IMG/VR virus record: IMGVR_UViG_3300032285_003360
Location: 37,770 to 101,769 of that record
Direction: 5' to 3' (one strand)
Origin: a virus
DNA length: 64,000 nt
In this document: piece after piece, positions 1-64,000 of the stretch
How positions within the stretch are numbered: the stretch's first letter is position 1
Layout of the letters: every line of letters starts with the position of its first letter
Made by a program: the position numbers and the translations under genes
The notes under the pieces: generated by a model
The model's database searches: none
What the model was told of the DNA's origin: nothing
The model's input: the letters and a program-made list of their open reading frames with translations, nothing else

Positions 1-1518
1 ACTTGCAACACAGTGATGCATGAATGCACCCTCTTCAATATACTCCTCTTCTCTTTTTAAAATATATGGGTAGAACGTTTGCTTGATGTTCTTATCGGAT
101 GAAATAAATCTTGATATTGGTTTTTCAACCTCATCTATCATTTTTTGATTAAAGACATATTCAATCACCCAACCCTTCTTCATGGCTGAAATAATCTTAG
201 AAAACTCTTGGTGTTCTTTATTAAAGTCCATAATTGTCCTTGCTCTTATTCTAAATGATTGGTCAACTTCTCTAATTTTATTAACCATATAAACATGGTC
301 AAAAATATCTTTAGATAAATCAGCGTTTATGCCTCTTGGATAAGTCCCATCATTTACACATTTACTGATGTTTTCTTTCTCATCATCATAAAAGTTTAAT
401 ACCGCCATAGCATTTTTAAAATCATCTAATCTTTTTTTGATGTTATGAATACTATCTGGTTCCCGATTACCTTCTTTTTTATATGACGATTTTAATAAAA
501 TTTCATTACTTAAATTACCAATATACTTGGTATAATTTTCACCAAATAAAAAACAAAATTGACCTAACGCATATAAATCTATAAATCGATGGTCATGAAC
601 AATTTTAATTAATATTTTTGATTTACAACCCAATAAATCTAAGACGGATGCGATTAACTTTCTATCATTTTTCTTAAAGAATTTTTCCGTTGGGTAATAA
701 TACTTTAATAAGTGTTCATATTCATCATTTGGTATTTTGATTTTTTTAAGTTCAACAAACGTTTTAACAAGGTGATTGTAAAATGGTGATAAATCGGTAT
801 ACGTAGTGTTTTTAGCATCAAAATTAAATTGTGCTGTGATAAATTTATAAAACTCTTCATCACTTAAACATGTCTCCGTATTTTGCATTTGTGGTAACAC
901 CTTATCCTTTTTCTTATAATATCTTTCTAAATGAAAAATACTACTAGATGTGTTCATTATGTGATTTAACGATAAAAAAGAATTCGTTAAAAAAGTTTGA
1001 GTGGCTTTACGTCCGCGTCCAGGTTTACCAGATGTATTGATTATTATAAAATTCCCTTTAACTAAATCAAATGTTAAAGTAGTCCTACTTGTTGACGTTC
1101 TAAAATACTTAGCGTTATATGGTCTTATTTTAAGATGTTCAGAAATTGTTATTGAGATTTTATCACCGTTTTTTCTAACCTTTCTTTCAATTATTTTAAC
1201 TTGAACATGTGCAAATGGATTGTTGTAATGTCTTTTAATTTGACGGTCCTTAGTTGTTATATAATCTTTGATGGCGATGGGGAAAGCAACATGCTCCATT
1301 GAACCTTCATTTTGAACATAAAAAAAATGCGCGGAAGGTCGTTTATAACTTCCCGATATCTCAATCATTTCTTTATCGTTCCTAGTTATTTGTGAATCAA
1401 ATATGTTTTCCCATGTACGCTCCTTTATATTCTCTTTTTTAGGAGGTATTTGGTTATAATTCTTAACTAACGATATTGATGCGTAGCTAAGTCGTTGGTG
1501 AAATATAGGTGTTTCCAT
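1..1518 (-). CDS. PcfJ-like protein, C-terminus cut by the window edge
   Basis: The frame is open from the ATG at 1518 to base 1 without a stop, giving at least 506 codons; the C-terminus lies outside the window. Residues ~487-506 contain EEGAFMHHCV, which fits the Gly...His-Cys-Val signature of PcfJ-like proteins, a family found on conjugative plasmids and in many phages with no settled biochemical role. The preceding ~480 residues are lysine- and aromatic-rich and carry no motif I recognise. It is divergent from the tiny gene at 1574, with 55 AT-rich bases between them. The family call rests mainly on the short motif and the overall length. Confidence 0.6.
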   Translation of the reverse strand, partial: METPIFHQRLSYASISLVKNYNQIPPKKENIKERTWENIFDSQITRNDKEMIEISGSYKRPSAHFFYVQNEGSMEHVAFPIAIKDYITTKDRQIKRHYNNPFAHVQVKIIERKVRKNGDKISITISEHLKIRPYNAKYFRTSTSRTTLTFDLVKGNFIIINTSGKPGRGRKATQTFLTNSFLSLNHIMNTSSSIFHLERYYKKKDKVLPQMQNTETCLSDEEFYKFITAQFNFDAKNTTYTDLSPFYNHLVKTFVELKKIKIPNDEYEHLLKYYYPTEKFFKKNDRKLIASVLDLLGCKSKILIKIVHDHRFIDLYALGQFCFLFGENYTKYIGNLSNEILLKSSYKKEGNREPDSIHNIKKRLDDFKNAMAVLNFYDDEKENISKCVNDGTYPRGINADLSKDIFDHVYMVNKIREVDQSFRIRARTIMDFNKEHQEFSKIISAMKKGWVIEYVFNQKMIDEVEKPISRFISSDKNIKQTFYPYILKREEEYIEEGAFMHHCVAS

Positions 1519-1573
1519 GGGTCAAATATACTAAAAAAAATTTGGAATATACTTATATAAAAATAACATAATT

Positions 1574-1708
1574 ATGGCTAAAGCAAAAGGTGGTAAATCA
1601 GCCTCTTCAGTAAAAGTCACTTTTGGTAAAAGAAAAGGTGGCAAGTCTCAAAAAAGTTGGGGCCCGAAGGCTCAAAAACCAAAGACCTATAGAGGTCAAG
1701 GTCGCTGA
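1574..1708 (+). CDS. Tiny Lys/Gly-rich basic protein (44 aa)
   Basis: This ATG-to-TGA frame encodes 44 residues beginning MAKAKGGKSASS and ending PKTYRGQGR. It is extremely rich in Lys, Gly and Ser, has a single Trp, and has almost no acidic residues. Support for a real gene is that it exactly fills the space between a divergent AT-rich upstream region and a strong terminator six bases after its stop. A nucleic-acid-binding or virion-packaged role is suggested only by composition. I do not recognise a named family. Confidence 0.6.
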   Translation: MAKAKGGKSASSVKVTFGKRKGGKSQKSWGPKAQKPKTYRGQGR

Positions 1709-1710
1709 GG

Positions 1711-1739
1711 AAAGAACCACCCTTTATGGGTGGTTTTTT
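1711..1739. terminator. Bidirectional intrinsic terminator
   Basis: AACCACCC (1715-1722) pairs perfectly with GGGTGGTT (1728-1735) across a 5-nt loop. A T run follows on the plus strand, and the A-rich left flank gives a U run on the minus strand. It sits between the converging 44-aa gene and thyA, whose last codons begin at 1738, so it can end both transcripts. Confidence 0.8.
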
Positions 1740-2877
1740 AATTTGATAAGGGTGCTTTAATCGATGGATGTGATTTATAACCCACAATCTCAAAGTCGTC
1801 AGGTCTCCAATATTTGGTCTTTTCAATGATTGATGGTTCATCACCTTTTATCTTAACTGATGGTAAACCAAAAGGTTCTCTTGTAATTTGCTCCTTAGCT
1901 TGTTCAATATGGTTCAAATAAAGATGCGTATCCCCCAAATTTCCCACCAATTCGTCTGGCAACATATTAACTTCTCTGGCAATTATTTCCAATAATAACG
2001 CATAAGAAGCGATATTAAAGGGTAATCCTAAGAATGTATCTACTGAACGCTGATTCCACATTAAAGAGATTGCTCTTGTTGGGGTTGGTTCATAATATGT
2101 GTCATCGTAGTTAGGTAAATTATTTGGGTCAAAGAATCTCTCCATACCTGTTTCATAATTCTTAACAAACCAAACGTTGTATCTTTCTTCCGCACTTAAT
2201 TCTCTTGTATAAACTTGAAATCCATAATGACAAGGTGGTAAAACCATCTTGTTTAATTCACCTACATTCCAAGCTGATACCATCAATCTTCTACTATCAG
2301 GATTAGTTTTAAGGTCATTGATTAGATTTTGGATTTGGTCGGTATCTTTTGGACTCCAATCTTCTTGCCAATATTGGCTAGTATCTACACTCTCCCATTC
2401 TTTCCATTGTTTACCATAAATTGGTCCTAATTCGCCCCACTCCTTAGCAAAATCATTATCTGTTTTGATTTTGTTAATGAATTCTTCTTGTGTCAATGGA
2501 ATTAAATCATCAGGGTTACTAAACATATTTTCAATATGTGGTTGCATCCCCATTATATCACCACATTTATATCCATCAATAAGTTCGTTTACTTTTTTAG
2601 AATAGTTTTTATAAGCATCTCCGTCCCAAATGTGACATCCATTCTCAACAAGATATTGAATGTTAGTTTCTCCACGAAGGAACCATAATAACTCAGTCAC
2701 CATTGTCTTCCACGCCATCTTCTTGGTGGTTAACAATGGAAACCCTTGTCTCATGTTATGACGTATTTGTCTTCCGAACACCGATATAGTTCCAGTGCCA
2801 GTTCTATCAGTTTTAGTGACACCATTATCCAAGATGTCTTGTAGCAAATCTTGATATTTTTTATCAATTGTATTCAT
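1738..2877 (-). CDS. thyA: Thymidylate synthase (ThyA type)
   Basis: ThyA methylates dUMP to dTMP using methylenetetrahydrofolate, supplying thymidine for phage DNA replication. Visible landmarks are DRTGTGT near residue 24, FPLLTTKK near 46, the catalytic-cysteine motif PPCHYGFQVY (Cys216), a Q-R-S-x-D segment, and FLGLPFNIASYA. The C-terminal half ends with the usual HPxI(K)-type segment. At 379 residues it is about 100 longer than bacterial ThyA. The extra length is an insert of ~50 residues between the GDAYKNYSKK and GPIYGKQW regions plus a second one after QVY, before the QRSVD motif. Its stop overlaps the terminator T run, and the next gene downstream in the same direction lies in a separate unit. 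Confidence 0.97.
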   Translation of the reverse strand: MNTIDKKYQDLLQDILDNGVTKTDRTGTGTISVFGRQIRHNMRQGFPLLTTKKMAWKTMVTELLWFLRGETNIQYLVENGCHIWDGDAYKNYSKKVNELIDGYKCGDIMGMQPHIENMFSNPDDLIPLTQEEFINKIKTDNDFAKEWGELGPIYGKQWKEWESVDTSQYWQEDWSPKDTDQIQNLINDLKTNPDSRRLMVSAWNVGELNKMVLPPCHYGFQVYTRELSAEERYNVWFVKNYETGMERFFDPNNLPNYDDTYYEPTPTRAISLMWNQRSVDTFLGLPFNIASYALLLEIIAREVNMLPDELVGNLGDTHLYLNHIEQAKEQITREPFGLPSVKIKGDEPSIIEKTKYWRPDDFEIVGYKSHPSIKAPLSN

Positions 2878-2878
2878 A

Positions 2879-3982
2879 TTAATAATTGTCTAAATTATTT
2901 GTAAATTCATAATACCATTTTGACATGTGGTGTCTCCAAACGTCTTCATTACGATATTCTTTTTCCCATTGAAAAAATATGTCGGGTATGAATTTTTTAT
3001 TTTTAAGAATATCCAATGCAACATTATAATTATATTCGGCAGTATCCTTTAGCGCTTCACGTATTTCTAAAGGTGAATATTTTTCACAAACTCTTTTAAT
3101 TTCTTTAACATGTTCTTGAGCCCTAATTATATCATCATCAACCGAATCAAATGTATAATCAAATATTTCATCATAAAGTTTAAAACCAAAATTAGTTAGA
3201 ACTTTGTTAACATTTTTTGCACCATAAGTTATAAATGGTTTTCTATGAAGAATTGGAATGAATGTTTTTTCAGTTAAGAATATCACATCATACGTGCTTT
3301 CTGTAACTTGTTGGAACGCTGATTCCAAGTAGGATGGATAAATTTCCCAATAGTTACCTTGATTAACGACATCGGCGGGGTCGGGATAATTTGTTGGGAC
3401 ATTAAAATTGGTAAAATCAAAATGGTTTCTTGTGAACCAATTGAATTGTTTAATGTTAAACTCAGTTGAAAAACATGAATATAAATTCGTTTCTAATAGA
3501 CCAAAGTCTTTTAATAATTGTAAAATATACATCCTATGAACACGAGGAAGTCTATTATAACTTGTAAAATAATATTTCGGATTGTAATTTAAAGTGGGCG
3601 GCGTTACAAAACGATTTTGGTAATTTGCGAAAGTATGATATAAAAAATATAACGTAAAGAAATGTCTATTTGGATTTAAATGTCTAAAAAAATCTTGTCT
3701 ATTATAAAAATCTTTTTCTTTATCGTAATCACCATAACCTGAGTATATTATGTCGACCTTTGTTTGACTCCAATCGTTAAGATATTCAGAATAATTTTTC
3801 AAAAGCACAGGTTGAATTTCAGGTAAACAAAGAATTTTTAAATCATTGTTCCTATTATGACATTTGTCAATAATATCCAAGAATGTGGTATTAAAGGTAA
3901 ACGACCATATATAATAAGGGTAATTCTTATCGACACTGGTATTATATTTCACAAATCCTTCGTTTTGAATTGCCGGTGTCAT
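2879..3982 (-). CDS. Possible glycosyltransferase-like protein (367 aa)
   Basis: The protein has 367 residues and is rich in Tyr, Phe and Asn. A C-terminal segment around residues 235-275 reads FLTEKTFIPILHRKPF followed by a GFKLYDEIFDYTFD stretch. This TEKTF...PF...GF..(F/Y)D layout recurs in phage and bacterial proteins related to GT-B (fucosyltransferase-like) enzymes. The N-terminal half is unassigned. One base separates it from thyA, which follows it, and it is preceded by two tiny membrane-type genes on the same strand. The enzymatic call is inference from that one motif region, and the acceptor and donor are unknown. Confidence 0.45.
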   Translation of the reverse strand: MTPAIQNEGFVKYNTSVDKNYPYYIWSFTFNTTFLDIIDKCHNRNNDLKILCLPEIQPVLLKNYSEYLNDWSQTKVDIIYSGYGDYDKEKDFYNRQDFFRHLNPNRHFFTLYFLYHTFANYQNRFVTPPTLNYNPKYYFTSYNRLPRVHRMYILQLLKDFGLLETNLYSCFSTEFNIKQFNWFTRNHFDFTNFNVPTNYPDPADVVNQGNYWEIYPSYLESAFQQVTESTYDVIFLTEKTFIPILHRKPFITYGAKNVNKVLTNFGFKLYDEIFDYTFDSVDDDIIRAQEHVKEIKRVCEKYSPLEIREALKDTAEYNYNVALDILKNKKFIPDIFFQWEKEYRNEDVWRHHMSKWYYEFTNNLDNY

Positions 3983-3983
3983 C

Positions 3984-4172
3984 TTATAATATTTTTTGAA
4001 TTTGGAAACCCGCCATAAATGTTAACCACCTTACAGTTAAACCCCATGAAGGTGAGGTTTTACCATCATCATAATATTCATTCTTGTCATAATAAAAAAC
4101 TATAGCAGGTAAAATAAACCAGTGATGTCTTTTATTATAAATGAAAAAGTCTTTATAATATTTCTTACCCAT
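3984..4172 (-). CDS. Small aromatic-rich protein (62 aa)
   Basis: The 62 residues contain many Tyr, Trp, Phe and Lys, for example WFILPAIVFYY near residue 18 and WLTFMAGFQI near 49. Each could be a short membrane-associated segment. It lies one base from the next gene and starts one base after the stop of the 59-aa gene at 4174, so it behaves as part of a packed minus-strand unit. No family is recognised. Confidence 0.5.
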   Translation of the reverse strand: MGKKYYKDFFIYNKRHHWFILPAIVFYYDKNEYYDDGKTSPSWGLTVRWLTFMAGFQIQKIL

Positions 4173-4173
4173 C

Positions 4174-4353
4174 TTATTTCTTTTTTGGTTTTTTAAAATA
4201 ATCTAAAACTAAATTGATTGAACCTAAGCTAATTGCACCCCAACCAAAATATTTTTCTATTTGCGGGTTAGCATCAGGAACACCGTATTTCTCAATAAGA
4301 ATACCAGTTAATATCATCATTATGTAAATGATTTCTTTGATTTTTATTTGCAT
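4174..4353 (-). CDS. Small membrane protein (59 aa)
   Basis: This short frame runs from ATG at 4353 to TAA at 4174. It begins MQIKIKEIIYIMMILTGILI, a likely transmembrane helix, continues through a Gly-rich second hydrophobic stretch (WGAISLGSINLVL), and ends KKPKKK. Two short helices and a basic tail are compatible with a small phage inner-membrane protein of holin size, but nothing proves lysis. It abuts the 62-aa gene with one base between them. Confidence 0.5.
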   Translation of the reverse strand: MQIKIKEIIYIMMILTGILIEKYGVPDANPQIEKYFGWGAISLGSINLVLDYFKKPKKK

Positions 4354-4410
4354 AATATTGTTTTTAACAAATTTACAAAAAAATTTTGATATTCCGAAAT
4401 AATTATAGTT

Positions 4411-4776
4411 ATGTCAGTTATAATCGGTAATAAACATTTCCCCGCAGAATACATGTTAACTCCTGAACAAACTCGTCAGGGAATGATGGGTCGCGAAAGC
4501 TTGGAAGGTTGTATGGTATTCAAAATGGGTAAAGGTCACCATTCTTTTTGGATGAAGGATTGTGTTATCCCACTTGATATTGTGTTTGTTAGTAATAACC
4601 GAATAAGCCGCATCCACCCAAACTGTCCTCCTGCTGACCCACATGCAATGAATCCACCACGTTACACCGGTATTGGTGACCACGTGATTGAATTCCCTGC
4701 AGGCATGGCTTCAGACTTTAGAGTTGGTGACAGAGTTTCTATGTATTTGGGGACACCTCAGAATCCTGTTCAATAG
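4411..4776 (+). CDS. DUF192 family protein
   Basis: The 121 residues match the DUF192 fold pattern: an early E-Q-x-R-Q-G-M-M-G-R motif (residues 19-28), then HHSFWMKDCVIPLDIVFV (residues 43-60), and a C-terminal VIEFPAGMASDFRVGDRV. DUF192 proteins are small, widespread, often secreted beta proteins of unknown function. This copy has no signal peptide, so it would stay in the cytoplasm or virion. Its 3' end overlaps the convergent methylase-like gene by 38 nt, so both final segments are encoded on opposite strands of the same DNA. Confidence 0.85.
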   Translation: MSVIIGNKHFPAEYMLTPEQTRQGMMGRESLEGCMVFKMGKGHHSFWMKDCVIPLDIVFVSNNRISRIHPNCPPADPHAMNPPRYTGIGDHVIEFPAGMASDFRVGDRVSMYLGTPQNPVQ

Positions 4777-5428
4777 TCCATTTACTATAATCATACTTTA
4801 CTTTAGGGTTGGTCTTTTGGAACACCCAAAAATAACTATGATATTTTCTTGCATGTTGTTGTCTAGTCCACTTTGTCCCAAAACTATTAACCCTTGTGTT
4901 TGAATTTAAGATAAATAAATCTTTAGGATAGAATCCAAGCTCCATGGCCATATTCATAATCATAGAATGGGTAAAATGATTTTTACCGCTTGATACGGTA
5001 TCTTGACATTTCATTACAACAAAACCGTCCTTAGCGCAAATTCTGTATAACTCCTTAAGTGTTAAGTAATAGTTCTTCATCAAATCTTCATAAGTTGTAT
5101 ACCCTTCAAATCGTTTAGCCATAAGGGAACTACCTTCCTTGTTACTTTTATATGTCGCACCCGCAATAACAAACGGAGGATCATACATAATACTATTCAT
5201 TGAACCGTCAGCAAATGGTAAATTCTCTGAGCTCGCTTGAATTACACTATCATTGGCCGGATACAAATCTGATTTATTGATGGGTGATGGTAAGTCCTTC
5301 CAAAAGGATCCTTTTGAATATGTGCAATCCAAATCAAATTGCTCGATTTCATAAAGAAACATTATGTTTTTAATTGTTTCGTAATTAGAATTGTAGATGC
5401 TTTTTACGGGTTTAAAATCTTTATCCAT
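4739..5428 (-). CDS. DNA methyltransferase-like protein
   Basis: The 229-residue protein carries MYDPPFVIAG with a DPPF tetrad at residues 83-86, the position of the catalytic (D/N)PP(Y/F) motif of amino-methyltransferases acting on DNA. It also has VVMKCQDTVSSGK, resembling the next conserved strand-loop of that fold. No target-recognition domain is obvious, and a clear SAM-binding FxGxG is not seen, so the chemistry is inferred from motif IV. It could protect phage DNA or modify bases. It is divergent from the 43-aa gene at 5518 and convergent with the DUF192 gene, overlapping it by 38 nt. Confidence 0.7.
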   Translation of the reverse strand: MDKDFKPVKSIYNSNYETIKNIMFLYEIEQFDLDCTYSKGSFWKDLPSPINKSDLYPANDSVIQASSENLPFADGSMNSIMYDPPFVIAGATYKSNKEGSSLMAKRFEGYTTYEDLMKNYYLTLKELYRICAKDGFVVMKCQDTVSSGKNHFTHSMIMNMAMELGFYPKDLFILNSNTRVNSFGTKWTRQQHARKYHSYFWVFQKTNPKVKYDYSKWTIEQDSEVSPNT

Positions 5429-5431
5429 TTC

Positions 5432-5460
5432 TTGACATTTTAATTTTTATGTGTTATATT
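5432..5460 (+). promoter_or_regulatory. Sigma-70-like promoter candidate
   Basis: TTGACA (5432-5437) is followed after exactly 17 bases by TATATT (5455-5460), in the 89-base divergent gap upstream of the plus-strand gene at 5518. The -35 box is perfect and the -10 box has one clear mismatch. In AT-rich DNA such matches also arise by chance, and the presumed Bacteroidota host would normally use a different consensus, so this is a candidate only. Confidence 0.4.
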
Positions 5461-5517
5461 TTAAAATATAAGGAATTAAATTCAATAAACCAAAATATTT
5501 ATTAAAAAACACACACT

Positions 5518-5649
5518 ATGGGATGCGGATGCAAAAAAAAACAAGAACAACCAGTGGTTCAACAACCACCTCAATCAATTAACCTACAAAACGTAGCAGC
5601 ACCAACGGTGACTCAACCTGCAGCTCCTGCTCCACCTCAAAACCCTTAA
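5518..5649 (+). CDS. Tiny cysteine/proline-rich protein (43 aa)
   Basis: This ATG-to-TAA frame of 43 residues begins MGCGCKKKQEQPVV and continues as a Gln/Pro/Ala-rich tail. The N-terminal Cys-Gly-Cys-Lys-Lys-Lys could bind metal or be acylated, and the tail looks disordered. It sits alone between a promoter-like sequence and a strong hairpin terminator, which supports an independently transcribed small gene. Tiny proteins starting MGCGCKK occur in other phages in my recollection, but no function is known to me. Confidence 0.6.
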   Translation: MGCGCKKKQEQPVVQQPPQSINLQNVAAPTVTQPAAPAPPQNP

Positions 5650-5653
5650 TAAT

Positions 5654-5709
5654 ATATCGTCGATATAAACGATAATTAGCTTTATCACGAATATCGACGA
5701 TATTTTTTT
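5654..5709 (+). terminator. Long hairpin terminator
   Basis: ATATCGTCGATAT (5654-5666) pairs perfectly with ATATCGACGATAT (5691-5703). Inside it a second stem GATAA/TTATC is closed by a 6-nt loop, with a symmetric 4/4 internal bulge between the two stems. A T run (5703-5709) follows. It ends the 43-aa gene and insulates it from the operon starting at 5743. The two-storey stem is longer than a minimal terminator needs. Confidence 0.75.
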
Positions 5710-5717
5710 ATTCAGGA

Positions 5718-5739
5718 AATATATAAACATGTATATATT
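5718..5739. promoter_or_regulatory. Inverted repeat, candidate operator of the 5743 operon
   Basis: AATATATA (5718-5725) and TATATATT (5732-5739) form a perfect 8-bp inverted repeat around the 6-base centre AACATG, ending three bases before the ATG of a ribbon-helix-helix-like gene. Such proteins typically bind short palindromes and repress their own genes, so autoregulation is a reasonable inference. The low sequence complexity means chance cannot be excluded. Confidence 0.35.
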
Positions 5740-5742
5740 ATT

Positions 5743-5940
5743 ATGGAAGCAAAAAGCAAATTAACGAGCGTTCACGTCTTGGAAGACGTTTACAATAAAT
5801 TTAAAGTAAATTCAATTGAAGGAAGTTTATCATTTCAAAAATTTGTAAACCGTTCAATGGATTTATATAATAAAGACGAAAATTTTCGTAACAAGGTAAA
5901 CAACCACATTGGATTGGCTGCTACCGGTTCTAAGTATTAA
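5743..5940 (+). CDS. Ribbon-helix-helix-like small protein (65 aa)
   Basis: The 65 residues run KLTSVHVLEDVYNKFK and then SLSFQKFVNRSMDLYN. This is a short beta strand followed by two amphipathic helices with a turn between them, the arrangement of Arc/MetJ-type DNA-binding proteins. It is the first gene of the plus-strand surface-polysaccharide operon and lies just behind the inverted repeat at 5718-5739. The next gene starts two bases after its stop. A role as operon regulator is inferred from fold impression and position, not from a diagnostic motif. Confidence 0.55.
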   Translation: MEAKSKLTSVHVLEDVYNKFKVNSIEGSLSFQKFVNRSMDLYNKDENFRNKVNNHIGLAATGSKY

Positions 5941-5942
5941 TC

Positions 5943-7298
5943 ATGGCTAAAAAAAGAATATTATTATTAAGCGACGACTTAAGAATGACGTCTGGTATTG
6001 CCACGATGTCAAAAGAGATTGTCTTAGGGACAGTTGATAAATTTGATTGGGTTCAATTAGGTGCAGCTGTTAGTCATCCTGAGTTCGGTAAGATTGTTGA
6101 TATGAACGACGATGTTAGAAAAAGAACTGGTGTTGAAGATGCGTATGTAAGAATTTATCCAAACAATGGTTATGGTAACATTGGTATCATAAGAAAATTG
6201 ATAAAGGACGAACAAATCGATGCGATATTACATTTCACTGACCCGCATTATTGGCAATGGTTATATGATGCTGAGCATGAGATAAGACAAACGACGCCAA
6301 TATTATATTATCATATATGGGATAACATTCCTGACCCTGTTTATAATAGAAACTATTATGAATCATGTGATTGGTTAGGGTGTATTTCTAAATTAACATA
6401 TGGTATTGTTCATCGTGTTGGTAAATTAACAACTCACAACACATTTAAACCATTAGAAGATTGGCAGATAAGTTATGTCCCACACGGTATCAATGAAAAA
6501 GTTTTTAAACCAACTGAAGTGAGTGATGAAATAAAACAACTTGTTACAGGTGGTAAAGAATATGATTATATCTTATTTTATAACAACAGAAACATTAGAC
6601 GTAAACAACCATCCGATGTAGTTTATTCATATAGATTATTTTGTGATAGTTTGCCAAAGAATAAAGCTGACAAGTGTTTATTACTTATGCACACAGCACC
6701 TGTTGATGAGAATGGAACTGATTTGAATGCTGTGATTGAAGCACTTTGTCCTTACGATGTTCGATTCACTAACATGAAACTTGAACAAGAGAAGTTAAAT
6801 GAGATTTATAATTTTGTTGATTGCACAATCAATCTTGCGAATAACGAAGGATTTGGTTTGACAACAGCAGAAAGTATTATGGCGGGGACACCAATCATTG
6901 CTAACGTTACCGGTGGTTTGCAAGACCAAATGGGATTTGGTTATACTGCTGATGATTACATTACATTTGGTTCGTTACATAATGTAAGAACACATGGTGA
7001 AACATTACATGGTGATTGGGCACACCCTATTTGGCCAAGTGCAATTAATATAAATGGTTCTGTTCCAACACCTTATATCTTTGATGATAGAGTTGATGAT
7101 AACAAAGTTGCTGATGCGATTATGGAATCATATCAATTGGGTAAGAAGAAAAGAAAGAAGAATGGATTGAAGGGTAGAGAGTGGGCTATTGAGAATATAT
7201 CATCTAAGGTGATGTGTGATAAATTGACTGAAGGAATTGAAACAACGTTAGTAAATTTTAAACCTCGTCAAAAATTTGATTTTTATAAAATTGTATGA
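5943..7298 (+). CDS. Glycosyltransferase, GT-B fold (GT4-like)
   Basis: The protein has 451 residues. The N-terminal half starts with KKRILLLSDDLRMTSGIATM, the glycine-containing first strand-loop of GT-B enzymes. The C-terminal half contains NNEGFGLTTAESIMAGTPII and a following GGLQDQMGF, the nucleotide-sugar-binding region of GT4 with its E-x7-E glutamates. It would transfer a sugar from a nucleotide donor in the cytoplasm. Its stop overlaps the start of the next GT by 4 nt (ATGA), so the pair is translationally coupled. Acceptor and sugar cannot be read from the sequence. Confidence 0.9.
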   Translation: MAKKRILLLSDDLRMTSGIATMSKEIVLGTVDKFDWVQLGAAVSHPEFGKIVDMNDDVRKRTGVEDAYVRIYPNNGYGNIGIIRKLIKDEQIDAILHFTDPHYWQWLYDAEHEIRQTTPILYYHIWDNIPDPVYNRNYYESCDWLGCISKLTYGIVHRVGKLTTHNTFKPLEDWQISYVPHGINEKVFKPTEVSDEIKQLVTGGKEYDYILFYNNRNIRRKQPSDVVYSYRLFCDSLPKNKADKCLLLMHTAPVDENGTDLNAVIEALCPYDVRFTNMKLEQEKLNEIYNFVDCTINLANNEGFGLTTAESIMAGTPIIANVTGGLQDQMGFGYTADDYITFGSLHNVRTHGETLHGDWAHPIWPSAININGSVPTPYIFDDRVDDNKVADAIMESYQLGKKKRKKNGLKGREWAIENISSKVMCDKLTEGIETTLVNFKPRQKFDFYKIV

Positions 7299-8551
7299 GT
7301 AAACCAACATTATTATTTAGAGGACCAGTAAAAACAAGAAGCGGCTACGGTGCGCATTCGAGAGACGTTTTAAAAGCATTATATGAAATGGATGTATTTG
7401 ATATAATGATTGATAGTTGTCCGTGGGGGAACACACCTATGACAGCATTAGAAGATAACTTATTCCACAAGTGGATTGAGTCTAACATTGTTACATCATT
7501 AACGTCACAACCGGACATCTACATACAAGTTACCGTTCCAAATGAATTCCAAAGAGTTGGTAAATTTAACATTGGTATAACTGCAGGTATTGAAACAACT
7601 GTCGCTCCTAAAAATTGGATAGATGGTTGTAACAAAATGGATTTGATTATTGCTACATCAAGTTTTTCTAAGGATGTTTTATTATCAACTGTTTATAATG
7701 AAACGGAAAAGAATACTGGTAAGTTAGTTGGTCAATATAGAATTGAAAAACCAATTGAAGTTTTGTTTGAAGGTGTTGACCTTAACATTTATAACAATGA
7801 ATCTACAGGTTTAGATATTGACATCAAAGAAGATTTTGCTTATCTTTTTGTAGGTCATTGGTTGAAGGGAGATATTGGACAGGATAGAAAAGATGTTGGT
7901 ATGATGATTAAAGTATTTGCGGAAGCATTTAAGAATGAAGAAAACAAACCCGCATTGGTATTAAAGACATCAGCTGCGAGCTTTTCAATTAAGGAGAGGG
8001 AGAATATGAGAAAAAGAATACAAGACCTTGTATCAAGTATTGAAAATCCTCCATCTGTTTATCTTTTGTTCGGTGAATTAACTGATGCTGAAATGAATGA
8101 TTTATATAACCACCCAAAGATTAAATCAATGGTATCAATAACTAAAGGTGAAGGATTTGGAAGACCTTTACTTGAATTCTCAATGACAGGTAAACCAATC
8201 ATCGCATCTAATTGGTCAGGGCATAAAGATTTTTTACCAATGGATAAAGCGGTTATGGTTGGTGGAAAATTAACTGAGGTTCATGCAAGTGCGATTGATG
8301 ATTTTATTATTAAAGGTTCTAAATGGTTCACAGCTAACTATAATGAATTTGCTGAAGTATTAAAGTTGGTTCAAAAAGATTACGAAAGATTTGTTGAGAA
8401 GTCTGAGGAATTAAGAAAAGAAAACGGAGATAAGTTTTCATTTGAATCAATGAAGGTTACATTCAAAAATATTATTGAAAAATATAATAAAGTGACGCAA
8501 GCACCTGTTCAGACAAAATTAATTCTACCTAAGTTAACTAAAATAAAATAA
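7295..8551 (+). CDS. Glycosyltransferase, GT-B fold (GT4-like)
   Basis: The protein has 418 residues, beginning PTLLFRGPVKTRSGYGAHSR, a GT-B type N-terminal loop. ITAGIETTVAPKNWI marks the inter-domain region, and TKGEGFGRPLLEFSMTGKPI is the C-terminal donor-binding motif with its E-x7-E pair. The divergence of the N-terminal half from the gene before it argues for a different acceptor. It is coupled to the preceding GT by a 4-nt overlap and followed after one base by the small-protein pair. Confidence 0.9.
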   Translation: MSKPTLLFRGPVKTRSGYGAHSRDVLKALYEMDVFDIMIDSCPWGNTPMTALEDNLFHKWIESNIVTSLTSQPDIYIQVTVPNEFQRVGKFNIGITAGIETTVAPKNWIDGCNKMDLIIATSSFSKDVLLSTVYNETEKNTGKLVGQYRIEKPIEVLFEGVDLNIYNNESTGLDIDIKEDFAYLFVGHWLKGDIGQDRKDVGMMIKVFAEAFKNEENKPALVLKTSAASFSIKERENMRKRIQDLVSSIENPPSVYLLFGELTDAEMNDLYNHPKIKSMVSITKGEGFGRPLLEFSMTGKPIIASNWSGHKDFLPMDKAVMVGGKLTEVHASAIDDFIIKGSKWFTANYNEFAEVLKLVQKDYERFVEKSEELRKENGDKFSFESMKVTFKNIIEKYNKVTQAPVQTKLILPKLTKIK

Positions 8552-8552
8552 C

Positions 8553-8801
8553 ATGGCAAAGAAAAAGACTCAACCAAAAGTTGAGATGAATATCGAAAAA
8601 GTAGTTCAGGAATATATTCCATGTGAATGGGTGATTCAGTTTGATAATGATGAACCCAAAGTATTTGCATCTTCCGATGTTAATTCATCTTCACATGAAG
8701 TGGTTTTTAAAATACCTAACACCAGTGAGTCGCACGTAACCTTTACTGACCCAATATCAAATAAGCGATTTAGTATATACGCAAGACCAAAAACAAGTTA
8801 A
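8553..8801 (+). CDS. Small beta-rich protein, paralogue 1 (82 aa)
   Basis: After a basic N-terminus (AKKKTQPK) the 82-residue protein alternates hydrophobic and polar residues as beta strands do: CEWVIQF, then EPKVFASSDVN, VVFKIP, VTFTD and a final FSIYARPKTS. The next gene has the same plan with the same D/E-E-P-x-V-F-A and F-A/YARP landmarks. The family is unrecognised. Placement between glycosyltransferases and an unknown helical protein gives no clear function. Confidence 0.6.
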   Translation: MAKKKTQPKVEMNIEKVVQEYIPCEWVIQFDNDEPKVFASSDVNSSSHEVVFKIPNTSESHVTFTDPISNKRFSIYARPKTS

Positions 8802-9041
8802 ATGGATTTTAAGTTTTTTAAAAGTGAAGAATTAATACACGATAACTTTATTATATTACAACCTACAAATTTTGCACCTGAAAATGCTGAATTTTGTTTT
8901 CAATTTGGTGATGAGGAACCTGTTGTATTTGCTAATGGGCCAAATGAATGTCAAATTCGTATAAGTCCAACACCAGGTGGTAGTATGATATTCAATGATA
9001 ATGGTAAAGTTTTTAAATTATTCGCAAGACCAAGAGTATGA
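8802..9041 (+). CDS. Small beta-rich protein, paralogue 2 (79 aa)
   Basis: It begins immediately after the stop of its paralogue, with no spacer. Shared landmarks are FQFGDEEPVVFANG (compare IQFDNDEPKVFASS), a central MIFND (compare VTFTD) and a terminal FKLFARPRV (compare FSIYARPKTS). The N-terminal 25 residues differ, so the copies have diverged in what they contact. Its stop overlaps the next start by 4 nt. No named family is recognised. Confidence 0.6.
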   Translation: MDFKFFKSEELIHDNFIILQPTNFAPENAEFCFQFGDEEPVVFANGPNECQIRISPTPGGSMIFNDNGKVFKLFARPRV

Positions 9042-9466
9042 TGCACAAGTTTAAATTTTTTGAGGGGTTTCTTGAGAACGTATATGTGTTTGACACCGCT
9101 AATATTGTTGCGAGACATGTTCAGCATGGTGAAAGAACTTTACGTGCAACGTGGAGACCTGAACCAATAGAAGATATCTATTCACATCATGGGATAGATG
9201 CTGAGGCGGAATTAACAAGAATGCTATCAGCACAATGGGCACAAGAGATTGACAATGATATCATTAGACGATTAAGAGAAATCATTGGTGAAGAAAATGA
9301 AACCGATGATGAAGTATTAAGAGGTATTGAAGTTTTAAATGGTAGAGTTGAAGAGAGTGTTGATACAATCAGAAGAGTAACAAGAAGAATAAATGGTGGG
9401 GACGATTTAGCAGATAACGCCGACTATCTTGGTAGATATTTGGATATAGGAGGAGATAGAGCATGA
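9038..9466 (+). CDS. Unknown helical protein (142 aa)
   Basis: Residues ~50-85 form an amphipathic helix reading AEAELTRMLSAQWAQEIDND. From memory this resembles the EAEL..IL..EI..EI(N/D) helix seen in T4-type major capsid proteins, but at 142 residues this cannot be a full capsid protein. The rest is acidic and arginine-rich with helical periodicity (RGIEVLNGRVEESVDTIRRV). It is coupled to both neighbours by ATGA overlaps. A structural or assembly role is only a guess. Confidence 0.5.
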   Translation: MMHKFKFFEGFLENVYVFDTANIVARHVQHGERTLRATWRPEPIEDIYSHHGIDAEAELTRMLSAQWAQEIDNDIIRRLREIIGEENETDDEVLRGIEVLNGRVEESVDTIRRVTRRINGGDDLADNADYLGRYLDIGGDRA

Positions 9467-9648
9467 GATGTGAAAGACATAGTTGGGACACAACTGACGC
9501 TGAATGGTGTTGGAAATGTGAAGAATTAACAATAAACGAAAATAAAAAAAAATATGAAGATAAGTTTTGCGATAACAGTTTGCAACGAGATAAACGAGAT
9601 AAGGAAATTAGTTCCGTTTCTGTTGGACCACAAGAGACCTCAAGATGA
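9463..9648 (+). CDS. Small zinc-ribbon-like protein, 3' end uncertain
   Basis: The N-terminal ~20 residues contain C-x2-H (Cys3, His6) and C-x2-C (Cys16, Cys19), a compact zinc-binding layout. As annotated the frame runs 61 residues and overlaps the next gene by 95 nt, unlike every other junction in this operon. A run of nine A residues (9544-9552) precedes the overlap. One additional A, or a -1 ribosomal slip there, would end the protein after 31 residues at a TGA that overlaps the next ATG (ATGA). The true product is therefore probably the short zinc-binding head. Confidence 0.45.
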   Translation: MRCERHSWDTTDAEWCWKCEELTINENKKKYEDKFCDNSLQRDKRDKEISSVSVGPQETSR

Positions 9649-10297
9649 AATTGTAATCTTATATGATGAAAATAATGGTGATGCTCGCGTATTAGATTTC
9701 CTTTTACCTTATAACAAATTACCTAATGTTCAAACATGGAGAAGTTATGATTTTGATAGAAATTTCGCTAATTGGAAAAACTTATTAAACAGTTATTGTA
9801 AAGGTGATTTTATTTATCAATTGGATGCAGATGAAATGATTAGCTCTTATATGGTAGAAAATTTACATACAATACTGGAAATGAATGATAAGGTTGACTT
9901 ATATTTCGTTCCAAGAATCAATACCGTAAATGGTTTAACTGAAGAAGATGTTATTAAATGGGGATGGAATTTATCTAAAATTGAAAGTCAAATAAATGAA
10001 AAAATTATAGACACTGAAAGTGAAGAATACAAATTATTAAAAAATGGTGGTTTTATAATTGAAGAAACGGATACTATGGGAAAAGTAAAAATTAAATATT
10101 ACATGCCAATAATAAATGCTTACGACTACCAAGGTCGCATATATCGCAAGAACATGACATGGTATGGTAAGGTTCATGAAAGAATCATTGGTGGTGAGAA
10201 ATTTGCATCATTACCCGATAATGAAGAATATTGTATTCAACATCACAAAGACATCGATAGACAAAGAAAACAAAACGATTTATACAGCAAAATATGA
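9554..10297 (+). CDS. Glycosyltransferase, GT-A fold (GT2-like)
   Basis: The 247 residues begin MKISFAITVCNEINE, the classic GT2 first strand, which fixes the start. DEIVILYDENN follows as the second strand. FIYQLDADEMIS supplies the metal-binding DxD (residues ~95-97), and WYGKVHERI lies near the C-terminus. Proteins of this shape transfer a sugar from a nucleotide donor in the cytoplasm. It overlaps the next gene by 4 nt. Substrates cannot be inferred. Confidence 0.88.
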   Translation: MKISFAITVCNEINEIRKLVPFLLDHKRPQDEIVILYDENNGDARVLDFLLPYNKLPNVQTWRSYDFDRNFANWKNLLNSYCKGDFIYQLDADEMISSYMVENLHTILEMNDKVDLYFVPRINTVNGLTEEDVIKWGWNLSKIESQINEKIIDTESEEYKLLKNGGFIIEETDTMGKVKIKYYMPIINAYDYQGRIYRKNMTWYGKVHERIIGGEKFASLPDNEEYCIQHHKDIDRQRKQNDLYSKI

Positions 10298-10836
10298 AAA
10301 CACTAAAAGAAATTTATGGAGGTCATCAAAACAATGAGCATTATGGTGACAAAGGAACTGTTCATACATACATCGATGTTTATGAAGACATTCTATCAAA
10401 GTATAGGGAGAATAGCACTGTTTTAGAAGTGGGTATTTTTCATGGTCATTCTTTAAAAATGTGGAATGAATATTTTATTAATTCAAAAATAATCGGTGCA
10501 GATATCACTGACGCTTATTTAAGAAATACAATTAAAGAAGAGAAATATAATATAATAATTGCTGATGCCACCAAGGAAAGTTTTTTAGATAAATTAGGTG
10601 ACGACACATTTGATGTCATTATCGATGATGGTAGTCATAAAATCAAAGACCAAGTTAAAACATTTAATTTATTAAAAACTAAAATGAATAAGGGCGGTCT
10701 TTATGTGATTGAAGATATTTCTAATCTTGATGCCGATATTGAAGTATATAAGGAATTACACGATAATATTGAAATAATTGATAACAGACACATCAAGAAT
10801 AGATTTGATGACGTTTTAATACTATATAAATTTTAA
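10294..10836 (+). CDS. SAM-dependent methyltransferase (class I)
   Basis: The 180 residues contain TVLEVGIFHGHSLKMW (SAM-binding motif I), IIGADIT (strand 2 acid), and FDVIIDDGSHKIKDQVKTF (motif with the DDGSH metal/substrate segment). This is the pattern of the macrocin O-methyltransferase/cephalosporin-hydroxylase group acting on sugars. Placed between a GT and a second methyltransferase, it probably methylates a hydroxyl of a sugar residue. The compact length indicates a bare catalytic domain. Confidence 0.82.
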   Translation: MKTLKEIYGGHQNNEHYGDKGTVHTYIDVYEDILSKYRENSTVLEVGIFHGHSLKMWNEYFINSKIIGADITDAYLRNTIKEEKYNIIIADATKESFLDKLGDDTFDVIIDDGSHKIKDQVKTFNLLKTKMNKGGLYVIEDISNLDADIEVYKELHDNIEIIDNRHIKNRFDDVLILYKF

Positions 10837-10839
10837 AAT

Positions 10840-11568
10840 ATGAGTTTAATAAGAACAAAAGGCGAAATCGATGTTACATTTTATAAAAATGAACAAGACA
10901 AACATCAATTTGGTAATGACAATGAATGGGTTAATGAACAAACCGAATTAAATTTGGGTAATATTGAATGTAGAATTGATATCCCCGCTTGGCAACAACG
11001 ATATGAATATGAAGCAGGAATGTTAAATACTATTATTCAAACAAATAACTTTAAAAAGATTATTGAATTAGGTTCAGGACCAGGTGCGTTAGGTCAAAAA
11101 ATGATGGAAAAAATTGAATTGGATTATACATTCATAGACCAACCAGGTGCAAAAAAAATATTTGAGGACAGGAAATACAAAGGTAAATTTTTAGTTAAAG
11201 ATTTGATGAATGGTTTTGATACCTCTGATTTAGATGCTAACTATGATTTTTTAATTACCAACGATTTTTTGGAGCACATTTATAACCCTTCTATTGTTGT
11301 TCAAGAATCTTATAAATTGATTAGACCAAATGGTAAAATGTTTGTGAGTGTTCCAAATTGGAGAATGGGTCACACTTTTATTTATAGGGGTTTATTTGAT
11401 TTCGATAATTTCGTATATTTTATGCACACACATGGTTTTAAAATAAGTGGATTATATGAATCACCATTAAAGTGTGGTTATTCATCCAAATTATCTTCTG
11501 AATCGGAAATGGACGATAATTTAATAACGAGTTGGAATTGGTATATGTTGTTTGATAAAATAAATTAA
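10840..11568 (+). CDS. SAM-dependent methyltransferase (class I)
   Basis: The 242-residue protein has KIIELGSGPGALGQKM (motif I), YTFIDQPGA (strand 2), YDFLITNDFLEHIYNP (motif II/III region) and GKMFVSVPNW (post-motif III). This layout is typical of small-molecule and sugar methyltransferases. Its extended N-terminus, ~70 residues before motif I, is unassigned. It starts three bases after the previous stop. The target hydroxyl or amine is unknown, but a sugar is likely from the neighbours. Confidence 0.8.
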   Translation: MSLIRTKGEIDVTFYKNEQDKHQFGNDNEWVNEQTELNLGNIECRIDIPAWQQRYEYEAGMLNTIIQTNNFKKIIELGSGPGALGQKMMEKIELDYTFIDQPGAKKIFEDRKYKGKFLVKDLMNGFDTSDLDANYDFLITNDFLEHIYNPSIVVQESYKLIRPNGKMFVSVPNWRMGHTFIYRGLFDFDNFVYFMHTHGFKISGLYESPLKCGYSSKLSSESEMDDNLITSWNWYMLFDKIN

Positions 11569-11569
11569 T

Positions 11570-12568
11570 ATGAAAAGAGTTTTAATAACGGGTGTTGTGG
11601 GGTTACTTGGTTCAAGACTTGCTGATTTTTTAATCGACACACAAGAAGACATTTATGTAGTTGGTATTGATGATTTAAGTGGTGGATATATTGAGAACGT
11701 TAACCCAAAGGTTAAATTTTATCAAACAAATCTTCTTGAGAAATCAATCTCAGTAATTTTTGAAATTGAAAAACCTGACTACGTTTATCATTTCGCAGCA
11801 TATGCGGCTGAGGGATTATCACCCTTCATTAGAAGTTACAACTATCAAAACAATCTTGTTGCAACATCTCGTATTGTTAATGAATGTATTAAACATGATG
11901 TTAAAAGATTGATATTCACATCAACATTAGCGGTGTATGGTCATGGGTATGGTGGAGTATTTGATGAAAATCAAACGCCAAAACCAATTGATCCCTATGG
12001 TGTTGCAAAATATGGTTGTGAAATGGATATACAGATTGCTGGTGAGCAGCATGGACTTGATTGGTGTATCATTAGACCTCACAATGTATATGGCCGTAAT
12101 CAGAACATATGGGACAAATATCGTAATGTATTGGGTATTTGGATGTATCAACATCTTAATGGTGAACCAATGACAATATTCGGTGACGGTAATCAAACAA
12201 GAGCTTTCAGTTATATTGACGATTCATTGGAGCCATTATGGCACGCAGCAATAGTTCCGCAAGCATCAAAACAAATTATTAATTTAGGAGGTATCGAAAG
12301 TCATTCAATTCGTGAAGCAAATAATATTCTTTTAGATATTGTAGGTGATGGAAATGTTGTATATTTGGAGCAAAGACATGAGGTTAAACATTCCATTCCA
12401 ACTTGGCAAAAATCAGTAGACTATTTGGGATTTGAACATAAAACAAATTTACATGATGGTTTAAGTCAAATGTGGGAATGGGCTAAAGAACAACCTAATC
12501 GTGATAGATTTGTGTGGAGCAATTATGAATTAGATAAAGGAATTTATTCGTTTTGGAAAACAAAGTAA
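11570..12568 (+). CDS. NAD-dependent epimerase/dehydratase (extended SDR)
   Basis: RVLITGVVGLLGSRLADFLI at the N-terminus carries the NAD-binding G-x2-G-x2-G. FTSTLAVYGHG precedes PYGVAKYGCE with the catalytic Tyr-x3-Lys, and RPHNVYGRNQ is the conserved substrate strand. The 332 residues match UDP-glucose 4-epimerase/dTDP-glucose 4,6-dehydratase relatives. It would convert a nucleotide sugar in the cytoplasm to supply the neighbouring glycosyltransferases. The exact reaction cannot be settled from motifs. Confidence 0.92.
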   Translation: MKRVLITGVVGLLGSRLADFLIDTQEDIYVVGIDDLSGGYIENVNPKVKFYQTNLLEKSISVIFEIEKPDYVYHFAAYAAEGLSPFIRSYNYQNNLVATSRIVNECIKHDVKRLIFTSTLAVYGHGYGGVFDENQTPKPIDPYGVAKYGCEMDIQIAGEQHGLDWCIIRPHNVYGRNQNIWDKYRNVLGIWMYQHLNGEPMTIFGDGNQTRAFSYIDDSLEPLWHAAIVPQASKQIINLGGIESHSIREANNILLDIVGDGNVVYLEQRHEVKHSIPTWQKSVDYLGFEHKTNLHDGLSQMWEWAKEQPNRDRFVWSNYELDKGIYSFWKTK

Positions 12569-12569
12569 T

Positions 12570-13148
12570 ATGAAAATAGAATTTATAATACCAACATACA
12601 ATAGACCGTATAAGTTGATGACAATTTTATCATCAATCAAGTCACAAAGCATTGATGCTTGGAAGATACACGTTGTTGCAGATGCAATGTATGAAGGTTA
12701 TGATGAAGTTAAAAATATCTTTATTAATGACCCAAGAATTAGGTTTAGTGAGCTTAATGGTCCACATATGGATTATGGTCACACAGCAAGAAATTATGGT
12801 TTGGAGAATGCGAGTGAAGAATGGGTTGTGATGAGTGGTGACGACAACTATTATGTTCCAGTGTTCTGTGAGTTATTTTTACAATCAATTAAAGATGAAC
12901 CAAATGTTAATTTTGTTTATTGTAATATGGTTCATAATTGGGTTGACAATGATTACATACCAATTAGGTCTGTTCCGCAAATAAACGGGATTGATATCGG
13001 TAATTTTATGTCTAAAACCGAAAACGCTAAACAATTAAGATTAGACGCAAGTAAAGTGAATGCTGATGGTGTGTTTGTTGAAGAATATTTGCAAAAGTTT
13101 CCCGCAGACATTTTACATATAGATAAATTATTATACGTGCACAATTAA
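12570..13148 (+). CDS. Short glycosyltransferase, GT2 family
   Basis: It starts MKIEFIIPTYNRPYKLMTIL, a standard GT2 N-terminus, and has ARNYGLENASEEWVVMSGDD where the GDD supplies the DxD-type metal site (residues ~88-90). At 192 residues it is a minimal GT-A domain lacking the usual C-terminal extension. There is no frameshift relic downstream, because the next start follows one base after its stop. A cytoplasmic nucleotide-sugar transferase is the best call. Confidence 0.85.
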   Translation: MKIEFIIPTYNRPYKLMTILSSIKSQSIDAWKIHVVADAMYEGYDEVKNIFINDPRIRFSELNGPHMDYGHTARNYGLENASEEWVVMSGDDNYYVPVFCELFLQSIKDEPNVNFVYCNMVHNWVDNDYIPIRSVPQINGIDIGNFMSKTENAKQLRLDASKVNADGVFVEEYLQKFPADILHIDKLLYVHN

Positions 13149-13149
13149 T

Positions 13150-13944
13150 ATGGTTAAGATTATATCAGGAGTTTCACATGTTGGTGGTTCAACTATTATA
13201 TTAATAAATCTAACAAATTTATTTAATAGTAAAGGTATTGACACAACATTCTATGGCCCACATGATTTTCATATGGGTAAATGTAAATCGAAACAACTTA
13301 AAGATTTAAAGTTTAAAAAGAATGACATTGTAATGGCTCATCATTTGAAATATGATGAAAGACCAAACGTTAAAAGAATTGTTTTGGCTTGTCATGAAAA
13401 ATGGTGGTTTGAGGTTGCGGATTGTCCGATGTATTGGGATACTGTTGTATTCAATCATGAAGAACAAAGAAACTATCATCACAGATATCAAGGACCGTTT
13501 GTTTATATCCCAAATCCAAAGGATGTTAATCAACCATTATATCCAATCGATAAACCTGAATTAGATTTAGTTGCGGGTGTTATCGGTAGCATCGAAGAAA
13601 GAAAACAAACACATATATCAATACAAAAAGCATTAGATGATGGTTGCGAAAAGGTATTGGTTTATGGTAAAGTAATGGACGCTGAATATTATAAAAAGTA
13701 TTGTAGGAAATATTATTTTCACCCTAACGTTCAATTCATGGATTATGCTGAAACTAAACAAGCTATGTATAATAGCATTGGTAGAGTTTATCATATGTCA
13801 ATGGGTGAGGTATCGTGTTTGGTTAAAGATGAATGTCAATATACGAACACCAAATTCTTTGGAACTGAACAAACAAATCACATTGTCTCTGATTTAACAA
13901 ATGATGAAATATTTGAACTTTGGAGAGACGTATTAAAATTTTAA
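13150..13944 (+). CDS. Compact GT-B-like glycosyltransferase
   Basis: The 264-residue protein starts VKIISGVSHVGGSTIILINL, an N-terminal GT-B loop with a GG motif. LVAGVIGSIEERKQTHISI is the usual opening of the second Rossmann domain (residues ~140-160), and VLVYGKVMDAEYYKKY resembles the strand that follows in GT4 enzymes. The E-x7-E donor signature is not clear: the corresponding region reads MSMGEVSCLVKDE. The call is therefore a divergent or degenerate GT4 relative. It overlaps no neighbour. Confidence 0.65.
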   Translation: MVKIISGVSHVGGSTIILINLTNLFNSKGIDTTFYGPHDFHMGKCKSKQLKDLKFKKNDIVMAHHLKYDERPNVKRIVLACHEKWWFEVADCPMYWDTVVFNHEEQRNYHHRYQGPFVYIPNPKDVNQPLYPIDKPELDLVAGVIGSIEERKQTHISIQKALDDGCEKVLVYGKVMDAEYYKKYCRKYYFHPNVQFMDYAETKQAMYNSIGRVYHMSMGEVSCLVKDECQYTNTKFFGTEQTNHIVSDLTNDEIFELWRDVLKF

Positions 13945-13946
13945 AA

Positions 13947-15053
13947 ATGGATATATCATTTGTATTAGCTGTATATAACAAATTAGATTTAACAAAAGAT
14001 TGTTATCGATTACTTAGGGAGAAATACCCTGAGGCCCCATTAGTTATTAGTAGTGGTGGTTCATCGGATGGAACAAAGGAATGGTTGGAATCATTGGATG
14101 ATGATTATCTTTCATACATTCATGATGATGATAGATTAACGTTCTCCGACACATACAACGCGGGTATTAAACTTGTTGATACTGAGAAGGTTGTGTTGAT
14201 TCATAATGATATGGTTATTGGTGAAGGATTCTTGGAATCAATTGAAAGATTATTAACACCCAATATGTTATTATCATATACAACAATTGAACCACCAATA
14301 TTCAAAGGTCATCAAAGACCTGGTAAAGTATTGTTAGACTTGGGAACATCTTTCCATAACTTTAATCATATTCATTTTAACAACTATGTTCAACAATGGA
14401 ATCAAACAAATAATTTATACTCTGGTGCTGTATTCTTCATGAGTGGTTATAAGAAAATGTTTGAAGATGTTGGTGGATTTGATGGATTTAGTTTTGTTCC
14501 TTGCTTCTGTGAAGATGATGACTTTTTAATTCGTGCTAAATTAAAGGGTTACGAATTAAAGACTTGTGATAGTGCAATTACATATCACTTTGTTTCTCAA
14601 ACATCAAGATTCAGTGAGGAGATGAAAACCGATAGAGGAAGAATCGAAATGAATTCAAATAGAAACTTCATTAGAAAATGGGGAATATCAATTTCATCGT
14701 TTAATGAATTAAGATATTGGGAAGATAATGCGTTTAAGTTCAACACATTCAATATGGGTTTAACAACTCGTAACAAAAATAACATTCATATATTGGAACC
14801 TTTCTTTGATAAGATTAACTTGGGTGAGATACCTGAAGATTATATTGAGATGGAACAAAAGAATACTCGCTATGATTTAAGAAGTAAGTTCACATTGACT
14901 GAAACCGTGGATGTTATGATATATGAAACAAAACCATTTACGGATGAGGACCTTTACACATTACAAAAAATTAGATTATCATTACCCTATTACGAACCGG
15001 GTGAATACGAAAGTGGTAATATGAAGATAGAAATAAAAAAGGGACTTAATTAG
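13947..15053 (+). CDS. Glycosyltransferase, GT2 family (368 aa)
   Basis: I chose the ATG at 13947, three bases after the previous stop, because the sequence from it (MDISFVLAVYNKLDL) is a canonical GT2 start; an upstream in-frame ATG would overlap the preceding gene. VVLIHNDMVIGEGF gives the DxD-equivalent, and GGFDGFSFVPCFCEDDDFLI is the acceptor-side G-F-D...E-D-D motif. The last ~140 residues are an unassigned C-terminal domain. It ends the plus-strand operon, and its stop codon lies inside the terminator hairpin. Confidence 0.88.
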   Translation: MDISFVLAVYNKLDLTKDCYRLLREKYPEAPLVISSGGSSDGTKEWLESLDDDYLSYIHDDDRLTFSDTYNAGIKLVDTEKVVLIHNDMVIGEGFLESIERLLTPNMLLSYTTIEPPIFKGHQRPGKVLLDLGTSFHNFNHIHFNNYVQQWNQTNNLYSGAVFFMSGYKKMFEDVGGFDGFSFVPCFCEDDDFLIRAKLKGYELKTCDSAITYHFVSQTSRFSEEMKTDRGRIEMNSNRNFIRKWGISISSFNELRYWEDNAFKFNTFNMGLTTRNKNNIHILEPFFDKINLGEIPEDYIEMEQKNTRYDLRSKFTLTETVDVMIYETKPFTDEDLYTLQKIRLSLPYYEPGEYESGNMKIEIKKGLN

Positions 15054-15067
15054 TCCCTTCTTTTTTT
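15035..15067. terminator. Bidirectional terminator overlapping two stop codons
   Basis: AAGGGACT (15039-15046) pairs perfectly with AGTCCCTT (15052-15059) over a 5-nt loop, with six A residues on the left and seven T residues on the right. The TAG of the plus-strand GT (15051-15053) and the stop of the minus-strand 155-aa gene (15046-15048) both lie within the hairpin. It separates the plus operon from the ~49-kb minus-strand run. Confidence 0.85.
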
Positions 15068-15513
15068 ATTAATTTAAACAACACCATGTAATTGTCTTTG
15101 GTGTCTCCCGCTTTTTTCAAATCCTCTTTAGTGATTTCAGGATATTCAATTTCTTTTTCTTGGTCAAGTAATGGATTGTATTCCGCTTCGAATTTTAAAT
15201 AAGCATCGTTGAATGTTCTTCCTGTCACATTACCTTCAGCATCAACTAATTCGTTGAACATCTTAACCATGATGCCACCCTTACCGTTATCTTCGCCATA
15301 CTTTAAGATTAACTCATCTCTAAGTTCTTCAACCTTTTTTCTTTCCTTTGATAATTTCTCACTTAATTCTTTAAGCTCATATTTTAAGATGACTGAAAGG
15401 TTTTGCTTTAAAAAACCGTTATAAATAACTTCATTAGTTTCGGGATTATTGAACCCGTTGATTTCACTTTCCAATTGTAGGATATCTCCTAATTTAAGTG
15501 TAATTTTTTCCAT
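15046..15513 (-). CDS. Coiled-coil protein of unknown function (155 aa)
   Basis: After ITLKLGDILQLESEINGF the protein enters a strongly charged helical stretch (KELSEKLSKERKKVEELRDE, residues ~47-66) with heptad spacing that suggests a coiled coil. The C-terminal half is acidic. Similar small proteins beginning with a KLGDI(L)-E-LE segment occur among phage proteins of unknown function (DUF1617-like is one possibility). It is the last gene of the minus-strand run and ends in the terminator at 15035-15067. Confidence 0.55.
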   Translation of the reverse strand: MEKITLKLGDILQLESEINGFNNPETNEVIYNGFLKQNLSVILKYELKELSEKLSKERKKVEELRDELILKYGEDNGKGGIMVKMFNELVDAEGNVTGRTFNDAYLKFEAEYNPLLDQEKEIEYPEITKEDLKKAGDTKDNYMVLFKLIKKEGTN

Positions 15514-15570
15514 ATAATTTTAATTCTATTTAGTTAAAAAATAAATAATATTGTTTAAAATGTAAATGAG

Positions 15571-15777
15571 TTATAATATAATAATTTTATACACTCTACC
15601 AGTAGGATCAGCGGCTTCTAATTCTTGTTTTTTAACTTCAGCCTCCTCTAATGTATCAAAATCATCAAAGGTGTCATCATCGTTTAATTTTTGAACCCAT
15701 ATTTGTCTTTTTTCCCAATTTGGGTCAGATTGATTATTATCGATTGGTAGAAATTGTTTTATTATTCTGTAAGTCAT
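15571..15777 (-). CDS. Small acidic protein (68 aa)
   Basis: The 68 residues read TYRIIKQFLPI, then a WEKRQIWVQKLNDDDTFDDF segment, and end in a helix followed by VYKIIIL. This is a small alpha/beta fold with an acidic face. It sits 14 bases from the fibre gene upstream and 57 bases before the 155-aa gene. The gene at 63682 has a comparable size and layout (an IRYYLYTEI start and a central acidic helix) but no clear identity. Function unknown. Confidence 0.45.
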   Translation of the reverse strand: MTYRIIKQFLPIDNNQSDPNWEKRQIWVQKLNDDDTFDDFDTLEEAEVKKQELEAADPTGRVYKIIIL

Positions 15778-15791
15778 ATAGTGTGAATATT

Positions 15792-17813
15792 TTAATAAGA
15801 TGCTAATGTAGAATTTTCAGATGTTATTGAGGATACATATGTCATATAAGTATCTATTCCGAATCCTGTTAAATTAACATCGATTTCACCATTACCACCT
15901 GAGAATTTTAAAGCGAGATATCTTGAACCACCGTAATTACAATCAATTACTGCCATATCTTGTCCACCACCTTTAGCGACTCCTGTTACTGTTGCCGTTA
16001 CACTTGTTGATGCATATGCTTTTCTTAAATAAATGTCAGTAACGTTCCAACATGTCCATGACGCACAAACTATTGTGCCTCTTGCAATCCAACCTGAATC
16101 AACATCTAAACGACATAATAACACATAACCTAAATTACCTCCTATATTTGAATTAACATTACCATGAAACACACCGCTACCTCTAAATGCATTCGTGGAC
16201 GATACTCTAATACTACCGTTTACTTCTAACGCATATGATGGTGTTGAAGTGTTGATTCCGACGTTTCCTGATGCTAAAACATTTAATATATTATCTCTAT
16301 CATAAAATCCTAATCCCAAATAATTGCTTGAATTACTGTTTCCAACATAATGGAATTTTAATGCAGCATTATTATATGTTGAAAGTGATTGGCCAATGTT
16401 AAAAGATAATGCACCGCCAGTTTGATTTGGTGCTAAAAAATTCCACACATCATAGTTTGCCGATGTAAATGAATTAGTTGAGGTTGAAGTAAGATAACCT
16501 GTAGAACCAACAGATAACAATATTCTAGATGCCGCATAACTATAAAAGCTAATATTAGAATCATTTGCGGCAGTATATAATTCCCATTTGTTACCCGAAT
16601 TTGCAAAAAATATCCCTGCTTCACTTCCACCAGTATTCCCTGCGGTTAGTTGCAAATATGCATTTCCACTATTACTAACTGTCAATCCGTTTGCTGTTAC
16701 AGATGAAGCAAAAGTTGCAGCTTGTGATGAATTTATTGTTAAAGCAACAGTATTGTTTGTTTTTAAATACACATTACCGGCGCTTGCAACACCAACTGTT
16801 AAATTTCTTGATCCTTCAGCCCATAAAACGACGCTTGATGCATCACCATAAACATAGCCAACTGATGTCCCTGTGTTTTGTAAAGCATATAATGCACTTG
16901 TGCTACCATCTAACGCTGTTACAGTTCTACCTGTTGCAGTGTAATTTGGTGATGAAGTTCCAATCGCTAAATTACCATTAACAATTTGTAATCCATTAAA
17001 TGTGTTTGAACCAGTTGTTGCCAATCTTGCAATGTTTGTTGTTGACATCACGTCAATTTGTGCACTACCTGAAACAACTGAAATACCATTAAAATATGAA
17101 CCCGAGTGTATGGTTGATGATGGAACACTAATACTACCACTAATTAAGACGCTACCTGTGAATTGATGTGTGTTGGATATTGTGTTTCCGAATACATTAC
17201 TACCACTTGAATATTCAACAGAAGAACTAATTGTTTGAACCGTTAATTGTTGTGCGGTAATACCATTTGTAACAACTAAACTACCACTAACGGTTAAACT
17301 ATTGCCAACTTGTATATTGTTACCATCGGATGAAACTATCTTATTACCCGCATAAACTGTTGTTGTCCCTTTAAGGGCGATTACACCTGTGTTCGGGTCT
17401 AATATAACATCGCCACCACCTGATGACGCTAAAGTGATATTACCGTCCGCAGATTGTAATGTGATGGTATCTGAACCTGATTCTAATATTTTAAATGATT
17501 GACCGACATCTGTGGTAATCTGTAATTCTTGTGCTGTTGAACCTAAGACTTTTGTTCCGTTTACATAAAGTGAACCAGATGATATGTAAACGTGTCTAAA
17601 TTGTTGTGTTGGGCTACCTAAATCGTATGTATTGGTAACAGCAGGTAATATTGAACCTGACATTGTTTGAGTCCCTACAAAGGTATTAGAACCTGTTGTA
17701 GCGTAACCTAAGTTAGCTAACTGACCCGAACCTGTTAATAATGCTGTTGTGTTGGAAACGATTGAACCTGTGGCTACAACCTGACCCGCTGCACGTATAC
17801 TACCAAATTTCAT
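15792..17813 (-). CDS. Tail-fibre/adhesin-type structural protein (673 aa)
   Basis: I use the ATG at 17813 (MKFGSIRAAG), not the one 30 bases upstream, because it starts the fibre-like sequence. The body is almost entirely Ser/Thr/Gly/Asn beta-repeat sequence. Landmarks are ATTGSNTFVGTQTMSGSILP and SGSLYVNGTKVL near the N-terminus (similar to the giant fibre), then GNVGINTSTPSYALEVNGSI late in the protein, a common trimeric-fibre segment. The C-terminal ~130 residues form a different, cysteine-containing domain that may be the receptor-binding head. No S74 chaperone is present. It would form a trimeric fibre on the virion. Confidence 0.8.
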   Translation of the reverse strand: MKFGSIRAAGQVVATGSIVSNTTALLTGSGQLANLGYATTGSNTFVGTQTMSGSILPAVTNTYDLGSPTQQFRHVYISSGSLYVNGTKVLGSTAQELQITTDVGQSFKILESGSDTITLQSADGNITLASSGGGDVILDPNTGVIALKGTTTVYAGNKIVSSDGNNIQVGNSLTVSGSLVVTNGITAQQLTVQTISSSVEYSSGSNVFGNTISNTHQFTGSVLISGSISVPSSTIHSGSYFNGISVVSGSAQIDVMSTTNIARLATTGSNTFNGLQIVNGNLAIGTSSPNYTATGRTVTALDGSTSALYALQNTGTSVGYVYGDASSVVLWAEGSRNLTVGVASAGNVYLKTNNTVALTINSSQAATFASSVTANGLTVSNSGNAYLQLTAGNTGGSEAGIFFANSGNKWELYTAANDSNISFYSYAASRILLSVGSTGYLTSTSTNSFTSANYDVWNFLAPNQTGGALSFNIGQSLSTYNNAALKFHYVGNSNSSNYLGLGFYDRDNILNVLASGNVGINTSTPSYALEVNGSIRVSSTNAFRGSGVFHGNVNSNIGGNLGYVLLCRLDVDSGWIARGTIVCASWTCWNVTDIYLRKAYASTSVTATVTGVAKGGGQDMAVIDCNYGGSRYLALKFSGGNGEIDVNLTGFGIDTYMTYVSSITSENSTLASY

Positions 17814-17858
17814 GTATCTATATTGTTTAATATAAATACACAAAATGGTAGATTTAGA

Positions 17859-18425
17859 CTACTTCCACCACCAACCTTTTCCGTCTAAGGTGGCATAATC
17901 CATAATTAAATTAATCCTATCCTTGTTGCTGCTGTTTCTAACCTCATGTTCAACCAAATCATTTAACTCCCATACTTCACCTATTCTAAAGAATTTATCC
18001 TCGTCTCTAACGTTATAGACAATTTTTTCCTCTTCAGCGATTAGTGCCACATGTATTCTATGTGAAAGGGAATATGAGGGGCCAACGTCGATATGTCTAC
18101 CGACGTTTTTCCCTGCAAATAATTTAACGAACACCGCTCTTGCTATATAACCATCACCATATTCTTTTTTAAGAACTTCCAACAATGGCTTCATTAACTC
18201 TTCCATATTAAGTAAGTCCCAATACTTGTGCTTGGTTCCACCAAAATGTCTAAAGTCTTTGTCATATATCAACTGAATGGCTTGAGTTGAATGGTGAAAT
18301 GATTTATATGATTCTTGTCTAAAAGTATCGGCACCCCAATCAGCGTCATCAATCTTACTAAGAGAGTCAATCATTGGTTGAGGGTCAATCTTACCCAAAT
18401 ACTTAAAGTTAATTCCTATATTCAT
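17859..18425 (-). CDS. Aspartyl/asparaginyl beta-hydroxylase-like oxygenase
   Basis: I place the start at 18425, where ATG overlaps the previous stop (ATGA) and gives a compact 188-residue protein; an upstream ATG would extend back over the permease gene. VKLFAGKNVGRHIDVG, HRIHVALIAEEE and LVEHEVRNSSNKDRINLIMD give the His, His and Arg pattern of the Asp/Asn beta-hydroxylase fold, a 2-oxoglutarate/Fe(II) oxygenase family. It would hydroxylate a protein side chain or a small molecule in the cytoplasm. It belongs to the cargo group with the permease, outer-membrane protein and halogenase. Confidence 0.8.
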   Translation of the reverse strand: MNIGINFKYLGKIDPQPMIDSLSKIDDADWGADTFRQESYKSFHHSTQAIQLIYDKDFRHFGGTKHKYWDLLNMEELMKPLLEVLKKEYGDGYIARAVFVKLFAGKNVGRHIDVGPSYSLSHRIHVALIAEEEKIVYNVRDEDKFFRIGEVWELNDLVEHEVRNSSNKDRINLIMDYATLDGKGWWWK

Positions 18426-19429
18426 AAAATGGTTATTAATGCGTAGGTTATCATAATAGATATCCAAATTATTAATGCTTTTAAATATGTCATAAATCCT
18501 GTGTGGAAATACTTTTGACCTATTGGTAAACATTTATGTGATGGTGATATCAAATACCCTGCGTATTCTAATGTGAAGAATAAAACAAAGTAATGTAAAC
18601 CAAACACACTTGTCAATAAGCTAACCATACTTGCATACTTTGCTGATGAACCTAACAAGAATGATGACAAGAATGATAACACACAAACAATAAGAATGTA
18701 TTGTGGTTTATTGTATTGTTTAATCACCTCTTCAATTTGAGCTGAATATGAATTAACTAAGTTACCCAATACGATAACTGCAGCTACAATCCATATCAAT
18801 TCCCAATTAATGTATTCAAGTAACTTTTTCCAACTACTTGAATAATATATTAACCATAATGTGAATCCTGTAAAGAATCCAAAGTAATAATCGGTAAAGA
18901 ACACACACATCATGATTGTTACCAAGAATGGAATAACAACTAACATAATGTTCTTGGTATTGATTGGTTCATCTTTAACTTCGATATCAATCTCACTATC
19001 ATCTAACGATATAACGTAGTATGTGATGTATAATGCTGATATTAATAACAATGGCCAAATATATGACATAAACTGAACGTATGTTAATCCCAATACGGCC
19101 ATTGGTATAATCACTGTCTTCTCTAATGGTGACCATAGATAATAATGATGCGTTGCAAGATAATCAATGATACCAAACTTTTTACGTTTCTTGTTGTCAA
19201 CTGGTGCAATACTATTCAACATAGATGCTGAGATTGCAACACGACCCGGTATTGGTAATATACCACCGAATAACGAAACCAAGAAGACAACCATCTTCTT
19301 TGATTTTACTTTTTGCTCTAATAATCTGAAGATGTCCATAAGGTATCCCTTTTCTTTAAGGATACCTGTTACGAACATAATGAATATTAGATAAATTAAG
19401 AACTCTTGTCCTTTATATAATATTTCCAT
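18422..19429 (-). CDS. DUF401-type integral membrane permease
   Basis: The 335 residues contain about ten hydrophobic segments. Two conserved half-loops are visible: FGGILPIPGRVAISASML near residue 54 and LEYAGYLISPSHKCLPIG near residue 290. They match the (G)xxPxPG...SA and E-(F/Y)-AG-x2-(L/I)SP-x-H-x-C segments of the DUF401 family, thought to be ion or anion transporters. A full-length inner-membrane transporter is a very unusual phage gene. It overlaps the oxygenase gene by 4 nt and starts six bases after the outer-membrane protein's stop, so the three are probably co-expressed. Confidence 0.8.
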   Translation of the reverse strand: MEILYKGQEFLIYLIFIMFVTGILKEKGYLMDIFRLLEQKVKSKKMVVFLVSLFGGILPIPGRVAISASMLNSIAPVDNKKRKKFGIIDYLATHHYYLWSPLEKTVIIPMAVLGLTYVQFMSYIWPLLLISALYITYYVISLDDSEIDIEVKDEPINTKNIMLVVIPFLVTIMMCVFFTDYYFGFFTGFTLWLIYYSSSWKKLLEYINWELIWIVAAVIVLGNLVNSYSAQIEEVIKQYNKPQYILIVCVLSFLSSFLLGSSAKYASMVSLLTSVFGLHYFVLFFTLEYAGYLISPSHKCLPIGQKYFHTGFMTYLKALIIWISIMITYALITIL

Positions 19430-19435
19430 AATAGT

Positions 19436-20308
19436 TTAATTAAATTTCCATCCGAAGATTACGAATGTTCTACTTGTTTTATTTGAATTACCAATACCAA
19501 CCATAGGTTCGATATCAAGATATGCTTTGTTGTTTAATCTGAATTGCATTGATGGTCCAATTAGATTATCAAAACTTTTATCTAAGTAATTGTTTGTTCT
19601 TTCATGTGCATTCGCATATTGGCCAGAGAAACCTAATGAGAAGTTTCTACTAAAGATATGTTGATATGAATAGGTTATTTGACCTTCGTTTGTTTTATCT
19701 TTATAAGGTGCTAAGTTTCCTTCATATACTAAGTTAACACTCCATAGATTATTCTTCTTAGGACCGAACGCATCACCTAATAATAACTTAGGTTCAACAA
19801 CATCGTAACTATTATTTAAATGTTGATACTCAAAGTATAATGTTGGGTTACCCCACATCTTTCCCCAATCAGCTAAGGCGTATCTAACTTCCCACGATAT
19901 TCCACGATTTTCAAATGAACCGTTGTTACCATCGAATGTTTTTAAACCTAACATGTAAAGGTCTAACTCAAATCTGTGTCCTAAACCAAATGCCAACTCT
20001 TCACGAGTTCTCATTTCAGTTCCATTTCTATAAGTTCTTAACTCTTGCCAATGTTCAAATGTAACAACGCCCGGTGCGTTCTGAACATAGATTCTTGAGT
20101 TAGGTGACTTTCTAAACTCAGACCAATAAGGTTGTTTGTATTCTCCAACTAAATCTGTTGGTAATGGTGTGAAGCTTTCAATTGTAACTTCATCTAAGAC
20201 TTTGACGGTGTCTTTGTCAGGTGGTCTTAATACCTTGATGTCTTGCGCAAACGATGTGATTGCAACAAACATAACAGCTAACATTAGCGATAGCTTTTTT
20301 GTTCTCAT
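19436..20308 (-). CDS. Outer-membrane beta-barrel protein with signal peptide
   Basis: The N-terminus RTKKLSLMLAVMFVAITSFA-Q is a standard signal peptide, and the SFAQ-D cleavage region is characteristic of Bacteroidota secreted proteins. The mature part alternates hydrophobic and polar residues through about ten strands (for example RFELDLYMLGLKTF, PTLYFEYQHL, QITYSYQHIF), and ends FVIFGWKFN, the aromatic-terminated last strand of an outer-membrane barrel. At 290 residues it could be a 10-12-strand barrel. Placed directly before an inner-membrane permease, it may supply the outer-membrane step of the same transport route. This is inference. Confidence 0.75.
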   Translation of the reverse strand: MRTKKLSLMLAVMFVAITSFAQDIKVLRPPDKDTVKVLDEVTIESFTPLPTDLVGEYKQPYWSEFRKSPNSRIYVQNAPGVVTFEHWQELRTYRNGTEMRTREELAFGLGHRFELDLYMLGLKTFDGNNGSFENRGISWEVRYALADWGKMWGNPTLYFEYQHLNNSYDVVEPKLLLGDAFGPKKNNLWSVNLVYEGNLAPYKDKTNEGQITYSYQHIFSRNFSLGFSGQYANAHERTNNYLDKSFDNLIGPSMQFRLNNKAYLDIEPMVGIGNSNKTSRTFVIFGWKFN

Positions 20309-20336
20309 CTTTTTCTATTTTATAAACGTTTATTAT

Positions 20337-20344
20337 TATTTATA
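20337..20344 (-). promoter_or_regulatory. T4-late-type promoter box candidate
   Basis: On the minus strand this reads TATAAATA, identical to the T4 late promoter core, 28 bases before the outer-membrane protein ATG and in the correct orientation. A late start here would let the cargo genes be transcribed with the fibres. A single short AT-rich box is weak evidence. Confidence 0.3.
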
Positions 20345-20365
20345 ATATAACAAAAAAAGATGAAA

Positions 20366-20698
20366 TTATAAAATGTGTTTAAGAATAATTGTTAAAGATA
20401 TTACAATCCATAACGTATTGAAAACGATTAAAGTAGGTAAAGATTTCTTCATACTTGCCCATATCAATAATGATGATGTGCATAAGGTTAAAAAATGTAA
20501 CCACCATATTTCTTTACCAAATACTAAACCAGGAACAATGATTGCAGCTTTAGCCATCCAAGCAGCAAATTCAATTGTGTTGTAGTTTGTCCAATATTCT
20601 TTATCGGTATACATTAAAATTTTATTCCATATCTTTTGGAATCCAATAAAGTAGAACAAAACAAAAATGAAACAAAAATAAACTAATATATTAATCAC
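20366..20698 (-). CDS. Small integral membrane protein (110 aa)
   Basis: The protein has three to four predicted helices: ILVYFCFIFVLFYFIGF at the N-terminus, AAIIVPGLVFG, FLTLCTSSLLIWASM and IVFNTLWIVISLTII. It overlaps the start-side end of the halogenase gene by 8 nt and is followed by the outer-membrane protein gene. The position between a halogenase and transport proteins hints at export or anchoring of the same product. No family is recognised. Confidence 0.6.
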   Translation of the reverse strand: MINILVYFCFIFVLFYFIGFQKIWNKILMYTDKEYWTNYNTIEFAAWMAKAAIIVPGLVFGKEIWWLHFLTLCTSSLLIWASMKKSLPTLIVFNTLWIVISLTIILKHIL

Positions 20699-22211
20699 GG
20701 TTGTAAAAATTTTTTAAATAATCATATATGTTAGGGAACAATTCACAAAGTGAATCAGATTCTCTTTTAATCAATTCAATGCGATGTTCACAAAGTTGTT
20801 TATACTTCTCGTGAATTTTCCATTGACAGTTTTTATAAAAACCCATACCCCATAACCATTGGAACCAGTTAACTGCTCCGAAGATTCTGCCTCTAAACAT
20901 GTGTGCAGGTGGTTTATGTTCTAACACTTTAAACTTTTGAATTATCGTATCAGGTAAAAATGTTTTTTCATGAACGTCTCTCCAAAATTGTGTATCTCTT
21001 CTTTGACATAAATAGTAATGCGCAATAATAAAATCACGAATGTCAATCATCATATCGATGTTATCTCTGTTGATTGCATCAATAACTGGTTGACCATATT
21101 TTAATCCACTCTTTTCTAATTCAGTAACAAGTGTAGCCATAATACCTTGGAATGTTGAAATACCAGTTGATTCCATTGGTTCAGCAAATCCACTACTTAA
21201 TCCACACGCAACCACATTCTTAACAGCAACTCTTTCACGTGTTCCAATTCTCATTTTAATTTTCATTACCTCACCATTATATCCATCATGGAACTCTCTA
21301 AATTCTTTTTCAGCATCTTCATCACTGATATGGTTTGATGAATAAACGTAGCCACTTCCAATTCTACTATAGATTGGTGTCTTCCATAACCAACCGCTAT
21401 TCATCGTATATAAACTCGAATAAGGTGTTAATTCTTTTCTCTTATCTTTATATGGAATAGGTGCAACAACTGCTGTGTCGCAAAATAATGAATCTTTGAA
21501 TGATATGAATGGTTCACCCATTACCGCTTCAATTAATGCCGCTCTAAATCCTGAACAATCAATATAGATATCTGCACTATATTTTGATCTATCCATCATT
21601 TTTAATTCCTTAACAAAACCAAACGCATCTAACTTAACTTCTTTTAAATCAGCTTCAACAATCTTAACACCATTTGGTATTGCTACTTTATCTCTCAATA
21701 CGTCAGCAAATTTTCTTGCATCAAAGTTGTAACTATAAAAACTTTCTAACTTAGATAACTTTGGTGAATAAGAAATGTCTTCTTCAAAGTTTGGACAAAT
21801 ATTCATATCAGCCATCTTCGCTGTTAAATGAATGTCATTAATCTTTTTATGGTCGCCTGCGTATTCAGACACCAAGTATTCATGTAAGTTTAAATCATCT
21901 GTAATAAAGTGTCTACTTTCATTCTCAACAAGAACCATGTGTTCACCATCTTCAGACCAATTCATAAACTTACCACCATACTTGTATACCGCATCACATT
22001 CATTCATCCATTCACTTTCTTTTAAACCAAGGAACGACATAAAAGATTGTAAGCTCGCAGTTGAGCTCTCACCAACACCAATGGTTGGGATAAGTTTACT
22101 ATGTATCAAGGTAATGTCTACTTTACCTTTGAACATTTTTGACAATAATGATGCAGTCATCATACCAGCAGTTCCACCGCCTAAGATGACAATTTTTTTA
22201 ACGTCTAACAT
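20691..22211 (-). CDS. Flavin-dependent tryptophan halogenase-type enzyme
   Basis: The 506-residue protein has the FAD-binding GGGTAGMMTA (residues 11-20) and GVGESST (45-51). KYGGKFMNW includes Lys81 at the position of the catalytic lysine that relays hypohalous acid. The halogenase signature is SGWLWKTPIYSRIGSGYVYS, and the late motif is CGLSSGFAEPMESTGI. The WxWxIP signature is altered to W-L-W-K-T-P (residues 274-279). Such enzymes halogenate aromatic compounds using FADH2, oxygen and halide; related viral enzymes are known from cyanophages. A separate flavin reductase would be needed and none is seen here. Confidence 0.9.
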   Translation of the reverse strand: MLDVKKIVILGGGTAGMMTASLLSKMFKGKVDITLIHSKLIPTIGVGESSTASLQSFMSFLGLKESEWMNECDAVYKYGGKFMNWSEDGEHMVLVENESRHFITDDLNLHEYLVSEYAGDHKKINDIHLTAKMADMNICPNFEEDISYSPKLSKLESFYSYNFDARKFADVLRDKVAIPNGVKIVEADLKEVKLDAFGFVKELKMMDRSKYSADIYIDCSGFRAALIEAVMGEPFISFKDSLFCDTAVVAPIPYKDKRKELTPYSSLYTMNSGWLWKTPIYSRIGSGYVYSSNHISDEDAEKEFREFHDGYNGEVMKIKMRIGTRERVAVKNVVACGLSSGFAEPMESTGISTFQGIMATLVTELEKSGLKYGQPVIDAINRDNIDMMIDIRDFIIAHYYLCQRRDTQFWRDVHEKTFLPDTIIQKFKVLEHKPPAHMFRGRIFGAVNWFQWLWGMGFYKNCQWKIHEKYKQLCEHRIELIKRESDSLCELFPNIYDYLKNFYNRD

Positions 22212-22221
22212 AAATTAAGTT

Positions 22222-22956
22222 TTAAGAACCTGGTGTGTAAGTTTGTTCAGCGAATCTTGTGTCTCCCGGAATTACTGTTGTATCAAATGGTAATCTTATA
22301 TTGATAATATCATCCCCATCAGCATCTTTTAATTGTTTCACGTATCCTTCTTGTGCGGCAAATAAACTCGCAATAGTTGCATTGTAATTTGTAACAGCAG
22401 TCAATACTTGTGAAGCCAATGTGCTAACATCAGTTCCTCTTGCAGTTGCTAACATAGAAAGCGTTGGTGTTGCTGCAGTATTATCTGCAGTAAACGCAAT
22501 TGCTTCAGCTTGTTGTGCCGCCCATGTAGCTTGTTCTTGAGGTGTTTTGTTAACCAACAAATTTTTAAATTGCTGTTTATAATATTCTTGAACTTGTTGA
22601 ATTCTTAACCAACGAATTGTGTCATATCTATCAGATACTTCTTGGTCCGTCATCGGTCTTTTAATTCTAATACCTTTTTGTTTATCAAACTCCTCATCAA
22701 AAAATTCAGCTTCTGAAGCAGATGAATATGTTTTAAATAATCTTGCAGCATCTTTTGTTGCGATATAAAATTGAATTCCGTTCTCAACATAACTTGGTGC
22801 TAATCGAATACCGTAACGTTCAGTTATTGATATTGCGATTTGATTAATGTCAGGAACCTTTACGATGTAAAAGTTTTCAGCATATCCAACCATTTCGACA
22901 CCACTTAATAATGGTGCAACGTCATTTACCGGAATTCTATAAGCTACTAAGTCCAT
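22222..22956 (-). CDS. Virion-associated protein with DUF4376-like C-terminus
   Basis: The N-terminal ~80 residues are beta-rich and unassigned. Residues ~165-215 read TLSMLATARGTDVSTLASQV followed by a Tyr-Asn-x-x-Ile-A-x-L-F-A-A-Q-E helix, resembling the DUF4376/tail-fibre-assembly helical domain (TP.L..(I/L)A.ARG...). Between them is a Gln-rich helix (QVQEYYKQQF). It lies between the adhesin genes and the halogenase and one base from the next coiled-coil gene. A tail accessory or assembly role is likely, but there is no direct proof. Confidence 0.5.
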   Translation of the reverse strand: MDLVAYRIPVNDVAPLLSGVEMVGYAENFYIVKVPDINQIAISITERYGIRLAPSYVENGIQFYIATKDAARLFKTYSSASEAEFFDEEFDKQKGIRIKRPMTDQEVSDRYDTIRWLRIQQVQEYYKQQFKNLLVNKTPQEQATWAAQQAEAIAFTADNTAATPTLSMLATARGTDVSTLASQVLTAVTNYNATIASLFAAQEGYVKQLKDADGDDIINIRLPFDTTVIPGDTRFAEQTYTPGS

Positions 22957-22957
22957 A

Positions 22958-23611
22958 TTATAAATCTATTTGTTTAATTTGTGTTTTGTCAATTATTTTT
23001 GCAATGTCCTCATCTGTAACCATATCAAGATATTGCACTTGTTTTTGAACATCTCTTGTTATTCTTGTTGATTCAATTAATGTCTTTTGGAATAAGTCTT
23101 CACCCATTTGCATCATTGCTTCTAAGTTACCTGCACCGATTCTTCCTACTGTCAATACTTCCAATGCTGCTTGAGCACCCATTCTTCTTACCCAATAGTC
23201 TTCTTCTAATTGTTCTTGATTATCAATGAAGTTTTGGACGTCATAATTTTCTTTAAACCAATTGTAAATTCTTTCTAATGATGCGATTTCACTTTGAGTT
23301 CTTCCTAATGCTCTTACTGAATTCTCTTGTGCTGCAGCAAATTTGTCTTTCTCAATTTGATATAATTCTCTTTGTGCAGGCGATGTCTCAACCGCAATTT
23401 GTTCATCCAACAATTTTTGTTCTGCAATGTTTTTTCTTTGGTCTAACTTGATGGTTTCTTCCATTGTTTTTCTAACCTCCAATTCCATCAACACTTGTTT
23501 AAATTGTTTGTAAGCACTGTGTTGTGAATTAACAACGAATTTATTAATCTGAAATGTGGACATTGAAAACGAAAACTTTTCAAATTCTTCTGGTAATTTA
23601 TCTGATGTCAT
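22958..23611 (-). CDS. Coiled-coil protein, probable tail accessory (217 aa)
   Basis: The protein is almost wholly helical. Residues ~30-110 carry long charged heptads (QFKQVLMELEVRKTMEETIK, then EQKLLDEQIAVE), followed by aromatic-rich helices and an Ala/Gly segment GAQAALEVLTVGRIGAGNLE. It sits between the adhesin paralogues and the DUF4376-like gene, all on one strand, which argues for a baseplate, fibre-attachment or assembly protein. The family is unrecognised. Confidence 0.45.
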   Translation of the reverse strand: MTSDKLPEEFEKFSFSMSTFQINKFVVNSQHSAYKQFKQVLMELEVRKTMEETIKLDQRKNIAEQKLLDEQIAVETSPAQRELYQIEKDKFAAAQENSVRALGRTQSEIASLERIYNWFKENYDVQNFIDNQEQLEEDYWVRRMGAQAALEVLTVGRIGAGNLEAMMQMGEDLFQKTLIESTRITRDVQKQVQYLDMVTDEDIAKIIDKTQIKQIDL

Positions 23612-23660
23612 AATCTTTTAATTTTAGTATAATATACATAATTTTATTCAAAAAGTCAAA

Positions 23661-24701
23661 TTAAAATGATGACCACATTGGAGATGCTGAAGATAATGCT
23701 CTTGGTGCATCACTAATGTTTACAATAGTATCCGTATTATAGTTTTGTCTATCTGTATGTGCATTTTGTGAACCGTTATAACCACCGGCCCAATAGCCGT
23801 GATTCTGTCCTAATACACCAGGGTTTTCACCGTTTGTGATTGTTTGTCTACCTGCACTAACTGTCCAAGTGTTTGTTGATGATGTGAATAAATAAACTGT
23901 ATATCCATCAGCACCGTTTGTATGTGACGTGAAACAGTTATTTGTTCCGATGTAATGTTTACCCCATTTACTTGGAACAGCATGTTCAGAGTTACAAGCG
24001 TTTACTTGACCTAAATCTAACATATTACTATTTGTTGTAATTGATGCAATCGACTCTGATGTCCAATCCATTCTAAAAGTATATTGAGCTCCAGCATCAT
24101 ATGCGGATGTTGCCCAACCGTAATATCTATCAAACCAACTTGCACCATATCTTCCTGATAAGCCATTACTATTTGTGGCCCAAGTCTCTGTTCCAAATGT
24201 TAATATATCCATATTAGCACTACCATTACCTGTTTGATATGCTTTAGTTCCATATGATGCTAAAGTATTATATGTTCCACCTGCTGTTATAGTGTTAACA
24301 GATACATCAAAACCAATACCATGTTGAATTGATACAGGACTAGAACCACCGTTGTAGTTTCTATTTGCAATTTGTTGAACTGATTCTGTTGGAAAGTTAA
24401 CGCGTTGATTATACAACCAAGAACTTTGGTCGCTTTCAAATACATAACCATTTGTAAACGCTGTCGCCCATCCACCGTATTTTGTTCCGTGTGGTAAAGA
24501 GTTTGCAGATGTCGACCAACCGTCTGTTGCAAATTGTATTTTTGTAATTGCAGTCCAACCCGCACCGCCTTGATAACCGCCACCTAAGAAACCTCTAATT
24601 AAATTTAAACCATATAAATAACTTTCCTGATAGAAGCCAAATATGTCTCTACTATTCTGTAATAATGCATTTGTAATTGTTACGTCTCCGTTTACTATCA
24701 T
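23661..24701 (-). CDS. Kelch-like phage adhesin, paralogue C (346 aa)
   Basis: MIVNGDVTITNALLQNSRDI leads into LNLIRGFLGGGYQGG, the shared N-terminal module of three tandem genes. The body has repeated ~40-residue units of the type (F/A)-A-T-(D/E)-x-W-(S/T)-T...Y-G-x-(W/K)-A, each with a GY or AY turn, as in kelch-type beta-propellers. It ends IVNISDAPRALSSASPMWSS, the shared C-terminal box, after GYWAGGYNGSQNAHTDR. It would be a virion-surface adhesin. The function is inferred from repeats, copy number and placement beside the giant fibre. Confidence 0.65.
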   Translation of the reverse strand: MIVNGDVTITNALLQNSRDIFGFYQESYLYGLNLIRGFLGGGYQGGAGWTAITKIQFATDGWSTSANSLPHGTKYGGWATAFTNGYVFESDQSSWLYNQRVNFPTESVQQIANRNYNGGSSPVSIQHGIGFDVSVNTITAGGTYNTLASYGTKAYQTGNGSANMDILTFGTETWATNSNGLSGRYGASWFDRYYGWATSAYDAGAQYTFRMDWTSESIASITTNSNMLDLGQVNACNSEHAVPSKWGKHYIGTNNCFTSHTNGADGYTVYLFTSSTNTWTVSAGRQTITNGENPGVLGQNHGYWAGGYNGSQNAHTDRQNYNTDTIVNISDAPRALSSASPMWSSF

Positions 24702-24713
24702 CTATCTATATTT

Positions 24714-25721
24714 TTAACTTAAAACTATTGCGCCTGATCCACTCCACATCGGTGCACCTGAAGACAATGACCTCGGCGCATCAAATATTTGTCTTATTGT
24801 TTCACTACCATAATCAATTCTATCACTATGTGCATTTTGCACACCACTATAACCACCCGCAAAATACCCGTGGTTTTGTCCCATCACACCCGATTGTTCT
24901 GAATTTCCTAATGTTTGTTTATATAATATACCAATCCATGTGCTTGTGCTATTTAAAAACTTTGCACAGTTTTGACCAGTTGATGTTCCAACATAATTTT
25001 GGTCCCCACACATAAAACATTTACCATCTTTTGTATTAACTGGTTTTTGCCAATAACCTGGGCTACCAAATCCTGCAACACCACTGTATGTGTTTGTTGT
25101 AGATAATACAGCCCAACTTTCAGATGATGTTGTCATTTTTTGTGTTGTTGTTCCATAGTTAACCCACGAATAATATTTGTCAAACCATCCTGATGTTTCT
25201 TGTGTGTCAGGTGCACTACCGCTTGATAATGCTGCAGCCGTTTCAGTTGCAAACACCCATCTATCCCAATAACCTCCGTTTGCGTAACCACCATGATATG
25301 CTTTAGTTCCATAAGCGGTTCCATCTGTGTTGAATCCAACACCTTCTTGAACTGACCATGGGTTCGCACCACCATAGTTTTTACTTCCACATGTTGAGGT
25401 TGTTTCAGCTGCAAAATTAAATTTTTGCATACCTGTTGCACTATCTCTTTGTGCATTACCACAATAACCATTCAATGCTGAACTTGACCACGTTCCATAT
25501 TTTGTTGCATATGGTAATGTGTTTGAAGCTGTGCTCCAAGCATCAGTTGCATTTGCAATTTTAGTTACAGTATTCCATATAGAACTACTAACATAACCAC
25601 CGCCAATATATCCTTTTGATAATGTTAATCCATGTTTATAATCATCAGTGAAAACTTGTTTTAAAACTGTTCCATTTTTTGATATGGTTCCTGTAAAATT
25701 TATATTTCCGTTTACTATCAT
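24714..25721 (-). CDS. Kelch-like phage adhesin, paralogue B (335 aa)
   Basis: I set the start at 25721 (MIVNGNINFTGTISKNG) because it aligns with the N-terminus of the 23661 gene; the longer frame upstream would overlap paralogue A. Shared features are LTLSKGYIGGGYVSS, repeats like TKIANATDAWSTASNTLPYA, a GYFAGGYSGVQNAHSDRIDY segment and the terminal IFDAPRSLSSGAPMWSG box. This copy has more cysteines (for example CGSKNYGG, CFMCGDQ), which may brace exposed loops. It is probably a receptor-binding alternative to its neighbours. Confidence 0.65.
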   Translation of the reverse strand: MIVNGNINFTGTISKNGTVLKQVFTDDYKHGLTLSKGYIGGGYVSSSIWNTVTKIANATDAWSTASNTLPYATKYGTWSSSALNGYCGNAQRDSATGMQKFNFAAETTSTCGSKNYGGANPWSVQEGVGFNTDGTAYGTKAYHGGYANGGYWDRWVFATETAAALSSGSAPDTQETSGWFDKYYSWVNYGTTTQKMTTSSESWAVLSTTNTYSGVAGFGSPGYWQKPVNTKDGKCFMCGDQNYVGTSTGQNCAKFLNSTSTWIGILYKQTLGNSEQSGVMGQNHGYFAGGYSGVQNAHSDRIDYGSETIRQIFDAPRSLSSGAPMWSGSGAIVLS

Positions 25722-25725
25722 AATA

Positions 25726-26706
25726 TTAAATTGGTGACCATAATGGTGCAGCTGATGACAATGATCTTGGTGCATCCGAAATATTAACAATGTTGTCAGT
25801 ATCGTAATATATTTTATCACTATGCGCATTTTGACCTGTTGATGTATTATAACCACCTGCTAAATAACCATAAGCTTGGCCCATGGTTCCTGAATTTTCA
25901 CAGTTCTGTAATGTTTGGTTATAATAATTTAAAGTCCATGTTGCAATGTTATTTCTAAACTGATACATTTTTGTATCAGATGTGCTACCGTCTGTTGTTA
26001 AATAAAATTTACCTCTTTTGGAGTTTAACCCTTTTTCCAAATAACCTGCGCCACCACCCCATCCAAATGTTCTTGGTGTGTTTGTTGTTCCATATGTTGA
26101 CCACGATTCGGTTGCAAATGTCATGATATATGTATTTGAACTATCCCAACCATAACCGTAATCTCTGTCAAACCATGCCGCATGATAAGCTGATTGCATG
26201 ATACCTGAATTGGTTGTTGATGACCATGTATCGGTTGCAAACGTTAATATATCCATACCAGTGTTACCGTTACCGCAAGTATATGCTTTTACACCAAACG
26301 CAGCGCCAATACCATCATATCCAACACCTTGTTGTAACGAATTCGGTGAACCACTACTATAAGTTCTATTACCTATTGTTGTTAATGTTTCGGATGCGAA
26401 TACTAATTTGTTATTACCAACGGAGCTATCCTGTGTGTTTAACATCACATAACCTGCGGTATGTGCTGATGCCCATCCTCCATATTTTGTTGCTTGTGTT
26501 AAAGATACGCCTGATGTCCCCCAACTATCTGTTGGATATTTTAATGTTGTAATTGCGGTATTAATTGTTCCGCCAACATATCCGCCACCAATTAAACCTC
26601 TGATTAATATTAGACCATTTTCATAGGTATCATCAATTAAGGAGGTGATATCTCTACCACCTACTCTCAAGTTACCTGTGAAACTTAAATTGTTATTTAC
26701 TTGCAT
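25726..26706 (-). CDS. Kelch-like phage adhesin, paralogue A (326 aa)
   Basis: The start MQVNNNLSFTGNLRVGGRDI is a variant of the paralogues' N-terminus, followed by LILIRGLIGGGYVGG. Propeller-like repeats include TTLKYPTDSWGTSGVSLTQA and TFATDTWSSTTNSG, and the C-terminus ends IVNISDAPRSLSSAAPLWSP. It is the first adhesin after the giant fibre (3-base gap) and four bases before paralogue B. Variation concentrates in the middle repeats, as expected if the ends anchor the protein and the repeats contact ligands. Confidence 0.65.
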   Translation of the reverse strand: MQVNNNLSFTGNLRVGGRDITSLIDDTYENGLILIRGLIGGGYVGGTINTAITTLKYPTDSWGTSGVSLTQATKYGGWASAHTAGYVMLNTQDSSVGNNKLVFASETLTTIGNRTYSSGSPNSLQQGVGYDGIGAAFGVKAYTCGNGNTGMDILTFATDTWSSTTNSGIMQSAYHAAWFDRDYGYGWDSSNTYIMTFATESWSTYGTTNTPRTFGWGGGAGYLEKGLNSKRGKFYLTTDGSTSDTKMYQFRNNIATWTLNYYNQTLQNCENSGTMGQAYGYLAGGYNTSTGQNAHSDKIYYDTDNIVNISDAPRSLSSAAPLWSPI

Positions 26707-26709
26707 ATC

Positions 26710-29700
26710 TTATATGTCTAATTTACTCTTTAATTCAGATATAATCAAGTTCTGCTCGTTTATTTCTTGTTTCAATTCTTTGATTGCTTCAATGAATACT
26801 GCACTCAATCTACCATAAGAAACACTATCAACTTCACCGTCTTTATTTTTTAAAACAACTTCAGGAATGATTTCATTCATCTCTTCAGCAATAACACCTA
26901 TTTCTTTTAAATCATCTTCTTTTCTTACGTATGTTACACCTCGCATCTGAAGAACTTTATCCAAACCATATTTAACTATTTCAATATCTTTCTTATATCG
27001 TAATGATGAGTTTTCTGTGATAACACCTGAAACAACTAAGTTACCATCTTGGTCTAATGACATTTTAGCAGTGCTCCAGTTTGTGCTTCCATTTTTTGAT
27101 GTGTGGAAATACATTACGTGGTTTTCAGTTGCAGTTGCGGTTCCTCTCCAGTGTCCCGCATATAATCTTAAATCGTTACCATAAGTTCTAACCATACCAT
27201 CATATGTTCCTTGAACACCTAATTCTATCGATGGGTAATTACCACTACCATATACTGTTAATCCTACAGTTCCTGCAGAACCGCCACCGCTTGCTGCTGC
27301 AGTTAATGTTAAGGTCGAGAATGTTACACCATTAGTTGTATTCAAGTTTTGGTTAGCAGAATAACCGGCACCTTGCATTGCATATGATGTGTAGTTAGAT
27401 GAATCTAACACAGTTCTCCATGATGTCCATGTTCCTGAGTTTTTACCTCTAACAGCTAATTGACCTGTTCTGAAATCACCAAATATTTCATGATACCAAG
27501 ATGTGCTATAACCTGCAACATATAAACCACCATCTGTTTGTCCAAACAAAGGAACGTTAGCATTTACATAACCAATCGCATCTAATGTTGGTGGTGAACT
27601 TGCGTCCATAGCAGTTGATGAATAAGCCGCTGTAAAGTTTGATATTGAACCTGCACTTGTTGCGGATGTTGCGGTAGCGGCATTACCACTAATGCTAATA
27701 CCCCAAGTTCCCGATGCGCCACCACCTGTTAATGTTGGTGAATATGAGTTATAGTTACCTGCGTGTAAAACTACGTTGGTTAACCATGTCATAGTAGAAC
27801 CATTATATAATTTTAAACCTTCAGTGTAAACACCATTACCGTCTTTACTACCGATGTCAATGTATCTATTTGCGGTTGCACTATCATATCTAACTTTAAT
27901 TACTGGACCATTTGCGGGACCATCTAAAATTGTATATATTGTTTGGTTAGCATAACCATTTAATTGTGCAGCGTAACCATCTGTATTAACACCTGATAAA
28001 TTTAATGTTGCACTTGCTCTACCTAATGAAATAGATGTTGAACCTAAATAAAAAGATGAGTTTGCTAAGTAACTATTACTAATGGCACTACCATTCCACG
28101 TTCCACTTATAATTGTTCCAACTGTTAAATTACCATTAGACGCCAATGACATTCTATCATAGAATGTACCACCATCATTAAATGTCCAATATAATGTGCT
28201 TGAGTTGTTTGATGCACTACCGTTAGCGTATCTTAAATCAAACATTGCATTATTCGTTCCACCATTAGGATTGATTCTAAAACTCAACGCAGTATAAGCA
28301 TTAGATGTGGTTGCGTTGTTAACTATCGATAAGAATCTATTCCCATCACCCATATCACTATTAGCGGTAAAACCACTACTAACTGTTAATGAAACGGTTG
28401 TTCCTGATGTGGATCTACTCGCACCGCCACCTTGTGTAAATTTACCCGTTACAGATGTTGCACCACTAACTGATAATGTGCTACCATCATATGTTAAACC
28501 GCTGTTACCTTGTATTAAACCTGCAGTTCCTGTTGCTGTAATTACGTAATTCGCGGTGTTATTATTAATTGTTGCGGCACCAGATGTTCCTGATGAACCA
28601 TTAGAACCAGAAGAACCACTTGTTCCCGAAGAGCCTGAGCTTCCTGATGTTCCTGAACTTCCCGATGAACCTGATGAACCAGAAGTTCCTGAACTTCCCG
28701 ATGAACCTGATGAACCAGAAGTTCCTGAACTTCCCGATGAACCTGATGAACCCGATGTTCCGGAGCTACCACTAGTACCAGATGAGCCTGAACTACCCGA
28801 ACTACCTGACGTTCCTGAGCTTCCTGAAGAACCTGATGAACCCGAAGTTCCCGATGACCCGCTTGAACCAGAGCTACCGCTTGTTCCTGATGAACCGCTT
28901 GTCCCACTTGAGCCCGAACTACCCGATGAACCACTTGTACCTGAGGTTCCTGAACTACCACTAGTTCCCGATGAACCCGATGACCCACTTGTTCCAGAAC
29001 TACCACTTGAGCCCGAACTACCCGATGAACCACTTGTACCGGATGTTCCTGAGCTACCACTAGTTCCTGAAGAACCTGATGAACCCGATGACCCACTTGT
29101 TCCAGAACTACCACTTGAACCTGAAGAACCCGAAGTTCCTGAAGTTCCCGATGAGCCACTTGAACCTGATGTTCCTGAGCTACCTGAAGAGCCTGATGAA
29201 CCACTTGTACCAGAAGTTCCTGAAGAACCTGAGCTACCACTAGTTCCCGAAGAACCACTTGAACCACTACTTCCTGAACTACCAGATGTTCCACTTGTTC
29301 CTGAACTACCGCTTGTTCCGGTTGAACCTGAGCTACCGCTTGAGCCTGACGTTCCACTTGTTCCTGAACTACCTGATGATCCACTTGTTCCACTCGTTCC
29401 TGAAGAACCACTAGAACCCGAACTACCTGAAGTGCCACTTGTGCCAGAAGAACCACTTGTTCCGGTGCTTCCGCTTGAACCGGATGTTCCTGAACTACCA
29501 GATGAACCTGAAGAACCCGAAGTTCCACTTGTTCCTGAAGAACCCGAACTTCCTGATGTTCCACTAGTTCCTGATGAACCACTTGTTCCACTTGTACCAG
29601 ATGTTCCGTTTACGATAGGTAATGTTAAAATGTTACCATTTGAATCAAAACCTAATGTACCAATAGTTGTACCAGTAAATTTAGTTGCTGAATTATAATT

Positions 29701-32487
29701 CTGTAATGATAATTGACCTGTTTGTAAATCAATTCCTAAATGTTGCGCATCACTATTATTATTGTTACCTCTTAAAACTCTAAACTTATTTTGATAATTA
29801 TCAAGCATAGCACCTGATGTGTAACCACTAATTCCTGTTCCTTGTAATATTAATTGACCACCCTCACCGTTACCACCTCCAGTTGGAGGTCCGATAATTA
29901 ATGTGTTCTCAGTTGAACCTGTTAGACCATTTATTGATAAACTTCCTGTTACATATGCATTATTTGTTATTTTTAATGAACCTGTAACTTCAGTATTTGT
30001 TAAATGTCTTATGGTTGTTCCATCATCAACGGTATTTGAATCATTTAAATGGAATCCACTAACCATTTTTGGGATTCTATTTGTTGTTAAAGGTGTTTCA
30101 TTACCAAGATTGTTTGCTGTCTCAGGACCCGTAATTAAAATTGATGATGTAATAGGTGAACCTGATTGAAATTGGTGCACGAAAATCCATTCATTATTAA
30201 TAGAATCAAATAACAATGAGCCTGAAACTTGGGGTATAGAACCTGAATCAATGATTTCAATACCACCATATCTTAATATAGGTGCATTCGCATTTAATGT
30301 TAAAATATTATCACCAATTGTTAATTGTGATGATGTGATGTATTGAATTGAAGACGAACCTGCAACTATAAAGTTTTGTGAAACATATAATGAACCAGTT
30401 ACAATTGTATTTCCCGTAATAGTTAATGCGCCACCGCTATAAACTAAATTAGCTGATGCTGTTGCGGCATTTGTTGTCCCATCTGAAAGTAATATACGAC
30501 CGCTCGCTGCTGAATTAATTGTTGAGAATCCTGTTCCACTCGTTCCTGCTGTTCCTGAGCTACCTGAACTACCAGATGTTCCACTAGTTCCTGATGAACC
30601 GCTCGAACCGCTACTACCTGATGTTCCACTCGTTCCTGAACTACCACTTGTTCCACTACTACCCGAAGAACCTGAGCTTCCGGATGAACCACTTGTTCCG
30701 GATGTTCCTGAAGAACCAGAGCTACCTGATGTTCCTGAGCTTCCTGAAGAACCACTAGAACCTGAGCTACCGCTTGTTCCCGCTGTTCCACTTGTCCCTG
30801 ATGAACCACTTGAACCAGAACTTCCTGATGTCCCTGACGAACCACTGCTACCTGAGCTACCACTTGTTCCAGATGTTCCTGAACTTCCACTTGTTCCACT
30901 ACTACCTGAAGACCCACTAGAACCTGATGTTCCCGCAGTTCCACTTGTACCAGAAGAACCCGAGCTTCCGCTTGTTCCAGATGAACCTGATGATCCACTT
31001 GAACCTGACGTGCCACTCGTTCCTGAACTACCCGATGTTCCACTTGTTCCTGATGAACCTGAGCTTCCTGAAGTTCCCGATGTGCCACTTGTTCCTGATG
31101 AACCTGAGCTTCCTGAAGTTCCGCTTGTACCAGACGAACCTGAAGTTCCCGAACTTCCTGAAGAACCGCTTGTACCAGATGTTCCTGAAGAACCACTACT
31201 ACCTGAACTTCCTGATGAACCTGAACTACCTGATGTTCCGCTTGTACCAGAGCTACCACTTGTTCCACTTGTACCAGACGTTCCTGAAGTGCCCGATGTT
31301 CCTGATGAACCTGAACTACCACTTGTTCCACTTGAACCCGAACTTCCAGATGTTCCTGAAGTTCCCGATGAACCTGAACTTCCACTCGTGCCTGATGTTC
31401 CTGATGACCCTGAACTACCTGATGTTCCGCTTGTACCAGAGCTACCACTTGTTCCAGACGTTCCTGAGGTTCCGCTTGAACCTGAAGAACCACTACTACC
31501 TGATGTGCCACTTGTTCCTGAAGAACCTGAACTACCTGATGTTCCACTCGTTCCAGAACTACCGCTTGTGCCTGAAGTTCCCGATGAACCCGAGCTACCT
31601 GATGTACCACTGGTTCCACTTGAACCAGAGCTACCACTTGTTCCACTTGTGCCAGATGAACCACTAGAACCTGAAGAACCTGAGCTACCACTTGTGCCGG
31701 AAGTTCCTGAACTACCACTTGAACCAGATGTTCCTGCGGTTCCGGACGTTCCGCTTGTAGCGGCATTATATGATGTTCCATTGATAACAACATCACCTGT
31801 TACATATAATGAACCTGTAACGTATGTGTCATCATTTATTCTTAAACCGACGCCGTCATAAACTTGTGCGTTTGCTGCGCCGTCAGAAATCTTATTTAAT
31901 TGTAAACCTGTAACTCCACTTGCAGGTATTCCATATAAACCTGCTCCACTACCTGTAAATGAACCTGATATTTGTGCCGCAAGAAATGGTTGAGATATTC
32001 CACCAAATCTTAAATAACTATTTTCCGGGTCTCTTCTAAAAACAATAGCAGTTGCACCCGTTCCTATTTGAAATTCGTTTGCGATAATTTTTTTCAAATT
32101 ACCGTCAATATCTAAAACCTCTATATCACCATCAATGGTTCTGATTATTTTAGTTGCACCAAAATGAATTGCTGAACCTGTTTCTAAAAATAAATCATTC
32201 CATTTAAATTCTGTGGAACCTAAATTATAATCACCATCTAAAGCAGGTATTAATGAACCGCTGAATGTTTGGTCATCCGCAAATACGTTACTTCCTGTTG
32301 TTGCAAATGATTCACGGTCTCTTCCACCTAATAATTTTGAATTTTGGGCTAATGAAGCGGAAATTGCATTTGAGGTAGTTCCGCTGATGGTGGCGTTAAT
32401 AACACCATCAACCGTTAAATCACCCGCAATATGACCATTTCCTTGGACTTCTAACGAACCCGATATACTGGCATCAAATATTTTCAT
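26710..32487 (-). CDS. Giant tail fibre with collagen-like blocks and S74 chaperone
   Basis: This is 1925 residues. Residues 1-240 are fibre-type beta repeats (LEVQGNGHIAGDLTVDGVIN; ATTGSNVFADDQTFSGSLIP, shared with the 15792 fibre). Residues 244-651 are a Gly-(Ser/Thr)-Ser triplet block, and 652-960 are further beta repeats. Residues 961-1303 form a second triplet block, and 1304-1820 are beta repeats with several GNLTV/GTWNG motifs. Residues ~1823-1925 are a peptidase_S74 intramolecular chaperone (SSLRYKKDIE, IGVIAEEMNEIIPEVV, a final coiled coil), which trimerises the fibre and then cleaves itself off. It follows the heptosyltransferase-fusion gene by 55 bases. Confidence 0.93.
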   Translation of the reverse strand: MKIFDASISGSLEVQGNGHIAGDLTVDGVINATISGTTSNAISASLAQNSKLLGGRDRESFATTGSNVFADDQTFSGSLIPALDGDYNLGSTEFKWNDLFLETGSAIHFGATKIIRTIDGDIEVLDIDGNLKKIIANEFQIGTGATAIVFRRDPENSYLRFGGISQPFLAAQISGSFTGSGAGLYGIPASGVTGLQLNKISDGAANAQVYDGVGLRINDDTYVTGSLYVTGDVVINGTSYNAATSGTSGTAGTSGSSGSSGTSGTSGSSGSSGSSGSSGTSGTSGSSGSSGTSGTSGSSGSSGTSGTSGSSGTSGTSGSSGSSGTSGTSGSSGSSGSSGTSGTSGTSGSSGTSGTSGSSGSSGTSGTSGSSGSSGTSGTSGSSGSSGTSGSSGSSGTSGTSGTSGTSGTSGSSGTSGTSGSSGSSGSSGSSGSSGTSGTSGSSGSSGTSGSSGTSGTSGSSGSSGTSGTSGTSGSSGSSGTSGTSGSSGTSGTSGSSGSSGSSGTSGSSGSSGTSGTAGTSGSSGSSGSSGTSGSSGTSGTSGSSGSSGSSGTSGSSGSSGSSGTSGTAGTSGSSGSSGSSGSSGTSGSSGSSGTSGTSGSSGSSGSSGSSGTSGSSGTSGTSGSSGSSGSSGTSGTSGSSGSSGTAGTSGTGFSTINSAASGRILLSDGTTNAATASANLVYSGGALTITGNTIVTGSLYVSQNFIVAGSSSIQYITSSQLTIGDNILTLNANAPILRYGGIEIIDSGSIPQVSGSLLFDSINNEWIFVHQFQSGSPITSSILITGPETANNLGNETPLTTNRIPKMVSGFHLNDSNTVDDGTTIRHLTNTEVTGSLKITNNAYVTGSLSINGLTGSTENTLIIGPPTGGGNGEGGQLILQGTGISGYTSGAMLDNYQNKFRVLRGNNNNSDAQHLGIDLQTGQLSLQNYNSATKFTGTTIGTLGFDSNGNILTLPIVNGTSGTSGTSGSSGTSGTSGSSGSSGTSGTSGSSGSSGSSGTSGSSGSTGTSGSSGTSGTSGSSGSSGSSGTSGTSGSSGSSGTSGTSGSSGSSGSTGTSGSSGTSGTSGSSGSSGSSGSSGTSGSSGSSGTSGTSGSSGSSGSSGTSGSSGSSGTSGTSGSSGSSGSSGTSGSSGSSGSSGTSGSSGTSGTSGSSGSSGSSGSSGTSGSSGSSGTSGSSGTSGTSGSSGSSGSSGTSGSSGTSGSSGSSGSSGTSGSSGSSGSSGTSGSSGSSGSSGTSGSSGTSGSSGSSGSSGTSGSSGSSGSSGTSGSSGSSGSSGTSGSSGSSGTSGSSGSNGSSGTSGAATINNNTANYVITATGTAGLIQGNSGLTYDGSTLSVSGATSVTGKFTQGGGASRSTSGTTVSLTVSSGFTANSDMGDGNRFLSIVNNATTSNAYTALSFRINPNGGTNNAMFDLRYANGSASNNSSTLYWTFNDGGTFYDRMSLASNGNLTVGTIISGTWNGSAISNSYLANSSFYLGSTSISLGRASATLNLSGVNTDGYAAQLNGYANQTIYTILDGPANGPVIKVRYDSATANRYIDIGSKDGNGVYTEGLKLYNGSTMTWLTNVVLHAGNYNSYSPTLTGGGASGTWGISISGNAATATSATSAGSISNFTAAYSSTAMDASSPPTLDAIGYVNANVPLFGQTDGGLYVAGYSTSWYHEIFGDFRTGQLAVRGKNSGTWTSWRTVLDSSNYTSYAMQGAGYSANQNLNTTNGVTFSTLTLTAAASGGGSAGTVGLTVYGSGNYPSIELGVQGTYDGMVRTYGNDLRLYAGHWRGTATATENHVMYFHTSKNGSTNWSTAKMSLDQDGNLVVSGVITENSSLRYKKDIEIVKYGLDKVLQMRGVTYVRKEDDLKEIGVIAEEMNEIIPEVVLKNKDGEVDSVSYGRLSAVFIEAIKELKQEINEQNLIISELKSKLDI
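28579..29607 (-). repeat. Gly-Ser/Thr-Ser triplet block 2 inside the giant fibre
   Basis: About 114 consecutive Gly-X-Y triplets where X is Ser or Thr and Y is almost always Ser, with rare N or T exceptions. Codons are thoroughly mixed (tcc, tca, tct, agt, agc; ggt, gga), so the DNA repeat is degenerate while the protein repeat is nearly perfect. This points to selection at protein level. It creates long spurious open frames on both strands. Confidence 0.95.
30535..31758 (-). repeat. Gly-Ser/Thr-Ser triplet block 1 inside the giant fibre
   Basis: About 136 Gly-X-Y triplets of the same type, with occasional Ala in the X position (G-T-A-G). It begins right after SYNAA and ends before GFSTINSAA. 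Gly at every third residue is the collagen rule, but proline is absent, so stability would have to come from another source such as glycosylation or trimer clamping by the flanking beta domains. Confidence 0.95.
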
Positions 32488-32542
32488 CTAAATAATATTA
32501 TACTTAGATAAATACTTGATTATTCGTATCTAAAACGGAAAA

Positions 32543-35275
32543 TTAGAACAATAACTTATCTATTTCGTTTATCACGTCTTGAGAGGTGATATTTTTAGAA
32601 CATTCAAACTGTCTGTCTGTATTTTTATGGTCAGGACACCAATTCCAATCACCCGCATCAAAATCGTGTCTATTCCAACAACTGTTACAAACATTTTTGT
32701 TGATAATTCTATTAACACCTATTATTGGTTCGGTATAATCATCACTAAATCCTGATATCATTATTGTAGGTGTTTCACATCCCCAAGCAACCCAACTTAA
32801 ACCACTACTAATCCCAATAAACAATTCAGATTCTTGCAATACTTTCATGATATCAATTAATGAACCATTTGGTTGTTTTGTTGCCCCTTTTGGATAGAAA
32901 TTACCCATATACCCATCCTCTTCTTTTGATAAGATTCTTACTTCATATCCTTTTGAAATTAGATAATCCGTAATATCTTGCCAACCTGTTGGGTTGTTCC
33001 AATACTTAGCTTGTGCTGTTGAATGTAAACCAATTGTCACCAACTTCTTTTTTTGAACATTGAACTTTTGTAACTTAGGTTTAAGTTCTTCATACTCTAA
33101 ACCAAGTATATCGGAACTATATTTTGTTAACGGCTCAGTTTTAGGGTCCGTTCTATGATATTCATTATTAACAACTCTTACACCATCTTCTGTTTTATAG
33201 AACATCCCTAATCTATATAAAGCGTAAAGACTGTTAACCGAAGAACCTGGTTCAACAAATTCAATTTCTTTGTATTGTTTTTTGAACAACTCATTTTGGA
33301 ATGTTGAACAAATCACTTTACAATTTCTTTGTTTTCTAAATTTCTCAACATATGGGATGAAAGCTAACGTATCCCCTAAAGACTTACTTTCGAAACAAAT
33401 CAAAACTCGTTGTTTTTCTAAATTCATTTCGTATTGAAATCTATAATTGTTGTCAATACCTCTAACATCAATTAACCAATCCACATAATATTTTATTGAA
33501 CACTTAGCCCAATGGTTTGATTTTAAATCAAGTTCATATTCCACTTTGTTGTTCGCTTTGTTTATAAATTGAACATGGTAATTAGAATCAAAGTCATTTA
33601 ATATCTCAACAAATGGCCCATCAACAAAATTGATATTAACCTTTGTTTTTGATTGGTCCTTATTCTCGTAAACAAGTTTATTTTTTCTTCTAAATTCATT
33701 TACATCTTCAGATAACAATTCATTATAGACCTCAACACCTTTGTGGTAAATTGAGACATTTTGATTTTGTTCGTAGTAACCAATTTTTTCTAAATGGTAT
33801 TGTCCTTTTTGAATTGTATAGAATTTTCGGTGATTTCCGTAATTAACCTCAACCAAGTAATCTTTGTCTGCGGGTTTATCGGTAAAACCAGATATGAAAT
33901 GAATATATAATTGATTTGAATTATCAACCGCCAAATATATTTGGAATCTACCACCGTTTCTATCTAAATGGTCTCTATTCCAAACAGCGTGAACATTAAG
34001 CTCGTTATCGTTAGCAATGTATTTGCTTGTGAAGATATTGTTCGTCACATCTTTAAGATACTTTAAAAACACTCTTTCCAATTGCCAACCATGTGGTCTG
34101 TTTGTGAAATATTCTTTTTTTGAATTTACCTTGCTGATTAACTCAAGAGCAACATCGGTTTTAACACTAAAGATAAATGTTGCACAAAATTCAGCGAAGT
34201 CTTTATTAACAGATGATTTTTCAGCGTATTCATAAATAACAGCATCGTGGCGATGACTATATTCCAAAAATGCTTGTTTATATTGCATTGGGTCTGGTAA
34301 GTTATCATATTCCAAAAAGTGAATATATTTTTTACCAAGATACTTCGCATAGTTAAACGCATTTCTCATTGTTTCCCAAATAGCGTAGTCATGATGGAAA
34401 CCCATTTTATTAATAACTTTAGCGCCACCTAAAGATGTCCATCTATCGCTCGCTACGCCATACTCTTCAAAATCTTTTTCAAGTAATATATCGTTGTTAC
34501 CATCATAGATATAATGGTCAACTAACTTTTGAATTTCGGGTTTAACGGGATAGTGCCCACATAATAAGATTGGAATATTAAAATTTCTAAGTCTTTCAAT
34601 TAAACCAAGTAAAGTGTTTTCTTTTTCGGGTGTGTCCAACCAACAATCAACAATAAAGATATCATCTTCAAATTCATTGTTTGACGATTTTTTAGGGAAG
34701 TAATGTTTCAAGAATGTGTCAACAGAAATAACATTCATAAGTTCGTTTCTATTATCACAATAGAAATTATACGTCAATTCCTCGCCGTTGTATTTGAATG
34801 GTGTGTTATTTCCTTTTCTAATAATACCCAAACCATAATCAGTATCAACGGTATTAATTTCTAAATCCGTTCTTTCGATTCTAAATTTAGCAATAGCTTT
34901 CCACACATCACCAGTCCATTCACCATCACACTCTTCTTGGCGTTGCATTACTTCACTAAATGGTAAACAGTCGTGACAAACAATTACACCATTATCAGAT
35001 AAATGATTCAATGAATTCTCAATGTCTCTTATTACTTGATAATCATGATGTAAACCATCAATAAAAATAATGTCATATTTGAAATCCTTATCTAATTGTT
35101 CAAAGAATTCATCTGATGTGATTGGGTAGTTACAATTACCTGCGGGGTCAACACCATCCTTATGCTCAACGTTGATAATGTTTAAATTATCATTAGGGTT
35201 TCTAACACCAATCTCTAAGTATGATTTAAAATTATTGTATTCAATAAATTTATTTATCGCGTCGTATCTTCTCAT
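32543..35275 (-). CDS. Methyltransferase - GT-A - autotransporter heptosyltransferase fusion
   Basis: This has 910 residues and three parts. Residues ~1-165 are a class I methyltransferase (SYLEIGVRNPNDNL; YDIIFIDGLHHDYQVIRDIE; GVIVCHDCLPF). Residues ~205-440 resemble a GT-A domain (IHFLEYDNLPDP). Residues ~640-910 match autotransporter O-heptosyltransferases of the TibC/BAHT type: ICFESKSLGDTLAFIPYVEK, IGLHSTAQAKYWN, LFIGISSGLSWVAWGCETP, then a metal finger with Cys863, Cys866, Cys880 and Cys892 (NWCPDHKN, RQFECSKNIT). TibC enzymes place heptose on Ser of bacterial adhesin repeats. Its neighbour is the Ser/Thr-rich giant fibre; it overlaps the preceding fusion gene by 4 nt. Confidence 0.85.
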   Translation of the reverse strand: MRRYDAINKFIEYNNFKSYLEIGVRNPNDNLNIINVEHKDGVDPAGNCNYPITSDEFFEQLDKDFKYDIIFIDGLHHDYQVIRDIENSLNHLSDNGVIVCHDCLPFSEVMQRQEECDGEWTGDVWKAIAKFRIERTDLEINTVDTDYGLGIIRKGNNTPFKYNGEELTYNFYCDNRNELMNVISVDTFLKHYFPKKSSNNEFEDDIFIVDCWLDTPEKENTLLGLIERLRNFNIPILLCGHYPVKPEIQKLVDHYIYDGNNDILLEKDFEEYGVASDRWTSLGGAKVINKMGFHHDYAIWETMRNAFNYAKYLGKKYIHFLEYDNLPDPMQYKQAFLEYSHRHDAVIYEYAEKSSVNKDFAEFCATFIFSVKTDVALELISKVNSKKEYFTNRPHGWQLERVFLKYLKDVTNNIFTSKYIANDNELNVHAVWNRDHLDRNGGRFQIYLAVDNSNQLYIHFISGFTDKPADKDYLVEVNYGNHRKFYTIQKGQYHLEKIGYYEQNQNVSIYHKGVEVYNELLSEDVNEFRRKNKLVYENKDQSKTKVNINFVDGPFVEILNDFDSNYHVQFINKANNKVEYELDLKSNHWAKCSIKYYVDWLIDVRGIDNNYRFQYEMNLEKQRVLICFESKSLGDTLAFIPYVEKFRKQRNCKVICSTFQNELFKKQYKEIEFVEPGSSVNSLYALYRLGMFYKTEDGVRVVNNEYHRTDPKTEPLTKYSSDILGLEYEELKPKLQKFNVQKKKLVTIGLHSTAQAKYWNNPTGWQDITDYLISKGYEVRILSKEEDGYMGNFYPKGATKQPNGSLIDIMKVLQESELFIGISSGLSWVAWGCETPTIMISGFSDDYTEPIIGVNRIINKNVCNSCWNRHDFDAGDWNWCPDHKNTDRQFECSKNITSQDVINEIDKLLF

Positions 35276-37986
35276 TTTGTAAAATATATCATTTGTAATT
35301 CGTCATTTCCACCCATAAACAATATGTAGGAAACAAAACCTAATCTTTGTAATCTGTTTATTAAATTTTCTCTTAATTCAACATTATGACCTAAATGTCC
35401 GTGATGATATTCCATTGCGATGTTTCTTACCTTTAAAAGATTATCATCCGATATTCCCGCAAAGGCATGTTGCTCTGCACCTTCGATATCCACTTTAAGG
35501 AAATCTATCTTATCAATCAAACCTGTTTCAAACAAATAATCTAACGTGTATGTTCTAACAGGATATTTTACACCATCACCCGCACCAAGTAAAGTGGAAC
35601 CACCTAAATGGTCGGTTTGGTATAATGTAAATTCACCAATTGTATCGGCCATTGCTGCGTTGAACAATATTGAACGTGGGTCAGCGTTTAATGATAATAA
35701 TTTGAAATATCTTCTATCAGGTTCAAACGAGATAACCTTACTTGCACCTTGACTGTAGACCCATCTATTGAAAATACCAACATTACCACCTAAGTCGACA
35801 ACAATATCACCTTCATTGATTACTCTTTCTCTATTCTTGTAATAATCCAATAGATTGAATATCTCATGGTAGATTGCTCTAAACCAACCGAACTTAGTTG
35901 CAACTTCCATTGTTCCGCCTTCGTAACCTTTGATGTCACCTAAGTTTTCTAATTTGTAAATGTCAGTATAAAAATATTCTGATTGATAGAATGAGTTGTC
36001 TCTTTTCATTTTAATAAACTCAATCATCTTATCTGATATCTCGGCGTTTTTATTACCGTGAAAATATATGATATCGGATTTATCTTTTGGAATGTATTGA
36101 TAACCAAAAATTCTATTGAAATTCTGTGGGCCATCTTCATTCCAAAACTTTAAAAATTGATGCATTGTTTTATCGATGAAACCTTCATCACCATCATAAG
36201 AAGATGTGTCAAAGTTTGATAATGGTAAGTGATTAGTAAAACCATGGTTCCATCTAATCGCATTATCTATACCTTCATCATTCCATAAGAAATATCGTTT
36301 ATAGTCTTCAGGACTACCTTGCATCATTGTGTCATAATATCCCAATATACCATCAAAAAAACCTCTTGAACCTTGATTGTAAATGTAGAAACAGATGTGC
36401 ATGTATGGTTGTTGTTTTTCAACTCCCCATCTTTTAGCTAATTCTTCATTAAATAATTGTGAACCACCTTCATATGTTCCAAAGAATTCTTCTTGAACGT
36501 GAATATCCGATAATGGGTAACGACCAACTTGTTTGAAATATTTTGTAACAGTATCAATATTGTAATTAACGACTACATCTCCGTCAACCCAAATGTAATA
36601 ATCAAAATCTTCGTTTAATGATTCTAAACAAGCCCATTGTTTCCAATACCATTTATCGTGTTCAGAAATCTTTGGTGGGTTAATAGTTCTTTTAATAACA
36701 TTAGGATAATCAAATGGAACTTCACAATCAACACCGTAAACAATAACTTTTTGACTACTGAATTCCAATAAAGATTGAACCATTTTTTCAATCACAGGCA
36801 TGTATTGTAAGTTACCGGTAGTAACAAATGCATATGATGGAAATATCTTATTCAACTTCTTACTTGCAAGCTCGGCCACATGTTCCCAATTAAAATCTTC
36901 ATGTATTTGTTTAGCCTCGGCTCTTGATTTGATGAGTATTGCTGTGTGATAATCATAAGCTTGACGCATTTGTGTTTTCAAATCATCCCAATTAGGTTCA
37001 CAATAATCACCTGGCCAATCTTTATGTTCAACATTCGCGGGTCTTAATTCTGATATACCTACAGGGATACCTTTACCACTAGCAAATTCAAGTTGTCCAC
37101 CCCAATTAGAATATATTGATGGTGTTCCACAAGCCATAGCTTCAATCAATGGTAAGTTCCATCCTTCGCTACGAGCACAAGAAACAAATACATCACCTTC
37201 TTGTAGATATTTGACGTATTCATCTCTTGTTGGGAATTTAATGAAATTAATTTTGGTATCATCAATTCCGTGGAATTCAATTCGTTCTTTTGTTGACTTT
37301 AAACCGTCATTTGGATATGGATTTTCAACTGATGCGATTAATTCCACATCATCAATATCTTTAAATGTTTCGGAAAAGGCTCTTAATATTTCTGTGGTTC
37401 CCTTTCTATAATCCCATCTACCAAAATGTAAAAATCTAAACTTATCTTTTTTTGAGAATTTCTCAATAGGTTTAAACGTCTCAACGTCAACACCTTCAGG
37501 AATGATTGTTATTTTGTGTTCAGGATAACCCTGCGCAACTAAACAATCATATTGCCATTGGGTTGGCACCCACATTTCATCAAATGTTAATAATCTATTA
37601 AAGAAATGTTCAGGGAATAATGTTGATTCCCAAACACAATAAGCAATTTTATAACCATCGTAATTGTCATAATAATAGAAGTTATCCATCTCCATTAAAA
37701 CAATGTGAACGTCAGGTTTAAAGCTACCATCATATCCGTAAATCGGATAGTCAGTTCTACTACCATCAGCATTGAATAGAGTTTGTTGAATCAACATATC
37801 CTTCATCTCATCGGTAATGTAAGGTTCGCCGTCATGTGGTGTTGGGTTATAACCTTTCCAACTATCACCAATAGTGAAGTTTCTTACTTTAACAGTGTGT
37901 AATTTGTTTAATGCACAAAAAAATGATTTACTATGGTTTGCGTAACCGGTAGTTCCAATAAAGGGTGCGTGAGCTAAGATTTTCAT
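35272..37986 (-). CDS. GT4 - GT-A - FkbM methyltransferase fusion
   Basis: The protein has 904 residues. Residues 1-375 form a GT-B enzyme (MKILAHAPFIGTTGYANHSK start; CARSEGWNLPLIEAMACGTP donor motif). Residues ~378-640 are a GT-A-like domain (YAFVTTGNLQYMPVIEKMVQ; IWVDGDVVVNY with the DxD). Residues ~700-904 are an FkbM-family methyltransferase (VVDLGGNVGIFNRW; VISFEPDRRYFKLL; FLKVDIEGAEQHAF). One polypeptide could add two sugars and methylate the product in the cytoplasm. The domain order is the mirror image of the next gene (methyltransferase, GT-A, GT-B). Coupled by ATGA to it. Confidence 0.88.
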   Translation of the reverse strand: MKILAHAPFIGTTGYANHSKSFFCALNKLHTVKVRNFTIGDSWKGYNPTPHDGEPYITDEMKDMLIQQTLFNADGSRTDYPIYGYDGSFKPDVHIVLMEMDNFYYYDNYDGYKIAYCVWESTLFPEHFFNRLLTFDEMWVPTQWQYDCLVAQGYPEHKITIIPEGVDVETFKPIEKFSKKDKFRFLHFGRWDYRKGTTEILRAFSETFKDIDDVELIASVENPYPNDGLKSTKERIEFHGIDDTKINFIKFPTRDEYVKYLQEGDVFVSCARSEGWNLPLIEAMACGTPSIYSNWGGQLEFASGKGIPVGISELRPANVEHKDWPGDYCEPNWDDLKTQMRQAYDYHTAILIKSRAEAKQIHEDFNWEHVAELASKKLNKIFPSYAFVTTGNLQYMPVIEKMVQSLLEFSSQKVIVYGVDCEVPFDYPNVIKRTINPPKISEHDKWYWKQWACLESLNEDFDYYIWVDGDVVVNYNIDTVTKYFKQVGRYPLSDIHVQEEFFGTYEGGSQLFNEELAKRWGVEKQQPYMHICFYIYNQGSRGFFDGILGYYDTMMQGSPEDYKRYFLWNDEGIDNAIRWNHGFTNHLPLSNFDTSSYDGDEGFIDKTMHQFLKFWNEDGPQNFNRIFGYQYIPKDKSDIIYFHGNKNAEISDKMIEFIKMKRDNSFYQSEYFYTDIYKLENLGDIKGYEGGTMEVATKFGWFRAIYHEIFNLLDYYKNRERVINEGDIVVDLGGNVGIFNRWVYSQGASKVISFEPDRRYFKLLSLNADPRSILFNAAMADTIGEFTLYQTDHLGGSTLLGAGDGVKYPVRTYTLDYLFETGLIDKIDFLKVDIEGAEQHAFAGISDDNLLKVRNIAMEYHHGHLGHNVELRENLINRLQRLGFVSYILFMGGNDELQMIYFTK

Positions 37987-38021
37987 TGATATAATATAAC
38001 AAAAATCAATGAATTTTCAAA

Positions 38022-39098
38022 TTAAATGATGGTTTTATTTTTATCTAAAAATTCGTGCATATTATGGAATACCATCTTCTCACCTCTAATTTTATTTAGA
38101 CTAATTAAAAATTGTGTGTGCTCAGGGTGAGATGTGTCCCATACCTTTCTAATCAAATATTCACTTTCACTAAAGCTACCCCAGTTCGCAATCTTACTGA
38201 AAAATATAACACCTCGTTTACCAAAAATATCTCTTATTAAATTAACAAACTCACTCATTTCAAAGTAGTTACCCGATTGAACGACAAATGATGTTCGTAT
38301 AAATCTTAATGTGGGTATTGTTTTAATAAAGTTTAAATTGTTAATCAGGTTTTCCCAATTACCACCAAGCCTTGTAACATTTTCATATGTTTCTTTTGAT
38401 GCCGCATCTATACTGATTTCACAACTTTTAACATAAGGATGTATATTGGACATGCTATCCCACATCTCTTTATTCCACATACTTGCGTTTGTGTGTAGAT
38501 GTATCTTTTTTAACTTGGGGTATTTGTTTGAATCAAATGTTCTTAAGAAATTTCTAAATGAAACGGAAACGAATGGGTCGCCACTACCAGTAATGTAAAG
38601 CGCGGTAATATCCTTTGCATAAGCATCTTCTATTTCACTAATTGTTGATTTAATTTTTTTAATCTCATCGCCACTTGCTGTTATAACATCAATTCTACAT
38701 GATGGACATTTGTAATTACATGTCGCATCAAAAGCGAATTGGACAACACTTGGTCCAACCGTCATTTCACCAGTTTCATAATCATAGTCCTCAATTAATT
38801 CATGAAAATCTTCTTTTAATACCAACGGACCTTTCCTATCGTTTAAATCACCATCTAATAAAGCCGATAGATACGGACAATAGTTTTTGTCACAATATTT
38901 GTAACTACCATCTAATACCGACTTTCTTATTTCTTTGGATTCGGTTGAATTCCAAATTTGTTCAATTGAATGGTCTTCGTGTTTAATTACTTTTGGCATC
39001 CACGTGGGACAACACATATATGAAGATGTTTTGTGTATTTCAATGGTTTTAAATGGTGTCAAACAAACATAATCATTTAAATTAACATCATTTCTCAT
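38022..39098 (-). CDS. Radical-SAM protein with N-terminal twitch domain (type A)
   Basis: The 358-residue protein has the 4Fe-4S/SAM core motif C-x3-C-x2-C at Cys127, Cys131 and Cys134 (TCNYKCPSC), and ITGSGDP where GGEP normally binds SAM. Ahead of the core is a SPASM/twitch-like domain with Cys12, Cys29, Cys30, Cys69 and Cys74 around EQIWNSTESKEIRKSV, probably an auxiliary cluster. The placement is inverted relative to ordinary SPASM proteins, and matches the N-terminal twitch radical-SAM group. Substrate unknown. Its closest relative in the window is the 50425 gene; both sit near an SGNH hydrolase gene. Overlaps the sulfotransferase by 4 nt. Confidence 0.85.
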   Translation of the reverse strand: MRNDVNLNDYVCLTPFKTIEIHKTSSYMCCPTWMPKVIKHEDHSIEQIWNSTESKEIRKSVLDGSYKYCDKNYCPYLSALLDGDLNDRKGPLVLKEDFHELIEDYDYETGEMTVGPSVVQFAFDATCNYKCPSCRIDVITASGDEIKKIKSTISEIEDAYAKDITALYITGSGDPFVSVSFRNFLRTFDSNKYPKLKKIHLHTNASMWNKEMWDSMSNIHPYVKSCEISIDAASKETYENVTRLGGNWENLINNLNFIKTIPTLRFIRTSFVVQSGNYFEMSEFVNLIRDIFGKRGVIFFSKIANWGSFSESEYLIRKVWDTSHPEHTQFLISLNKIRGEKMVFHNMHEFLDKNKTII

Positions 39099-39691
39099 AT
39101 TAAAACCTTTGTGTTTTTTTCGCCACGATATTTTTTACTAATATCTAAATAATCTTTAAAATATCGCTCATTATATGGACACTCAATTTCGTTTAAAAAT
39201 TCAATCATGTTTTCTTTATTATAAAATAAATCTTCATAATAGAAAATTTTTGACTGCTTAATTTCAGCGAGTTGGTGCATTTCGTTTTTAACATCTTGCA
39301 AAACCTTCAAACTCAATTCTAATTTTTGGGAATCCTTTTTTTCATCATACATATATTGTCCTTCCCACTTGTTACTAATTAAAGCAGATGAAAAACTTTC
39401 AGATTGTTTCTCAAGGTCTTTTCTACTTAAAAAAACTATTTTATCAAAATCATTAAAAACAATATCATAAAACTCATATCTTGTTATATTATTATATTCA
39501 CTTGGTATTTGTTTATATAATTGTTTAATAAAACAATCGTTATGTTTTAATACATCGCTATATGGAATTGATTCGTGTTTTAAAATGTTAAATGGTTCCA
39601 AATAAACACTATATTTTGGTTTAACCTTAAAAAAATATTTACCTAAGGATGTTGAACCCGTTCTTGGTTCAGCAATTAACATTATTCTCAT
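39095..39691 (-). CDS. Sulfotransferase-like protein
   Basis: RIMLIAEPRTGSTSLGKYF (residues 2-20) is the 5'-phosphosulfate-binding loop of PAPS-dependent sulfotransferases. KIVFLSRKDLEKQSESFSSA (from ~84) matches the 3'-phosphate-binding strand with its R/S residues, and FYYEDLFYNKENMIEFL is the usual C-terminal strand-helix. The 198 residues are at the short end of the family. It would move sulfate from PAPS to a hydroxyl, probably of a glycan or tyrosine. It is in the same transcription direction as an APS-kinase-like gene (46681) that could make the donor. Confidence 0.75.
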   Translation of the reverse strand: MRIMLIAEPRTGSTSLGKYFFKVKPKYSVYLEPFNILKHESIPYSDVLKHNDCFIKQLYKQIPSEYNNITRYEFYDIVFNDFDKIVFLSRKDLEKQSESFSSALISNKWEGQYMYDEKKDSQKLELSLKVLQDVKNEMHQLAEIKQSKIFYYEDLFYNKENMIEFLNEIECPYNERYFKDYLDISKKYRGEKNTKVLI

Positions 39692-40455
39692 ATAATCGTT
39701 TTTTTAGTTTGTGGTTCTAACCCTAACATACGAATAAATTCTTCATAAATCAAATGTTGTCTATAAGTTGTGTAATGATCCAAATCCCTTGCTTCTAATG
39801 AACCATCCTTACTCCAATTAATATCATCGTTTCTTAGAAGATAATAATTACACCCTATTTCCGATGCCAAATGTTTTATTGCGGAAATAAATGCAGTATC
39901 GATAAAAGATTGTTGGTCGTTGTTAACTAACGAATCTTCAATCAATGTTCCATATTGAACTTTCCATTCATCTTGATATTCATTGACTTTACAAATTGTT
40001 GGTTTACCGTTAATTATGAATTCGTATCTATAGTAATTTGGGAGGTAATGGAATATGTTTTTAATCTTTAACTCTTTATAATAACCAAGTAATAAACGAT
40101 AATGTGACATCACTCCAGTCCCGCCAATGGATAAGTTCCAAAACTTACCTCCGATTTGGTTGTTTACTTTATATGACCACACGTTTTCAAGATGGTGACC
40201 GACACCAAATGTATATGAACAACCTAAAAACACATTACCCTCATCAACCAAATTAAAATCATCAGGTGACCTGAAACCTTCATTGTTTAATGTGTATTTT
40301 ATTGGGTTTTCTAAATAATATTTTAAACTTTCGTTGTTGGGATATCTCTTTAAATTGGATATGAAATTCTCCTCTTCGTTTTGTGTAATCCAATTGTATG
40401 TTGTGTTAGGTGAATATTTCTCCCAACCGCACCTGTCTTTATAAATGGGAATCAT
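39688..40455 (-). CDS. SGNH/GDSL-family hydrolase
   Basis: FLGCSYTFGVGHHLENVW provides the nucleophile motif G-C-S-x-T-x-G (serine near residue 78). NLSIGGTGV gives block-II Gly, and ARDLDHYTTYRQH gives a C-terminal D-x2-H pair. The preceding YTLNNEGFRSPDDF is typical of phage SGNH proteins that begin with an NExGFR segment. These enzymes usually add or remove acyl esters on sugars or proteins. At 255 residues it is a stand-alone domain, with 4-nt overlaps at both ends. Confidence 0.75.
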   Translation of the reverse strand: MIPIYKDRCGWEKYSPNTTYNWITQNEEENFISNLKRYPNNESLKYYLENPIKYTLNNEGFRSPDDFNLVDEGNVFLGCSYTFGVGHHLENVWSYKVNNQIGGKFWNLSIGGTGVMSHYRLLLGYYKELKIKNIFHYLPNYYRYEFIINGKPTICKVNEYQDEWKVQYGTLIEDSLVNNDQQSFIDTAFISAIKHLASEIGCNYYLLRNDDINWSKDGSLEARDLDHYTTYRQHLIYEEFIRMLGLEPQTKKTII

Positions 40456-41000
40456 ATAAAACTTTTCTTTGTGATGGGTTTTACATTCTCATTGACAATT
40501 GCGATAATCATTGATTTCCTTTCCCCAGATGTTATTATTTCAACTTCATGTGGTGTTTCAGGTGTTATAGCTAAAAAACTACCAATTTCTTTACTCATTG
40601 GTATTGGTTGGTCGTTAACATAAGATAAGAACTGGCCACCTTCGTAATCTGTTTGATTTGATAATTGAACAATACACACACAAAATCTGTTATGTTCAAA
40701 TGGGTCGGAATCAATATGTTTACTGATAAAATTACCATCATTATATTTGTATATTTCAAATGGTAAAACATCGACATCTATTTTATACCCAAGTTCATTA
40801 AATGATTCGTTAATTTTCTTAAACAATAAATCATCTTTTGTTATTGAAGCATTTGTTACAAAACTATTTCGTTTTTTTAAATTATACCCAACTTCATTGT
40901 TATTTCCCGCTTTAAAATAAGACTGCACGAATTGTCCACCCAATCCTCTTAGATATTGACATTCGGATTCGTCAAATAGTTTTTTCTCAAATAAAATCAT
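40452..41000 (-). CDS. 2-oxoglutarate/Fe(II) oxygenase, prolyl-4-hydroxylase-like
   Basis: The 182 residues contain the full facial triad and co-substrate arginine: H-x-D at His95/Asp97 (FISKHIDSDP), His151 (TPHEVEIITSGER) and Arg161. YEGGQFLSY is the conserved strand between them. It would hydroxylate a protein or free amino acid residue using oxygen and 2-oxoglutarate. Unlike the two diverged oxygenase-like genes at 44545 and 45018, all catalytic positions are intact here. It overlaps the SGNH gene by 4 nt. Confidence 0.85.
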   Translation of the reverse strand: MILFEKKLFDESECQYLRGLGGQFVQSYFKAGNNNEVGYNLKKRNSFVTNASITKDDLLFKKINESFNELGYKIDVDVLPFEIYKYNDGNFISKHIDSDPFEHNRFCVCIVQLSNQTDYEGGQFLSYVNDQPIPMSKEIGSFLAITPETPHEVEIITSGERKSMIIAIVNENVKPITKKSFI

Positions 41001-41009
41001 AAAATAAAA

Positions 41010-41150
41010 TTATGAATGAGCTGCTTTCAAATATGATATAAAATTCGCAATAGTTTGTGCAACTTTTGCTTTATCGCTTGTTGAAACCGGCTTAACTGTT
41101 CTATTTTTTAAATCTTCTAAATTAACTGATTTATAAACGTTTATAGACAT
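41010..41150 (-). CDS. Very small protein (46 aa)
   Basis: The frame runs ATG 41150 to TAA 41010 and fills the gap between the Hint-domain protein and the oxygenase (11 and 9 bases away). Residues: a short strand start (SINVYKSVNLEDL), a basic middle, and a C-terminal helix VAQTIANFISYLKAA. It could be a modification substrate or a small structural peptide, but no leader or repeat motif supports this. Confidence 0.45.
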   Translation of the reverse strand: MSINVYKSVNLEDLKNRTVKPVSTSDKAKVAQTIANFISYLKAAHS

Positions 41151-41161
41151 TTTCTTTGATT

Positions 41162-43024
41162 TTAAACTTTGTTATGGACTAATATTCCATTAGCATAGAA
41201 ATTATGGTTATCTTCAACCGAAATGATATATGTTTGAACATCTTCTGTTGGTAATTCCTCTATTGAAGATATTGCTGTTTGACTAACACCATTTGTTACG
41301 TAAACCAAATTACCAACTTGAATTTTATTAATTTCTCTACCTAAATCATATCTCTCAGTTGTTAATTCAGGTGCATATGACGCTAAATTAAAACCATGGG
41401 TATAATATGGGTGGTCAAAAGTAGATGTTACCTCTGTTTGGTTTGAAAATTTATATTTAACCATGTCGTTATGGATTGGTTGTTTTAATCCAATAACTTT
41501 TTTAGGTTCGTTAGTTTTAGTTTCTTCATTAAATGACATAACCTCATCACCAATTACCACATCTTCAATGTTCTTTTGTGTGTTGTCACCCATTGTCACC
41601 TCAGTGCCAGCAGGGAAACAAGCACCACCTCTGATTACGTTGTGAGATACTAATCTAATGATTTTAGAACCACCAACTAAGAAAGTATCCACATCTTCCA
41701 TATTAGGTGAATAAAGCTTCTCAGTTGTTTCTAAAATTTGAATATCAACGCTAACAATCGGAACAAGGTTTCCTGTTGCATCAAAAACAGAATAGTTTGT
41801 TGTTAATATATTACACGGAACATACTTAATTGCGTCATCTGATGCACTATATACTAACAATCTTGTTGCACCACCAATTCTTACAAATTCATCGTCAGGG
41901 AATGTTATTTTGGTTATTTCATTTGCGAATGGTTCCCATTCAAACAAATAAATTAACACAGAAGTTGAGCCACTTGAACCTTCAGGTAATGTGCTCCCTG
42001 AGAAACTCCATGTGTCTAATAAATCATCATCATCCGTGTTTGGTGAACCATTTACAAAATATGATGGATATGAGTCACCTTCAACCATTGTTGATATTGG
42101 TATTTCATTACCATTGATATCTACAACTGTTTCATCAGCTAATAAACCGTGTCTTTCATTTTTGATAATATTTGTTGCAAATTCATAGTAATGTTTAACA
42201 TCTATTTTATTCGCAATTACTGTGTCATCATATTCCACTGAACTTGGCATGTTGAAAACAGCGTCAACTTCATATTCTGCAACATCACAAATATCCAAAT
42301 TAGGACCATAAACAATCTTAAATGATCTTACGGATGTGATTGCGTTATTTGTTAGTTGGTCAGATGAAACATGGTATTGTTCAATAACGTTATCTTGAGT
42401 TGCTGCACTATTTAAAAAATCAGCATATCTATCGCCCGTTGATAATTCGGATTTACCTATTTTATAGAATGGAAATGATTTATGGTCAACCACAACTGGT
42501 TTAATAACCATATCAGGAACATTAGATGGATTCAACGATGTTGTATCTAAAGTATTATATTGACCGTATGTTGTCGATGAGTGATAGAAATTCACAATTG
42601 ATTGGGCATCTCCACTATCTGCGAATAATTTTAAAAGGTTTAAAGTCCCTTTTGCATATTCTGAGTCTAAAATCGCTGTTTCATCGTATGCAAATCTTAA
42701 AATAAACTTGTTTACATCATCTGCAGGGGATTGTGGGAAAATGGAATCACCTGGAACCACAATTGGCTCAATAGTGGTTACAAATGGTGCTGACGCCATT
42801 AAGGTATCAGTTAAATGCTTAACAATGTTAGCATGTAACCCAATTTTGTATATCAAAACCACGTGGTTTATGTTGTTATCGGATAAGATTTGGATAAGAT
42901 TTGTGTAATCGAAAAAATTGGTTACACTACCATATCCTGCAGAAGTGTCGGTATTAATTTCCAATAATCTTAGGTCTCCATTGGAGTCTCTGACGAAATC
43001 GGAAGAAAAGAATGTTCCTTTCAT
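41162..43024 (-). CDS. Phage protein with C-terminal Hint (intein-like) domain
   Basis: The protein has 620 residues. The N-terminus reads SSDFVRDSNGDLRLLEINTD, resembling a C-terminal ATP-grasp strand. The middle ~400 residues are beta-rich, virion-protein-like. From Cys469 a complete Hint domain follows: CFPAGTEVTMGD (block A), TSTFDHPYYTHG (block B, His538) and NFYANGILVHN (block G, His617-Asn618). Only Lys-Val follow the terminal Asn, so there is no +1 Cys/Ser/Thr and no C-extein. Self-cleavage or ligation to another nucleophile is more likely than splicing, as in bacterial intein-like domains. 31 bases separate it from the upstream gene. Confidence 0.8.
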   Translation of the reverse strand: MKGTFFSSDFVRDSNGDLRLLEINTDTSAGYGSVTNFFDYTNLIQILSDNNINHVVLIYKIGLHANIVKHLTDTLMASAPFVTTIEPIVVPGDSIFPQSPADDVNKFILRFAYDETAILDSEYAKGTLNLLKLFADSGDAQSIVNFYHSSTTYGQYNTLDTTSLNPSNVPDMVIKPVVVDHKSFPFYKIGKSELSTGDRYADFLNSAATQDNVIEQYHVSSDQLTNNAITSVRSFKIVYGPNLDICDVAEYEVDAVFNMPSSVEYDDTVIANKIDVKHYYEFATNIIKNERHGLLADETVVDINGNEIPISTMVEGDSYPSYFVNGSPNTDDDDLLDTWSFSGSTLPEGSSGSTSVLIYLFEWEPFANEITKITFPDDEFVRIGGATRLLVYSASDDAIKYVPCNILTTNYSVFDATGNLVPIVSVDIQILETTEKLYSPNMEDVDTFLVGGSKIIRLVSHNVIRGGACFPAGTEVTMGDNTQKNIEDVVIGDEVMSFNEETKTNEPKKVIGLKQPIHNDMVKYKFSNQTEVTSTFDHPYYTHGFNLASYAPELTTERYDLGREINKIQVGNLVYVTNGVSQTAISSIEELPTEDVQTYIISVEDNHNFYANGILVHNKV

Positions 43025-43055
43025 ATGTTGTTTCTTTAATGTTTATATATAAATA

Positions 43056-43790
43056 TTAGATTAATCTTTTAGTTTCTGGTGAGGGTATTTTAATCTTATA
43101 CTTAACCCTACCCGCATAATGTCTATAATATTGGTTTTGGTTACCCAAAAACTCAGATAACGGACTAAAGGCCACCCTCGCATTTTTGGTCAAAATAGTT
43201 AAGATATATTGGGCTCCCACCGATGTGTGATCTAAACTTAACCTATCCCCATTATCTTTTATAAATTGATTAAATTGTTTCCAATAATCAACATACTGTT
43301 TTTTTAGTGTTTCATTGGTAATCCTGAGTAAACCGCAATTAAACACTTTTTCCGCCCTCTTTGCGTCAAATAATGGGATTACGTCATTTACCCCAATACC
43401 GTTAAGTTCTTTAATTGGATCACCGTAAGTATCGGCCCAATAATTGGTTTCAAATGCGTCAAATGTTACGTCAACATCCAACACAGGTAATCTTGAACTC
43501 AGGATTACATCCCCATCAATTAGGTAAAAATCATCGGTTCTTTCTTCCAAAACCTTAATTTTAAAACTGTCAAATAATGGGGAGTCTTCATAATTCTCAG
43601 CCGTTATTATTTCATCCACATATTCTTGAAACAGCTCCGCCCTATCTTGATTTGTGTATAAAATGGTATTATAACCTAATTTCTTGGCAGATGCAATAGA
43701 AGTCCTATATAAGTCAATTAAGACGTTATAATGTCGATTCTCCATACCATCTCTACGAACGTTAAAGTTATATGTCCAAATTAGATTCAT
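43056..43790 (-). CDS. GT-A-fold glycosyltransferase-like, tandem copy 1
   Basis: The 244-residue protein starts MNLIWTYNFNVRRDGMENRH and has YDEIITAENYEDSPLFDSFK-like text and DDFYLIDGDVILSSRLP, where DGD is the metal-binding motif (residues ~91-93). FNCGLLRITNETLKKQYVDY and YYRHYAGRVKY follow in the second half. Its neighbour at 43796 aligns along the whole length, so the two arose by tandem duplication. The donor sugar and acceptor are unknown. Confidence 0.7.
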   Translation of the reverse strand: MNLIWTYNFNVRRDGMENRHYNVLIDLYRTSIASAKKLGYNTILYTNQDRAELFQEYVDEIITAENYEDSPLFDSFKIKVLEERTDDFYLIDGDVILSSRLPVLDVDVTFDAFETNYWADTYGDPIKELNGIGVNDVIPLFDAKRAEKVFNCGLLRITNETLKKQYVDYWKQFNQFIKDNGDRLSLDHTSVGAQYILTILTKNARVAFSPLSEFLGNQNQYYRHYAGRVKYKIKIPSPETKRLI

Positions 43791-43795
43791 ATTGT

Positions 43796-44548
43796 TTAAA
43801 ATAACCTTTTATCTCCAATAAATGGAGGTTTTACTGAAAACTTTATTTTACCAACATAATGTCTATAATAATCATTTTCTTCACCAAGTATTTTAGATAA
43901 CGGATAAACCGTGGAGTCCATTTCTTTAGCTATCATCGTTAGAATATATTGACCCGCAACCAATGTTTGGTCTTTGTTTAATAATTGGCCATTGGTTTTT
44001 ACAAAACTGTTAAACCTTTTCCAGTAATCAACGTAAACATCTTTTAGCTTTTTATTAGTAATTCTTAATAAACCACAATTGAAGATTTTATCCTCACCAT
44101 TGAATATTTTTTCCGCCTTTTCGTTGAATATTGGAAGAGTGTCGTTGATATTCAATTTTAGTAGTTCTTTTATTTGGTCACCATATGTGTGTTTCCAAAA
44201 TTCAGCCTCATAAGCGTCAAATGTTATATCAACATCCATTTCTGGTATTCTTGAATTTAAAATGACGTCTCCATCGATTAAATAAAAATCGTCATTTCTA
44301 TCCTCTAAAACTTTAATTTTAAAACTATCGAATAATGGTGAACCCTCATAATCCTCCACAGTGATGATTTCATCAACATAGGGTTTAAAGATATGTGAAT
44401 GCGTGCTATTTGTGTAAATTATGGTATGATAACCTAATTTTTTTGCGGTGGTAATTGATAATTTATAAAATTCGGTTAAAACCTCCGAATGCCATTTCTT
44501 CATACCATCCATATTCACATTAAAGTTATATGTCCATATTAATTTCAT
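43796..44548 (-). CDS. GT-A-fold glycosyltransferase-like, tandem copy 2
   Basis: I use the ATG at 44548 (MKLIWTYNFNVNMDGMKKWH) because it aligns with the start of copy 1 and gives an ATGA overlap with the preceding gene; an upstream ATG adds 26 residues that do not fit. DDFYLIDGDVILNSRIPEMD carries the DxD. FNCGLLRITNKKLKDVYVDY and YYRHYVGKIKF match copy 1. A short extra segment (FNGEDKI) is inserted before the FNCGLL motif. Confidence 0.7.
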   Translation of the reverse strand: MKLIWTYNFNVNMDGMKKWHSEVLTEFYKLSITTAKKLGYHTIIYTNSTHSHIFKPYVDEIITVEDYEGSPLFDSFKIKVLEDRNDDFYLIDGDVILNSRIPEMDVDITFDAYEAEFWKHTYGDQIKELLKLNINDTLPIFNEKAEKIFNGEDKIFNCGLLRITNKKLKDVYVDYWKRFNSFVKTNGQLLNKDQTLVAGQYILTMIAKEMDSTVYPLSKILGEENDYYRHYVGKIKFSVKPPFIGDKRLF

Positions 44549-45021
44549 ATAAACTTTTGTGTTGGTGGTTTTGTCTCTAATATGTCGTTTAGGAAATCTT
44601 GTTTTGATGAACCAACCAAAGCCCATCTTAAACCTTTGTGTTCGGTGATTCGATGCATCTCATTCTCATTAAAATAAACTAACATCCCTTTTACCGGTTT
44701 AACAACTATGCCGTTTGTGAATTCCAATAACCCACCTTCAAATTCTTCGTTTAAGTATATGATAAAATTATATGGGTTAAAATGATTATGAAAAACAGGG
44801 TTTTGATTTATACTATCATCATATTTTTGCAACCTCAACGCCTCAAACTTTTTTGTTTTAAAAAAATTGTTTTTTGCGGTTATGTTATCCTTTTTTAAAT
44901 TTAAATCATTAAAATAAAAATATGCACCAATATTGGAATACTTTATGGTGTCATCTTCCCACATTGATAGAATTTGATTAATATCATCATCATTAAGAAA
45001 TTTCTCAACTATTAAAATCAT
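44545..45021 (-). CDS. Oxygenase-like cupin-fold protein with altered metal site
   Basis: The 158 residues share the layout of the next gene: MILIVEKFLNDDDINQILSM start, a central FHNHFNPYNFIIYLNEEF, GGLLEF, a GMLVYFNENEMHRITEH strand and a final LRWALVG. This is the double-stranded beta-helix of 2OG/Fe(II) oxygenases, with the distal His and following Arg present. Where the H-x-(D/E) pair should be, this copy has His-Phe-Asn, losing the acidic ligand, so it may be inactive, use halide or another ligand, or act as a binding protein. Confidence 0.6.
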   Translation of the reverse strand: MILIVEKFLNDDDINQILSMWEDDTIKYSNIGAYFYFNDLNLKKDNITAKNNFFKTKKFEALRLQKYDDSINQNPVFHNHFNPYNFIIYLNEEFEGGLLEFTNGIVVKPVKGMLVYFNENEMHRITEHKGLRWALVGSSKQDFLNDILETKPPTQKFI

Positions 45022-45479
45022 ATTAATCCTTTGCTTTCTTTATTAAATAAATCTTCTCTTAAAAATCCAATTAAAGTGAATCTATTACCAAATGTTGATT
45101 CAACTCTATGTCTTTCGTCTCCCGTAAAATACACCATTGTTCCCTTTTTAGGTTTTATTGGTTCTTTATCTAAAAACACTAATTCACCACCATTAAATTC
45201 TTCATTTAAAAAAATTGAAAAGGAATATGGTTCTGTATGTGCGTGGTAATATTCTACTTGGTTTATTGACTCATCCACTAACTGTATTCTTAATGAGTTG
45301 TATGATTTTCTTGATTTGAGAATTTCAGGAACATTAAGCTTATCTATGATTGGTAATAAATCAATCCCTTTAAATCGATATATTTCATCATTAACTTTAT
45401 AGAATACCTTATCATCCCATAAAGATAACACATGAGTTATTTGTTCATTATTTAAAAAATTATCAATAAATCTAATCAT
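45018..45479 (-). CDS. 2OG/Fe(II) oxygenase-like protein (H-x-E type)
   Basis: The 153-residue protein is the tandem paralogue of the 44545 gene. YYHAHTEPYSFSIFLNEEFN holds a His-Thr-Glu that can serve as an H-x-E metal pair, GGELVFL follows, and GTMVYFTGDERHRVESTFGN contains the distal His and a basic partner. This is the prolyl-hydroxylase-like arrangement seen in many phage oxygenases. A protein or sugar substrate is possible. It overlaps its paralogue by 4 nt. Confidence 0.65.
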   Translation of the reverse strand: MIRFIDNFLNNEQITHVLSLWDDKVFYKVNDEIYRFKGIDLLPIIDKLNVPEILKSRKSYNSLRIQLVDESINQVEYYHAHTEPYSFSIFLNEEFNGGELVFLDKEPIKPKKGTMVYFTGDERHRVESTFGNRFTLIGFLREDLFNKESKGLI

Positions 45480-45480
45480 T

Positions 45481-45693
45481 TTAATCTTTTTTAAGCCCGT
45501 ATTTCACCCATTTATACCAAACCCTTTCATGGATGTAATATTGAATTGGTTTCCATACAAGTTCAGCTACACCAAATGCTGCGCCCCATTTAACTGAACC
45601 AGTAACAGCCCACATTGTTAAAAACCCGATAGTTGTGCTGATTATTCTATATGATATTGTTTTAGCAATATGTCTTTTTCTTTGAACTATCAT
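45481..45693 (-). CDS. DUF2061 small membrane protein
   Basis: The 70 residues match DUF2061: RKRHIAKTISYRIISTTIGF, a hydrophobic turn with TGSVKWGAAFGVAELVWKPI and the terminal YYIHERVWYKW. Two short transmembrane helices are likely. In bacteria DUF2061 is often fused to or found beside APS kinase (from general knowledge of the family), and here an APS-kinase-like gene lies 1 kb upstream in the same unit. Its role is unknown. It overlaps the methyltransferase gene by 4 nt. Confidence 0.85.
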   Translation of the reverse strand: MIVQRKRHIAKTISYRIISTTIGFLTMWAVTGSVKWGAAFGVAELVWKPIQYYIHERVWYKWVKYGLKKD

Positions 45694-46295
45694 AATAATG
45701 TTTTTTTAATTTTTCCTTTGTAATGAAAATTATTACCATTGAATTTGGTGTATGTTATTTTAAAATCATTTCTTTTACCATAAGGTAATGATTTTAGGTC
45801 ATCTTCATTTAAAAGAAAATCAATTGTCTCAAATCTTTGGTCGGGTTTATCATAATGAAAGAATGCAACAATACAATTATCATTACATTTATCGATTATG
45901 TTATTTAAAAAAATGGGTAAATTACCATCTCTATGTGTGTCATGTAATATACCATCAAATTTTTCTGTAAGTGTTGGTAGAATGTCAATCCAATCACCCA
46001 ATATTATTTTAACATTCATTTTATCTTTAGCCCATTCAAGTGCTCTTTGATAAATTTCAGGATGAACTTCAATTATTGTATGAGATTTAACATTTGGATT
46101 GGCTTGGACTGCGTCAGCAGATAAATGTAAACCAAATCCTAACTCTAAAATATCGCCACCGTTTTGTGTTGCAACTTCCGCAAGTTTATTCATTAGTTCT
46201 CTTTCCCCGTTATGCATTATAGCTTCACCCTTACCCATTGTTGATTCAATGTAAATGGCGTCTTCAGTAAAAACTAATTTTTCTTTTCCGTTCAT
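45690..46295 (-). CDS. SAM-dependent methyltransferase, guanidinoacetate-methyltransferase-like
   Basis: The 201 residues contain DILELGFGLHLSADAVQ (motif I), HTIIEVHPEIYQRALEWAKD (strand 2 and helix), ILGDWIDILPTL and KFDGILHDTHRDGN. This E-G-F-G...E-(V/N)-x-P...W-x-D...FDGI-x-D-T pattern is that of guanidinoacetate/RMT2-type N-methyltransferases. It probably methylates a nitrogen in a small molecule or peptide. It starts directly at the preceding stop and sits between a nucleotidyltransferase and DUF2061. Confidence 0.75.
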   Translation of the reverse strand: MNGKEKLVFTEDAIYIESTMGKGEAIMHNGERELMNKLAEVATQNGGDILELGFGLHLSADAVQANPNVKSHTIIEVHPEIYQRALEWAKDKMNVKIILGDWIDILPTLTEKFDGILHDTHRDGNLPIFLNNIIDKCNDNCIVAFFHYDKPDQRFETIDFLLNEDDLKSLPYGKRNDFKITYTKFNGNNFHYKGKIKKTLL

Positions 46296-46679
46296 TTAAT
46301 CATTAAGATTAGGATACTCAATTAAATCACCATTGGAATCAATATATCCATTTCTAATTTGTGTTCCACTTATTTTAGATATGTCAGCAGGTGGTTCGTG
46401 ATAAATAACATCATATCCAACACCTCTACCATAATTTATCGATTCAATATCAGGTATAATTGATATTTGTATTTTATGTGAATTTTCCTTAAAAAATGGC
46501 TCGTCCGCTAATTCCATCATAACTTGTTGAGCTGTTTTAGGGTTATTTTCATCTGTTGGGACGTTTCTAATGGCAACCCAAATGTCTTTTCCCTTTTCTA
46601 ATTGTTGGTTAAGGAGCCACTCGTGACCCTTATGCCAGTTTTGCCATCGGCCCACATAAAGTGCATACTTTTTACTCAT
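46296..46679 (-). CDS. Small HxGH nucleotidyltransferase (ATP-sulfurylase/NMNAT-like)
   Basis: The 127 residues have ALYVGRWQNWHKGHEWLL with the His16-x2-His19 nucleotidyltransferase signature and a C-terminal ISGTQIRNG (residues 103-111). This fold serves NMN adenylyltransferases, cytidylyltransferases and ATP sulfurylases; a closing ISGT-x-(I/V)-R is shared by several of them. Being one base from an APS-kinase-like gene, it could make APS from ATP and sulfate, but it is far shorter than known sulfurylases. The alternative is activation of a sugar or alcohol phosphate. Confidence 0.75.
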   Translation of the reverse strand: MSKKYALYVGRWQNWHKGHEWLLNQQLEKGKDIWVAIRNVPTDENNPKTAQQVMMELADEPFFKENSHKIQISIIPDIESINYGRGVGYDVIYHEPPADISKISGTQIRNGYIDSNGDLIEYPNLND

Positions 46680-46680
46680 A

Positions 46681-47112
46681 TTATAGTGATTTTCTTATTT
46701 TTTGAAATGATTCGTATTGGTCTTCATTTGTTGTATCAATATTAACATAATTATCCAAGGGTGGTTCGTAATTTTGAACGTGGAATTCTTCTCGACCTCT
46801 AATATCTGTGGTATGAATATAAAATTCTTTAATGTCATTACCCATCTTAGATTTAAAGGACTCCCTTTGGTCTCGATATGGTGACACTAAAGATACAATT
46901 GCTGTTAATTTCTTATGATGTAAGAATAGAGCCAAATCTTGTGCTCTTTCGATATTCTTTCTTCTACCTTCTTCAGAATAATCCTTATTTTGATAAACAT
47001 CTCTAATATCATCGCCATCAATAATAATGGCGTTATTGTAAAAATGGGCTTTTAACCATTCAGCTAATGTTGTTTTACCTGCACCAGGTTGTCCTGTTAA
47101 CCATATAATCAT
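46681..47112 (-). CDS. Adenylylsulfate (APS) kinase-like protein
   Basis: The protein has 143 residues. IWLTGQPGAGKTTLAEWL is the P-loop (residues 7-15). IIIDGDDIRDVYQNKDYSEE followed by GRRKNIERAQDLA is the APS-kinase lid and helix, IVSLVSPYRDQRESFK the conserved SPYR segment, and NYEPPLDNYVNIDT the terminal region. APS kinase makes PAPS, the donor for sulfotransferases. It is shorter than CysC of free-living bacteria (~200 aa), lacking part of the C-terminal helix bundle. It leads the 47.1-45.5 kb block, downstream of a 38-base gap. Confidence 0.88.
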   Translation of the reverse strand: MIIWLTGQPGAGKTTLAEWLKAHFYNNAIIIDGDDIRDVYQNKDYSEEGRRKNIERAQDLALFLHHKKLTAIVSLVSPYRDQRESFKSKMGNDIKEFYIHTTDIRGREEFHVQNYEPPLDNYVNIDTTNEDQYESFQKIRKSL

Positions 47113-47150
47113 AGTAATAATATACCAAAAAATATTGGAAATATCAAATT

Positions 47151-47267
47151 TTAATGATTATAAATAAATGGGTCTTTTTTACGCAATTCTTCTAATTTCT
47201 TCTTAAAACGCTTTTTGCGTTTATAGTTTTCAATTTTTTCTTTAACCCAATTAATTAGTTTTTTCAT
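47151..47267 (-). CDS. Tiny basic helical protein (38 aa)
   Basis: The 38 residues read KLINWVKEKIENYKRKKRFK and end RKKDPFIYNH. It is one highly basic amphipathic helix with a conserved-looking K-K-D-P-F-I-Y tail. It starts one base after the carbamoyltransferase stop. From memory, very small proteins ending in (K/R)DPFIY occur in other T4-like phages, but their function is unknown. Confidence 0.55.
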   Translation of the reverse strand: MKKLINWVKEKIENYKRKKRFKKKLEELRKKDPFIYNH

Positions 47268-47268
47268 G

Positions 47269-48930
47269 TTATTTGTATATTAAGTAATTTCCAATCACCA
47301 ATAAGTCCAACTCCGTGTTTAGAAAGGTGTCTATTGCGTCTTGAGGAGTCAAAACCATGGTTTTATCTTTGATGTTAAATGAAGTATTCAAAACAATAGG
47401 ATATCCTGAAAGTTTTTCAAATTCAGTTAATAATTGATGAATTAAAGCGTTTTTATATACCGTTTGTATTCTAGCACTGCCATCAACATGAGTTACAGCA
47501 GGTAATTTATCGCGATATTCAGTTTTAACTTGAACAACTTGATTCATATATGGGACATCATCTGTAACTTCAAAATATATGTGTTGTTTTTCTTTGGCAA
47601 CCATTGGCGCAAATGGTCTAAATCCTTCTCTTTTTTTAATAAGCCTATTAATCCTATCTTTCATATTAGGAATCGTAGGGTCAGCCAAAATTGAACGGTT
47701 ACCCAAAGCTCTTGAGCCAAATTCACATTGACCTTGATACCACCCAACGACTTTACCTTCTCGTAATTTTTTAGCTACATTACGCATTAAGGTATCTTCA
47801 TAATTGAATTTAATATATTTTTTATTTTTTATAGCTTTTAATATATCGTCGTGGAAATATTGTGGACCTAAGAATGGTGATTTCCCAACTCTACCTTTTA
47901 GTATCTTATTTTCAGATAAAAAATGTAAACAAGCACCAATAGCAGAACCTGCATCAGATGGCGCCGGTGGTATCCATAAGTTATTGAAGTGGGATTTTTT
48001 TACTATTTTACCATTTGCAGTTCCATTGTAAGCACAACCACCTCCTAAACATAGGTTACGGTTATCGTTGATTAAGGATATAGATTTTATAATTTCAAAT
48101 AAAATTTCCTCATATCTTTTTTGAACTGCAGCCGCTAAATCCATGTGTTTTTGTTGAATTTCGTCACCTCTCATTTCCATACCAAGTAATTCCGATAATT
48201 CATATTTAAACATGATGTCATTAGAGGTGTTCCAACAAAACATATCCATATTACATTCTAACTTACTATTTTTAAATGTAATTAATTCTCTTACTTTATC
48301 AATATAAACATTAGGGTCACCATAAGAAGCCAAACCCATTACCTTATACTCGCCTTCATTTGGTTTGAATCCTAAAAATGATGTCATTGCTGAGTAATAT
48401 AACCCCAAAGAATGTGGGTATGTTGCTACAGGAACATAATCAATACCATTGTTATCCCCTAAACCGATTGAAATGGTATCTATTTCACCAACTCCGTCTA
48501 TGGATAAAATCATCGCATTCTCAAAATTAGATGTGTAGAACGAATAGTATTGATGAGATTTGTGGTGTGTGGAATAGAATATTGTGTCAGAATATTTTGA
48601 TAGAATGTTATTTAATTCTTTTATATTTTTTCTAATTTTAAAATACGATTTTAATGAGTAAATGGGGTTTTTAAACCACTGTGGTTTAAGGTTTTCCATT
48701 ACTCTTTTATACTTTAATTTAGGGTCTTCATAATAACATACCGCTGATATATCCTTTTTAGATATCTTATATCGTTTTAATATAAAATCAATTGATTTAT
48801 ATGGGAATGAACTATCATGTTTAATTCCTGAAAATTTCTCCTCTTCGCAAGCATATATTAATTGTCCATTTTTAAACAAGCAAGCCGCCGAGTCGTGATA
48901 AAATGCTGATATCCCTAAAACATACTTCAT
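47269..48930 (-). CDS. Carbamoyltransferase (NodU/CmcH/TobZ family)
   Basis: The 553 residues start YVLGISAFYHDSAACLFKNG and keep the family blocks in order: HHKSHQYYSFYTS, LSIDGVGE, NEGEYKVMGLASYG, LCLGGGCAYNGTANG, GWYQGQCEFGSRALGNRSIL and YPIVLNTSFNIKDK. These cover the YrdC-like carbamoyl-adenylate site and the Kae1-like transfer domain. The enzyme attaches carbamoyl groups from carbamoyl phosphate to hydroxyls of sugars or antibiotics. Here the likely acceptor is a sugar on the phage or host surface. It overlaps the preceding GT-like gene by 4 nt. Confidence 0.95.
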   Translation of the reverse strand: MKYVLGISAFYHDSAACLFKNGQLIYACEEEKFSGIKHDSSFPYKSIDFILKRYKISKKDISAVCYYEDPKLKYKRVMENLKPQWFKNPIYSLKSYFKIRKNIKELNNILSKYSDTIFYSTHHKSHQYYSFYTSNFENAMILSIDGVGEIDTISIGLGDNNGIDYVPVATYPHSLGLYYSAMTSFLGFKPNEGEYKVMGLASYGDPNVYIDKVRELITFKNSKLECNMDMFCWNTSNDIMFKYELSELLGMEMRGDEIQQKHMDLAAAVQKRYEEILFEIIKSISLINDNRNLCLGGGCAYNGTANGKIVKKSHFNNLWIPPAPSDAGSAIGACLHFLSENKILKGRVGKSPFLGPQYFHDDILKAIKNKKYIKFNYEDTLMRNVAKKLREGKVVGWYQGQCEFGSRALGNRSILADPTIPNMKDRINRLIKKREGFRPFAPMVAKEKQHIYFEVTDDVPYMNQVVQVKTEYRDKLPAVTHVDGSARIQTVYKNALIHQLLTEFEKLSGYPIVLNTSFNIKDKTMVLTPQDAIDTFLNTELDLLVIGNYLIYK

Positions 48931-49700
48931 ACTATTTTTTCCAAATATTCTAATTCTTCTTTAATGGTTTCTTTGTTTATGTTAAAATGCACAAACTTTT
49001 GTGCGGTTAATGACATAAAATCTGAGGAACCCTCATTATAATATATATTTGAAACAAAAAAACCGAAATCAACCATATGTTTTATAACATATTGGTGAAA
49101 TAGAAATTGCTCTAATAAAGTTGGTGTAATTCTTAGAATATCTTTTTTAGGTATTTTACTGAATATTTCTTTATAAACTTGGTTAACAAAAGATGGATTT
49201 TTAACCATCAACACGCAAAAAGACGGGTATGTTAACCAATCCATAGCATTTATTTCATCTTCAGTAAAATGCTCTTTAGCGTAATCATTAAACGATGTTA
49301 AATATGCTTTATTAATCCACTGCAATTGTCTATGGCCCAAATATTCACCAATAATAAGTTCTGGTTGGCCGTATGTGATTGTGTGTTTGGATTCTAATTT
49401 TTCAAATAAAACAACATCAAAATCAAAAAGAATGTAAGGTTCAGTCTCATTCATCATCGCATATATTTTTGATATGGAATAATGATTAACATATTCTTCT
49501 GAAAACTGATTGATTATAACCACTTCATCAAATGTGATACCATTCTCAGTAAAAAAATTCAATGACTTTTTATCACAATAAAATTTAGTATTGTAATATT
49601 TTTTAATCGATGCTACGGATAACCTCGCCAACCTAATAAATTCATCGTTCATTGGTTTGTAATGATTGGGCATCATCGTGAATCCGTAAATAGCTTTCAT
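48927..49700 (-). CDS. GT-A-fold glycosyltransferase-like protein
   Basis: The 257 residues begin IYGFTMMPNHYKPMNDEFIR, with a conserved LSVASIKKYYNTKFYCDKKS after it, and YILFDFDVVLFEKL carries a D-x-D metal motif (residues ~94-96). SFCVLMVKNPSFV and QFLFHQYVIKH mark the acceptor side, as in DUF6734-type GT-A proteins. It lies between the SGNH hydrolase and carbamoyltransferase genes, with overlaps on both sides, implying action on the same glycan. Confidence 0.65.
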   Translation of the reverse strand: MKAIYGFTMMPNHYKPMNDEFIRLARLSVASIKKYYNTKFYCDKKSLNFFTENGITFDEVVIINQFSEEYVNHYSISKIYAMMNETEPYILFDFDVVLFEKLESKHTITYGQPELIIGEYLGHRQLQWINKAYLTSFNDYAKEHFTEDEINAMDWLTYPSFCVLMVKNPSFVNQVYKEIFSKIPKKDILRITPTLLEQFLFHQYVIKHMVDFGFFVSNIYYNEGSSDFMSLTAQKFVHFNINKETIKEELEYLEKIV

Positions 49701-50425
49701 TATATGATTTTAGATAATAATTTTATTTGTGATGGTAAATATACTTCCGCAAATAGTTTATGACCTTGTTCATTTAAATGAAAACCTTTGTCCATATAAT
49801 AATCGTCGGGATTATAGTTATCACGTAGCCATTTCATAAATGGATATTTTATGTAATTAGACCTATCAATTTTTTTTGATTGTTCAAATTTCCATATACT
49901 CATATTACTTTCTTCGCCCCAAAAATAATCATCATAAGGAATCAATAAAAAATAAATGTTTTTCAATTTTAATAATTGCTGTAACAAATAAATCTCATTT
50001 ACTATGGTGTTTAGGTAAAATGTTGAGAACATTACCTTTTCATTGAAAAATCTAATTGCGTCGTTATCTAATGGCATTTTATCACCATTAACCGCTTGTA
50101 GATAATTAGCCGGAACCAAATGAAAAATATCGGCTACAGATGCGTCGGTGTCCTTTATGTTATTATTTAAAAATCTATTTTCACCATTATATGATATTGG
50201 GTATCTATCAAACGTAGTTAATTGTAAAATTACAGTTGTATAATTTTCTTTTGCAATTTCATCTACAATTTTTTGAATAGCATATTGTAATGAACTTGCA
50301 GCCTGTGCAACGTTTGTTAAAGTGTGATTATTATTTTTAGCAAAGATGTTACCCCAAGATTTGTTAATGTCGTCCAAACCAAATCCTGCGGAATGACTGC
50401 ATCCTGCAAGTAACATTTTAGCCAT
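49700..50425 (-). CDS. SGNH/GDSL-family hydrolase
   Basis: KMLLAGCSHSAGFGLDDINK contains the nucleophile motif G-C-S-x-S-x-G near residue 10. NVAQAASSLQYA gives a block-II region, TTVILQLTTFDRYP the third strand, and MDKGFHLNEQGHKLFAE the catalytic Asp-x3-His pair. At 241 residues it is a single catalytic domain. Its neighbours (a radical-SAM protein on one side, a GT-A protein on the other) parallel the 38.0-40.5 kb region, where another SGNH gene sits near a related radical-SAM gene. Ester removal or acyl transfer on sugars is the likely class. Confidence 0.8.
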   Translation of the reverse strand: MAKMLLAGCSHSAGFGLDDINKSWGNIFAKNNNHTLTNVAQAASSLQYAIQKIVDEIAKENYTTVILQLTTFDRYPISYNGENRFLNNNIKDTDASVADIFHLVPANYLQAVNGDKMPLDNDAIRFFNEKVMFSTFYLNTIVNEIYLLQQLLKLKNIYFLLIPYDDYFWGEESNMSIWKFEQSKKIDRSNYIKYPFMKWLRDNYNPDDYYMDKGFHLNEQGHKLFAEVYLPSQIKLLSKII

Positions 50426-51492
50426 TAAATTAACTTTGTTGTTGTATGTTCGTTTAGGTTATGTAAAATATCTTCGTATTTTTTAATTTTAGCTAATTCA
50501 ATAACAAAGTCATTGTATTCAGGATTTGTAGGTTCCCAAATTTTCATTTGTTTATATCTCTCATCAGATATGCTTGGCCATTGAACCACTTTTTGTAATT
50601 GGATAACTGTTTTAATTTTTGAGTCTTTAAACAAACCACGTATTAATAAAATAAACGCCTCCATTTCTCTGAAATTGTTTTGTTGGACAACAAATGAGAA
50701 TATGATTGTATAGATTGTGTCAATTGTTTTAATAAACTCAAGGTTAGCCATCAACACATCCCATTTACCACCTAATCTTGTTTTATTTTCATATGTGTCT
50801 TGTGTAGCCGCATCAATCGATATTTCAGCCATTTTAACATGTGGGTGAATTGCAGTCATTTGATTCCAAACTTTTTCAGTCCACAAAGACGCATTCGTAT
50901 GTAAAATAACAGTATCTAATGCAGGGTAATCTTCTTTTTTAATGTTTGATAAAAACCCTCTCATTGGAATACTATAGAATGGGTCACCGCCACCACTTAC
51001 ATAGATTTCTCTCAATGTTGGACCATAGTATTCGGTGATACTATCAAGTAACTTATTTGTTCTTTCGGTTTTTTCTGGTGTGTTCGGATATAAGTCAGTT
51101 CTACAAGTTGGACAACGGAAGTTACACGCATCATCGGAACATATCTTAATTCTTCTAGGTCCCTTTTGATTGTATCTTTCGGGGTCAAATTCACTTATAG
51201 GTCTAATATTACCTGCGGGTTTACCTGTGTTAAGTAAAGTGTTATATGCGGGACAATTTATTGGGTTACATCCAACAAAATTTCCACTAAGATGTCCTTC
51301 TCTAACGCTTTTAGCGGGCTCAGATTCCCAATTCTCCATTAAGTTATCCGATACGTGAATATCAACATTGTTCCAATCAGGACAACATAAGAATTGTGTT
51401 TCTTTTATTCCTTGGTGTGTAAATTTTCTATGAAATTCGGTGTAAACAAATGGATGTTCACAGAAATATTGTGTTAAATCAACTTTTGCCAT
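50425..51492 (-). CDS. Radical-SAM protein with N-terminal twitch domain (type A)
   Basis: The 355-residue protein has core cysteines Cys123, Cys127 and Cys130 (ACNFRCPTC) and VSGGGDP at the SAM-binding strand. The N-terminal twitch/SPASM-like domain carries Cys11, Cys36, Cys37, Cys75 and Cys80 (FLCCPDW; CNPINCPAYN). It aligns throughout with the 38022 gene: HTNASLWTEKVWNQM and SIDAATQDTYENKTRLGG have close counterparts there. It overlaps the next radical-SAM gene by 19 nt and the SGNH gene by 1 nt. The substrate is unknown; an auxiliary cluster suggests peptide or glycan chemistry. Confidence 0.85.
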   Translation of the reverse strand: MAKVDLTQYFCEHPFVYTEFHRKFTHQGIKETQFLCCPDWNNVDIHVSDNLMENWESEPAKSVREGHLSGNFVGCNPINCPAYNTLLNTGKPAGNIRPISEFDPERYNQKGPRRIKICSDDACNFRCPTCRTDLYPNTPEKTERTNKLLDSITEYYGPTLREIYVSGGGDPFYSIPMRGFLSNIKKEDYPALDTVILHTNASLWTEKVWNQMTAIHPHVKMAEISIDAATQDTYENKTRLGGKWDVLMANLEFIKTIDTIYTIIFSFVVQQNNFREMEAFILLIRGLFKDSKIKTVIQLQKVVQWPSISDERYKQMKIWEPTNPEYNDFVIELAKIKKYEDILHNLNEHTTTKLI

Positions 51493-52886
51493 TTTTTGTT
51501 ATTTTCTATTGGTTCGTTATTTTTTATTGGTTCTTCTACCACATCTTCAATCAATTCAACTGCTACTTGCATTTCCTCAAATGGTTCAAAATTTGGAAAT
51601 GTTTCTTCGAATGATTTTATTTCCATTGATTCATACCATTCTTTATAATATGGAAATGTTTTTACAAAAGATTCATTTCTACCGTTGTCTTTTGTTTCAG
51701 TAAAACGTTTTAAATCGTTAAAACAAACATCAATTGGTTTATGTGGTTCAGTATAAAGGTATTTTTTAATTATGTCATAATAATTTTTAACATGTTGCCA
51801 AGCAACCATACCATCAATTTTTTTAACGTGATTATCCATTATTTTTACCGCATATTCTTTTAATTTATCGGGTAATATGTTGATGCAATAATAATAAGGG
51901 AATGTTAATACATTATTCATTTGCATTTTGTCCATCTGAATACCAAGTTCACGCATTCTATCAACAAAACGAGGTAATTCAAATATGTTGAATATACTTA
52001 CTGTGGTGCTTGTCCATACATTCATACCGCTTTCATGTAATCTTTTAATGTTAGCTTCAACAGCAGGCCATTTGGTTCCCTTTCTTGCGTATTCAGCAAC
52101 TTCTTCAATAGCGTCCAATGAAGCAAATACTCTAACGTTATCAATGTTGTCTTTTATGAATGGCTTCCACAATTCGATTAAGTCCCAGTTCTTAAATTTA
52201 AGACTTGTGAAATTGGTGTTATATCTAATTCTACATTTAGTGTTACCTGCTGCAATTAATTTTTCAAGTATGATATAATGTTCTTCCATTATAAATGGTT
52301 CTCCACCTGCAAAGTATATTTCTTCAACGTCATTGATAAATCTATCAACATAAATCATCACATCTTCCATGCTTCCATCATTCATATGAATTAAAGCTTT
52401 AGGTGTTGATGAACCACCGTAATATTTTATTTGTTCTTCATACCAACTTGAACTTAATTCAGGACCACACATTCTACATCTTAAATTACAAACATTGGAA
52501 AATCTAAAGTCCCAATAATTTAATTTAAATTCATTATTAAAACCATCTTCATCCGTTGTTTCTAATGCTCTATCAATATGATGAACCCATTGGTCATTTG
52601 CACTAACTCTGAATGATGGTGTGCCCATATCCTCTTGCATGTAGCATCTGTGACATACGGATGGTTTATCTCCTTTTAATAATTCAGTTCTTATTTTTTT
52701 CAAATCAGGTGAATTCCATATTTCTTCTAAAGTGTTCTTTTTTACGTTTCCAATAGGATGATCCGAATCCGCCAAACAACATGGAAATACATTACCATTT
52801 GGCCATGTGTGTAAATGCACCCATGGCATTATGCAAAATGAATTGCTTACTTTATCTCCCGCGCTTTCAAATCTTTCGTTACTCAT
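51474..52886 (-). CDS. Radical-SAM protein with N-terminal twitch domain (type B)
   Basis: The protein has 470 residues. The N-terminal twitch domain is the clearest in the window: FCIMPWVHLHTWPNGNVFPC with Cys18, Cys36 and Cys37, then EEIWNSPDLKKIR and CHRC (Cys78, Cys81). The core follows at Cys133/137/140 (VCNLRCRMC), with YFAGGEPF for SAM and FASLDAIEEVAEYARKGTKW later. It shares the C-terminal F-x-K-T-F-P-x2-K-E-W-Y box with the type C genes. A charged 45-residue tail follows, ending KKWQKLI. It starts one base downstream of the 52887 gene. Confidence 0.88.
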   Translation of the reverse strand: MSNERFESAGDKVSNSFCIMPWVHLHTWPNGNVFPCCLADSDHPIGNVKKNTLEEIWNSPDLKKIRTELLKGDKPSVCHRCYMQEDMGTPSFRVSANDQWVHHIDRALETTDEDGFNNEFKLNYWDFRFSNVCNLRCRMCGPELSSSWYEEQIKYYGGSSTPKALIHMNDGSMEDVMIYVDRFINDVEEIYFAGGEPFIMEEHYIILEKLIAAGNTKCRIRYNTNFTSLKFKNWDLIELWKPFIKDNIDNVRVFASLDAIEEVAEYARKGTKWPAVEANIKRLHESGMNVWTSTTVSIFNIFELPRFVDRMRELGIQMDKMQMNNVLTFPYYYCINILPDKLKEYAVKIMDNHVKKIDGMVAWQHVKNYYDIIKKYLYTEPHKPIDVCFNDLKRFTETKDNGRNESFVKTFPYYKEWYESMEIKSFEETFPNFEPFEEMQVAVELIEDVVEEPIKNNEPIENNKKWQKLI

Positions 52887-54329
52887 TTAAAATAATTTTT
52901 CGTTTCCTCTATAAGGTCCTACTTCATAATTAGTTATTCTTCCATCAGTTATTGATACATTCGGAATTGATTGGTCAACAACAATGCTATCATACCATTC
53001 AACAATCTCAGGGAATGTTTTACGGAAGTCTTTGTTTCTTCTAATGTCATATTGTTCATAGAAGCTTTTAAAATCATGGAAATGTTTATCCATTTCATTT
53101 TCAGTTGCAATATGACCCTTTTCTACTACTTCAATATAATCGATTACACGTAATATTTGCGCAACCTCACCTTCATGTAATAATTGCAAGTTTTCTTTAT
53201 TATCATACCAAGCTTTAAGCTTATCGTGAACCATTTGCTTTAAGTGATTCGGTAAAGCAATTGGAGCCATAAACGCAGGCCATCTCAATATGTTTAAATC
53301 CACAACTAACTTATACTGACCGTATTTTTTCTTTAATGACACCATATCATCTAAAAATTCTGTTATACTGAATAAACATAAACTATTGATTGTCATCATA
53401 ACAATTAATTGTCTACATTTAGCTTCTTCCAAAATACGAACAACATTACCTCTCCATTTATCATATTTTAAACCATCTCTAATATATTCCGCATGTGCTC
53501 CGTATGATTCATTTGAGGTATATAAATCAAAATTTTTAACATCAATCTCATGTGATGTTTGAATTAACTTATCAATTAATTTATCGTCCACGCCTAAATT
53601 TGAATTAATCGCTAAATTTAAATTAGGTGAAGGATTGTTTTTCATCACATCCATAAAATTCCAAAAGTTGAACGATGTTGATGGTTCGCCACCAGTAATT
53701 CTAACTTCTTGTAAAAATTGTGATAACTCCGGCCACCATTCCATAAATGCTTGAACATATGGATTGTCTTCACCATTCTTACCATAAACTTCAGACCATG
53801 AACCATCTGAATGATATGCGCCTGCTGATGATGATTTGAATTTTTGATATGGACCATTTTCTCTAATATCTTTACCCCATGTTGTTGAATAACCTGAATT
53901 ACAATATGAACAAGCAAAATTGCATGTTCTATCAAATGATACCTCAACTGTCTTAAGGTTAATGTCTTGGTCCCAAGGTCTATCTTTAAGTGCAAAGATA
54001 TCTTCGTCAGAATAAATTTTACTTTTGAAAACTCTATCCGAAATATTATCTCTACCAACGTCCTCTACTTTCCAACAATAAGAACATTCGGCAGGTCTAA
54101 CTCCTTGAAGCATCATTCTACGAGCTTCTTTTTTTAATTTGGTATTGTGTAATGCTGATGGATTTGTTTTAATCTCCTCTAAATCAATTGGATGTGGTAA
54201 TGGTAAATGGCATGAGTTAGTATAGCCATGTCCTAAATGCAAACTTGCGTTATACCATTTAGCGGCACAAAAACATTTACTCACCGCATTTATTCTGGTA
54301 TCTCTCCAATTTTTTAATTCTTCTGACAT
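52887..54329 (-). CDS. Radical-SAM protein with N-terminal twitch domain (type C)
   Basis: The 480 residues open with Cys19/Cys21, a His/Cys segment around Cys40 (TNSCHLPLPHPIDLEE), LHNTKLKKEARRMMLQGVRP and Cys82/Cys85 (ECSYCWKVED). The core C-x3-C-x2-C is at Cys136/140/143 (TCNFACSYC), and RITGGEPS binds SAM. A late box reads YDIRRNKDFRKTFPEIVEWY. Two further copies (54907, 56932) share the whole plan; this one has the most diverged N-terminus and a 28-residue C-terminal extension. It follows a LamG-like gene three bases away. Confidence 0.88.
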   Translation of the reverse strand: MSEELKNWRDTRINAVSKCFCAAKWYNASLHLGHGYTNSCHLPLPHPIDLEEIKTNPSALHNTKLKKEARRMMLQGVRPAECSYCWKVEDVGRDNISDRVFKSKIYSDEDIFALKDRPWDQDINLKTVEVSFDRTCNFACSYCNSGYSTTWGKDIRENGPYQKFKSSSAGAYHSDGSWSEVYGKNGEDNPYVQAFMEWWPELSQFLQEVRITGGEPSTSFNFWNFMDVMKNNPSPNLNLAINSNLGVDDKLIDKLIQTSHEIDVKNFDLYTSNESYGAHAEYIRDGLKYDKWRGNVVRILEEAKCRQLIVMMTINSLCLFSITEFLDDMVSLKKKYGQYKLVVDLNILRWPAFMAPIALPNHLKQMVHDKLKAWYDNKENLQLLHEGEVAQILRVIDYIEVVEKGHIATENEMDKHFHDFKSFYEQYDIRRNKDFRKTFPEIVEWYDSIVVDQSIPNVSITDGRITNYEVGPYRGNEKLF

Positions 54330-54332
54330 TGT

Positions 54333-54926
54333 TTAAAGTTTGTGTATGAAATTGCAGTTATTAGTTAAATCAACAAATTTATTATGAATTATATTGTTAA
54401 AGTCGTGGTCTGACATCAAAACATTATCGTGATATAATTTAAAACTAATTAAGTCCATATCACATGAATTTAAATCAGGTGCTTCCCAAGGAAAGGTCTC
54501 TGAACCAAAGAAAATTTGTGGGTCCTTTGTTGTGTTAAAGTTTTGTGTTGACAACACTTTTTTATCATCAATATACACAATAAAATCGGAAAAAGCAACA
54601 TTCTCAACCCTTATTTTATGCACCTGACCAATCTTAATAGTGTAAGGGATATCTTGATGTAAATTATGTGTTTCGCTACCATTTGTGCTCATATGAATGG
54701 CACTCAAATATTCATTATAATAATGCAAAACAAAGTAATTGGGATTGATAGAAAGTATAGATCCTCTTTCCCCACTGTTTTTACTTATTTCATTAATTTT
54801 AAATTCAAACTCAAAACTAAAGTTGTGGTTGCCAGATATCATTTCGTTCCCCCCTAATTCATAAAAGGATGGGCATATCTTGGTTGGCCATAAAACCCAA
54901 GTTTCGTTAGCTTTTATATTTCTCAT
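54333..54926 (-). CDS. LamG/concanavalin-like beta-sandwich protein (197 aa)
   Basis: The sequence reads as alternating strands: NFSFEFEFKINEI, GSILSINPNYFVLHYYNEYL, HKIRVENVAFSDFIVYIDDK, a DPQIFFGSETF strand and MDLISFKLYHDNVLMSDHDF. The latter is the terminal strand order of LamG/pentraxin-type modules (V/I-Y-I-D-(G/D)-K and I-F-F-G-(S)). There is no signal peptide. It overlaps the radical-SAM gene upstream by 20 nt and abuts the next by three bases, placing it between two type C radical-SAM genes. A glycan-binding or virion-surface role is plausible. Confidence 0.6.
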   Translation of the reverse strand: MRNIKANETWVLWPTKICPSFYELGGNEMISGNHNFSFEFEFKINEISKNSGERGSILSINPNYFVLHYYNEYLSAIHMSTNGSETHNLHQDIPYTIKIGQVHKIRVENVAFSDFIVYIDDKKVLSTQNFNTTKDPQIFFGSETFPWEAPDLNSCDMDLISFKLYHDNVLMSDHDFNNIIHNKFVDLTNNCNFIHKL

Positions 54927-56277
54927 AGAAATTTTTTAATTGTGGGAATGTTTTTATAAAATTGGTTTCTCTTCTAAAATCGTATTCAGTTATATACTTA
55001 GCAAATTGTTGTCTAAAATACTCTTGACTTGGTGTGTTACTATTTTTTATAGCGTAATCATATGTTCTTTTAATCTTTTGTATTTGACTGTCTGAGAAAC
55101 CATAACTATTTTCAAATTTACCGTAGTATAGAGCCTTTTTAGCGGACTCTAATATTAATTCCTTATGTTCGTCTTCAAGAATGTTAACCGACAAAAATGA
55201 GGGGTATCTCAAATATGAGGTATCTAACAGCACCGCACCTTCCCAATATCTAATATCGTTATGAAACTTCTTTTTATATTCAAAAACTCTTTCAATTAAA
55301 TCACCATACGAGAATACCGATAACGCATTGAAGGTTGACATTATATTGACAACTACTTTAGGCAGCTGTTCTAAAATATCATGTATGTTAACCCATAATT
55401 GTTCATAATCCAAACCAAATCTAATATATTCAGCTTGTTCGTTTGCGGCTTCACATGATGTGAAAATTATTAATTCTCTAACCTTGTTGTTTTCGGTTAA
55501 ATCTTTACATATGTTTATAAGTTTATCTATGAGATGTCTTGGAACCGATAAATTGGTGTTGATACCTAACGATAGGTTTGGATTTTCTTCCCAATGTTCT
55601 TGGATATATTCTAATACCCTAAATGTGTCATTCATTAACAAAGGTTCGCCACCAGTAATTCTAAATGTATGTAAGTCTTTGTATAAATCTGGCCACCATT
55701 TCCAAAACGCCTCGGTGTATGGATTCTCATCTGTTAATTTATATGTTGTGTCAACCCTATTGTCAACAAATTCTAATGAATTGAAGTTGTGGTTTTCAAC
55801 GTAAGGACCAAACTTTTTAATTTCTTCAGCCCATTTAGATGAATATGGTGGACTACAATACGCACATTTTAAATTACAAGTGTTTCCAAAAGAAATCTCC
55901 AAATATCTTGGGTTGTAGTCTGCGCGCCAATCTAAATTTTTAATTGTTTCAAATTGGTCAAATGACCATGGTTCGGAGGATTTGAAAACTCTATCCGAAA
56001 ACGAATTTGAATTGTCTTCAACATTCCAACAATAATCACACTCTTTGGGCCTACGACCATTTAACATTTCTCTTCTTGCTTGCTTCTTATGAGATGTGTT
56101 GTGTAATGCTGTTGGGTTGTCCTTTATTTCTTCTAAAGGAATTTTATGTGGAATTGGGTGGTGACAAGAATGTGTTGTCCCATTAAGTAAGTGTATTGTT
56201 ACTTGTGTCCATTTAGCGAGACAAAAGCCGCAACCAACACCATCCAACATCTCTTTATTTGCTTTATAATCGCTCAT
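54907..56277 (-). CDS. Radical-SAM protein with N-terminal twitch domain (type C)
   Basis: The 456-residue protein has N-terminal ligands Cys16 and Cys19 (GCGFCLAKW), Cys38 (THSCHHPIPHKIPLEE), ALHNTSHKKQARREM, and Cys80/Cys83 (PKECDYCWNVED). The core is Cys134/138/141 (TCNLKCAYC) with FRITGGEP. A distinctive central segment RPSFLS-type stretch (LDTSYLRYPSFLSVNILEDE) and the closing YDFRRETNFIKTFPQLKNFY are shared with the 56932 copy. It overlaps the following LamG-like gene by 20 nt and is preceded by another LamG-like gene. Confidence 0.88.
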   Translation of the reverse strand: MSDYKANKEMLDGVGCGFCLAKWTQVTIHLLNGTTHSCHHPIPHKIPLEEIKDNPTALHNTSHKKQARREMLNGRRPKECDYCWNVEDNSNSFSDRVFKSSEPWSFDQFETIKNLDWRADYNPRYLEISFGNTCNLKCAYCSPPYSSKWAEEIKKFGPYVENHNFNSLEFVDNRVDTTYKLTDENPYTEAFWKWWPDLYKDLHTFRITGGEPLLMNDTFRVLEYIQEHWEENPNLSLGINTNLSVPRHLIDKLINICKDLTENNKVRELIIFTSCEAANEQAEYIRFGLDYEQLWVNIHDILEQLPKVVVNIMSTFNALSVFSYGDLIERVFEYKKKFHNDIRYWEGAVLLDTSYLRYPSFLSVNILEDEHKELILESAKKALYYGKFENSYGFSDSQIQKIKRTYDYAIKNSNTPSQEYFRQQFAKYITEYDFRRETNFIKTFPQLKNFYEKYKS

Positions 56278-56278
56278 A

Positions 56279-56929
56279 TTATATTATTTTTTGTTTTGGC
56301 CCAAGTTTAACATATTCATTTATTTTAAAATCTTTAAAAACGGGACTCTCATATATAAGACCATGATTTCCATTACCACTTATATCAAAGGTCTTAAATC
56401 TTGATTGATTTTCAAAATTTAAATGTGAATATAGATGTTCATTATCATCAATGTTCGTTGTTATAATATCAAAAATCTTAACCTCGTTTATTGAACCATT
56501 GAATTTACATTCCCATTGTTCAAAATGTGGATTAATTGAACCTATTAAAATATTTTTATCGTTATAATCAATAATGTCACCGCATGGTTTTGAACCCAAG
56601 AAAAATCCATCTTTATAAATTCTGATTTCATCCGAAATTGTAACCAACACTTTCATTGGTTTATGCACATCATCAATTTCAATAAAGATGTCATTATATA
56701 CACCACCTTTATTATGCCAAGAAAATTTGATTGCGTTTGGATTTTGTAAAAATAAACCCATATAGTGTTCATCTTGTCTACCTATAATACAAACCTCATT
56801 TTCAATAAACTTACCCAGTTTAAAATCAACATAAAATGTGTAACCATTTTTAAGATTGTTATAATTTTTAAAATTGGTATTATACTTAGTTTTATCGGGA
56901 ATATAATATGTTATTTCATTAAAATTCAT
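56279..56929 (-). CDS. LamG/concanavalin-like beta-sandwich protein (216 aa)
   Basis: This has the same class of fold as the 54333 protein but low identity. NGYTFYVDFKLGKFIENEVC, MGLFLQNPNAIKFSWHNKGG, VLVTISDEIRIYKDGFFLGS (the I-Y-(K/V)-D-G hairpin) and NILIGSINPHFEQW with FNGSINEVKIFD are the canonical LamG strands. HLNFENQSRFKTFDISGNGN is a typical closing LamG linker (LDGSGNGN type). It sits between two type C radical-SAM genes. The same strand order appears inside the GT7 proteins just upstream. Confidence 0.65.
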   Translation of the reverse strand: MNFNEITYYIPDKTKYNTNFKNYNNLKNGYTFYVDFKLGKFIENEVCIIGRQDEHYMGLFLQNPNAIKFSWHNKGGVYNDIFIEIDDVHKPMKVLVTISDEIRIYKDGFFLGSKPCGDIIDYNDKNILIGSINPHFEQWECKFNGSINEVKIFDIITTNIDDNEHLYSHLNFENQSRFKTFDISGNGNHGLIYESPVFKDFKINEYVKLGPKQKII

Positions 56930-56931
56930 GC

Positions 56932-58317
56932 TTATATGTTTTTATAAAATTCGGCCAATTCGGGAAACGTTTTAACAAAATCCTTATTACGTCTTATATC
57001 ATATTCCGTTATAAATTTTTTAAAATCAAACTTGTTAGTTGTTAAATCTTCTTCAGTTTTTTCCGCCAACATCCAATCATGAATCCTATTTAATTTATTG
57101 ATTTCTATTTCCGTAAAACCATAACCGTCTAACCCAACTCTAACTTGTTCATAAAAATCCATTAACTGTATTTGTTCTTTAACAACATTATTCCATTGGT
57201 TATCCAATATTTTAACTGTTTGGTGTTTTGGCCATCTTAAGTAAGATGAATCCAACATAACAGATGAACCATAATATCTATATTGGTTATGGTATTCTTC
57301 TTTTAACTTATATACGTTTTTTATCAGTTCTTTATAGTTTGGAACCGATAAAGCGTTATATGTAGACATGATGATGACGGTAAGTTGTGGAATTTCATTC
57401 AATAATATATTAAGTCTATCCCACCATAAATTAAAGACCATTCCATCTCTAATATATTCAGCTTGTGGTCCCCACGTATCGGCACTTGTAAAAACAATAA
57501 CTTCATTTACTCTGTTTTCTTCAATCAATCTTTTGATTTTAATAACAAATTCATCGAATAATTTATTAGGTGCGCCAAGATTAGTGTTGATGGATAAATT
57601 TAAATTCCTATTTGGTTCTTTAGCTTCTAAAATATAATCAAATATTGACCATGTATCTTTAGATAATAATGGTTCGCCACCAGTGATTCTAAAAGTATGT
57701 AAATCAGTATAAAGCTCTGGCCACCATTTCCAAAACGCTTCAACATATGGGTTATGTTCAGAATGTAGATATGGTAATGGGTTTTGTCTTTTACCAAAAG
57801 CTAAATCTAAATTATTGAAATTGGTAGACGTTGGATATCCGCCATATTGCTCAATTTCTTGAACCCATTGAGAAGAATACGTTGGCCCACAATATGAACA
57901 TTTAAAATTACATTGATTACTAAAAGAAACCTCAACATATCTTGGGTTAAAATTATCTCTCCAATGTAAATCTTTGATTTCGTCAAAATGTTTTATTGAC
58001 CATGGCTCTGACGATTTAAAAACTCTATCTGAAAACGAATCTGAGTTATCTTCTACATTCCAACAATAGTTACACTCATCCGGTCTACCACCTTCCAACA
58101 TTATTTTTCTTTGTCTTTTTTTATAAGTGCTATTATGTAATGCTGATGGGTTTAATGGTAACTCATTTAATGATACTTGATGTTGGGGTGGGTGATGACA
58201 AGAATGTGTTTGACCCACCTGCAAATGCAAAGTTGCTTGAGTCCATTTGGCCAAGCAAAATCCACAACCAACAGAATTTATCTTTTCTTTGGTTTTATTA
58301 AATGCGTCATTAAACAT
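56932..58317 (-). CDS. Radical-SAM protein with N-terminal twitch domain (type C)
   Basis: The 461-residue protein has twitch ligands Cys18/Cys21 (GCGFCLAKW), Cys40 (THSCHHPPQHQVSLNE) and Cys82/Cys85 (DECNYCWNVED). The core is Cys136/140/143 (QCNFKCSYC) and FRITGGEP binds SAM. MLDSSYLRWPKHQTVKILDN and the closing YDIRRNKDFVKTFPELAEFY match the 54907 copy. It is translated first of the three and overlaps the preceding GT7-type gene by 8 nt, tying radical-SAM chemistry to the galactosyltransferase-like pair in expression. Confidence 0.88.
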   Translation of the reverse strand: MFNDAFNKTKEKINSVGCGFCLAKWTQATLHLQVGQTHSCHHPPQHQVSLNELPLNPSALHNSTYKKRQRKIMLEGGRPDECNYCWNVEDNSDSFSDRVFKSSEPWSIKHFDEIKDLHWRDNFNPRYVEVSFSNQCNFKCSYCGPTYSSQWVQEIEQYGGYPTSTNFNNLDLAFGKRQNPLPYLHSEHNPYVEAFWKWWPELYTDLHTFRITGGEPLLSKDTWSIFDYILEAKEPNRNLNLSINTNLGAPNKLFDEFVIKIKRLIEENRVNEVIVFTSADTWGPQAEYIRDGMVFNLWWDRLNILLNEIPQLTVIIMSTYNALSVPNYKELIKNVYKLKEEYHNQYRYYGSSVMLDSSYLRWPKHQTVKILDNQWNNVVKEQIQLMDFYEQVRVGLDGYGFTEIEINKLNRIHDWMLAEKTEEDLTTNKFDFKKFITEYDIRRNKDFVKTFPELAEFYKNI

Positions 58318-59725
58318 TTTCTTTCATTTTTACATTTATAAACTTAGTTTTTGGATATAACGTTTCATCAATATTGTCAATATCCAAAACATCTAACACA
58401 TTTTTTAAACCATCGTTTTTATAATCAATTTTACCTTGTTGCATTTCTGTAACAAATCGCTTTTCATTTCTTGCTGTTGTTGCGCCTTTTTTCCATGTTC
58501 CATTAACAAATCCTTCATCTTCATGCGGTAAACAATAAAAAGAACCCTCTCTTCTATATGGAACTATATTCTCTACAATTTCAATATTTTCTTCGGTCAC
58601 TATTACATTATTGTCACCACTTTCATTGTTGAAATCGTATTTTAATATTGTGTTCTCATTATCAAATACATCATTAACATTCTCAAAAAATTTATCGAAT
58701 ATTTTAACCTCAGCTATTTTACCTTTATAACGAGTATTTGAATGATTACAATAACCAATTAAAAATGGTTGTATTGAATTGTGTGCCCTTAATTCACCAT
58801 AAACAGGGAATGGTATGTTTTGTTTAATACCATTCATTTGACACACCAATTCATCATTAATATAAAAGAATATACCATTTTTTTCTTTGGAGTATGATAG
58901 CGTAACCCATGTCCATAAATTTTCAAATCTTTTGGCCCAATTGTATATTGGGTTATTAAATTTATCAAAATATTGCATAGTAACAGCTCTTGAGTTGTTA
59001 AACGATAACCCCCAATTCCATGAACCTTCTTTTCTAAGTAATGGATATTCTATAAAACGTTTTTGTAAATCACCCACTAACCATATAGGCACCTTTTCTT
59101 CTTGTTGTTGTGCGTTAAACAATATTGATATTGTATGGTCTTCCTTTAAAGCGTTACTAATCTCTCTATTGGTTTCTAATGAAACATGCGAATCGTTACC
59201 ATTGAAATTTAACACCTTTTTATTTTCATATTTTTTAAAGATATCACCAGTAGTCATACCTTCAAAATAACATCTCCAAAATAAGTCATCATCTTCTTGA
59301 CCCCAATCCCAATAATCATTTGAATAACCGTTTGTTTGGTAAGCTTGCTCTTTTGTAAATAAAACAACTCCACCAAAGTATTGATCATACCCTAAACCAT
59401 AACCATATTTTGATAATTTAGTTGCGATGTGAATGGGATTTTCTTCAGGATAAGAATAATCACCGCCGATATGACCATCCTTATTATATGTTAACATATC
59501 AACGTCATGCCAAGCAATATAATCACACCCATCCTCAAACGCAACATGTGCTGCAATGTTCTTCATCGCACCACGATTAAATAATTTATTGTCAATTTGA
59601 TGACCAACATAAAATGCATGGTCAATACCTTGCGCAGTTAAATGTTGCGACAAGTGTGGTATTAATCTTTCTACGTGTTCTTTTCTGTTTCTATATGGTA
59701 TACACACCCCTAATTTATGACTCAT
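58310..59725 (-). CDS. GT7 (beta-1,4-galactosyltransferase-like) with inserted LamG domain
   Basis: Of 471 residues, 1-155 are GT7: VCIPYRNRKEHVERLIPHL, FNRGAMKNIA, AWHDVDMLTY (D74-V-D76), YFGGVVLFTKEQAYQTNGYS and WDWGQEDDDLFWRC. Residues ~160-390 are a LamG-like beta sandwich (WTWVTLSYSKEKNGIFFYIN; IAEVKIFDKFFENVNDVFDN). GT7 then resumes with VPYRREGSFYCLPHEDEGFV, the A-R-N-E-K-R and N-D-G-L-K-N boxes (~400-460). B4GalT-type enzymes add galactose or GalNAc to sugars with Mn2+. The insertion sits between the WGxED and tail motifs. Confidence 0.88.
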   Translation of the reverse strand: MSHKLGVCIPYRNRKEHVERLIPHLSQHLTAQGIDHAFYVGHQIDNKLFNRGAMKNIAAHVAFEDGCDYIAWHDVDMLTYNKDGHIGGDYSYPEENPIHIATKLSKYGYGLGYDQYFGGVVLFTKEQAYQTNGYSNDYWDWGQEDDDLFWRCYFEGMTTGDIFKKYENKKVLNFNGNDSHVSLETNREISNALKEDHTISILFNAQQQEEKVPIWLVGDLQKRFIEYPLLRKEGSWNWGLSFNNSRAVTMQYFDKFNNPIYNWAKRFENLWTWVTLSYSKEKNGIFFYINDELVCQMNGIKQNIPFPVYGELRAHNSIQPFLIGYCNHSNTRYKGKIAEVKIFDKFFENVNDVFDNENTILKYDFNNESGDNNVIVTEENIEIVENIVPYRREGSFYCLPHEDEGFVNGTWKKGATTARNEKRFVTEMQQGKIDYKNDGLKNVLDVLDIDNIDETLYPKTKFINVKMKENV

Positions 59726-61155
59726 ATTGATACTGTTATATGTGTTTGATTGTTTATTGTTGCACTACCTAATTCTTTAAAGTTTAAATTTGATAAGCCG
59801 TCTTCTTTTGTATTTCTATAACCAAAAAAAACTTCGTTATGATATCTCATTTGATTATATCTTGTTGTTATATCTTTCCATGCCCCATCAACATAACCAT
59901 TTTCTTTATGTGATAATAATTCAAATTCGCAATCTCTTCTAAATGGAATTTGAATATGTTTTATATCGTCAAATGTATAACCGACAATTTCGCAATTAAC
60001 TATTTTAGCATTGTTTTTGTAATTAACCAAATCCACCAATTGATAGTTTTTTATAAATTTTGCATCATAATATGTTACCAAATTATCCGAAGAATTATAA
60101 TCACCAAAATTTTGTGTTAATCCAAAATATTGATTTTTAGATAATTCTTTAATTTCACTTTCATCAAGACATTTATTATAAGATGCGAATGATGATATCA
60201 ACCCACTAAAATTATTTAAAGTAGATTCTTCAATTACGTTTGAACAACCTAAATAAGCTTTTCTAATTGAATTGTAATTAAACAATTCTTTTTCATATTT
60301 TTTTTCACCAACTAAAACACCATTTTGATACATTTTCACTAATTTATTAATCGGATTGATGGTTACACAAATATTCGTTTTATGGTTTGGTAAAATATCT
60401 GAATTTACATATATGACGTTTTCAAAAAAATCATACATTTGAAAATTATACCTTGAATATGAGTTATAATTTATTGATAAGTCACAACCAGGTATTGTAA
60501 ATATTGAATATGTATCATCATATTTTTCGTGATTACATTTTATGTCATCAGGATAAAATGTAACAAAAAATGTTACATTTGAATCCATATTAATCACATT
60601 CTTAAATTCAACATTAGCATTAACACCATTGAACTTTAGTGCTGCGGTATTACCACCAACTAAAGGTATTTCTTTGGTGTCTAATTTTATATTGTTTATC
60701 TTACACCTATAAAGCAAATCGGTATCTTCATAACCCCATCCCCAATATTCATTGGAGTATCCGTTAATTTGTTCAAAATCTTCAACAGAAAATAATGTTA
60801 CTCCGCCGAAATATTCATCAAAAATAACTCTATTGAAATTAGGGTCATTGCTTTTAAATTTTGCAGCTAAATGAACTGGATGTTCACTATACAAATAATC
60901 AACATTAATTGGTAACATGTCTACATCATGGAATACAACATAATCGCAATTCATTTTTTTAGCGTAAGTAAAACCGACGTTAAGTAACTTACCCCTATTA
61001 AATGTTTTAGCATCATCTTGTTCGATAACAATTAATTCATATTCAATACCCACATTATCCAAATAATCAGAAATGCGTTTTTTGAATGTTACTAATTGGT
61101 CATATCTATCCCTATATGGAACAACAACACCAAGTTTATGCTTCTTCTTCGTCAT
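59722..61155 (-). CDS. GT7 (beta-1,4-galactosyltransferase-like) with inserted LamG domain
   Basis: The protein has 477 residues. Residues 1-152 match GT7 closely: VVVPYRDRYDQLVTFKKRIS, FNRGKLLNVGF, VVFHDVDMLPINVDYLYS, FDEYFGGVTLFSVEDFEQIN and WGWGYEDTDLLYRC. Residues ~165-385 form the LamG-like insert (LKFNGVNANVEFKNV, VKMYQNGVLVGEKKY, FSGLISSFASYNKCLDESEI). IPFRRDCEFELLSHKENGYV, ITTRYNQMRYHNEV and NTKEDGLSNLNFKEL complete the GT7 C-terminus. Most sequence divergence from the 58310 copy lies in the insert. Overlaps both neighbours. Confidence 0.88.
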   Translation of the reverse strand: MTKKKHKLGVVVPYRDRYDQLVTFKKRISDYLDNVGIEYELIVIEQDDAKTFNRGKLLNVGFTYAKKMNCDYVVFHDVDMLPINVDYLYSEHPVHLAAKFKSNDPNFNRVIFDEYFGGVTLFSVEDFEQINGYSNEYWGWGYEDTDLLYRCKINNIKLDTKEIPLVGGNTAALKFNGVNANVEFKNVINMDSNVTFFVTFYPDDIKCNHEKYDDTYSIFTIPGCDLSINYNSYSRYNFQMYDFFENVIYVNSDILPNHKTNICVTINPINKLVKMYQNGVLVGEKKYEKELFNYNSIRKAYLGCSNVIEESTLNNFSGLISSFASYNKCLDESEIKELSKNQYFGLTQNFGDYNSSDNLVTYYDAKFIKNYQLVDLVNYKNNAKIVNCEIVGYTFDDIKHIQIPFRRDCEFELLSHKENGYVDGAWKDITTRYNQMRYHNEVFFGYRNTKEDGLSNLNFKELGSATINNQTHITVSI

Positions 61156-61348
61156 TATTTTCGGTGTCTCCTTTTACAATTTTTGTGTGAAATTCTGCTA
61201 AATAATATTGCACTCTTGCGCTCCACTCTTCCTTATCGATATCCTCAAACCAAATAGTTAGGGCATCCATAGAGTTTGCAATTTTTTCTAAAGCTTTTAC
61301 TTTTCTTTGCTCAAGAAGTAGTTGTTCATTTTTTTCATCTTTTGTCAT
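61136..61348 (-). CDS. Small helical protein (70 aa)
   Basis: The 70 residues form one or two amphipathic helices: EQLLLEQRKVKALEKIANSM, then WSARVQYYLAEFHTK, and an acidic tail (NNDEEEA). It overlaps the GT7 gene by 20 nt and the preceding GT by 4 nt, so it is co-translated with them. It could be a binding partner of the GT7 proteins. No family is recognised. Confidence 0.5.
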   Translation of the reverse strand: MTKDEKNEQLLLEQRKVKALEKIANSMDALTIWFEDIDKEEWSARVQYYLAEFHTKIVKGDTENNDEEEA

Positions 61349-62202
61349 ATTGATGCTATTTTTTTAATTAATTTATTCCAATTTTTATAACCGTTAAATT
61401 CAGGTTGTGTTAAACCCAATTCAAACATATAATCAGGATTTGCAAGTTCAATTTTAAATTTTGTTTTTAATAATTTAAGATACATCAATTCATACTCTTT
61501 TGAATATGAATAACTTTCGTTCAAATCAGCAACTTCTTTGATTCTTGTGATTGCTGTCTTATCCCATTTAAAATGATGAACTTGAACTGTATGTGTATCA
61601 ATGGGTGCAATTAATGGATGATTCCATCCTTGCCATTTCCAAGTTGTTTGGTGGTCAATTTTTGCGTAATGCTGTCCCGATGTAATTTCAATATTACCTT
61701 TTACCACACAAATTTTATTAGGACATGCTTTACTCATTGGATATCTAAAAAATCCTGCATTTGGAAATTGTTTCCATAATGTTGCGTTTTCTTTTATTGC
61801 AACGAAATTACCATTAGGACCGATTCTATCAATGAATCCGCCGCGAACAATATCCCAACCATTTTTATTACAATCGGAAATTAACATTTTTAAATCGTCG
61901 TCAGGATACAAATGAAACTCATCGATATCAGAGATAACCCACCAATCATTAGGTTTTTTGGCTTTAACCATATTGTATAAAGATGTAACCTTTTCCCAAT
62001 CAAAAATTCTATCTGTAACAACCTTAACAATTTTTACATTATCAAAATCTTTAATATAACTTCTAACTTCGCTCTCAATGTTTGGTTGTGACGCATGATT
62101 ATACACAACTAATTGAATTTCATCAACATAGTGTGAATAGTGTTCAATAAAATGTGGTAATAAATTGGTTCCGTGACCTACGACGGATAGTAATCTAATC
62201 AT
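61345..62202 (-). CDS. GT-A glycosyltransferase, GT2_4/GT92-like
   Basis: The 285-residue protein begins IRLLSVVGHGTNLLPHFIEH, which is the LL-x2-F-I-x-H-(Y) opening of this group. NDWWVISDIDEFHLYPDDDL carries the D-x-D-E-F metal motif (residues ~93-97), and a late VQVHHFKWDKTAITRI has the usual His-His-Phe-(x)-W segment. These enzymes transfer a sugar in the cytoplasm. It overlaps the methyltransferase upstream by 4 nt. Confidence 0.85.
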   Translation of the reverse strand: MIRLLSVVGHGTNLLPHFIEHYSHYVDEIQLVVYNHASQPNIESEVRSYIKDFDNVKIVKVVTDRIFDWEKVTSLYNMVKAKKPNDWWVISDIDEFHLYPDDDLKMLISDCNKNGWDIVRGGFIDRIGPNGNFVAIKENATLWKQFPNAGFFRYPMSKACPNKICVVKGNIEITSGQHYAKIDHQTTWKWQGWNHPLIAPIDTHTVQVHHFKWDKTAITRIKEVADLNESYSYSKEYELMYLKLLKTKFKIELANPDYMFELGLTQPEFNGYKNWNKLIKKIASI

Positions 62203-62945
62203 TTTCGTTTGTTAATTATCGTAATACCGCTTGAAGATGGTTTTGTAGGTAATATACGAAAATTAAACAAATTAATCAAATTATAGTCAGGGTTTTTTTC
62301 AAGTTCTTTAACGAACTTAGATGGTCCGTCAAATCTGTGGTAATCCTTTTTATTATCTTCCGAAACGATGATACTTTCCTCATATTTTTCATCCGTGTCA
62401 TGAATGATAATGACACCATTTTCACTTAAGATGTTGGAATACAATTCAAAATCTTTTTTGACACCTTCATATGAATGGTCGCCATCGATAAATAAAACGT
62501 CTATTTTGATGTCTTGGAGAACAAAGAAGTTATAATACGCATTTTCCGACGTATCCTTAATAAAGCGTGGGTAAAAAGTTTTTCTATAAAATGATTCTGA
62601 ATCATCCAAATCATTCGGTCCACCAATTCCATTACAAGCATCCACGAGATAAGTGACACCAATATCACCCCAATTATAGTCATTGTTACCATCAAATATG
62701 TTTTGTTTGTGTAAGTCGATTCTCGCCTGTGTCATTATTCGAGGAATAAATCCTCCACCTGAACCAATACAGACGCAATTTTTGGCTCTCATGTGTTGTA
62801 TAATTGAATATACCAAAATACCATCACCCATATGCAAATCGGTGGCACCATGTGTCCAACGATATGGAACAGGTTCATCGCCATTGTTGGTGATATTGTT
62901 TTTAATATAGTCATTATTACTTATCATCTCATCCATTCTGGCCAA
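62199..62945 (-). CDS. SAM-dependent methyltransferase (Methyltransf_24-like)
   Basis: The 248 residues include KNCVCIGSGGGFIPRIMTQA (motif I), IDVLFIDGDHSYEGVKKDFE (the DGDHSYE metal/substrate segment) and ENGVIIIHDTDEKY. This is the pattern of small O-methyltransferases such as Methyltransf_24. An N-terminal ~70-residue extension (PYRWTHGATDLHMGD) precedes the Rossmann core. Its target is probably a sugar hydroxyl made by the adjacent glycosyltransferases. Overlaps the 62924 gene by 22 nt. Confidence 0.78.
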   Translation of the reverse strand: MARMDEMISNNDYIKNNITNNGDEPVPYRWTHGATDLHMGDGILVYSIIQHMRAKNCVCIGSGGGFIPRIMTQARIDLHKQNIFDGNNDYNWGDIGVTYLVDACNGIGGPNDLDDSESFYRKTFYPRFIKDTSENAYYNFFVLQDIKIDVLFIDGDHSYEGVKKDFELYSNILSENGVIIIHDTDEKYEESIIVSEDNKKDYHRFDGPSKFVKELEKNPDYNLINLFNFRILPTKPSSSGITIINKRK

Positions 62946-63661
62946 AATTCAGGTCGCATAAATCTTCTACTTACACTTTCAAAATTATTTTTTATTTCAT
63001 CATATAAACCCATATCTCGTTGTAAATCAGTGTTTGATAATTTACAAGACACAGCTAACGATACACCTTCACCTGCACCGCTTACCATTTTATTACAACC
63101 TAAATCAGAAAAGTCTTTTGCTAATTGTAGTCTTTCATAAAAATAATAAAATCTTGGGTTAAAACCAATTTTATTGATAACTAAAAAATACTCCCATATA
63201 GTTTCAAGGTCAATATAACTTGGATAAATTTTTTGCACATATAAACGATATTGTTCCCATTCAATTTGATTAGATACGATACTCTTCGCGGTTTCTTGTT
63301 TACCTGGATGATTTAATAAAGTATCAACATATGTGATACCATAACCAAATTTATAATCTTTTAATAATTTTAAAAATGAAAAATCTTTGATGTGAATATC
63401 GGCATCAATTAAAACACAAAAATCGTGTTTCTTTAATATGTGTTTTGGTAGTATCATTTTATCATGATACGATTTGTATTCTCTTGTGTATAAAATTATG
63501 TGAACAAATTCATTTGAATACTTTTCTTCAAAATACTCGGGTTCATCTGTTAATATATAACAGTGATAACCTTCTTTTAAAATCTCGTTAATTTTGTTAA
63601 CTGTTCCTTTAAAGTAATATTCTTCACCAAAACAAAAAATACCAAATCCTATATTGTTCAT
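62924..63661 (-). CDS. GT-A glycosyltransferase, GT6-like
   Basis: The 245 residues begin NIGFGIFCFGEEYYFKGTVN. HDFCVLIDADIHIKDFSFLK gives a D-x-D at residues ~88-90 and FGYGITYVDTLL follows. KMVSGAGEGVSLAVSCK resembles the acceptor-loop region of GT6 (blood-group A/B transferase) relatives, but the assignment to GT6 is tentative. A generic GT-A nucleotide-sugar transferase is safer. It is the first gene of the long minus-strand set that can be read completely on this side. Confidence 0.65.
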   Translation of the reverse strand: MNNIGFGIFCFGEEYYFKGTVNKINEILKEGYHCYILTDEPEYFEEKYSNEFVHIILYTREYKSYHDKMILPKHILKKHDFCVLIDADIHIKDFSFLKLLKDYKFGYGITYVDTLLNHPGKQETAKSIVSNQIEWEQYRLYVQKIYPSYIDLETIWEYFLVINKIGFNPRFYYFYERLQLAKDFSDLGCNKMVSGAGEGVSLAVSCKLSNTDLQRDMGLYDEIKNNFESVSRRFMRPEFWPEWMR

Positions 63662-63681
63662 TGGTATAATATAATTAAATT

Positions 63682-63849
63682 TTATTGGATTGGGTAGCCA
63701 ATTTTTTCGGCGTTGATTTCGTCAAATAAATCTTTAGCTTGTTGATTAGTTTCACATATAACAACTTGTTCAATCCCATTATATGTGTAATGAACTTCAA
63801 AAAATCCCGTTGTTTTGTTTATTTCTGTATAAAGGTAATATCTAATCAT
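63682..63849 (-). CDS. Small protein (55 aa)
   Basis: This frame from ATG 63849 to TAA 63682 encodes IRYYLYTEINKTTGFFEVHY, then YNGIEQVVICETNQQAKDLF and a short acidic helix ending GYPIQ. It looks like a small beta-beta-beta-alpha protein. It fits exactly between the partial structural gene on its right and the GT-A gene on its left, with 6 and 20 bases of space. The family is unrecognised. Confidence 0.5.
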   Translation of the reverse strand: MIRYYLYTEINKTTGFFEVHYTYNGIEQVVICETNQQAKDLFDEINAEKIGYPIQ

Positions 63850-63855
63850 AATATG

Positions 63856-64000
63856 TTATTTAATCCACCACCATAAATTACCACTGAATCCTGTTGTCCA
63901 AGAAACATTATCATCTCTACCTATTTTTGCACTAATGTTTGTGTCATAGTCTTGTCCACTTGTATCTGTTGTTGAACCTTGGACTGGTATTGCTAAACTA
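63856..64000 (-). CDS. C-terminal end of a structural-type protein, cut by the window edge
   Basis: Only the last 47 codons plus the stop are visible. They read LAIPVQGSTTDTSGQDYDTN, then a VSWTTGFSGNLWWWIK end. The Gly/Ser/Thr-rich text and triple Trp terminus look like a phage structural protein, but too little is visible to name it. It lies six bases before the 55-aa gene. Confidence 0.5.
   Translation of the reverse strand, partial: SLAIPVQGSTTDTSGQDYDTNISAKIGRDDNVSWTTGFSGNLWWWIK

What the first reader, a model, noticed from the sequence alone, without database searches (positions are those of the whole stretch)
26710..35275. Candidate self-glycosylating fibre: a TibC-like O-heptosyltransferase directly before a fibre with ~250 Gly-Ser/Thr-Ser triplets
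The gene read immediately before the giant fibre carries an autotransporter O-heptosyltransferase domain with the four-cysteine metal finger (Cys863/866/880/892). Known members glycosylate serine in repetitive bacterial adhesins. The fibre offers two blocks, residues 244-651 and 961-1303, in which Ser or Thr fills two of every three positions. The pairing suggests a phage that coats its own fibre with sugar, and many further GTs in the same run could extend the glycan.
Basis: partly seen in the sequence, partly recalled or inferred. Interest (0 to 1): 0.93.

Follow-up and report, generated by a model that had tools for sequence, protein, structure and literature searches.

The report
Phage enzyme that sugar-coats its fibre
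A large phage carries, directly before its tail-fibre gene, a relative of the bacterial TibC enzyme that attaches sugar to serines, and comparison of hundreds of phages and bacteria suggests that this branch of enzymes works on the Gly-Ser-Ser/Gly-Thr-Ser repeats that fill the fibre, a pairing I found no report of.

Summary
The 910-aa gene before the fibre ends in a complete TibC-type domain (TIGR04414, 272 bits against a cut-off of 200; TibC PDB match E 4e-50; model fits 4RAP at TM 0.82). The catalytic Asp and four finger cysteines are present. The fibre has 250 Gly-X-Y triplets, with 493 of 500 X/Y residues Ser or Thr.

The pairing is not a one-off. Phage TibC-like enzymes and some bacterial ones form one clade (support 100), separate from TibC-type enzymes. 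All 22 genes I found beside GSS/GTS-repeat proteins lie inside it; all 13 beside strand-loop-strand autotransporters lie outside it. In bacteria the neighbour is usually a small secreted protein or lipoprotein with GTS/GSS repeats, 12 of 16 against 0 of 11 for canonical enzymes. Among phage records of at least 50 kb chosen only for GSS/GTS repeats, 18 of 31 encode the enzyme; of random ones, 0 of 18.

Best reading: a protein O-glycosyltransferase whose acceptor is the Gly-(Ser/Thr)-Ser tract. Heptose is not established. The arginine that reads adenine in TibC is Ile here and lost in most phage copies, though some relatives encode an HldE-like kinase/adenylyltransferase pair. No biochemistry has been done.

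The parts
32543..35275 (-). Fusion enzyme, 910 aa: methyltransferase-like N-terminus, GT-A-like middle domain, TibC-type C-terminal domain
32546..33655 (-). TibC-type glycosyltransferase domain (residues 541-910)
   Evidence: TIGR04414 272 bits; PDB 4rap/4rb4 E 3.6e-50; model TM(target) 0.82 to 4rap; Asp635, Thr753, Lys757, Trp828 = TibC D110, T226, K230, W305; Ile809 in place of R286
32600..32689 (-). Four-cysteine metal finger, Cys863/866/880/892 (TibC Cys339/342/358/370)
   Evidence: function of the finger in TibC from PMC4358343
33668..34663 (-). Middle domain (about residues 205-536): GT-A-like fold followed by a beta-sandwich; exists elsewhere as a separate gene of about 325 aa near the enzyme
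   Evidence: AlphaFold pLDDT 87; Foldseek to GT-A enzymes GlcAT-P, LH3, COLGALT1 at E 1e-5 to 1e-4, low TM; standalone copies; no sequence match in PDB
34676..35275 (-). N-terminal methyltransferase-like region (residues 1-200), absent from about 705-aa homologues
   Evidence: PF13578 38.6 bits; low model confidence
26710..32487 (-). Collagen-like tail-fibre protein, 1925 aa
   Evidence: PF01391 and PF13884; PHROG tail-fibre families
30538..31752 (-). Proposed acceptor tract 1: 135 Gly-(Ser/Thr)-Ser triplets (residues 246-650)
28573..29607 (-). Proposed acceptor tract 2: 115 triplets (residues 961-1305)
26851..27009 (-). Peptidase_S74 intramolecular chaperone (residues 1827-1879)
35272..37986 (-). 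GT4-FkbM fusion, 904 aa, overlapping the enzyme gene by 4 nt; conserved in this place in relatives
38022..41000 (-). Upstream genes of the same run: radical SAM (38022-39098), two unknown (39095-39691, 39688-40455), 2OG-Fe(II) oxygenase (40452-41000), 4-nt overlaps
25726..26706 (-). 326-aa protein of unknown function, 3 nt after the fibre

Best explanation
The C-terminal domain of the 910-aa protein is a catalytically intact TibC-type protein O-glycosyltransferase. It belongs to a sister clade of the known autotransporter heptosyltransferases whose acceptors are Gly-(Ser/Thr)-Ser collagen-like tracts rather than strand-loop-strand beta-helices. It is made just before the fibre from the same run of genes. 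Inferred steps: it transfers a sugar (heptose or a related sugar) from a nucleotide donor to Ser/Thr of the two tracts before or during fibre assembly. The fused GT-A-like and methyltransferase domains, and perhaps the neighbouring GT4-FkbM protein, may extend or cap the sugar. A dense sugar coat would stiffen and protect a proline-free collagen-like shaft and may tune adsorption. Shown: enzyme family and fold, conservation of catalytic residues and finger, the tracts, and recurrent genomic pairing. Inferred: activity, acceptor sites, sugar, and role.
For: Family and fold. In 211 phage copies the catalytic Asp is 211/211, K230 equivalent 210/211, W305 equivalent 210/211, each finger Cys at least 209/211. 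Adjacency: among 123 non-redundant phage loci, 81 hold a collagen-like gene and in 23 it is immediately 3' on the same strand, against 3.2 expected for a random other gene of the same loci. Collagen-like genes make up 20.5% of genes within 0.5 kb 3' of the enzyme, falling to 0.7% beyond 8 kb. Genome level: 18 of 31 records of 50 kb or more chosen only for GSS/GTS tracts encode the enzyme, against 0 of 18 random records of that size (Fisher p 2.7e-5); 14 of 19 enzyme-bearing records, mostly picked for lacking an adjacent tract, have one elsewhere. Bacteria: close relatives of the phage enzymes sit beside small signal-peptide or lipoprotein GTS/GSS-repeat proteins in Methylobacter, Methylomicrobium, Polaromonas and gammaproteobacterial MAGs, whereas canonical TibC-type enzymes in the same orders sit beside strand-loop-strand proteins or neither. 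Tree: one clade (support 100, branch 0.74) holds all phage copies and all 22 GXS-linked rows; all 13 SLS-linked rows lie outside. The X/Y make-up of phage and bacterial tracts is nearly the same.
Against: No biochemical or mass-spectrometric data. The window's own 101.8-kb record is a fragment and shows no heptose-pathway gene. R286 is replaced by Ile. 13 of 31 GSS/GTS phage records lack a detected enzyme (fragments, or the tract works unmodified). Several relatives, e.g. L017-L021, have the enzyme with no tract found in the record or locus. Adjacency within one phage clade is partly shared descent. Host-recognition regions collect both fibres and glycosyltransferases, which could raise co-occurrence.
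Confidence: 0.76

Rival explanations
1. The enzyme modifies something else, such as host surface glycan, lipid or another virion protein. It lies next to the fibre only because host-range genes and glycosyltransferases gather in one variable region.
For: The window is rich in other glycosyltransferases. Phage glycosyltransferases in fibre regions have been read as host-surface modifiers (PMC7029224). Some relatives lack a tract in the record.
Against: TIGR04414 enzymes are protein O-glycosyltransferases. The same clade in bacteria pairs with small GTS/GSS-repeat secreted proteins, with no phage fibre region involved. Enrichment peaks at the immediate 3' neighbour.
Confidence: 0.14
2. The enzyme adds a sugar to the fibre or a relative, but outside the triplet tracts, for example on the beta-rich regions between them, in a strand-loop-strand-like way.
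For: Characterised TibC/AAH acceptors are beta-helix loops (PMC4358343). The fibre has about 300- and 500-residue non-repeat regions.
Against: Masking the repeats leaves fibres that often no longer cluster with each other while the tract persists next to the enzyme. The bacterial partners share only the tract.
Confidence: 0.06
3. The domain is a non-catalytic remnant or scaffold.
For: Loss of the adenine-contacting Arg in most phage copies.
Against: Catalytic Asp, Lys, Trp and all four Cys are kept in nearly every one of 211 divergent copies.
Confidence: 0.04

Closest known systems
TibC / AAH bacterial autotransporter heptosyltransferases (BAHT, TIGR04414)
   Same: Same fold with N-terminal barrel, catalytic Asp/Thr/Lys/Trp, four-Cys iron finger; gene next to a Ser/Thr-rich repetitive surface protein
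   Different: Adenine-contact Arg286 is Ile; partner is a collagen-like GSS/GTS fibre, not a strand-loop-strand autotransporter; fused to two further domains; encoded by a phage; separate clade
Mycobacteriophage virion glycosylation (Freeman et al. 2023, known here only through PMC12619734)
   Same: Phage-encoded decoration of virion proteins
   Different: Glycans reported on capsid and tail-tube C-termini; no TibC-type enzyme or collagen-like tract is mentioned there
Collagen-like phage tail fibres (PF01391, PHROG tail-fibre families)
   Same: G-X-Y tracts plus S74 chaperone
   Different: Almost proline-free; X and Y nearly all Ser/Thr; paired with a protein glycosyltransferase
Glycosylated collagen-like surface proteins such as Bacillus BclA (recalled, not searched here)
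   Same: O-glycans on Thr of collagen-like triplets
   Different: GPT triplets and other glycosyltransferase families

Membership tests
TIGR04414 / BAHT | Score above the curated TIGR04414 cut-off | tested here: met
   272 vs 200 bits
TIGR04414 / BAHT | TibC fold closer than ordinary GT9 heptosyltransferases | tested here: met
   4rap TM(target) 0.82, E 4e-32; best WaaC chain 0.50, E 4.5e-8
TIGR04414 / BAHT | Catalytic base Asp110 and donor residues Thr226, Lys230, Trp305 | tested here: met
   Asp635, Thr753, Lys757, Trp828
TIGR04414 / BAHT | Arg286 contacting adenine of ADP-heptose | tested here: not met
   Ile809; Arg in 25/211 phage and 85/99 bacterial copies
TIGR04414 / BAHT | Four-cysteine iron finger | tested here: met
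   Cys863/866/880/892; metal not testable
TIGR04414 / BAHT | Beta-hairpin thumb | tested here: inconclusive
   Model has two short strands at 693-696 and 699-702; position against the TibC thumb not superposed
TIGR04414 / BAHT | Neighbouring strand-loop-strand autotransporter as substrate | tested here: not met
   Neighbour is a GSS/GTS collagen-like fibre; 0 of 76 clade rows have an SLS neighbour
TIGR04414 / BAHT | Dodecamer assembly | not testable with these tools
   needs protein
TIGR04414 / BAHT | Transfer of heptose from ADP-heptose to Ser | not testable with these tools
   needs assay
Collagen-like tail fibre | G-X-Y tract above the Pfam cut-off with C-terminal chaperone | tested here: met
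   PF01391 328.9 bits, PF13884 42.7 bits
LPS heptosyltransferase (GT9: WaaC, WaaF, WaaQ) | Score above the equivalog cut-offs | tested here: not met
   12-27 bits vs cut-offs of 134.6-467 bits

The most novel reading that the evidence does not exclude
There is a second, unrecognised acceptor class of TibC-type enzymes, shared by large phages and free-living bacteria. These enzymes read Gly-(Ser/Thr)-Ser collagen-like tracts and use a nucleotide sugar other than TibC's ADP-D,D-heptose, so that a dense sugar coat replaces proline in stiffening the phage fibre.
Probability: 0.35. Interest if true: 0.9.

Novelty: new variant of a known kind. Interest (0 to 1): 0.79.

Why it matters
GSS/GTS tracts are common in large environmental phages but have no assigned biochemistry. 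If they are sugar acceptors, virion glycosylation is widespread in jumbo phages, fibre adsorption and antibody or receptor contacts must be reconsidered, and a compact enzyme-plus-repeat pair becomes a tool for writing dense O-glycans on a designed repeat. The bacterial pairs give a small, phage-free test system, and Microcystis phage Mel-JY01 is a named isolate that carries both parts.

Tried and rejected
Ordinary GT9 enzyme: rejected. Chance adjacency: rejected by distance decay, genome-level sampling and bacterial recurrence. Antisense ORFs as genes: rejected, they mirror the repeat. Heptose pathway in the window's own record: not found; the nearby epimerase (11570-12568) fits GalE-like models better than heptose epimerase and no equivalog. 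The fibre N-terminus as a probe for repeat-free homologues found only three near copies, so the planned with/without comparison could not be made. The terminase control shows no collagen genes in 758 kb but comes from one phage lineage, so I rely more on the random-record control. No sequence match for the middle domain in PDB; Foldseek gives only a generic GT-A assignment. Paper searches found nothing on TibC-type enzymes in phages; the library lacks most subscription papers.

Full report
WHAT IS THERE. The window is bases 37770-101769 of a 101,769-base IMG/VR phage record, an incomplete genome. On the minus strand a run of closely packed genes leads into the fibre: 2OG-Fe(II) oxygenase (40452-41000), two unknown genes, radical SAM protein (38022-39098), a GT4-FkbM fusion (35272-37986), the 910-aa enzyme (32543-35275), a 55-nt spacer, the 1925-aa fibre (26710-32487) and a 326-aa unknown protein 3 nt after it. 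Several neighbours overlap by 4 nt. No intrinsic-terminator-like site lies between enzyme and fibre.

THE ENZYME. Residues 541-910 match TIGR04414, the autotransporter strand-loop-strand O-heptosyltransferase family, at 272 bits (cut-off 200), while LPS heptosyltransferase models give 12-27 bits. The best PDB match by sequence is TibC, and the AlphaFold model matches TibC over about 380 residues with TM(target) about 0.82; the best WaaC chain by E-value gives 4.5e-8 and 0.50. From the TibC paper (PMC4358343), D110 is the catalytic base, T226, K230 and W305 hold the donor, R286 contacts adenine, and four cysteines hold the iron finger. All but R286 are present here. Across 211 phage copies the base is 211/211 and each finger cysteine at least 209/211, but R286 is kept in only 25; among 99 bacterial copies it is kept in 85 (p about 4e-38 without correction for kinship). 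This argues that the domain is active and that its donor may differ.

The middle of the protein (about 205-536) is a confident model (pLDDT 87) of GT-A type plus a beta-sandwich. Foldseek hits are generic GT-A enzymes, among them the human collagen glycosyltransferases LH3 and COLGALT1, at E 1e-5 to 1e-4 but low TM, so I draw no closer conclusion. It occurs as a separate gene near the enzyme in other phages. The first 200 residues carry a methyltransferase match and are absent from many homologues of about 705 aa.

THE FIBRE. Tracts at 246-650 and 961-1305 hold 250 triplets: 138 GSS, 104 GTS, 8 others, no proline, 493 of 500 X/Y positions Ser or Thr. Pfam Collagen and a C-terminal S74 chaperone are well above cut-off.

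IS THE PAIRING REAL? One scan of IMG/VR gave 317 contigs with relatives, the best 79 loci kept; two more scans gave 45 and 80 loci. In 123 loci left after removing near copies (85% identity), 81 contain a collagen-like gene; it is the immediate same-strand 3' neighbour in 23, where a random other gene of those loci would score 3.2. The share of collagen-like genes falls from 20.5% within 0.5 kb 3' to 0.7% beyond 8 kb. After masking the repeats, several adjacent fibres no longer cluster with the others, so the tract persists while the rest changes.

A blind test in the other direction: a pattern for 15 Gly-(Ser/Thr)-(Ser/Thr) triplets drew phage loci without regard to the enzyme. In the short loci few enzymes showed, but in the full records of 50 kb or more 18 of 31 encode it over the cut-off. 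Records drawn by an arbitrary 15-mer gave 0 of 18 at that size and 0 of 50 overall (p 2.7e-5). Of 19 enzyme-bearing records, mostly chosen for lacking an adjacent tract, 14 have one elsewhere.

BACTERIA REPEAT THE PATTERN. The nearest bacterial relatives sit beside small proteins with a signal peptide or lipobox and GTS/GSS tracts: Methylobacter (L335, L336), Methylomicrobium (L337), Polaromonas (L334), gammaproteobacterial MAGs (L346, L351, L352, L353). Pfam calls four such partners tested Collagen; three pass the cut-off and L352 is just under it (26.9 against 27.2). Within one order (that of Methylobacter), 6 of 8 phage-type enzymes have such a neighbour and 0 of 5 canonical TibC-type ones do; canonical ones have strand-loop-strand neighbours instead (L496, L498). 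Adding the class search and two further orders gives 12 of 16 against 0 of 11 by my count (a stricter 11 of 14 gives p about 1e-4). Orientation differs among genera, so the pairing survives rearrangement; the three Methylobacter-like cases (L335/L494, L336/L501, L504) are close kin and not independent.

TREE. A 104-row tree places all phage copies and the bacterial GXS-linked ones on one side of a long branch (support 100, length 0.74). All 22 rows with a GXS neighbour within 2 kb are on that side; all 13 rows with an SLS neighbour are on the other. TibC itself counts as one of the 13, from its known partner. The root is not inferred and it is a quick tree. The label changes at least 5 times among bacterial rows on starred branches, so the link was kept or gained more than once.

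DONOR. In one phage lineage the standalone 382-aa enzyme is followed directly by two genes best matched by the two halves of HldE, the heptose-1-phosphate adenylyltransferase (100.7 bits) and heptose-7-phosphate kinase (117 bits) models, both below the equivalog cut-offs. The same pair occurs in two genomes with the window's gene order (records of L014 and L037), and a full-length kinase-like gene in a 735-kb phage. So a heptose-like donor is plausible, but with R286 lost I do not claim ADP-heptose.

KNOWN AND NEW. Only three phage genomes (four records) in 50,697 annotated phage records match the TibC-type domain; in Mel-JY01 it is annotated as FkbM methyltransferase, and minus-strand 'hypothetical' genes are annotated over the GSS/GTS tract. 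Paper searches found no account of it. Virion glycosylation as such is known in mycobacteriophages (cited in PMC12619734). I rate this a new variant of a known kind: same enzyme fold and chemistry class, a new acceptor class and a new setting. It passes the family model but misses two features of the characterised members (R286, SLS partner), so I call it a sister clade and not a TibC-type heptosyltransferase.

LIMITS. Everything about activity, site, sugar and role is inference. Gene calls are mechanical. Adjacency within phage clades is partly inherited. The random-record control does not match phage type or habitat.

Noticed in passing
L065:11098-12229 (also G001:C1:53355-54474, G004:C1:131784-132915, G013:C1:81789-82514 for the kinase): Split HldE-like adenylyltransferase and kinase genes encoded by large phages, in L065 directly after the TibC-type enzyme gene.
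   Followed up: partly
window 20691-22211: Tryptophan-halogenase-like protein (373.6 bits) in a phage, close to the glycosylation genes.
   Followed up: no
window 40452-41000 and 45018-45479: Two 2OG-Fe(II) oxygenases in the same gene run; possible hydroxylation of virion or other proteins.
   Followed up: no
window 38022-39098 and 50425-58317: Six proteins with radical SAM matches (one with SPASM; some below cut-off), plus a carbamoyltransferase (47269-48930).
   Followed up: no
window 58310-61155: Two adjacent proteins that fuse a GT7 galactosyltransferase-like domain to a LamG-like domain.
   Followed up: no
window 41162-43024: 620-aa protein ending in a Hint/intein-like domain (below cut-offs).
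   Followed up: no
window 1738-2877: Thymidylate synthase of 379 aa, about 110 aa longer than the Pfam model, matched in separate stretches: possible insertion.
   Followed up: no
window 9038-9466: 142-aa ORF with a partial match to the T4 major capsid protein Gp23 (42.8 bits), away from any head gene seen here.
   Followed up: no
PP395634.1 739-2298 (L002): Annotated minus-strand 'hypothetical protein' of Microcystis phage Mel-JY01 lies over a GSS/GTS tract on the other strand: likely misannotation.
   Followed up: partly
L346:5805-7009, L351:5914-7076, L353:6533-6910: Gammaproteobacterial lipobox proteins with GSS/GTS tracts, some in tandem, often with acidic (D/E-rich) tails.
   Followed up: partly
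L331 (CAIWBA010000291.1): Contig in a Bacteroidetes MAG carries a phage-type 924-aa fusion enzyme, so it is probably a phage contig or prophage.
   Followed up: no

What the first reader, a model, noticed from the sequence alone, without database searches (positions are those of the whole stretch)
39095..47112. Possible phage sulfation pathway: nucleotidyltransferase, APS kinase, sulfotransferase, DUF2061
An APS-kinase-like gene, an adjacent 127-aa HxGH nucleotidyltransferase ending in ISGTQIR, a DUF2061 membrane protein (a family often tied to APS kinase in bacteria) and a PAPS-loop sulfotransferase lie in one strand-uniform run. Together they could make PAPS and sulfate a surface glycan or protein. 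The nucleotidyltransferase would be a remarkably small sulfurylase.
Basis: inference. Interest (0 to 1): 0.75.

Follow-up and report, generated by a model that had tools for sequence, protein, structure and literature searches.

The report
Phage sulfation module with tiny sulfurylase
A group of phage genes probably activates sulfate and attaches it to some molecule, using a very small enzyme of a family not known to activate sulfate, which also sits beside the sulfur-oxidation genes of the ocean's most abundant bacteria and could be the step missing there.

Summary
All named genes are real ORFs on one strand. KIN (46681-47112) belongs to the APS-kinase family, DUF2061 is real, and 39095-39691 has a sulfotransferase fold (Stf0 is the best structural match). 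NT (46296-46679) is a NadM-like HxGH adenylyltransferase, not a member of the known ATP-sulfurylase family (Sat).

NT is recurrently paired with APS kinase in viruses and cells. In cells it is fused to canonical APS kinases in both orders. Sulfotransferase genes lie beside the pair in many viral loci and in cellular operons, and DUF2061 is fused to APS kinase in one genome. In SAR11 bacteria NT can instead sit 1.4 kb from aprA (APS reductase): the metabolite shared by the two contexts is APS. Sat and CysD are nearly absent from NT-bearing genomes (1/38 each over cut-off). Among 237 Pelagibacterales, 163 of 181 AprA-positive genomes without Sat carry NT.

Best explanation: NT is a compact, non-orthologous ATP sulfurylase; KIN makes PAPS; SULT uses it. 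Catalysis and the sulfation target are untested. No description was found in the papers searched, where viral cysC is read as "assimilatory sulfate reduction".

The parts
46681..47112 (-). KIN: short APS-kinase-family P-loop kinase (143 aa), predicted to make PAPS from APS
   Evidence: PF01583 66.3 bits; APS-kinase structures are the best PDB sequence hits, 2.3e-12; D63/R66/R80-equivalents in 178/178 viral members, F/Y75 in 178/178, N83 in 177/178
46296..46679 (-). NT: compact HxGH nucleotidyltransferase (127 aa), candidate ATP sulfurylase
   Evidence: invariant G10 R11 Q13 H16 G18 H19 R38 P47 P76 G84 R85 G88 S104 R109; AlphaFold pLDDT 91; nucleotidyltransferase fold; pairing and fusion with APS kinase; next to aprBA in SAR11
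45690..46295 (-). methyltransferase of the guanidinoacetate N-methyltransferase group, inserted between NT and DUF2061; probably a variable passenger
   Evidence: GAMT structures 3e-15; found in only 15 of 158 related loci
45481..45693 (-). DUF2061: small predicted membrane protein (70 aa) of the module
   Evidence: PF09834 57.4 bits; present near KIN/NT in 92 of 132 distinct viral loci; fused to a canonical APS kinase in Ferruginibacter L174
39095..39691 (-). SULT: compact sulfotransferase-fold protein (198 aa), predicted PAPS user
   Evidence: model pLDDT 88.8, best Foldseek hits Stf0 and SULT sulfotransferases; relatives directly downstream of NT in L034, L036, L108

Best explanation
The phage carries a sulfate-activation and sulfation module. 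NT transfers AMP from ATP to sulfate, making APS and pyrophosphate. KIN phosphorylates the 3'-OH of APS, giving PAPS and pulling the unfavourable first step. SULT then moves the sulfo group from PAPS to an acceptor, perhaps a product of the surrounding glycosyltransferase, carbamoyltransferase and radical-SAM cluster. DUF2061 is a membrane accessory of unknown action, possibly sulfate supply. NT would be an ATP sulfurylase of a new, compact, NadM-derived family, unrelated in detail to Sat and CysDN. In SAR11 bacteria its homologue would run the reaction beside AprBA, turning APS from sulfite oxidation into ATP and sulfate. Shown here: gene identities, pairings, fusions, residue conservation and distribution. 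Inferred: every catalytic step, the direction of each reaction, the acceptor and the role of DUF2061.
For: (1) NT lies with APS kinase in 64 of 80 cellular loci fetched (46 adjacent, 14 fused, 4 within 3 kb) and in about 94 of 132 distinct viral loci; the cellular partners include canonical APS kinases of 149-240 bits. (2) Fusions exist in both orders: kinase-NT in Halocatena L176, NT-kinase in Omnitrophota L166. (3) In SAR11, 8 fetched loci have NT 1.4-2.2 kb from aprA, 7 of them without the kinase nearby; AprB and AprA identified. (4) Among 237 Pelagibacterales, NT is in 171 of 190 AprA-positive and 14 of 47 AprA-negative genomes; Sat is in only 9 of 190 AprA-positive. (5) Sat is found in 1/38 and CysD over cut-off in 1/38 NT-bearing genomes; in Bacteroidota 76 of 82 genomes with a strong APS kinase have CysD or a Sat-sized fusion, against 0 of 7 NT-bearing. 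(6) Sulfotransferases adjoin the pair: viral L071, L074, L277, L284, L312 (upstream) and L034, L036, L108 (downstream); L111 beside the kinase alone; cellular L174 and L176. (7) APS-contact residues are kept in the kinases.
Against: No enzyme assay exists. NT lacks the Sat sulfate-binding QxRNPxHxxH motif, and its closest families by sequence and fold are NMNAT and PPAT; profile alignment to Sat covers only the HxxH region. 33 of 132 viral loci have NT with DUF2061 but no kinase nearby, and some long contigs have no PF01583 at all. 35 loci have kinase and NT without a detected DUF2061 or sulfotransferase. The SAR11 kinases differ at two of the APS-contact positions. Genomes related by descent inflate the co-occurrence statistics, and many genomes are incomplete.
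Confidence: 0.7

Rival explanations
1. NT is an NMN adenylyltransferase and the pair serves NAD metabolism (phage NAD salvage), with the kinase a ribosylnicotinamide-type or other kinase.
For: Closest sequence and fold relatives are NadM NMNATs (E 7.7e-12 with the profile); NCBIfam NMNAT models hit all 43 members weakly; phage NAD pathways are known (own knowledge).
Against: The window protein scores far below the NMNAT cut-off (22 vs 181 bits). NadM is aligned in two pieces, with about 34 residues between them where NT has 9 (1f9a alignment). Partners are canonical APS kinases, sulfotransferases and APS reductase, not NAD genes. NMNAT gives no reason for the absence of Sat and CysD.
Confidence: 0.1
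2. NT and KIN make another 3'-phosphorylated nucleotide anhydride (for example with phosphate, phosphonate or phosphoramidate in place of sulfate), as the APS-kinase homologue Cj1415 does in Campylobacter capsule synthesis.
For: APS-kinase homologues with other substrates are known (own knowledge); the phage kinases have a shortened lid; the loci lie in glycan-type clusters.
Against: Canonical APS kinases are among the fused or adjacent partners (L166, L168, L174, L176). Sulfotransferases are adjacent. The aprBA neighbourhood points to APS itself.
Confidence: 0.08
3. NT handles APS but only in the degrading direction, as an APS:phosphate or APS:pyrophosphate adenylyltransferase that recovers ADP or ATP; in phages it would drain host APS.
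For: Position beside AprBA in SAR11, which oxidises sulfite to APS (PMC5864207, on the need for a second step).
Against: Fusion and pairing with APS kinase and sulfotransferases fits synthesis, and sulfurylases are reversible.
Confidence: 0.08

Closest known systems
Bifunctional PAPS synthases (Sat-APS kinase fusions; human PAPSS1, Aquifex 2gks)
   Same: Same two-step logic, sulfurylase and APS kinase paired or fused; kinase homologous
   Different: Sulfurylase half is unrelated in detail: 110-130 aa NadM-like NT instead of the Sat domain; separate genes in this phage; the fusion occurs in both orders elsewhere
Archaeal NadM NMN adenylyltransferase (1ej2, 1f9a)
   Same: HxGH fold, GRxQ..HxGH and (I/Y)SGTxIR motifs, best profile hit
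   Different: Shorter by about 25 residues in the middle; own invariant GR-x-x-G loop (mostly GRGVGY); scores far below the family cut-off; sulfur-metabolism neighbours
APS kinase CysC (PF01583)
   Same: P-loop, DGDxIR, SxxxRxxN, SPYRxxR, APS-contact residues
   Different: 143 aa, lid segment (RDPKGLYKKAR) shortened
Stf0 / Sulfotransfer_3 sulfotransferases
   Same: Fold, 5' loop PRTGST, R...QxES
   Different: Only 198 aa; no Pfam hit of its own
Viral cysC auxiliary metabolic genes (for example PMC9529941)
   Same: APS-kinase genes in environmental phages, there read as assimilatory sulfate reduction
   Different: Here the kinase is linked to NT, DUF2061 and sulfotransferases, which points to sulfation rather than reduction

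Membership tests
APS kinase (PF01583 / TIGR00455) | Score over the Pfam curated cut-off | tested here: met
   PF01583 66.3 vs 21.1 bits
APS kinase (PF01583 / TIGR00455) | Score over the NCBIfam equivalog cut-off (TIGR00455) | tested here: not met
   69.1 vs 138.7 bits; the protein is truncated relative to the model and its lid is shortened
APS kinase (PF01583 / TIGR00455) | APS-contact residues (D63, R66, F75, R80, N83 in Penicillium numbering) | tested here: met
   178/178, 178/178, 178/178 (Y or F), 178/178 and 177/178 viral members; the residue roles are from own knowledge
APS kinase (PF01583 / TIGR00455) | Phosphorylates APS | not testable with these tools
   needs an assay
ATP sulfurylase, Sat family (PF01747) | Family score and QxRNPxHxxH sulfate-binding motif | tested here: not met
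   no hit for the window protein; 15 of 43 relatives hit only weakly; hhalign covers only the HxxH region
ATP sulfurylase as an activity | APS + PPi <=> ATP + sulfate | not testable with these tools
   inferred from context only
NadM NMN adenylyltransferase (TIGR01527) | Score over the equivalog cut-off | tested here: not met
   22.3 vs 181.2 bits
NadM NMN adenylyltransferase (TIGR01527) | Middle segment between the central strand and SGTxxR | tested here: not met
   9 residues where 1f9a has about 34; length constant in the family, 24 residues from P[DN]I to ISxT in 45 of 48
PAPS-dependent sulfotransferase | Sulfotransferase fold with 5' loop and 3' R/S motif | tested here: met
   Stf0 is the top Foldseek hit (E 1.8e-4, TM 0.61); invariant R10 G12 R90 S99
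PAPS-dependent sulfotransferase | Pfam sulfotransferase score | tested here: not met
   window protein has no hit; 5 of 20 relatives hit PF13469 at E<=0.1
DUF2061 (PF09834) | Score over the cut-off | tested here: met
   57.4 vs 23.1 bits

The most novel reading that the evidence does not exclude
NT founds a new, compact, NadM-derived family of ATP sulfurylases shared by phages, SAR11, Marinimicrobia, Bacteroidota and a haloarchaeon. It supplies PAPS for sulfation in phages and is the unrecognised enzyme that completes AprBA-based sulfite oxidation in SAR11.
Probability: 0.62. Interest if true: 0.88.

Novelty: new variant of a known kind. Interest (0 to 1): 0.75.

Why it matters
If NT is a sulfurylase, a third, much smaller enzyme family for biological sulfate activation has gone unnoticed in common ocean bacteria and in hundreds of phage contigs. 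It would close a gap in SAR11 sulfite oxidation, where AprBA makes APS but most genomes show no Sat. It would also change how viral cysC genes, usually read as aids to sulfate reduction, are interpreted: they would feed sulfation of phage or host molecules.

Tried and rejected
Filing NT as a Sat-type sulfurylase: rejected on motif and profile. Filing it as NadM: rejected on score and the missing segment. Close search for window SULT relatives returned one contig only, 100% identical over the protein; relatives were then found with an iterated profile. CoA synthesis (PPAT plus 3'-kinase) was considered because the chemistry is alike and PPATs top the VIA list (Z 10.1, tied with NMNAT 9.8); rejected because the partners are APS kinases and sulfotransferases. 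In the Foldseek list ATP sulfurylases (8a8g, 1jhd) appear only at ranks 41 and 45. A Bacteroidota sample found NT in only the centre genome, so the comparison there uses the seven genomes found. Paper searches found no description of NT or of its link to DUF2061; subscription papers are not held.

Full report
Observation. The window is part of a 101,769-bp environmental virus record. KIN scores well over the Pfam APS-kinase cut-off and aligns with solved APS kinases through P-loop, DGDxIR, SxxxRxxN and SPYR motifs. NT matches only general nucleotidyltransferase or NMN adenylyltransferase models weakly. PHROG family phrog_10255 aligns with KIN at its N-terminus and NT at its C-terminus, so fused versions exist in phages; cultured examples are Stenotrophomonas phages Suzuki and DLP6 and Clavibacter phage 33. 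DUF2061 is certain. SULT has no Pfam hit, but relatives do, and its model has sulfotransferases as the first nine hits, Stf0 first.

Viral contexts. Close relatives of NT lie in 262 environmental viral stretches and of KIN in 149. In 132 distinct viral loci, KIN and NT occur together in about 94, DUF2061 nearby in 92, and a sulfotransferase of the profile used in 20. It lies directly before the kinase in L071, L268, L277, L284 and L312 (and before the kinase alone in L111), and directly after NT in L034, L036 and L108. Those tested of the upstream kind are over Pfam cut-offs (L074, L277, L312, L111). Two other context types exist and are not explained: NT with DUF2061 but without a kinase (L046 type), and KIN-NT beside a DNA methyltransferase without DUF2061 or sulfotransferase (L116-L158).

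Cellular contexts. NT homologues of 30-48% identity occur in Marinimicrobia, Bacteroidota, Omnitrophota, Acidobacteria, SAR86, SAR11, candidate-phyla bacteria and the haloarchaeon Halocatena. Of 80 fetched loci, 46 have the kinase adjacent, 14 are fused and 4 have it within 3 kb. Three operons are telling. Ferruginibacter L174 has a DUF2061-APS-kinase fusion, then NT, then a sulfotransferase-like gene (Sulfotransfer_3 at 23.9 bits, just under cut-off). Halocatena L176 has a sulfotransferase near an APS-kinase-NT fusion. Flavobacteriales L168 has a canonical 240-bit APS kinase before NT. Fusions occur in both orders (NT first in L166, L169, L175, L178, L206; kinase first in L165, L167, L173, L176, L181), so they arose more than once.

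The APS argument. In SAR11, NT also sits 1.4-2.2 kb from aprA, in seven of eight fetched cases without the kinase nearby (AprB has the APS-reductase C-terminal domain, and AprA is scored with TIGR02061). APS kinase and APS reductase share one metabolite, APS. Across 237 Pelagibacterales genomes NT is found in 171 of 190 AprA-positive and 14 of 47 AprA-negative ones (Fisher p 2.6e-16, not corrected for ancestry), while Sat is in only 9 of the 190. A published account of SAR202 notes that AprBA needs a second, APS-to-sulfate step and finds sat there (PMC5864207). For most SAR11 genomes NT is the natural candidate for that step (inference).

Displacement. Among 38 NT-bearing genomes Sat was found in one, and CysD in three, only one over cut-off. 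In a Bacteroidota sample 76 of 82 genomes with a strong APS kinase have CysD or a kinase ORF of Sat-fusion size; none of the 7 NT-bearing Bacteroidota has Sat or CysD (p 2.5e-7; the fusion count rests on ORF length, with four such ORFs checked for Sat motifs). 18 of the 38 NT-bearing genomes have a sulfotransferase over the PF13469 cut-off.

Enzymes. The 178 viral kinases keep the residues that contact APS in known kinases; their lid is shortened. NT is predicted with high confidence (pLDDT 91) as a nucleotidyltransferase fold; NMNAT and PPAT are the nearest structures. Relative to NadM it lacks about 25 residues in the middle and has its own invariant GR-x-x-G loop, mostly GRGVGY, which resembles the GRDHAG loop of Sat only as a motif. 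Thus it is not a Sat and not a NadM by membership, and its proposed activity rests on context.

Conclusion. The most likely reading is a phage PAPS and sulfation module whose first enzyme is a new compact sulfurylase family also used by SAR11. Catalysis, reaction direction, the acceptor and the role of DUF2061 are untested. Published viromics reports viral cysC as sulfate-reduction genes (for example PMC9529941); the gene neighbours argue for sulfation instead.

Noticed in passing
window 41162-43024 (-): 620-aa protein with a C-terminal Hint/intein-like self-processing domain; homologues often follow DUF2061 directly in related loci.
   Followed up: no
window 47269-48930 (-): Carbamoyltransferase upstream of KIN; homologues are present in 80 of 158 related loci, so it may belong to the same product pathway.
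   Followed up: partly
window 45690-46295 (-): Methyltransferase close to guanidinoacetate N-methyltransferase lies inside the module.
   Followed up: partly
L046-L066 (for example L046:5108-8147): NT and DUF2061 without the kinase, between what look like a UV-endonuclease gene, peptide deformylase and a T4-type sigma-factor-like gene; KIN is absent from several long contigs.
   Followed up: partly
L116-L158: KIN-NT next to a DNA methyltransferase in small-phage contigs, with no detected sulfotransferase or DUF2061.
   Followed up: no
L313 and L322-L331: A few SAR11 genomes carry 331-358-aa Sat-like ORFs in which the QxRNPxHxxH pattern was not matched, though GRDHAG is kept.
   Followed up: no
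window 43056-45479 and 38022-39098 (-): Paired 2OG-oxygenase-like genes, paired similar glycosyltransferase-like ORFs and a radical SAM/SPASM gene in the same cluster.
   Followed up: no
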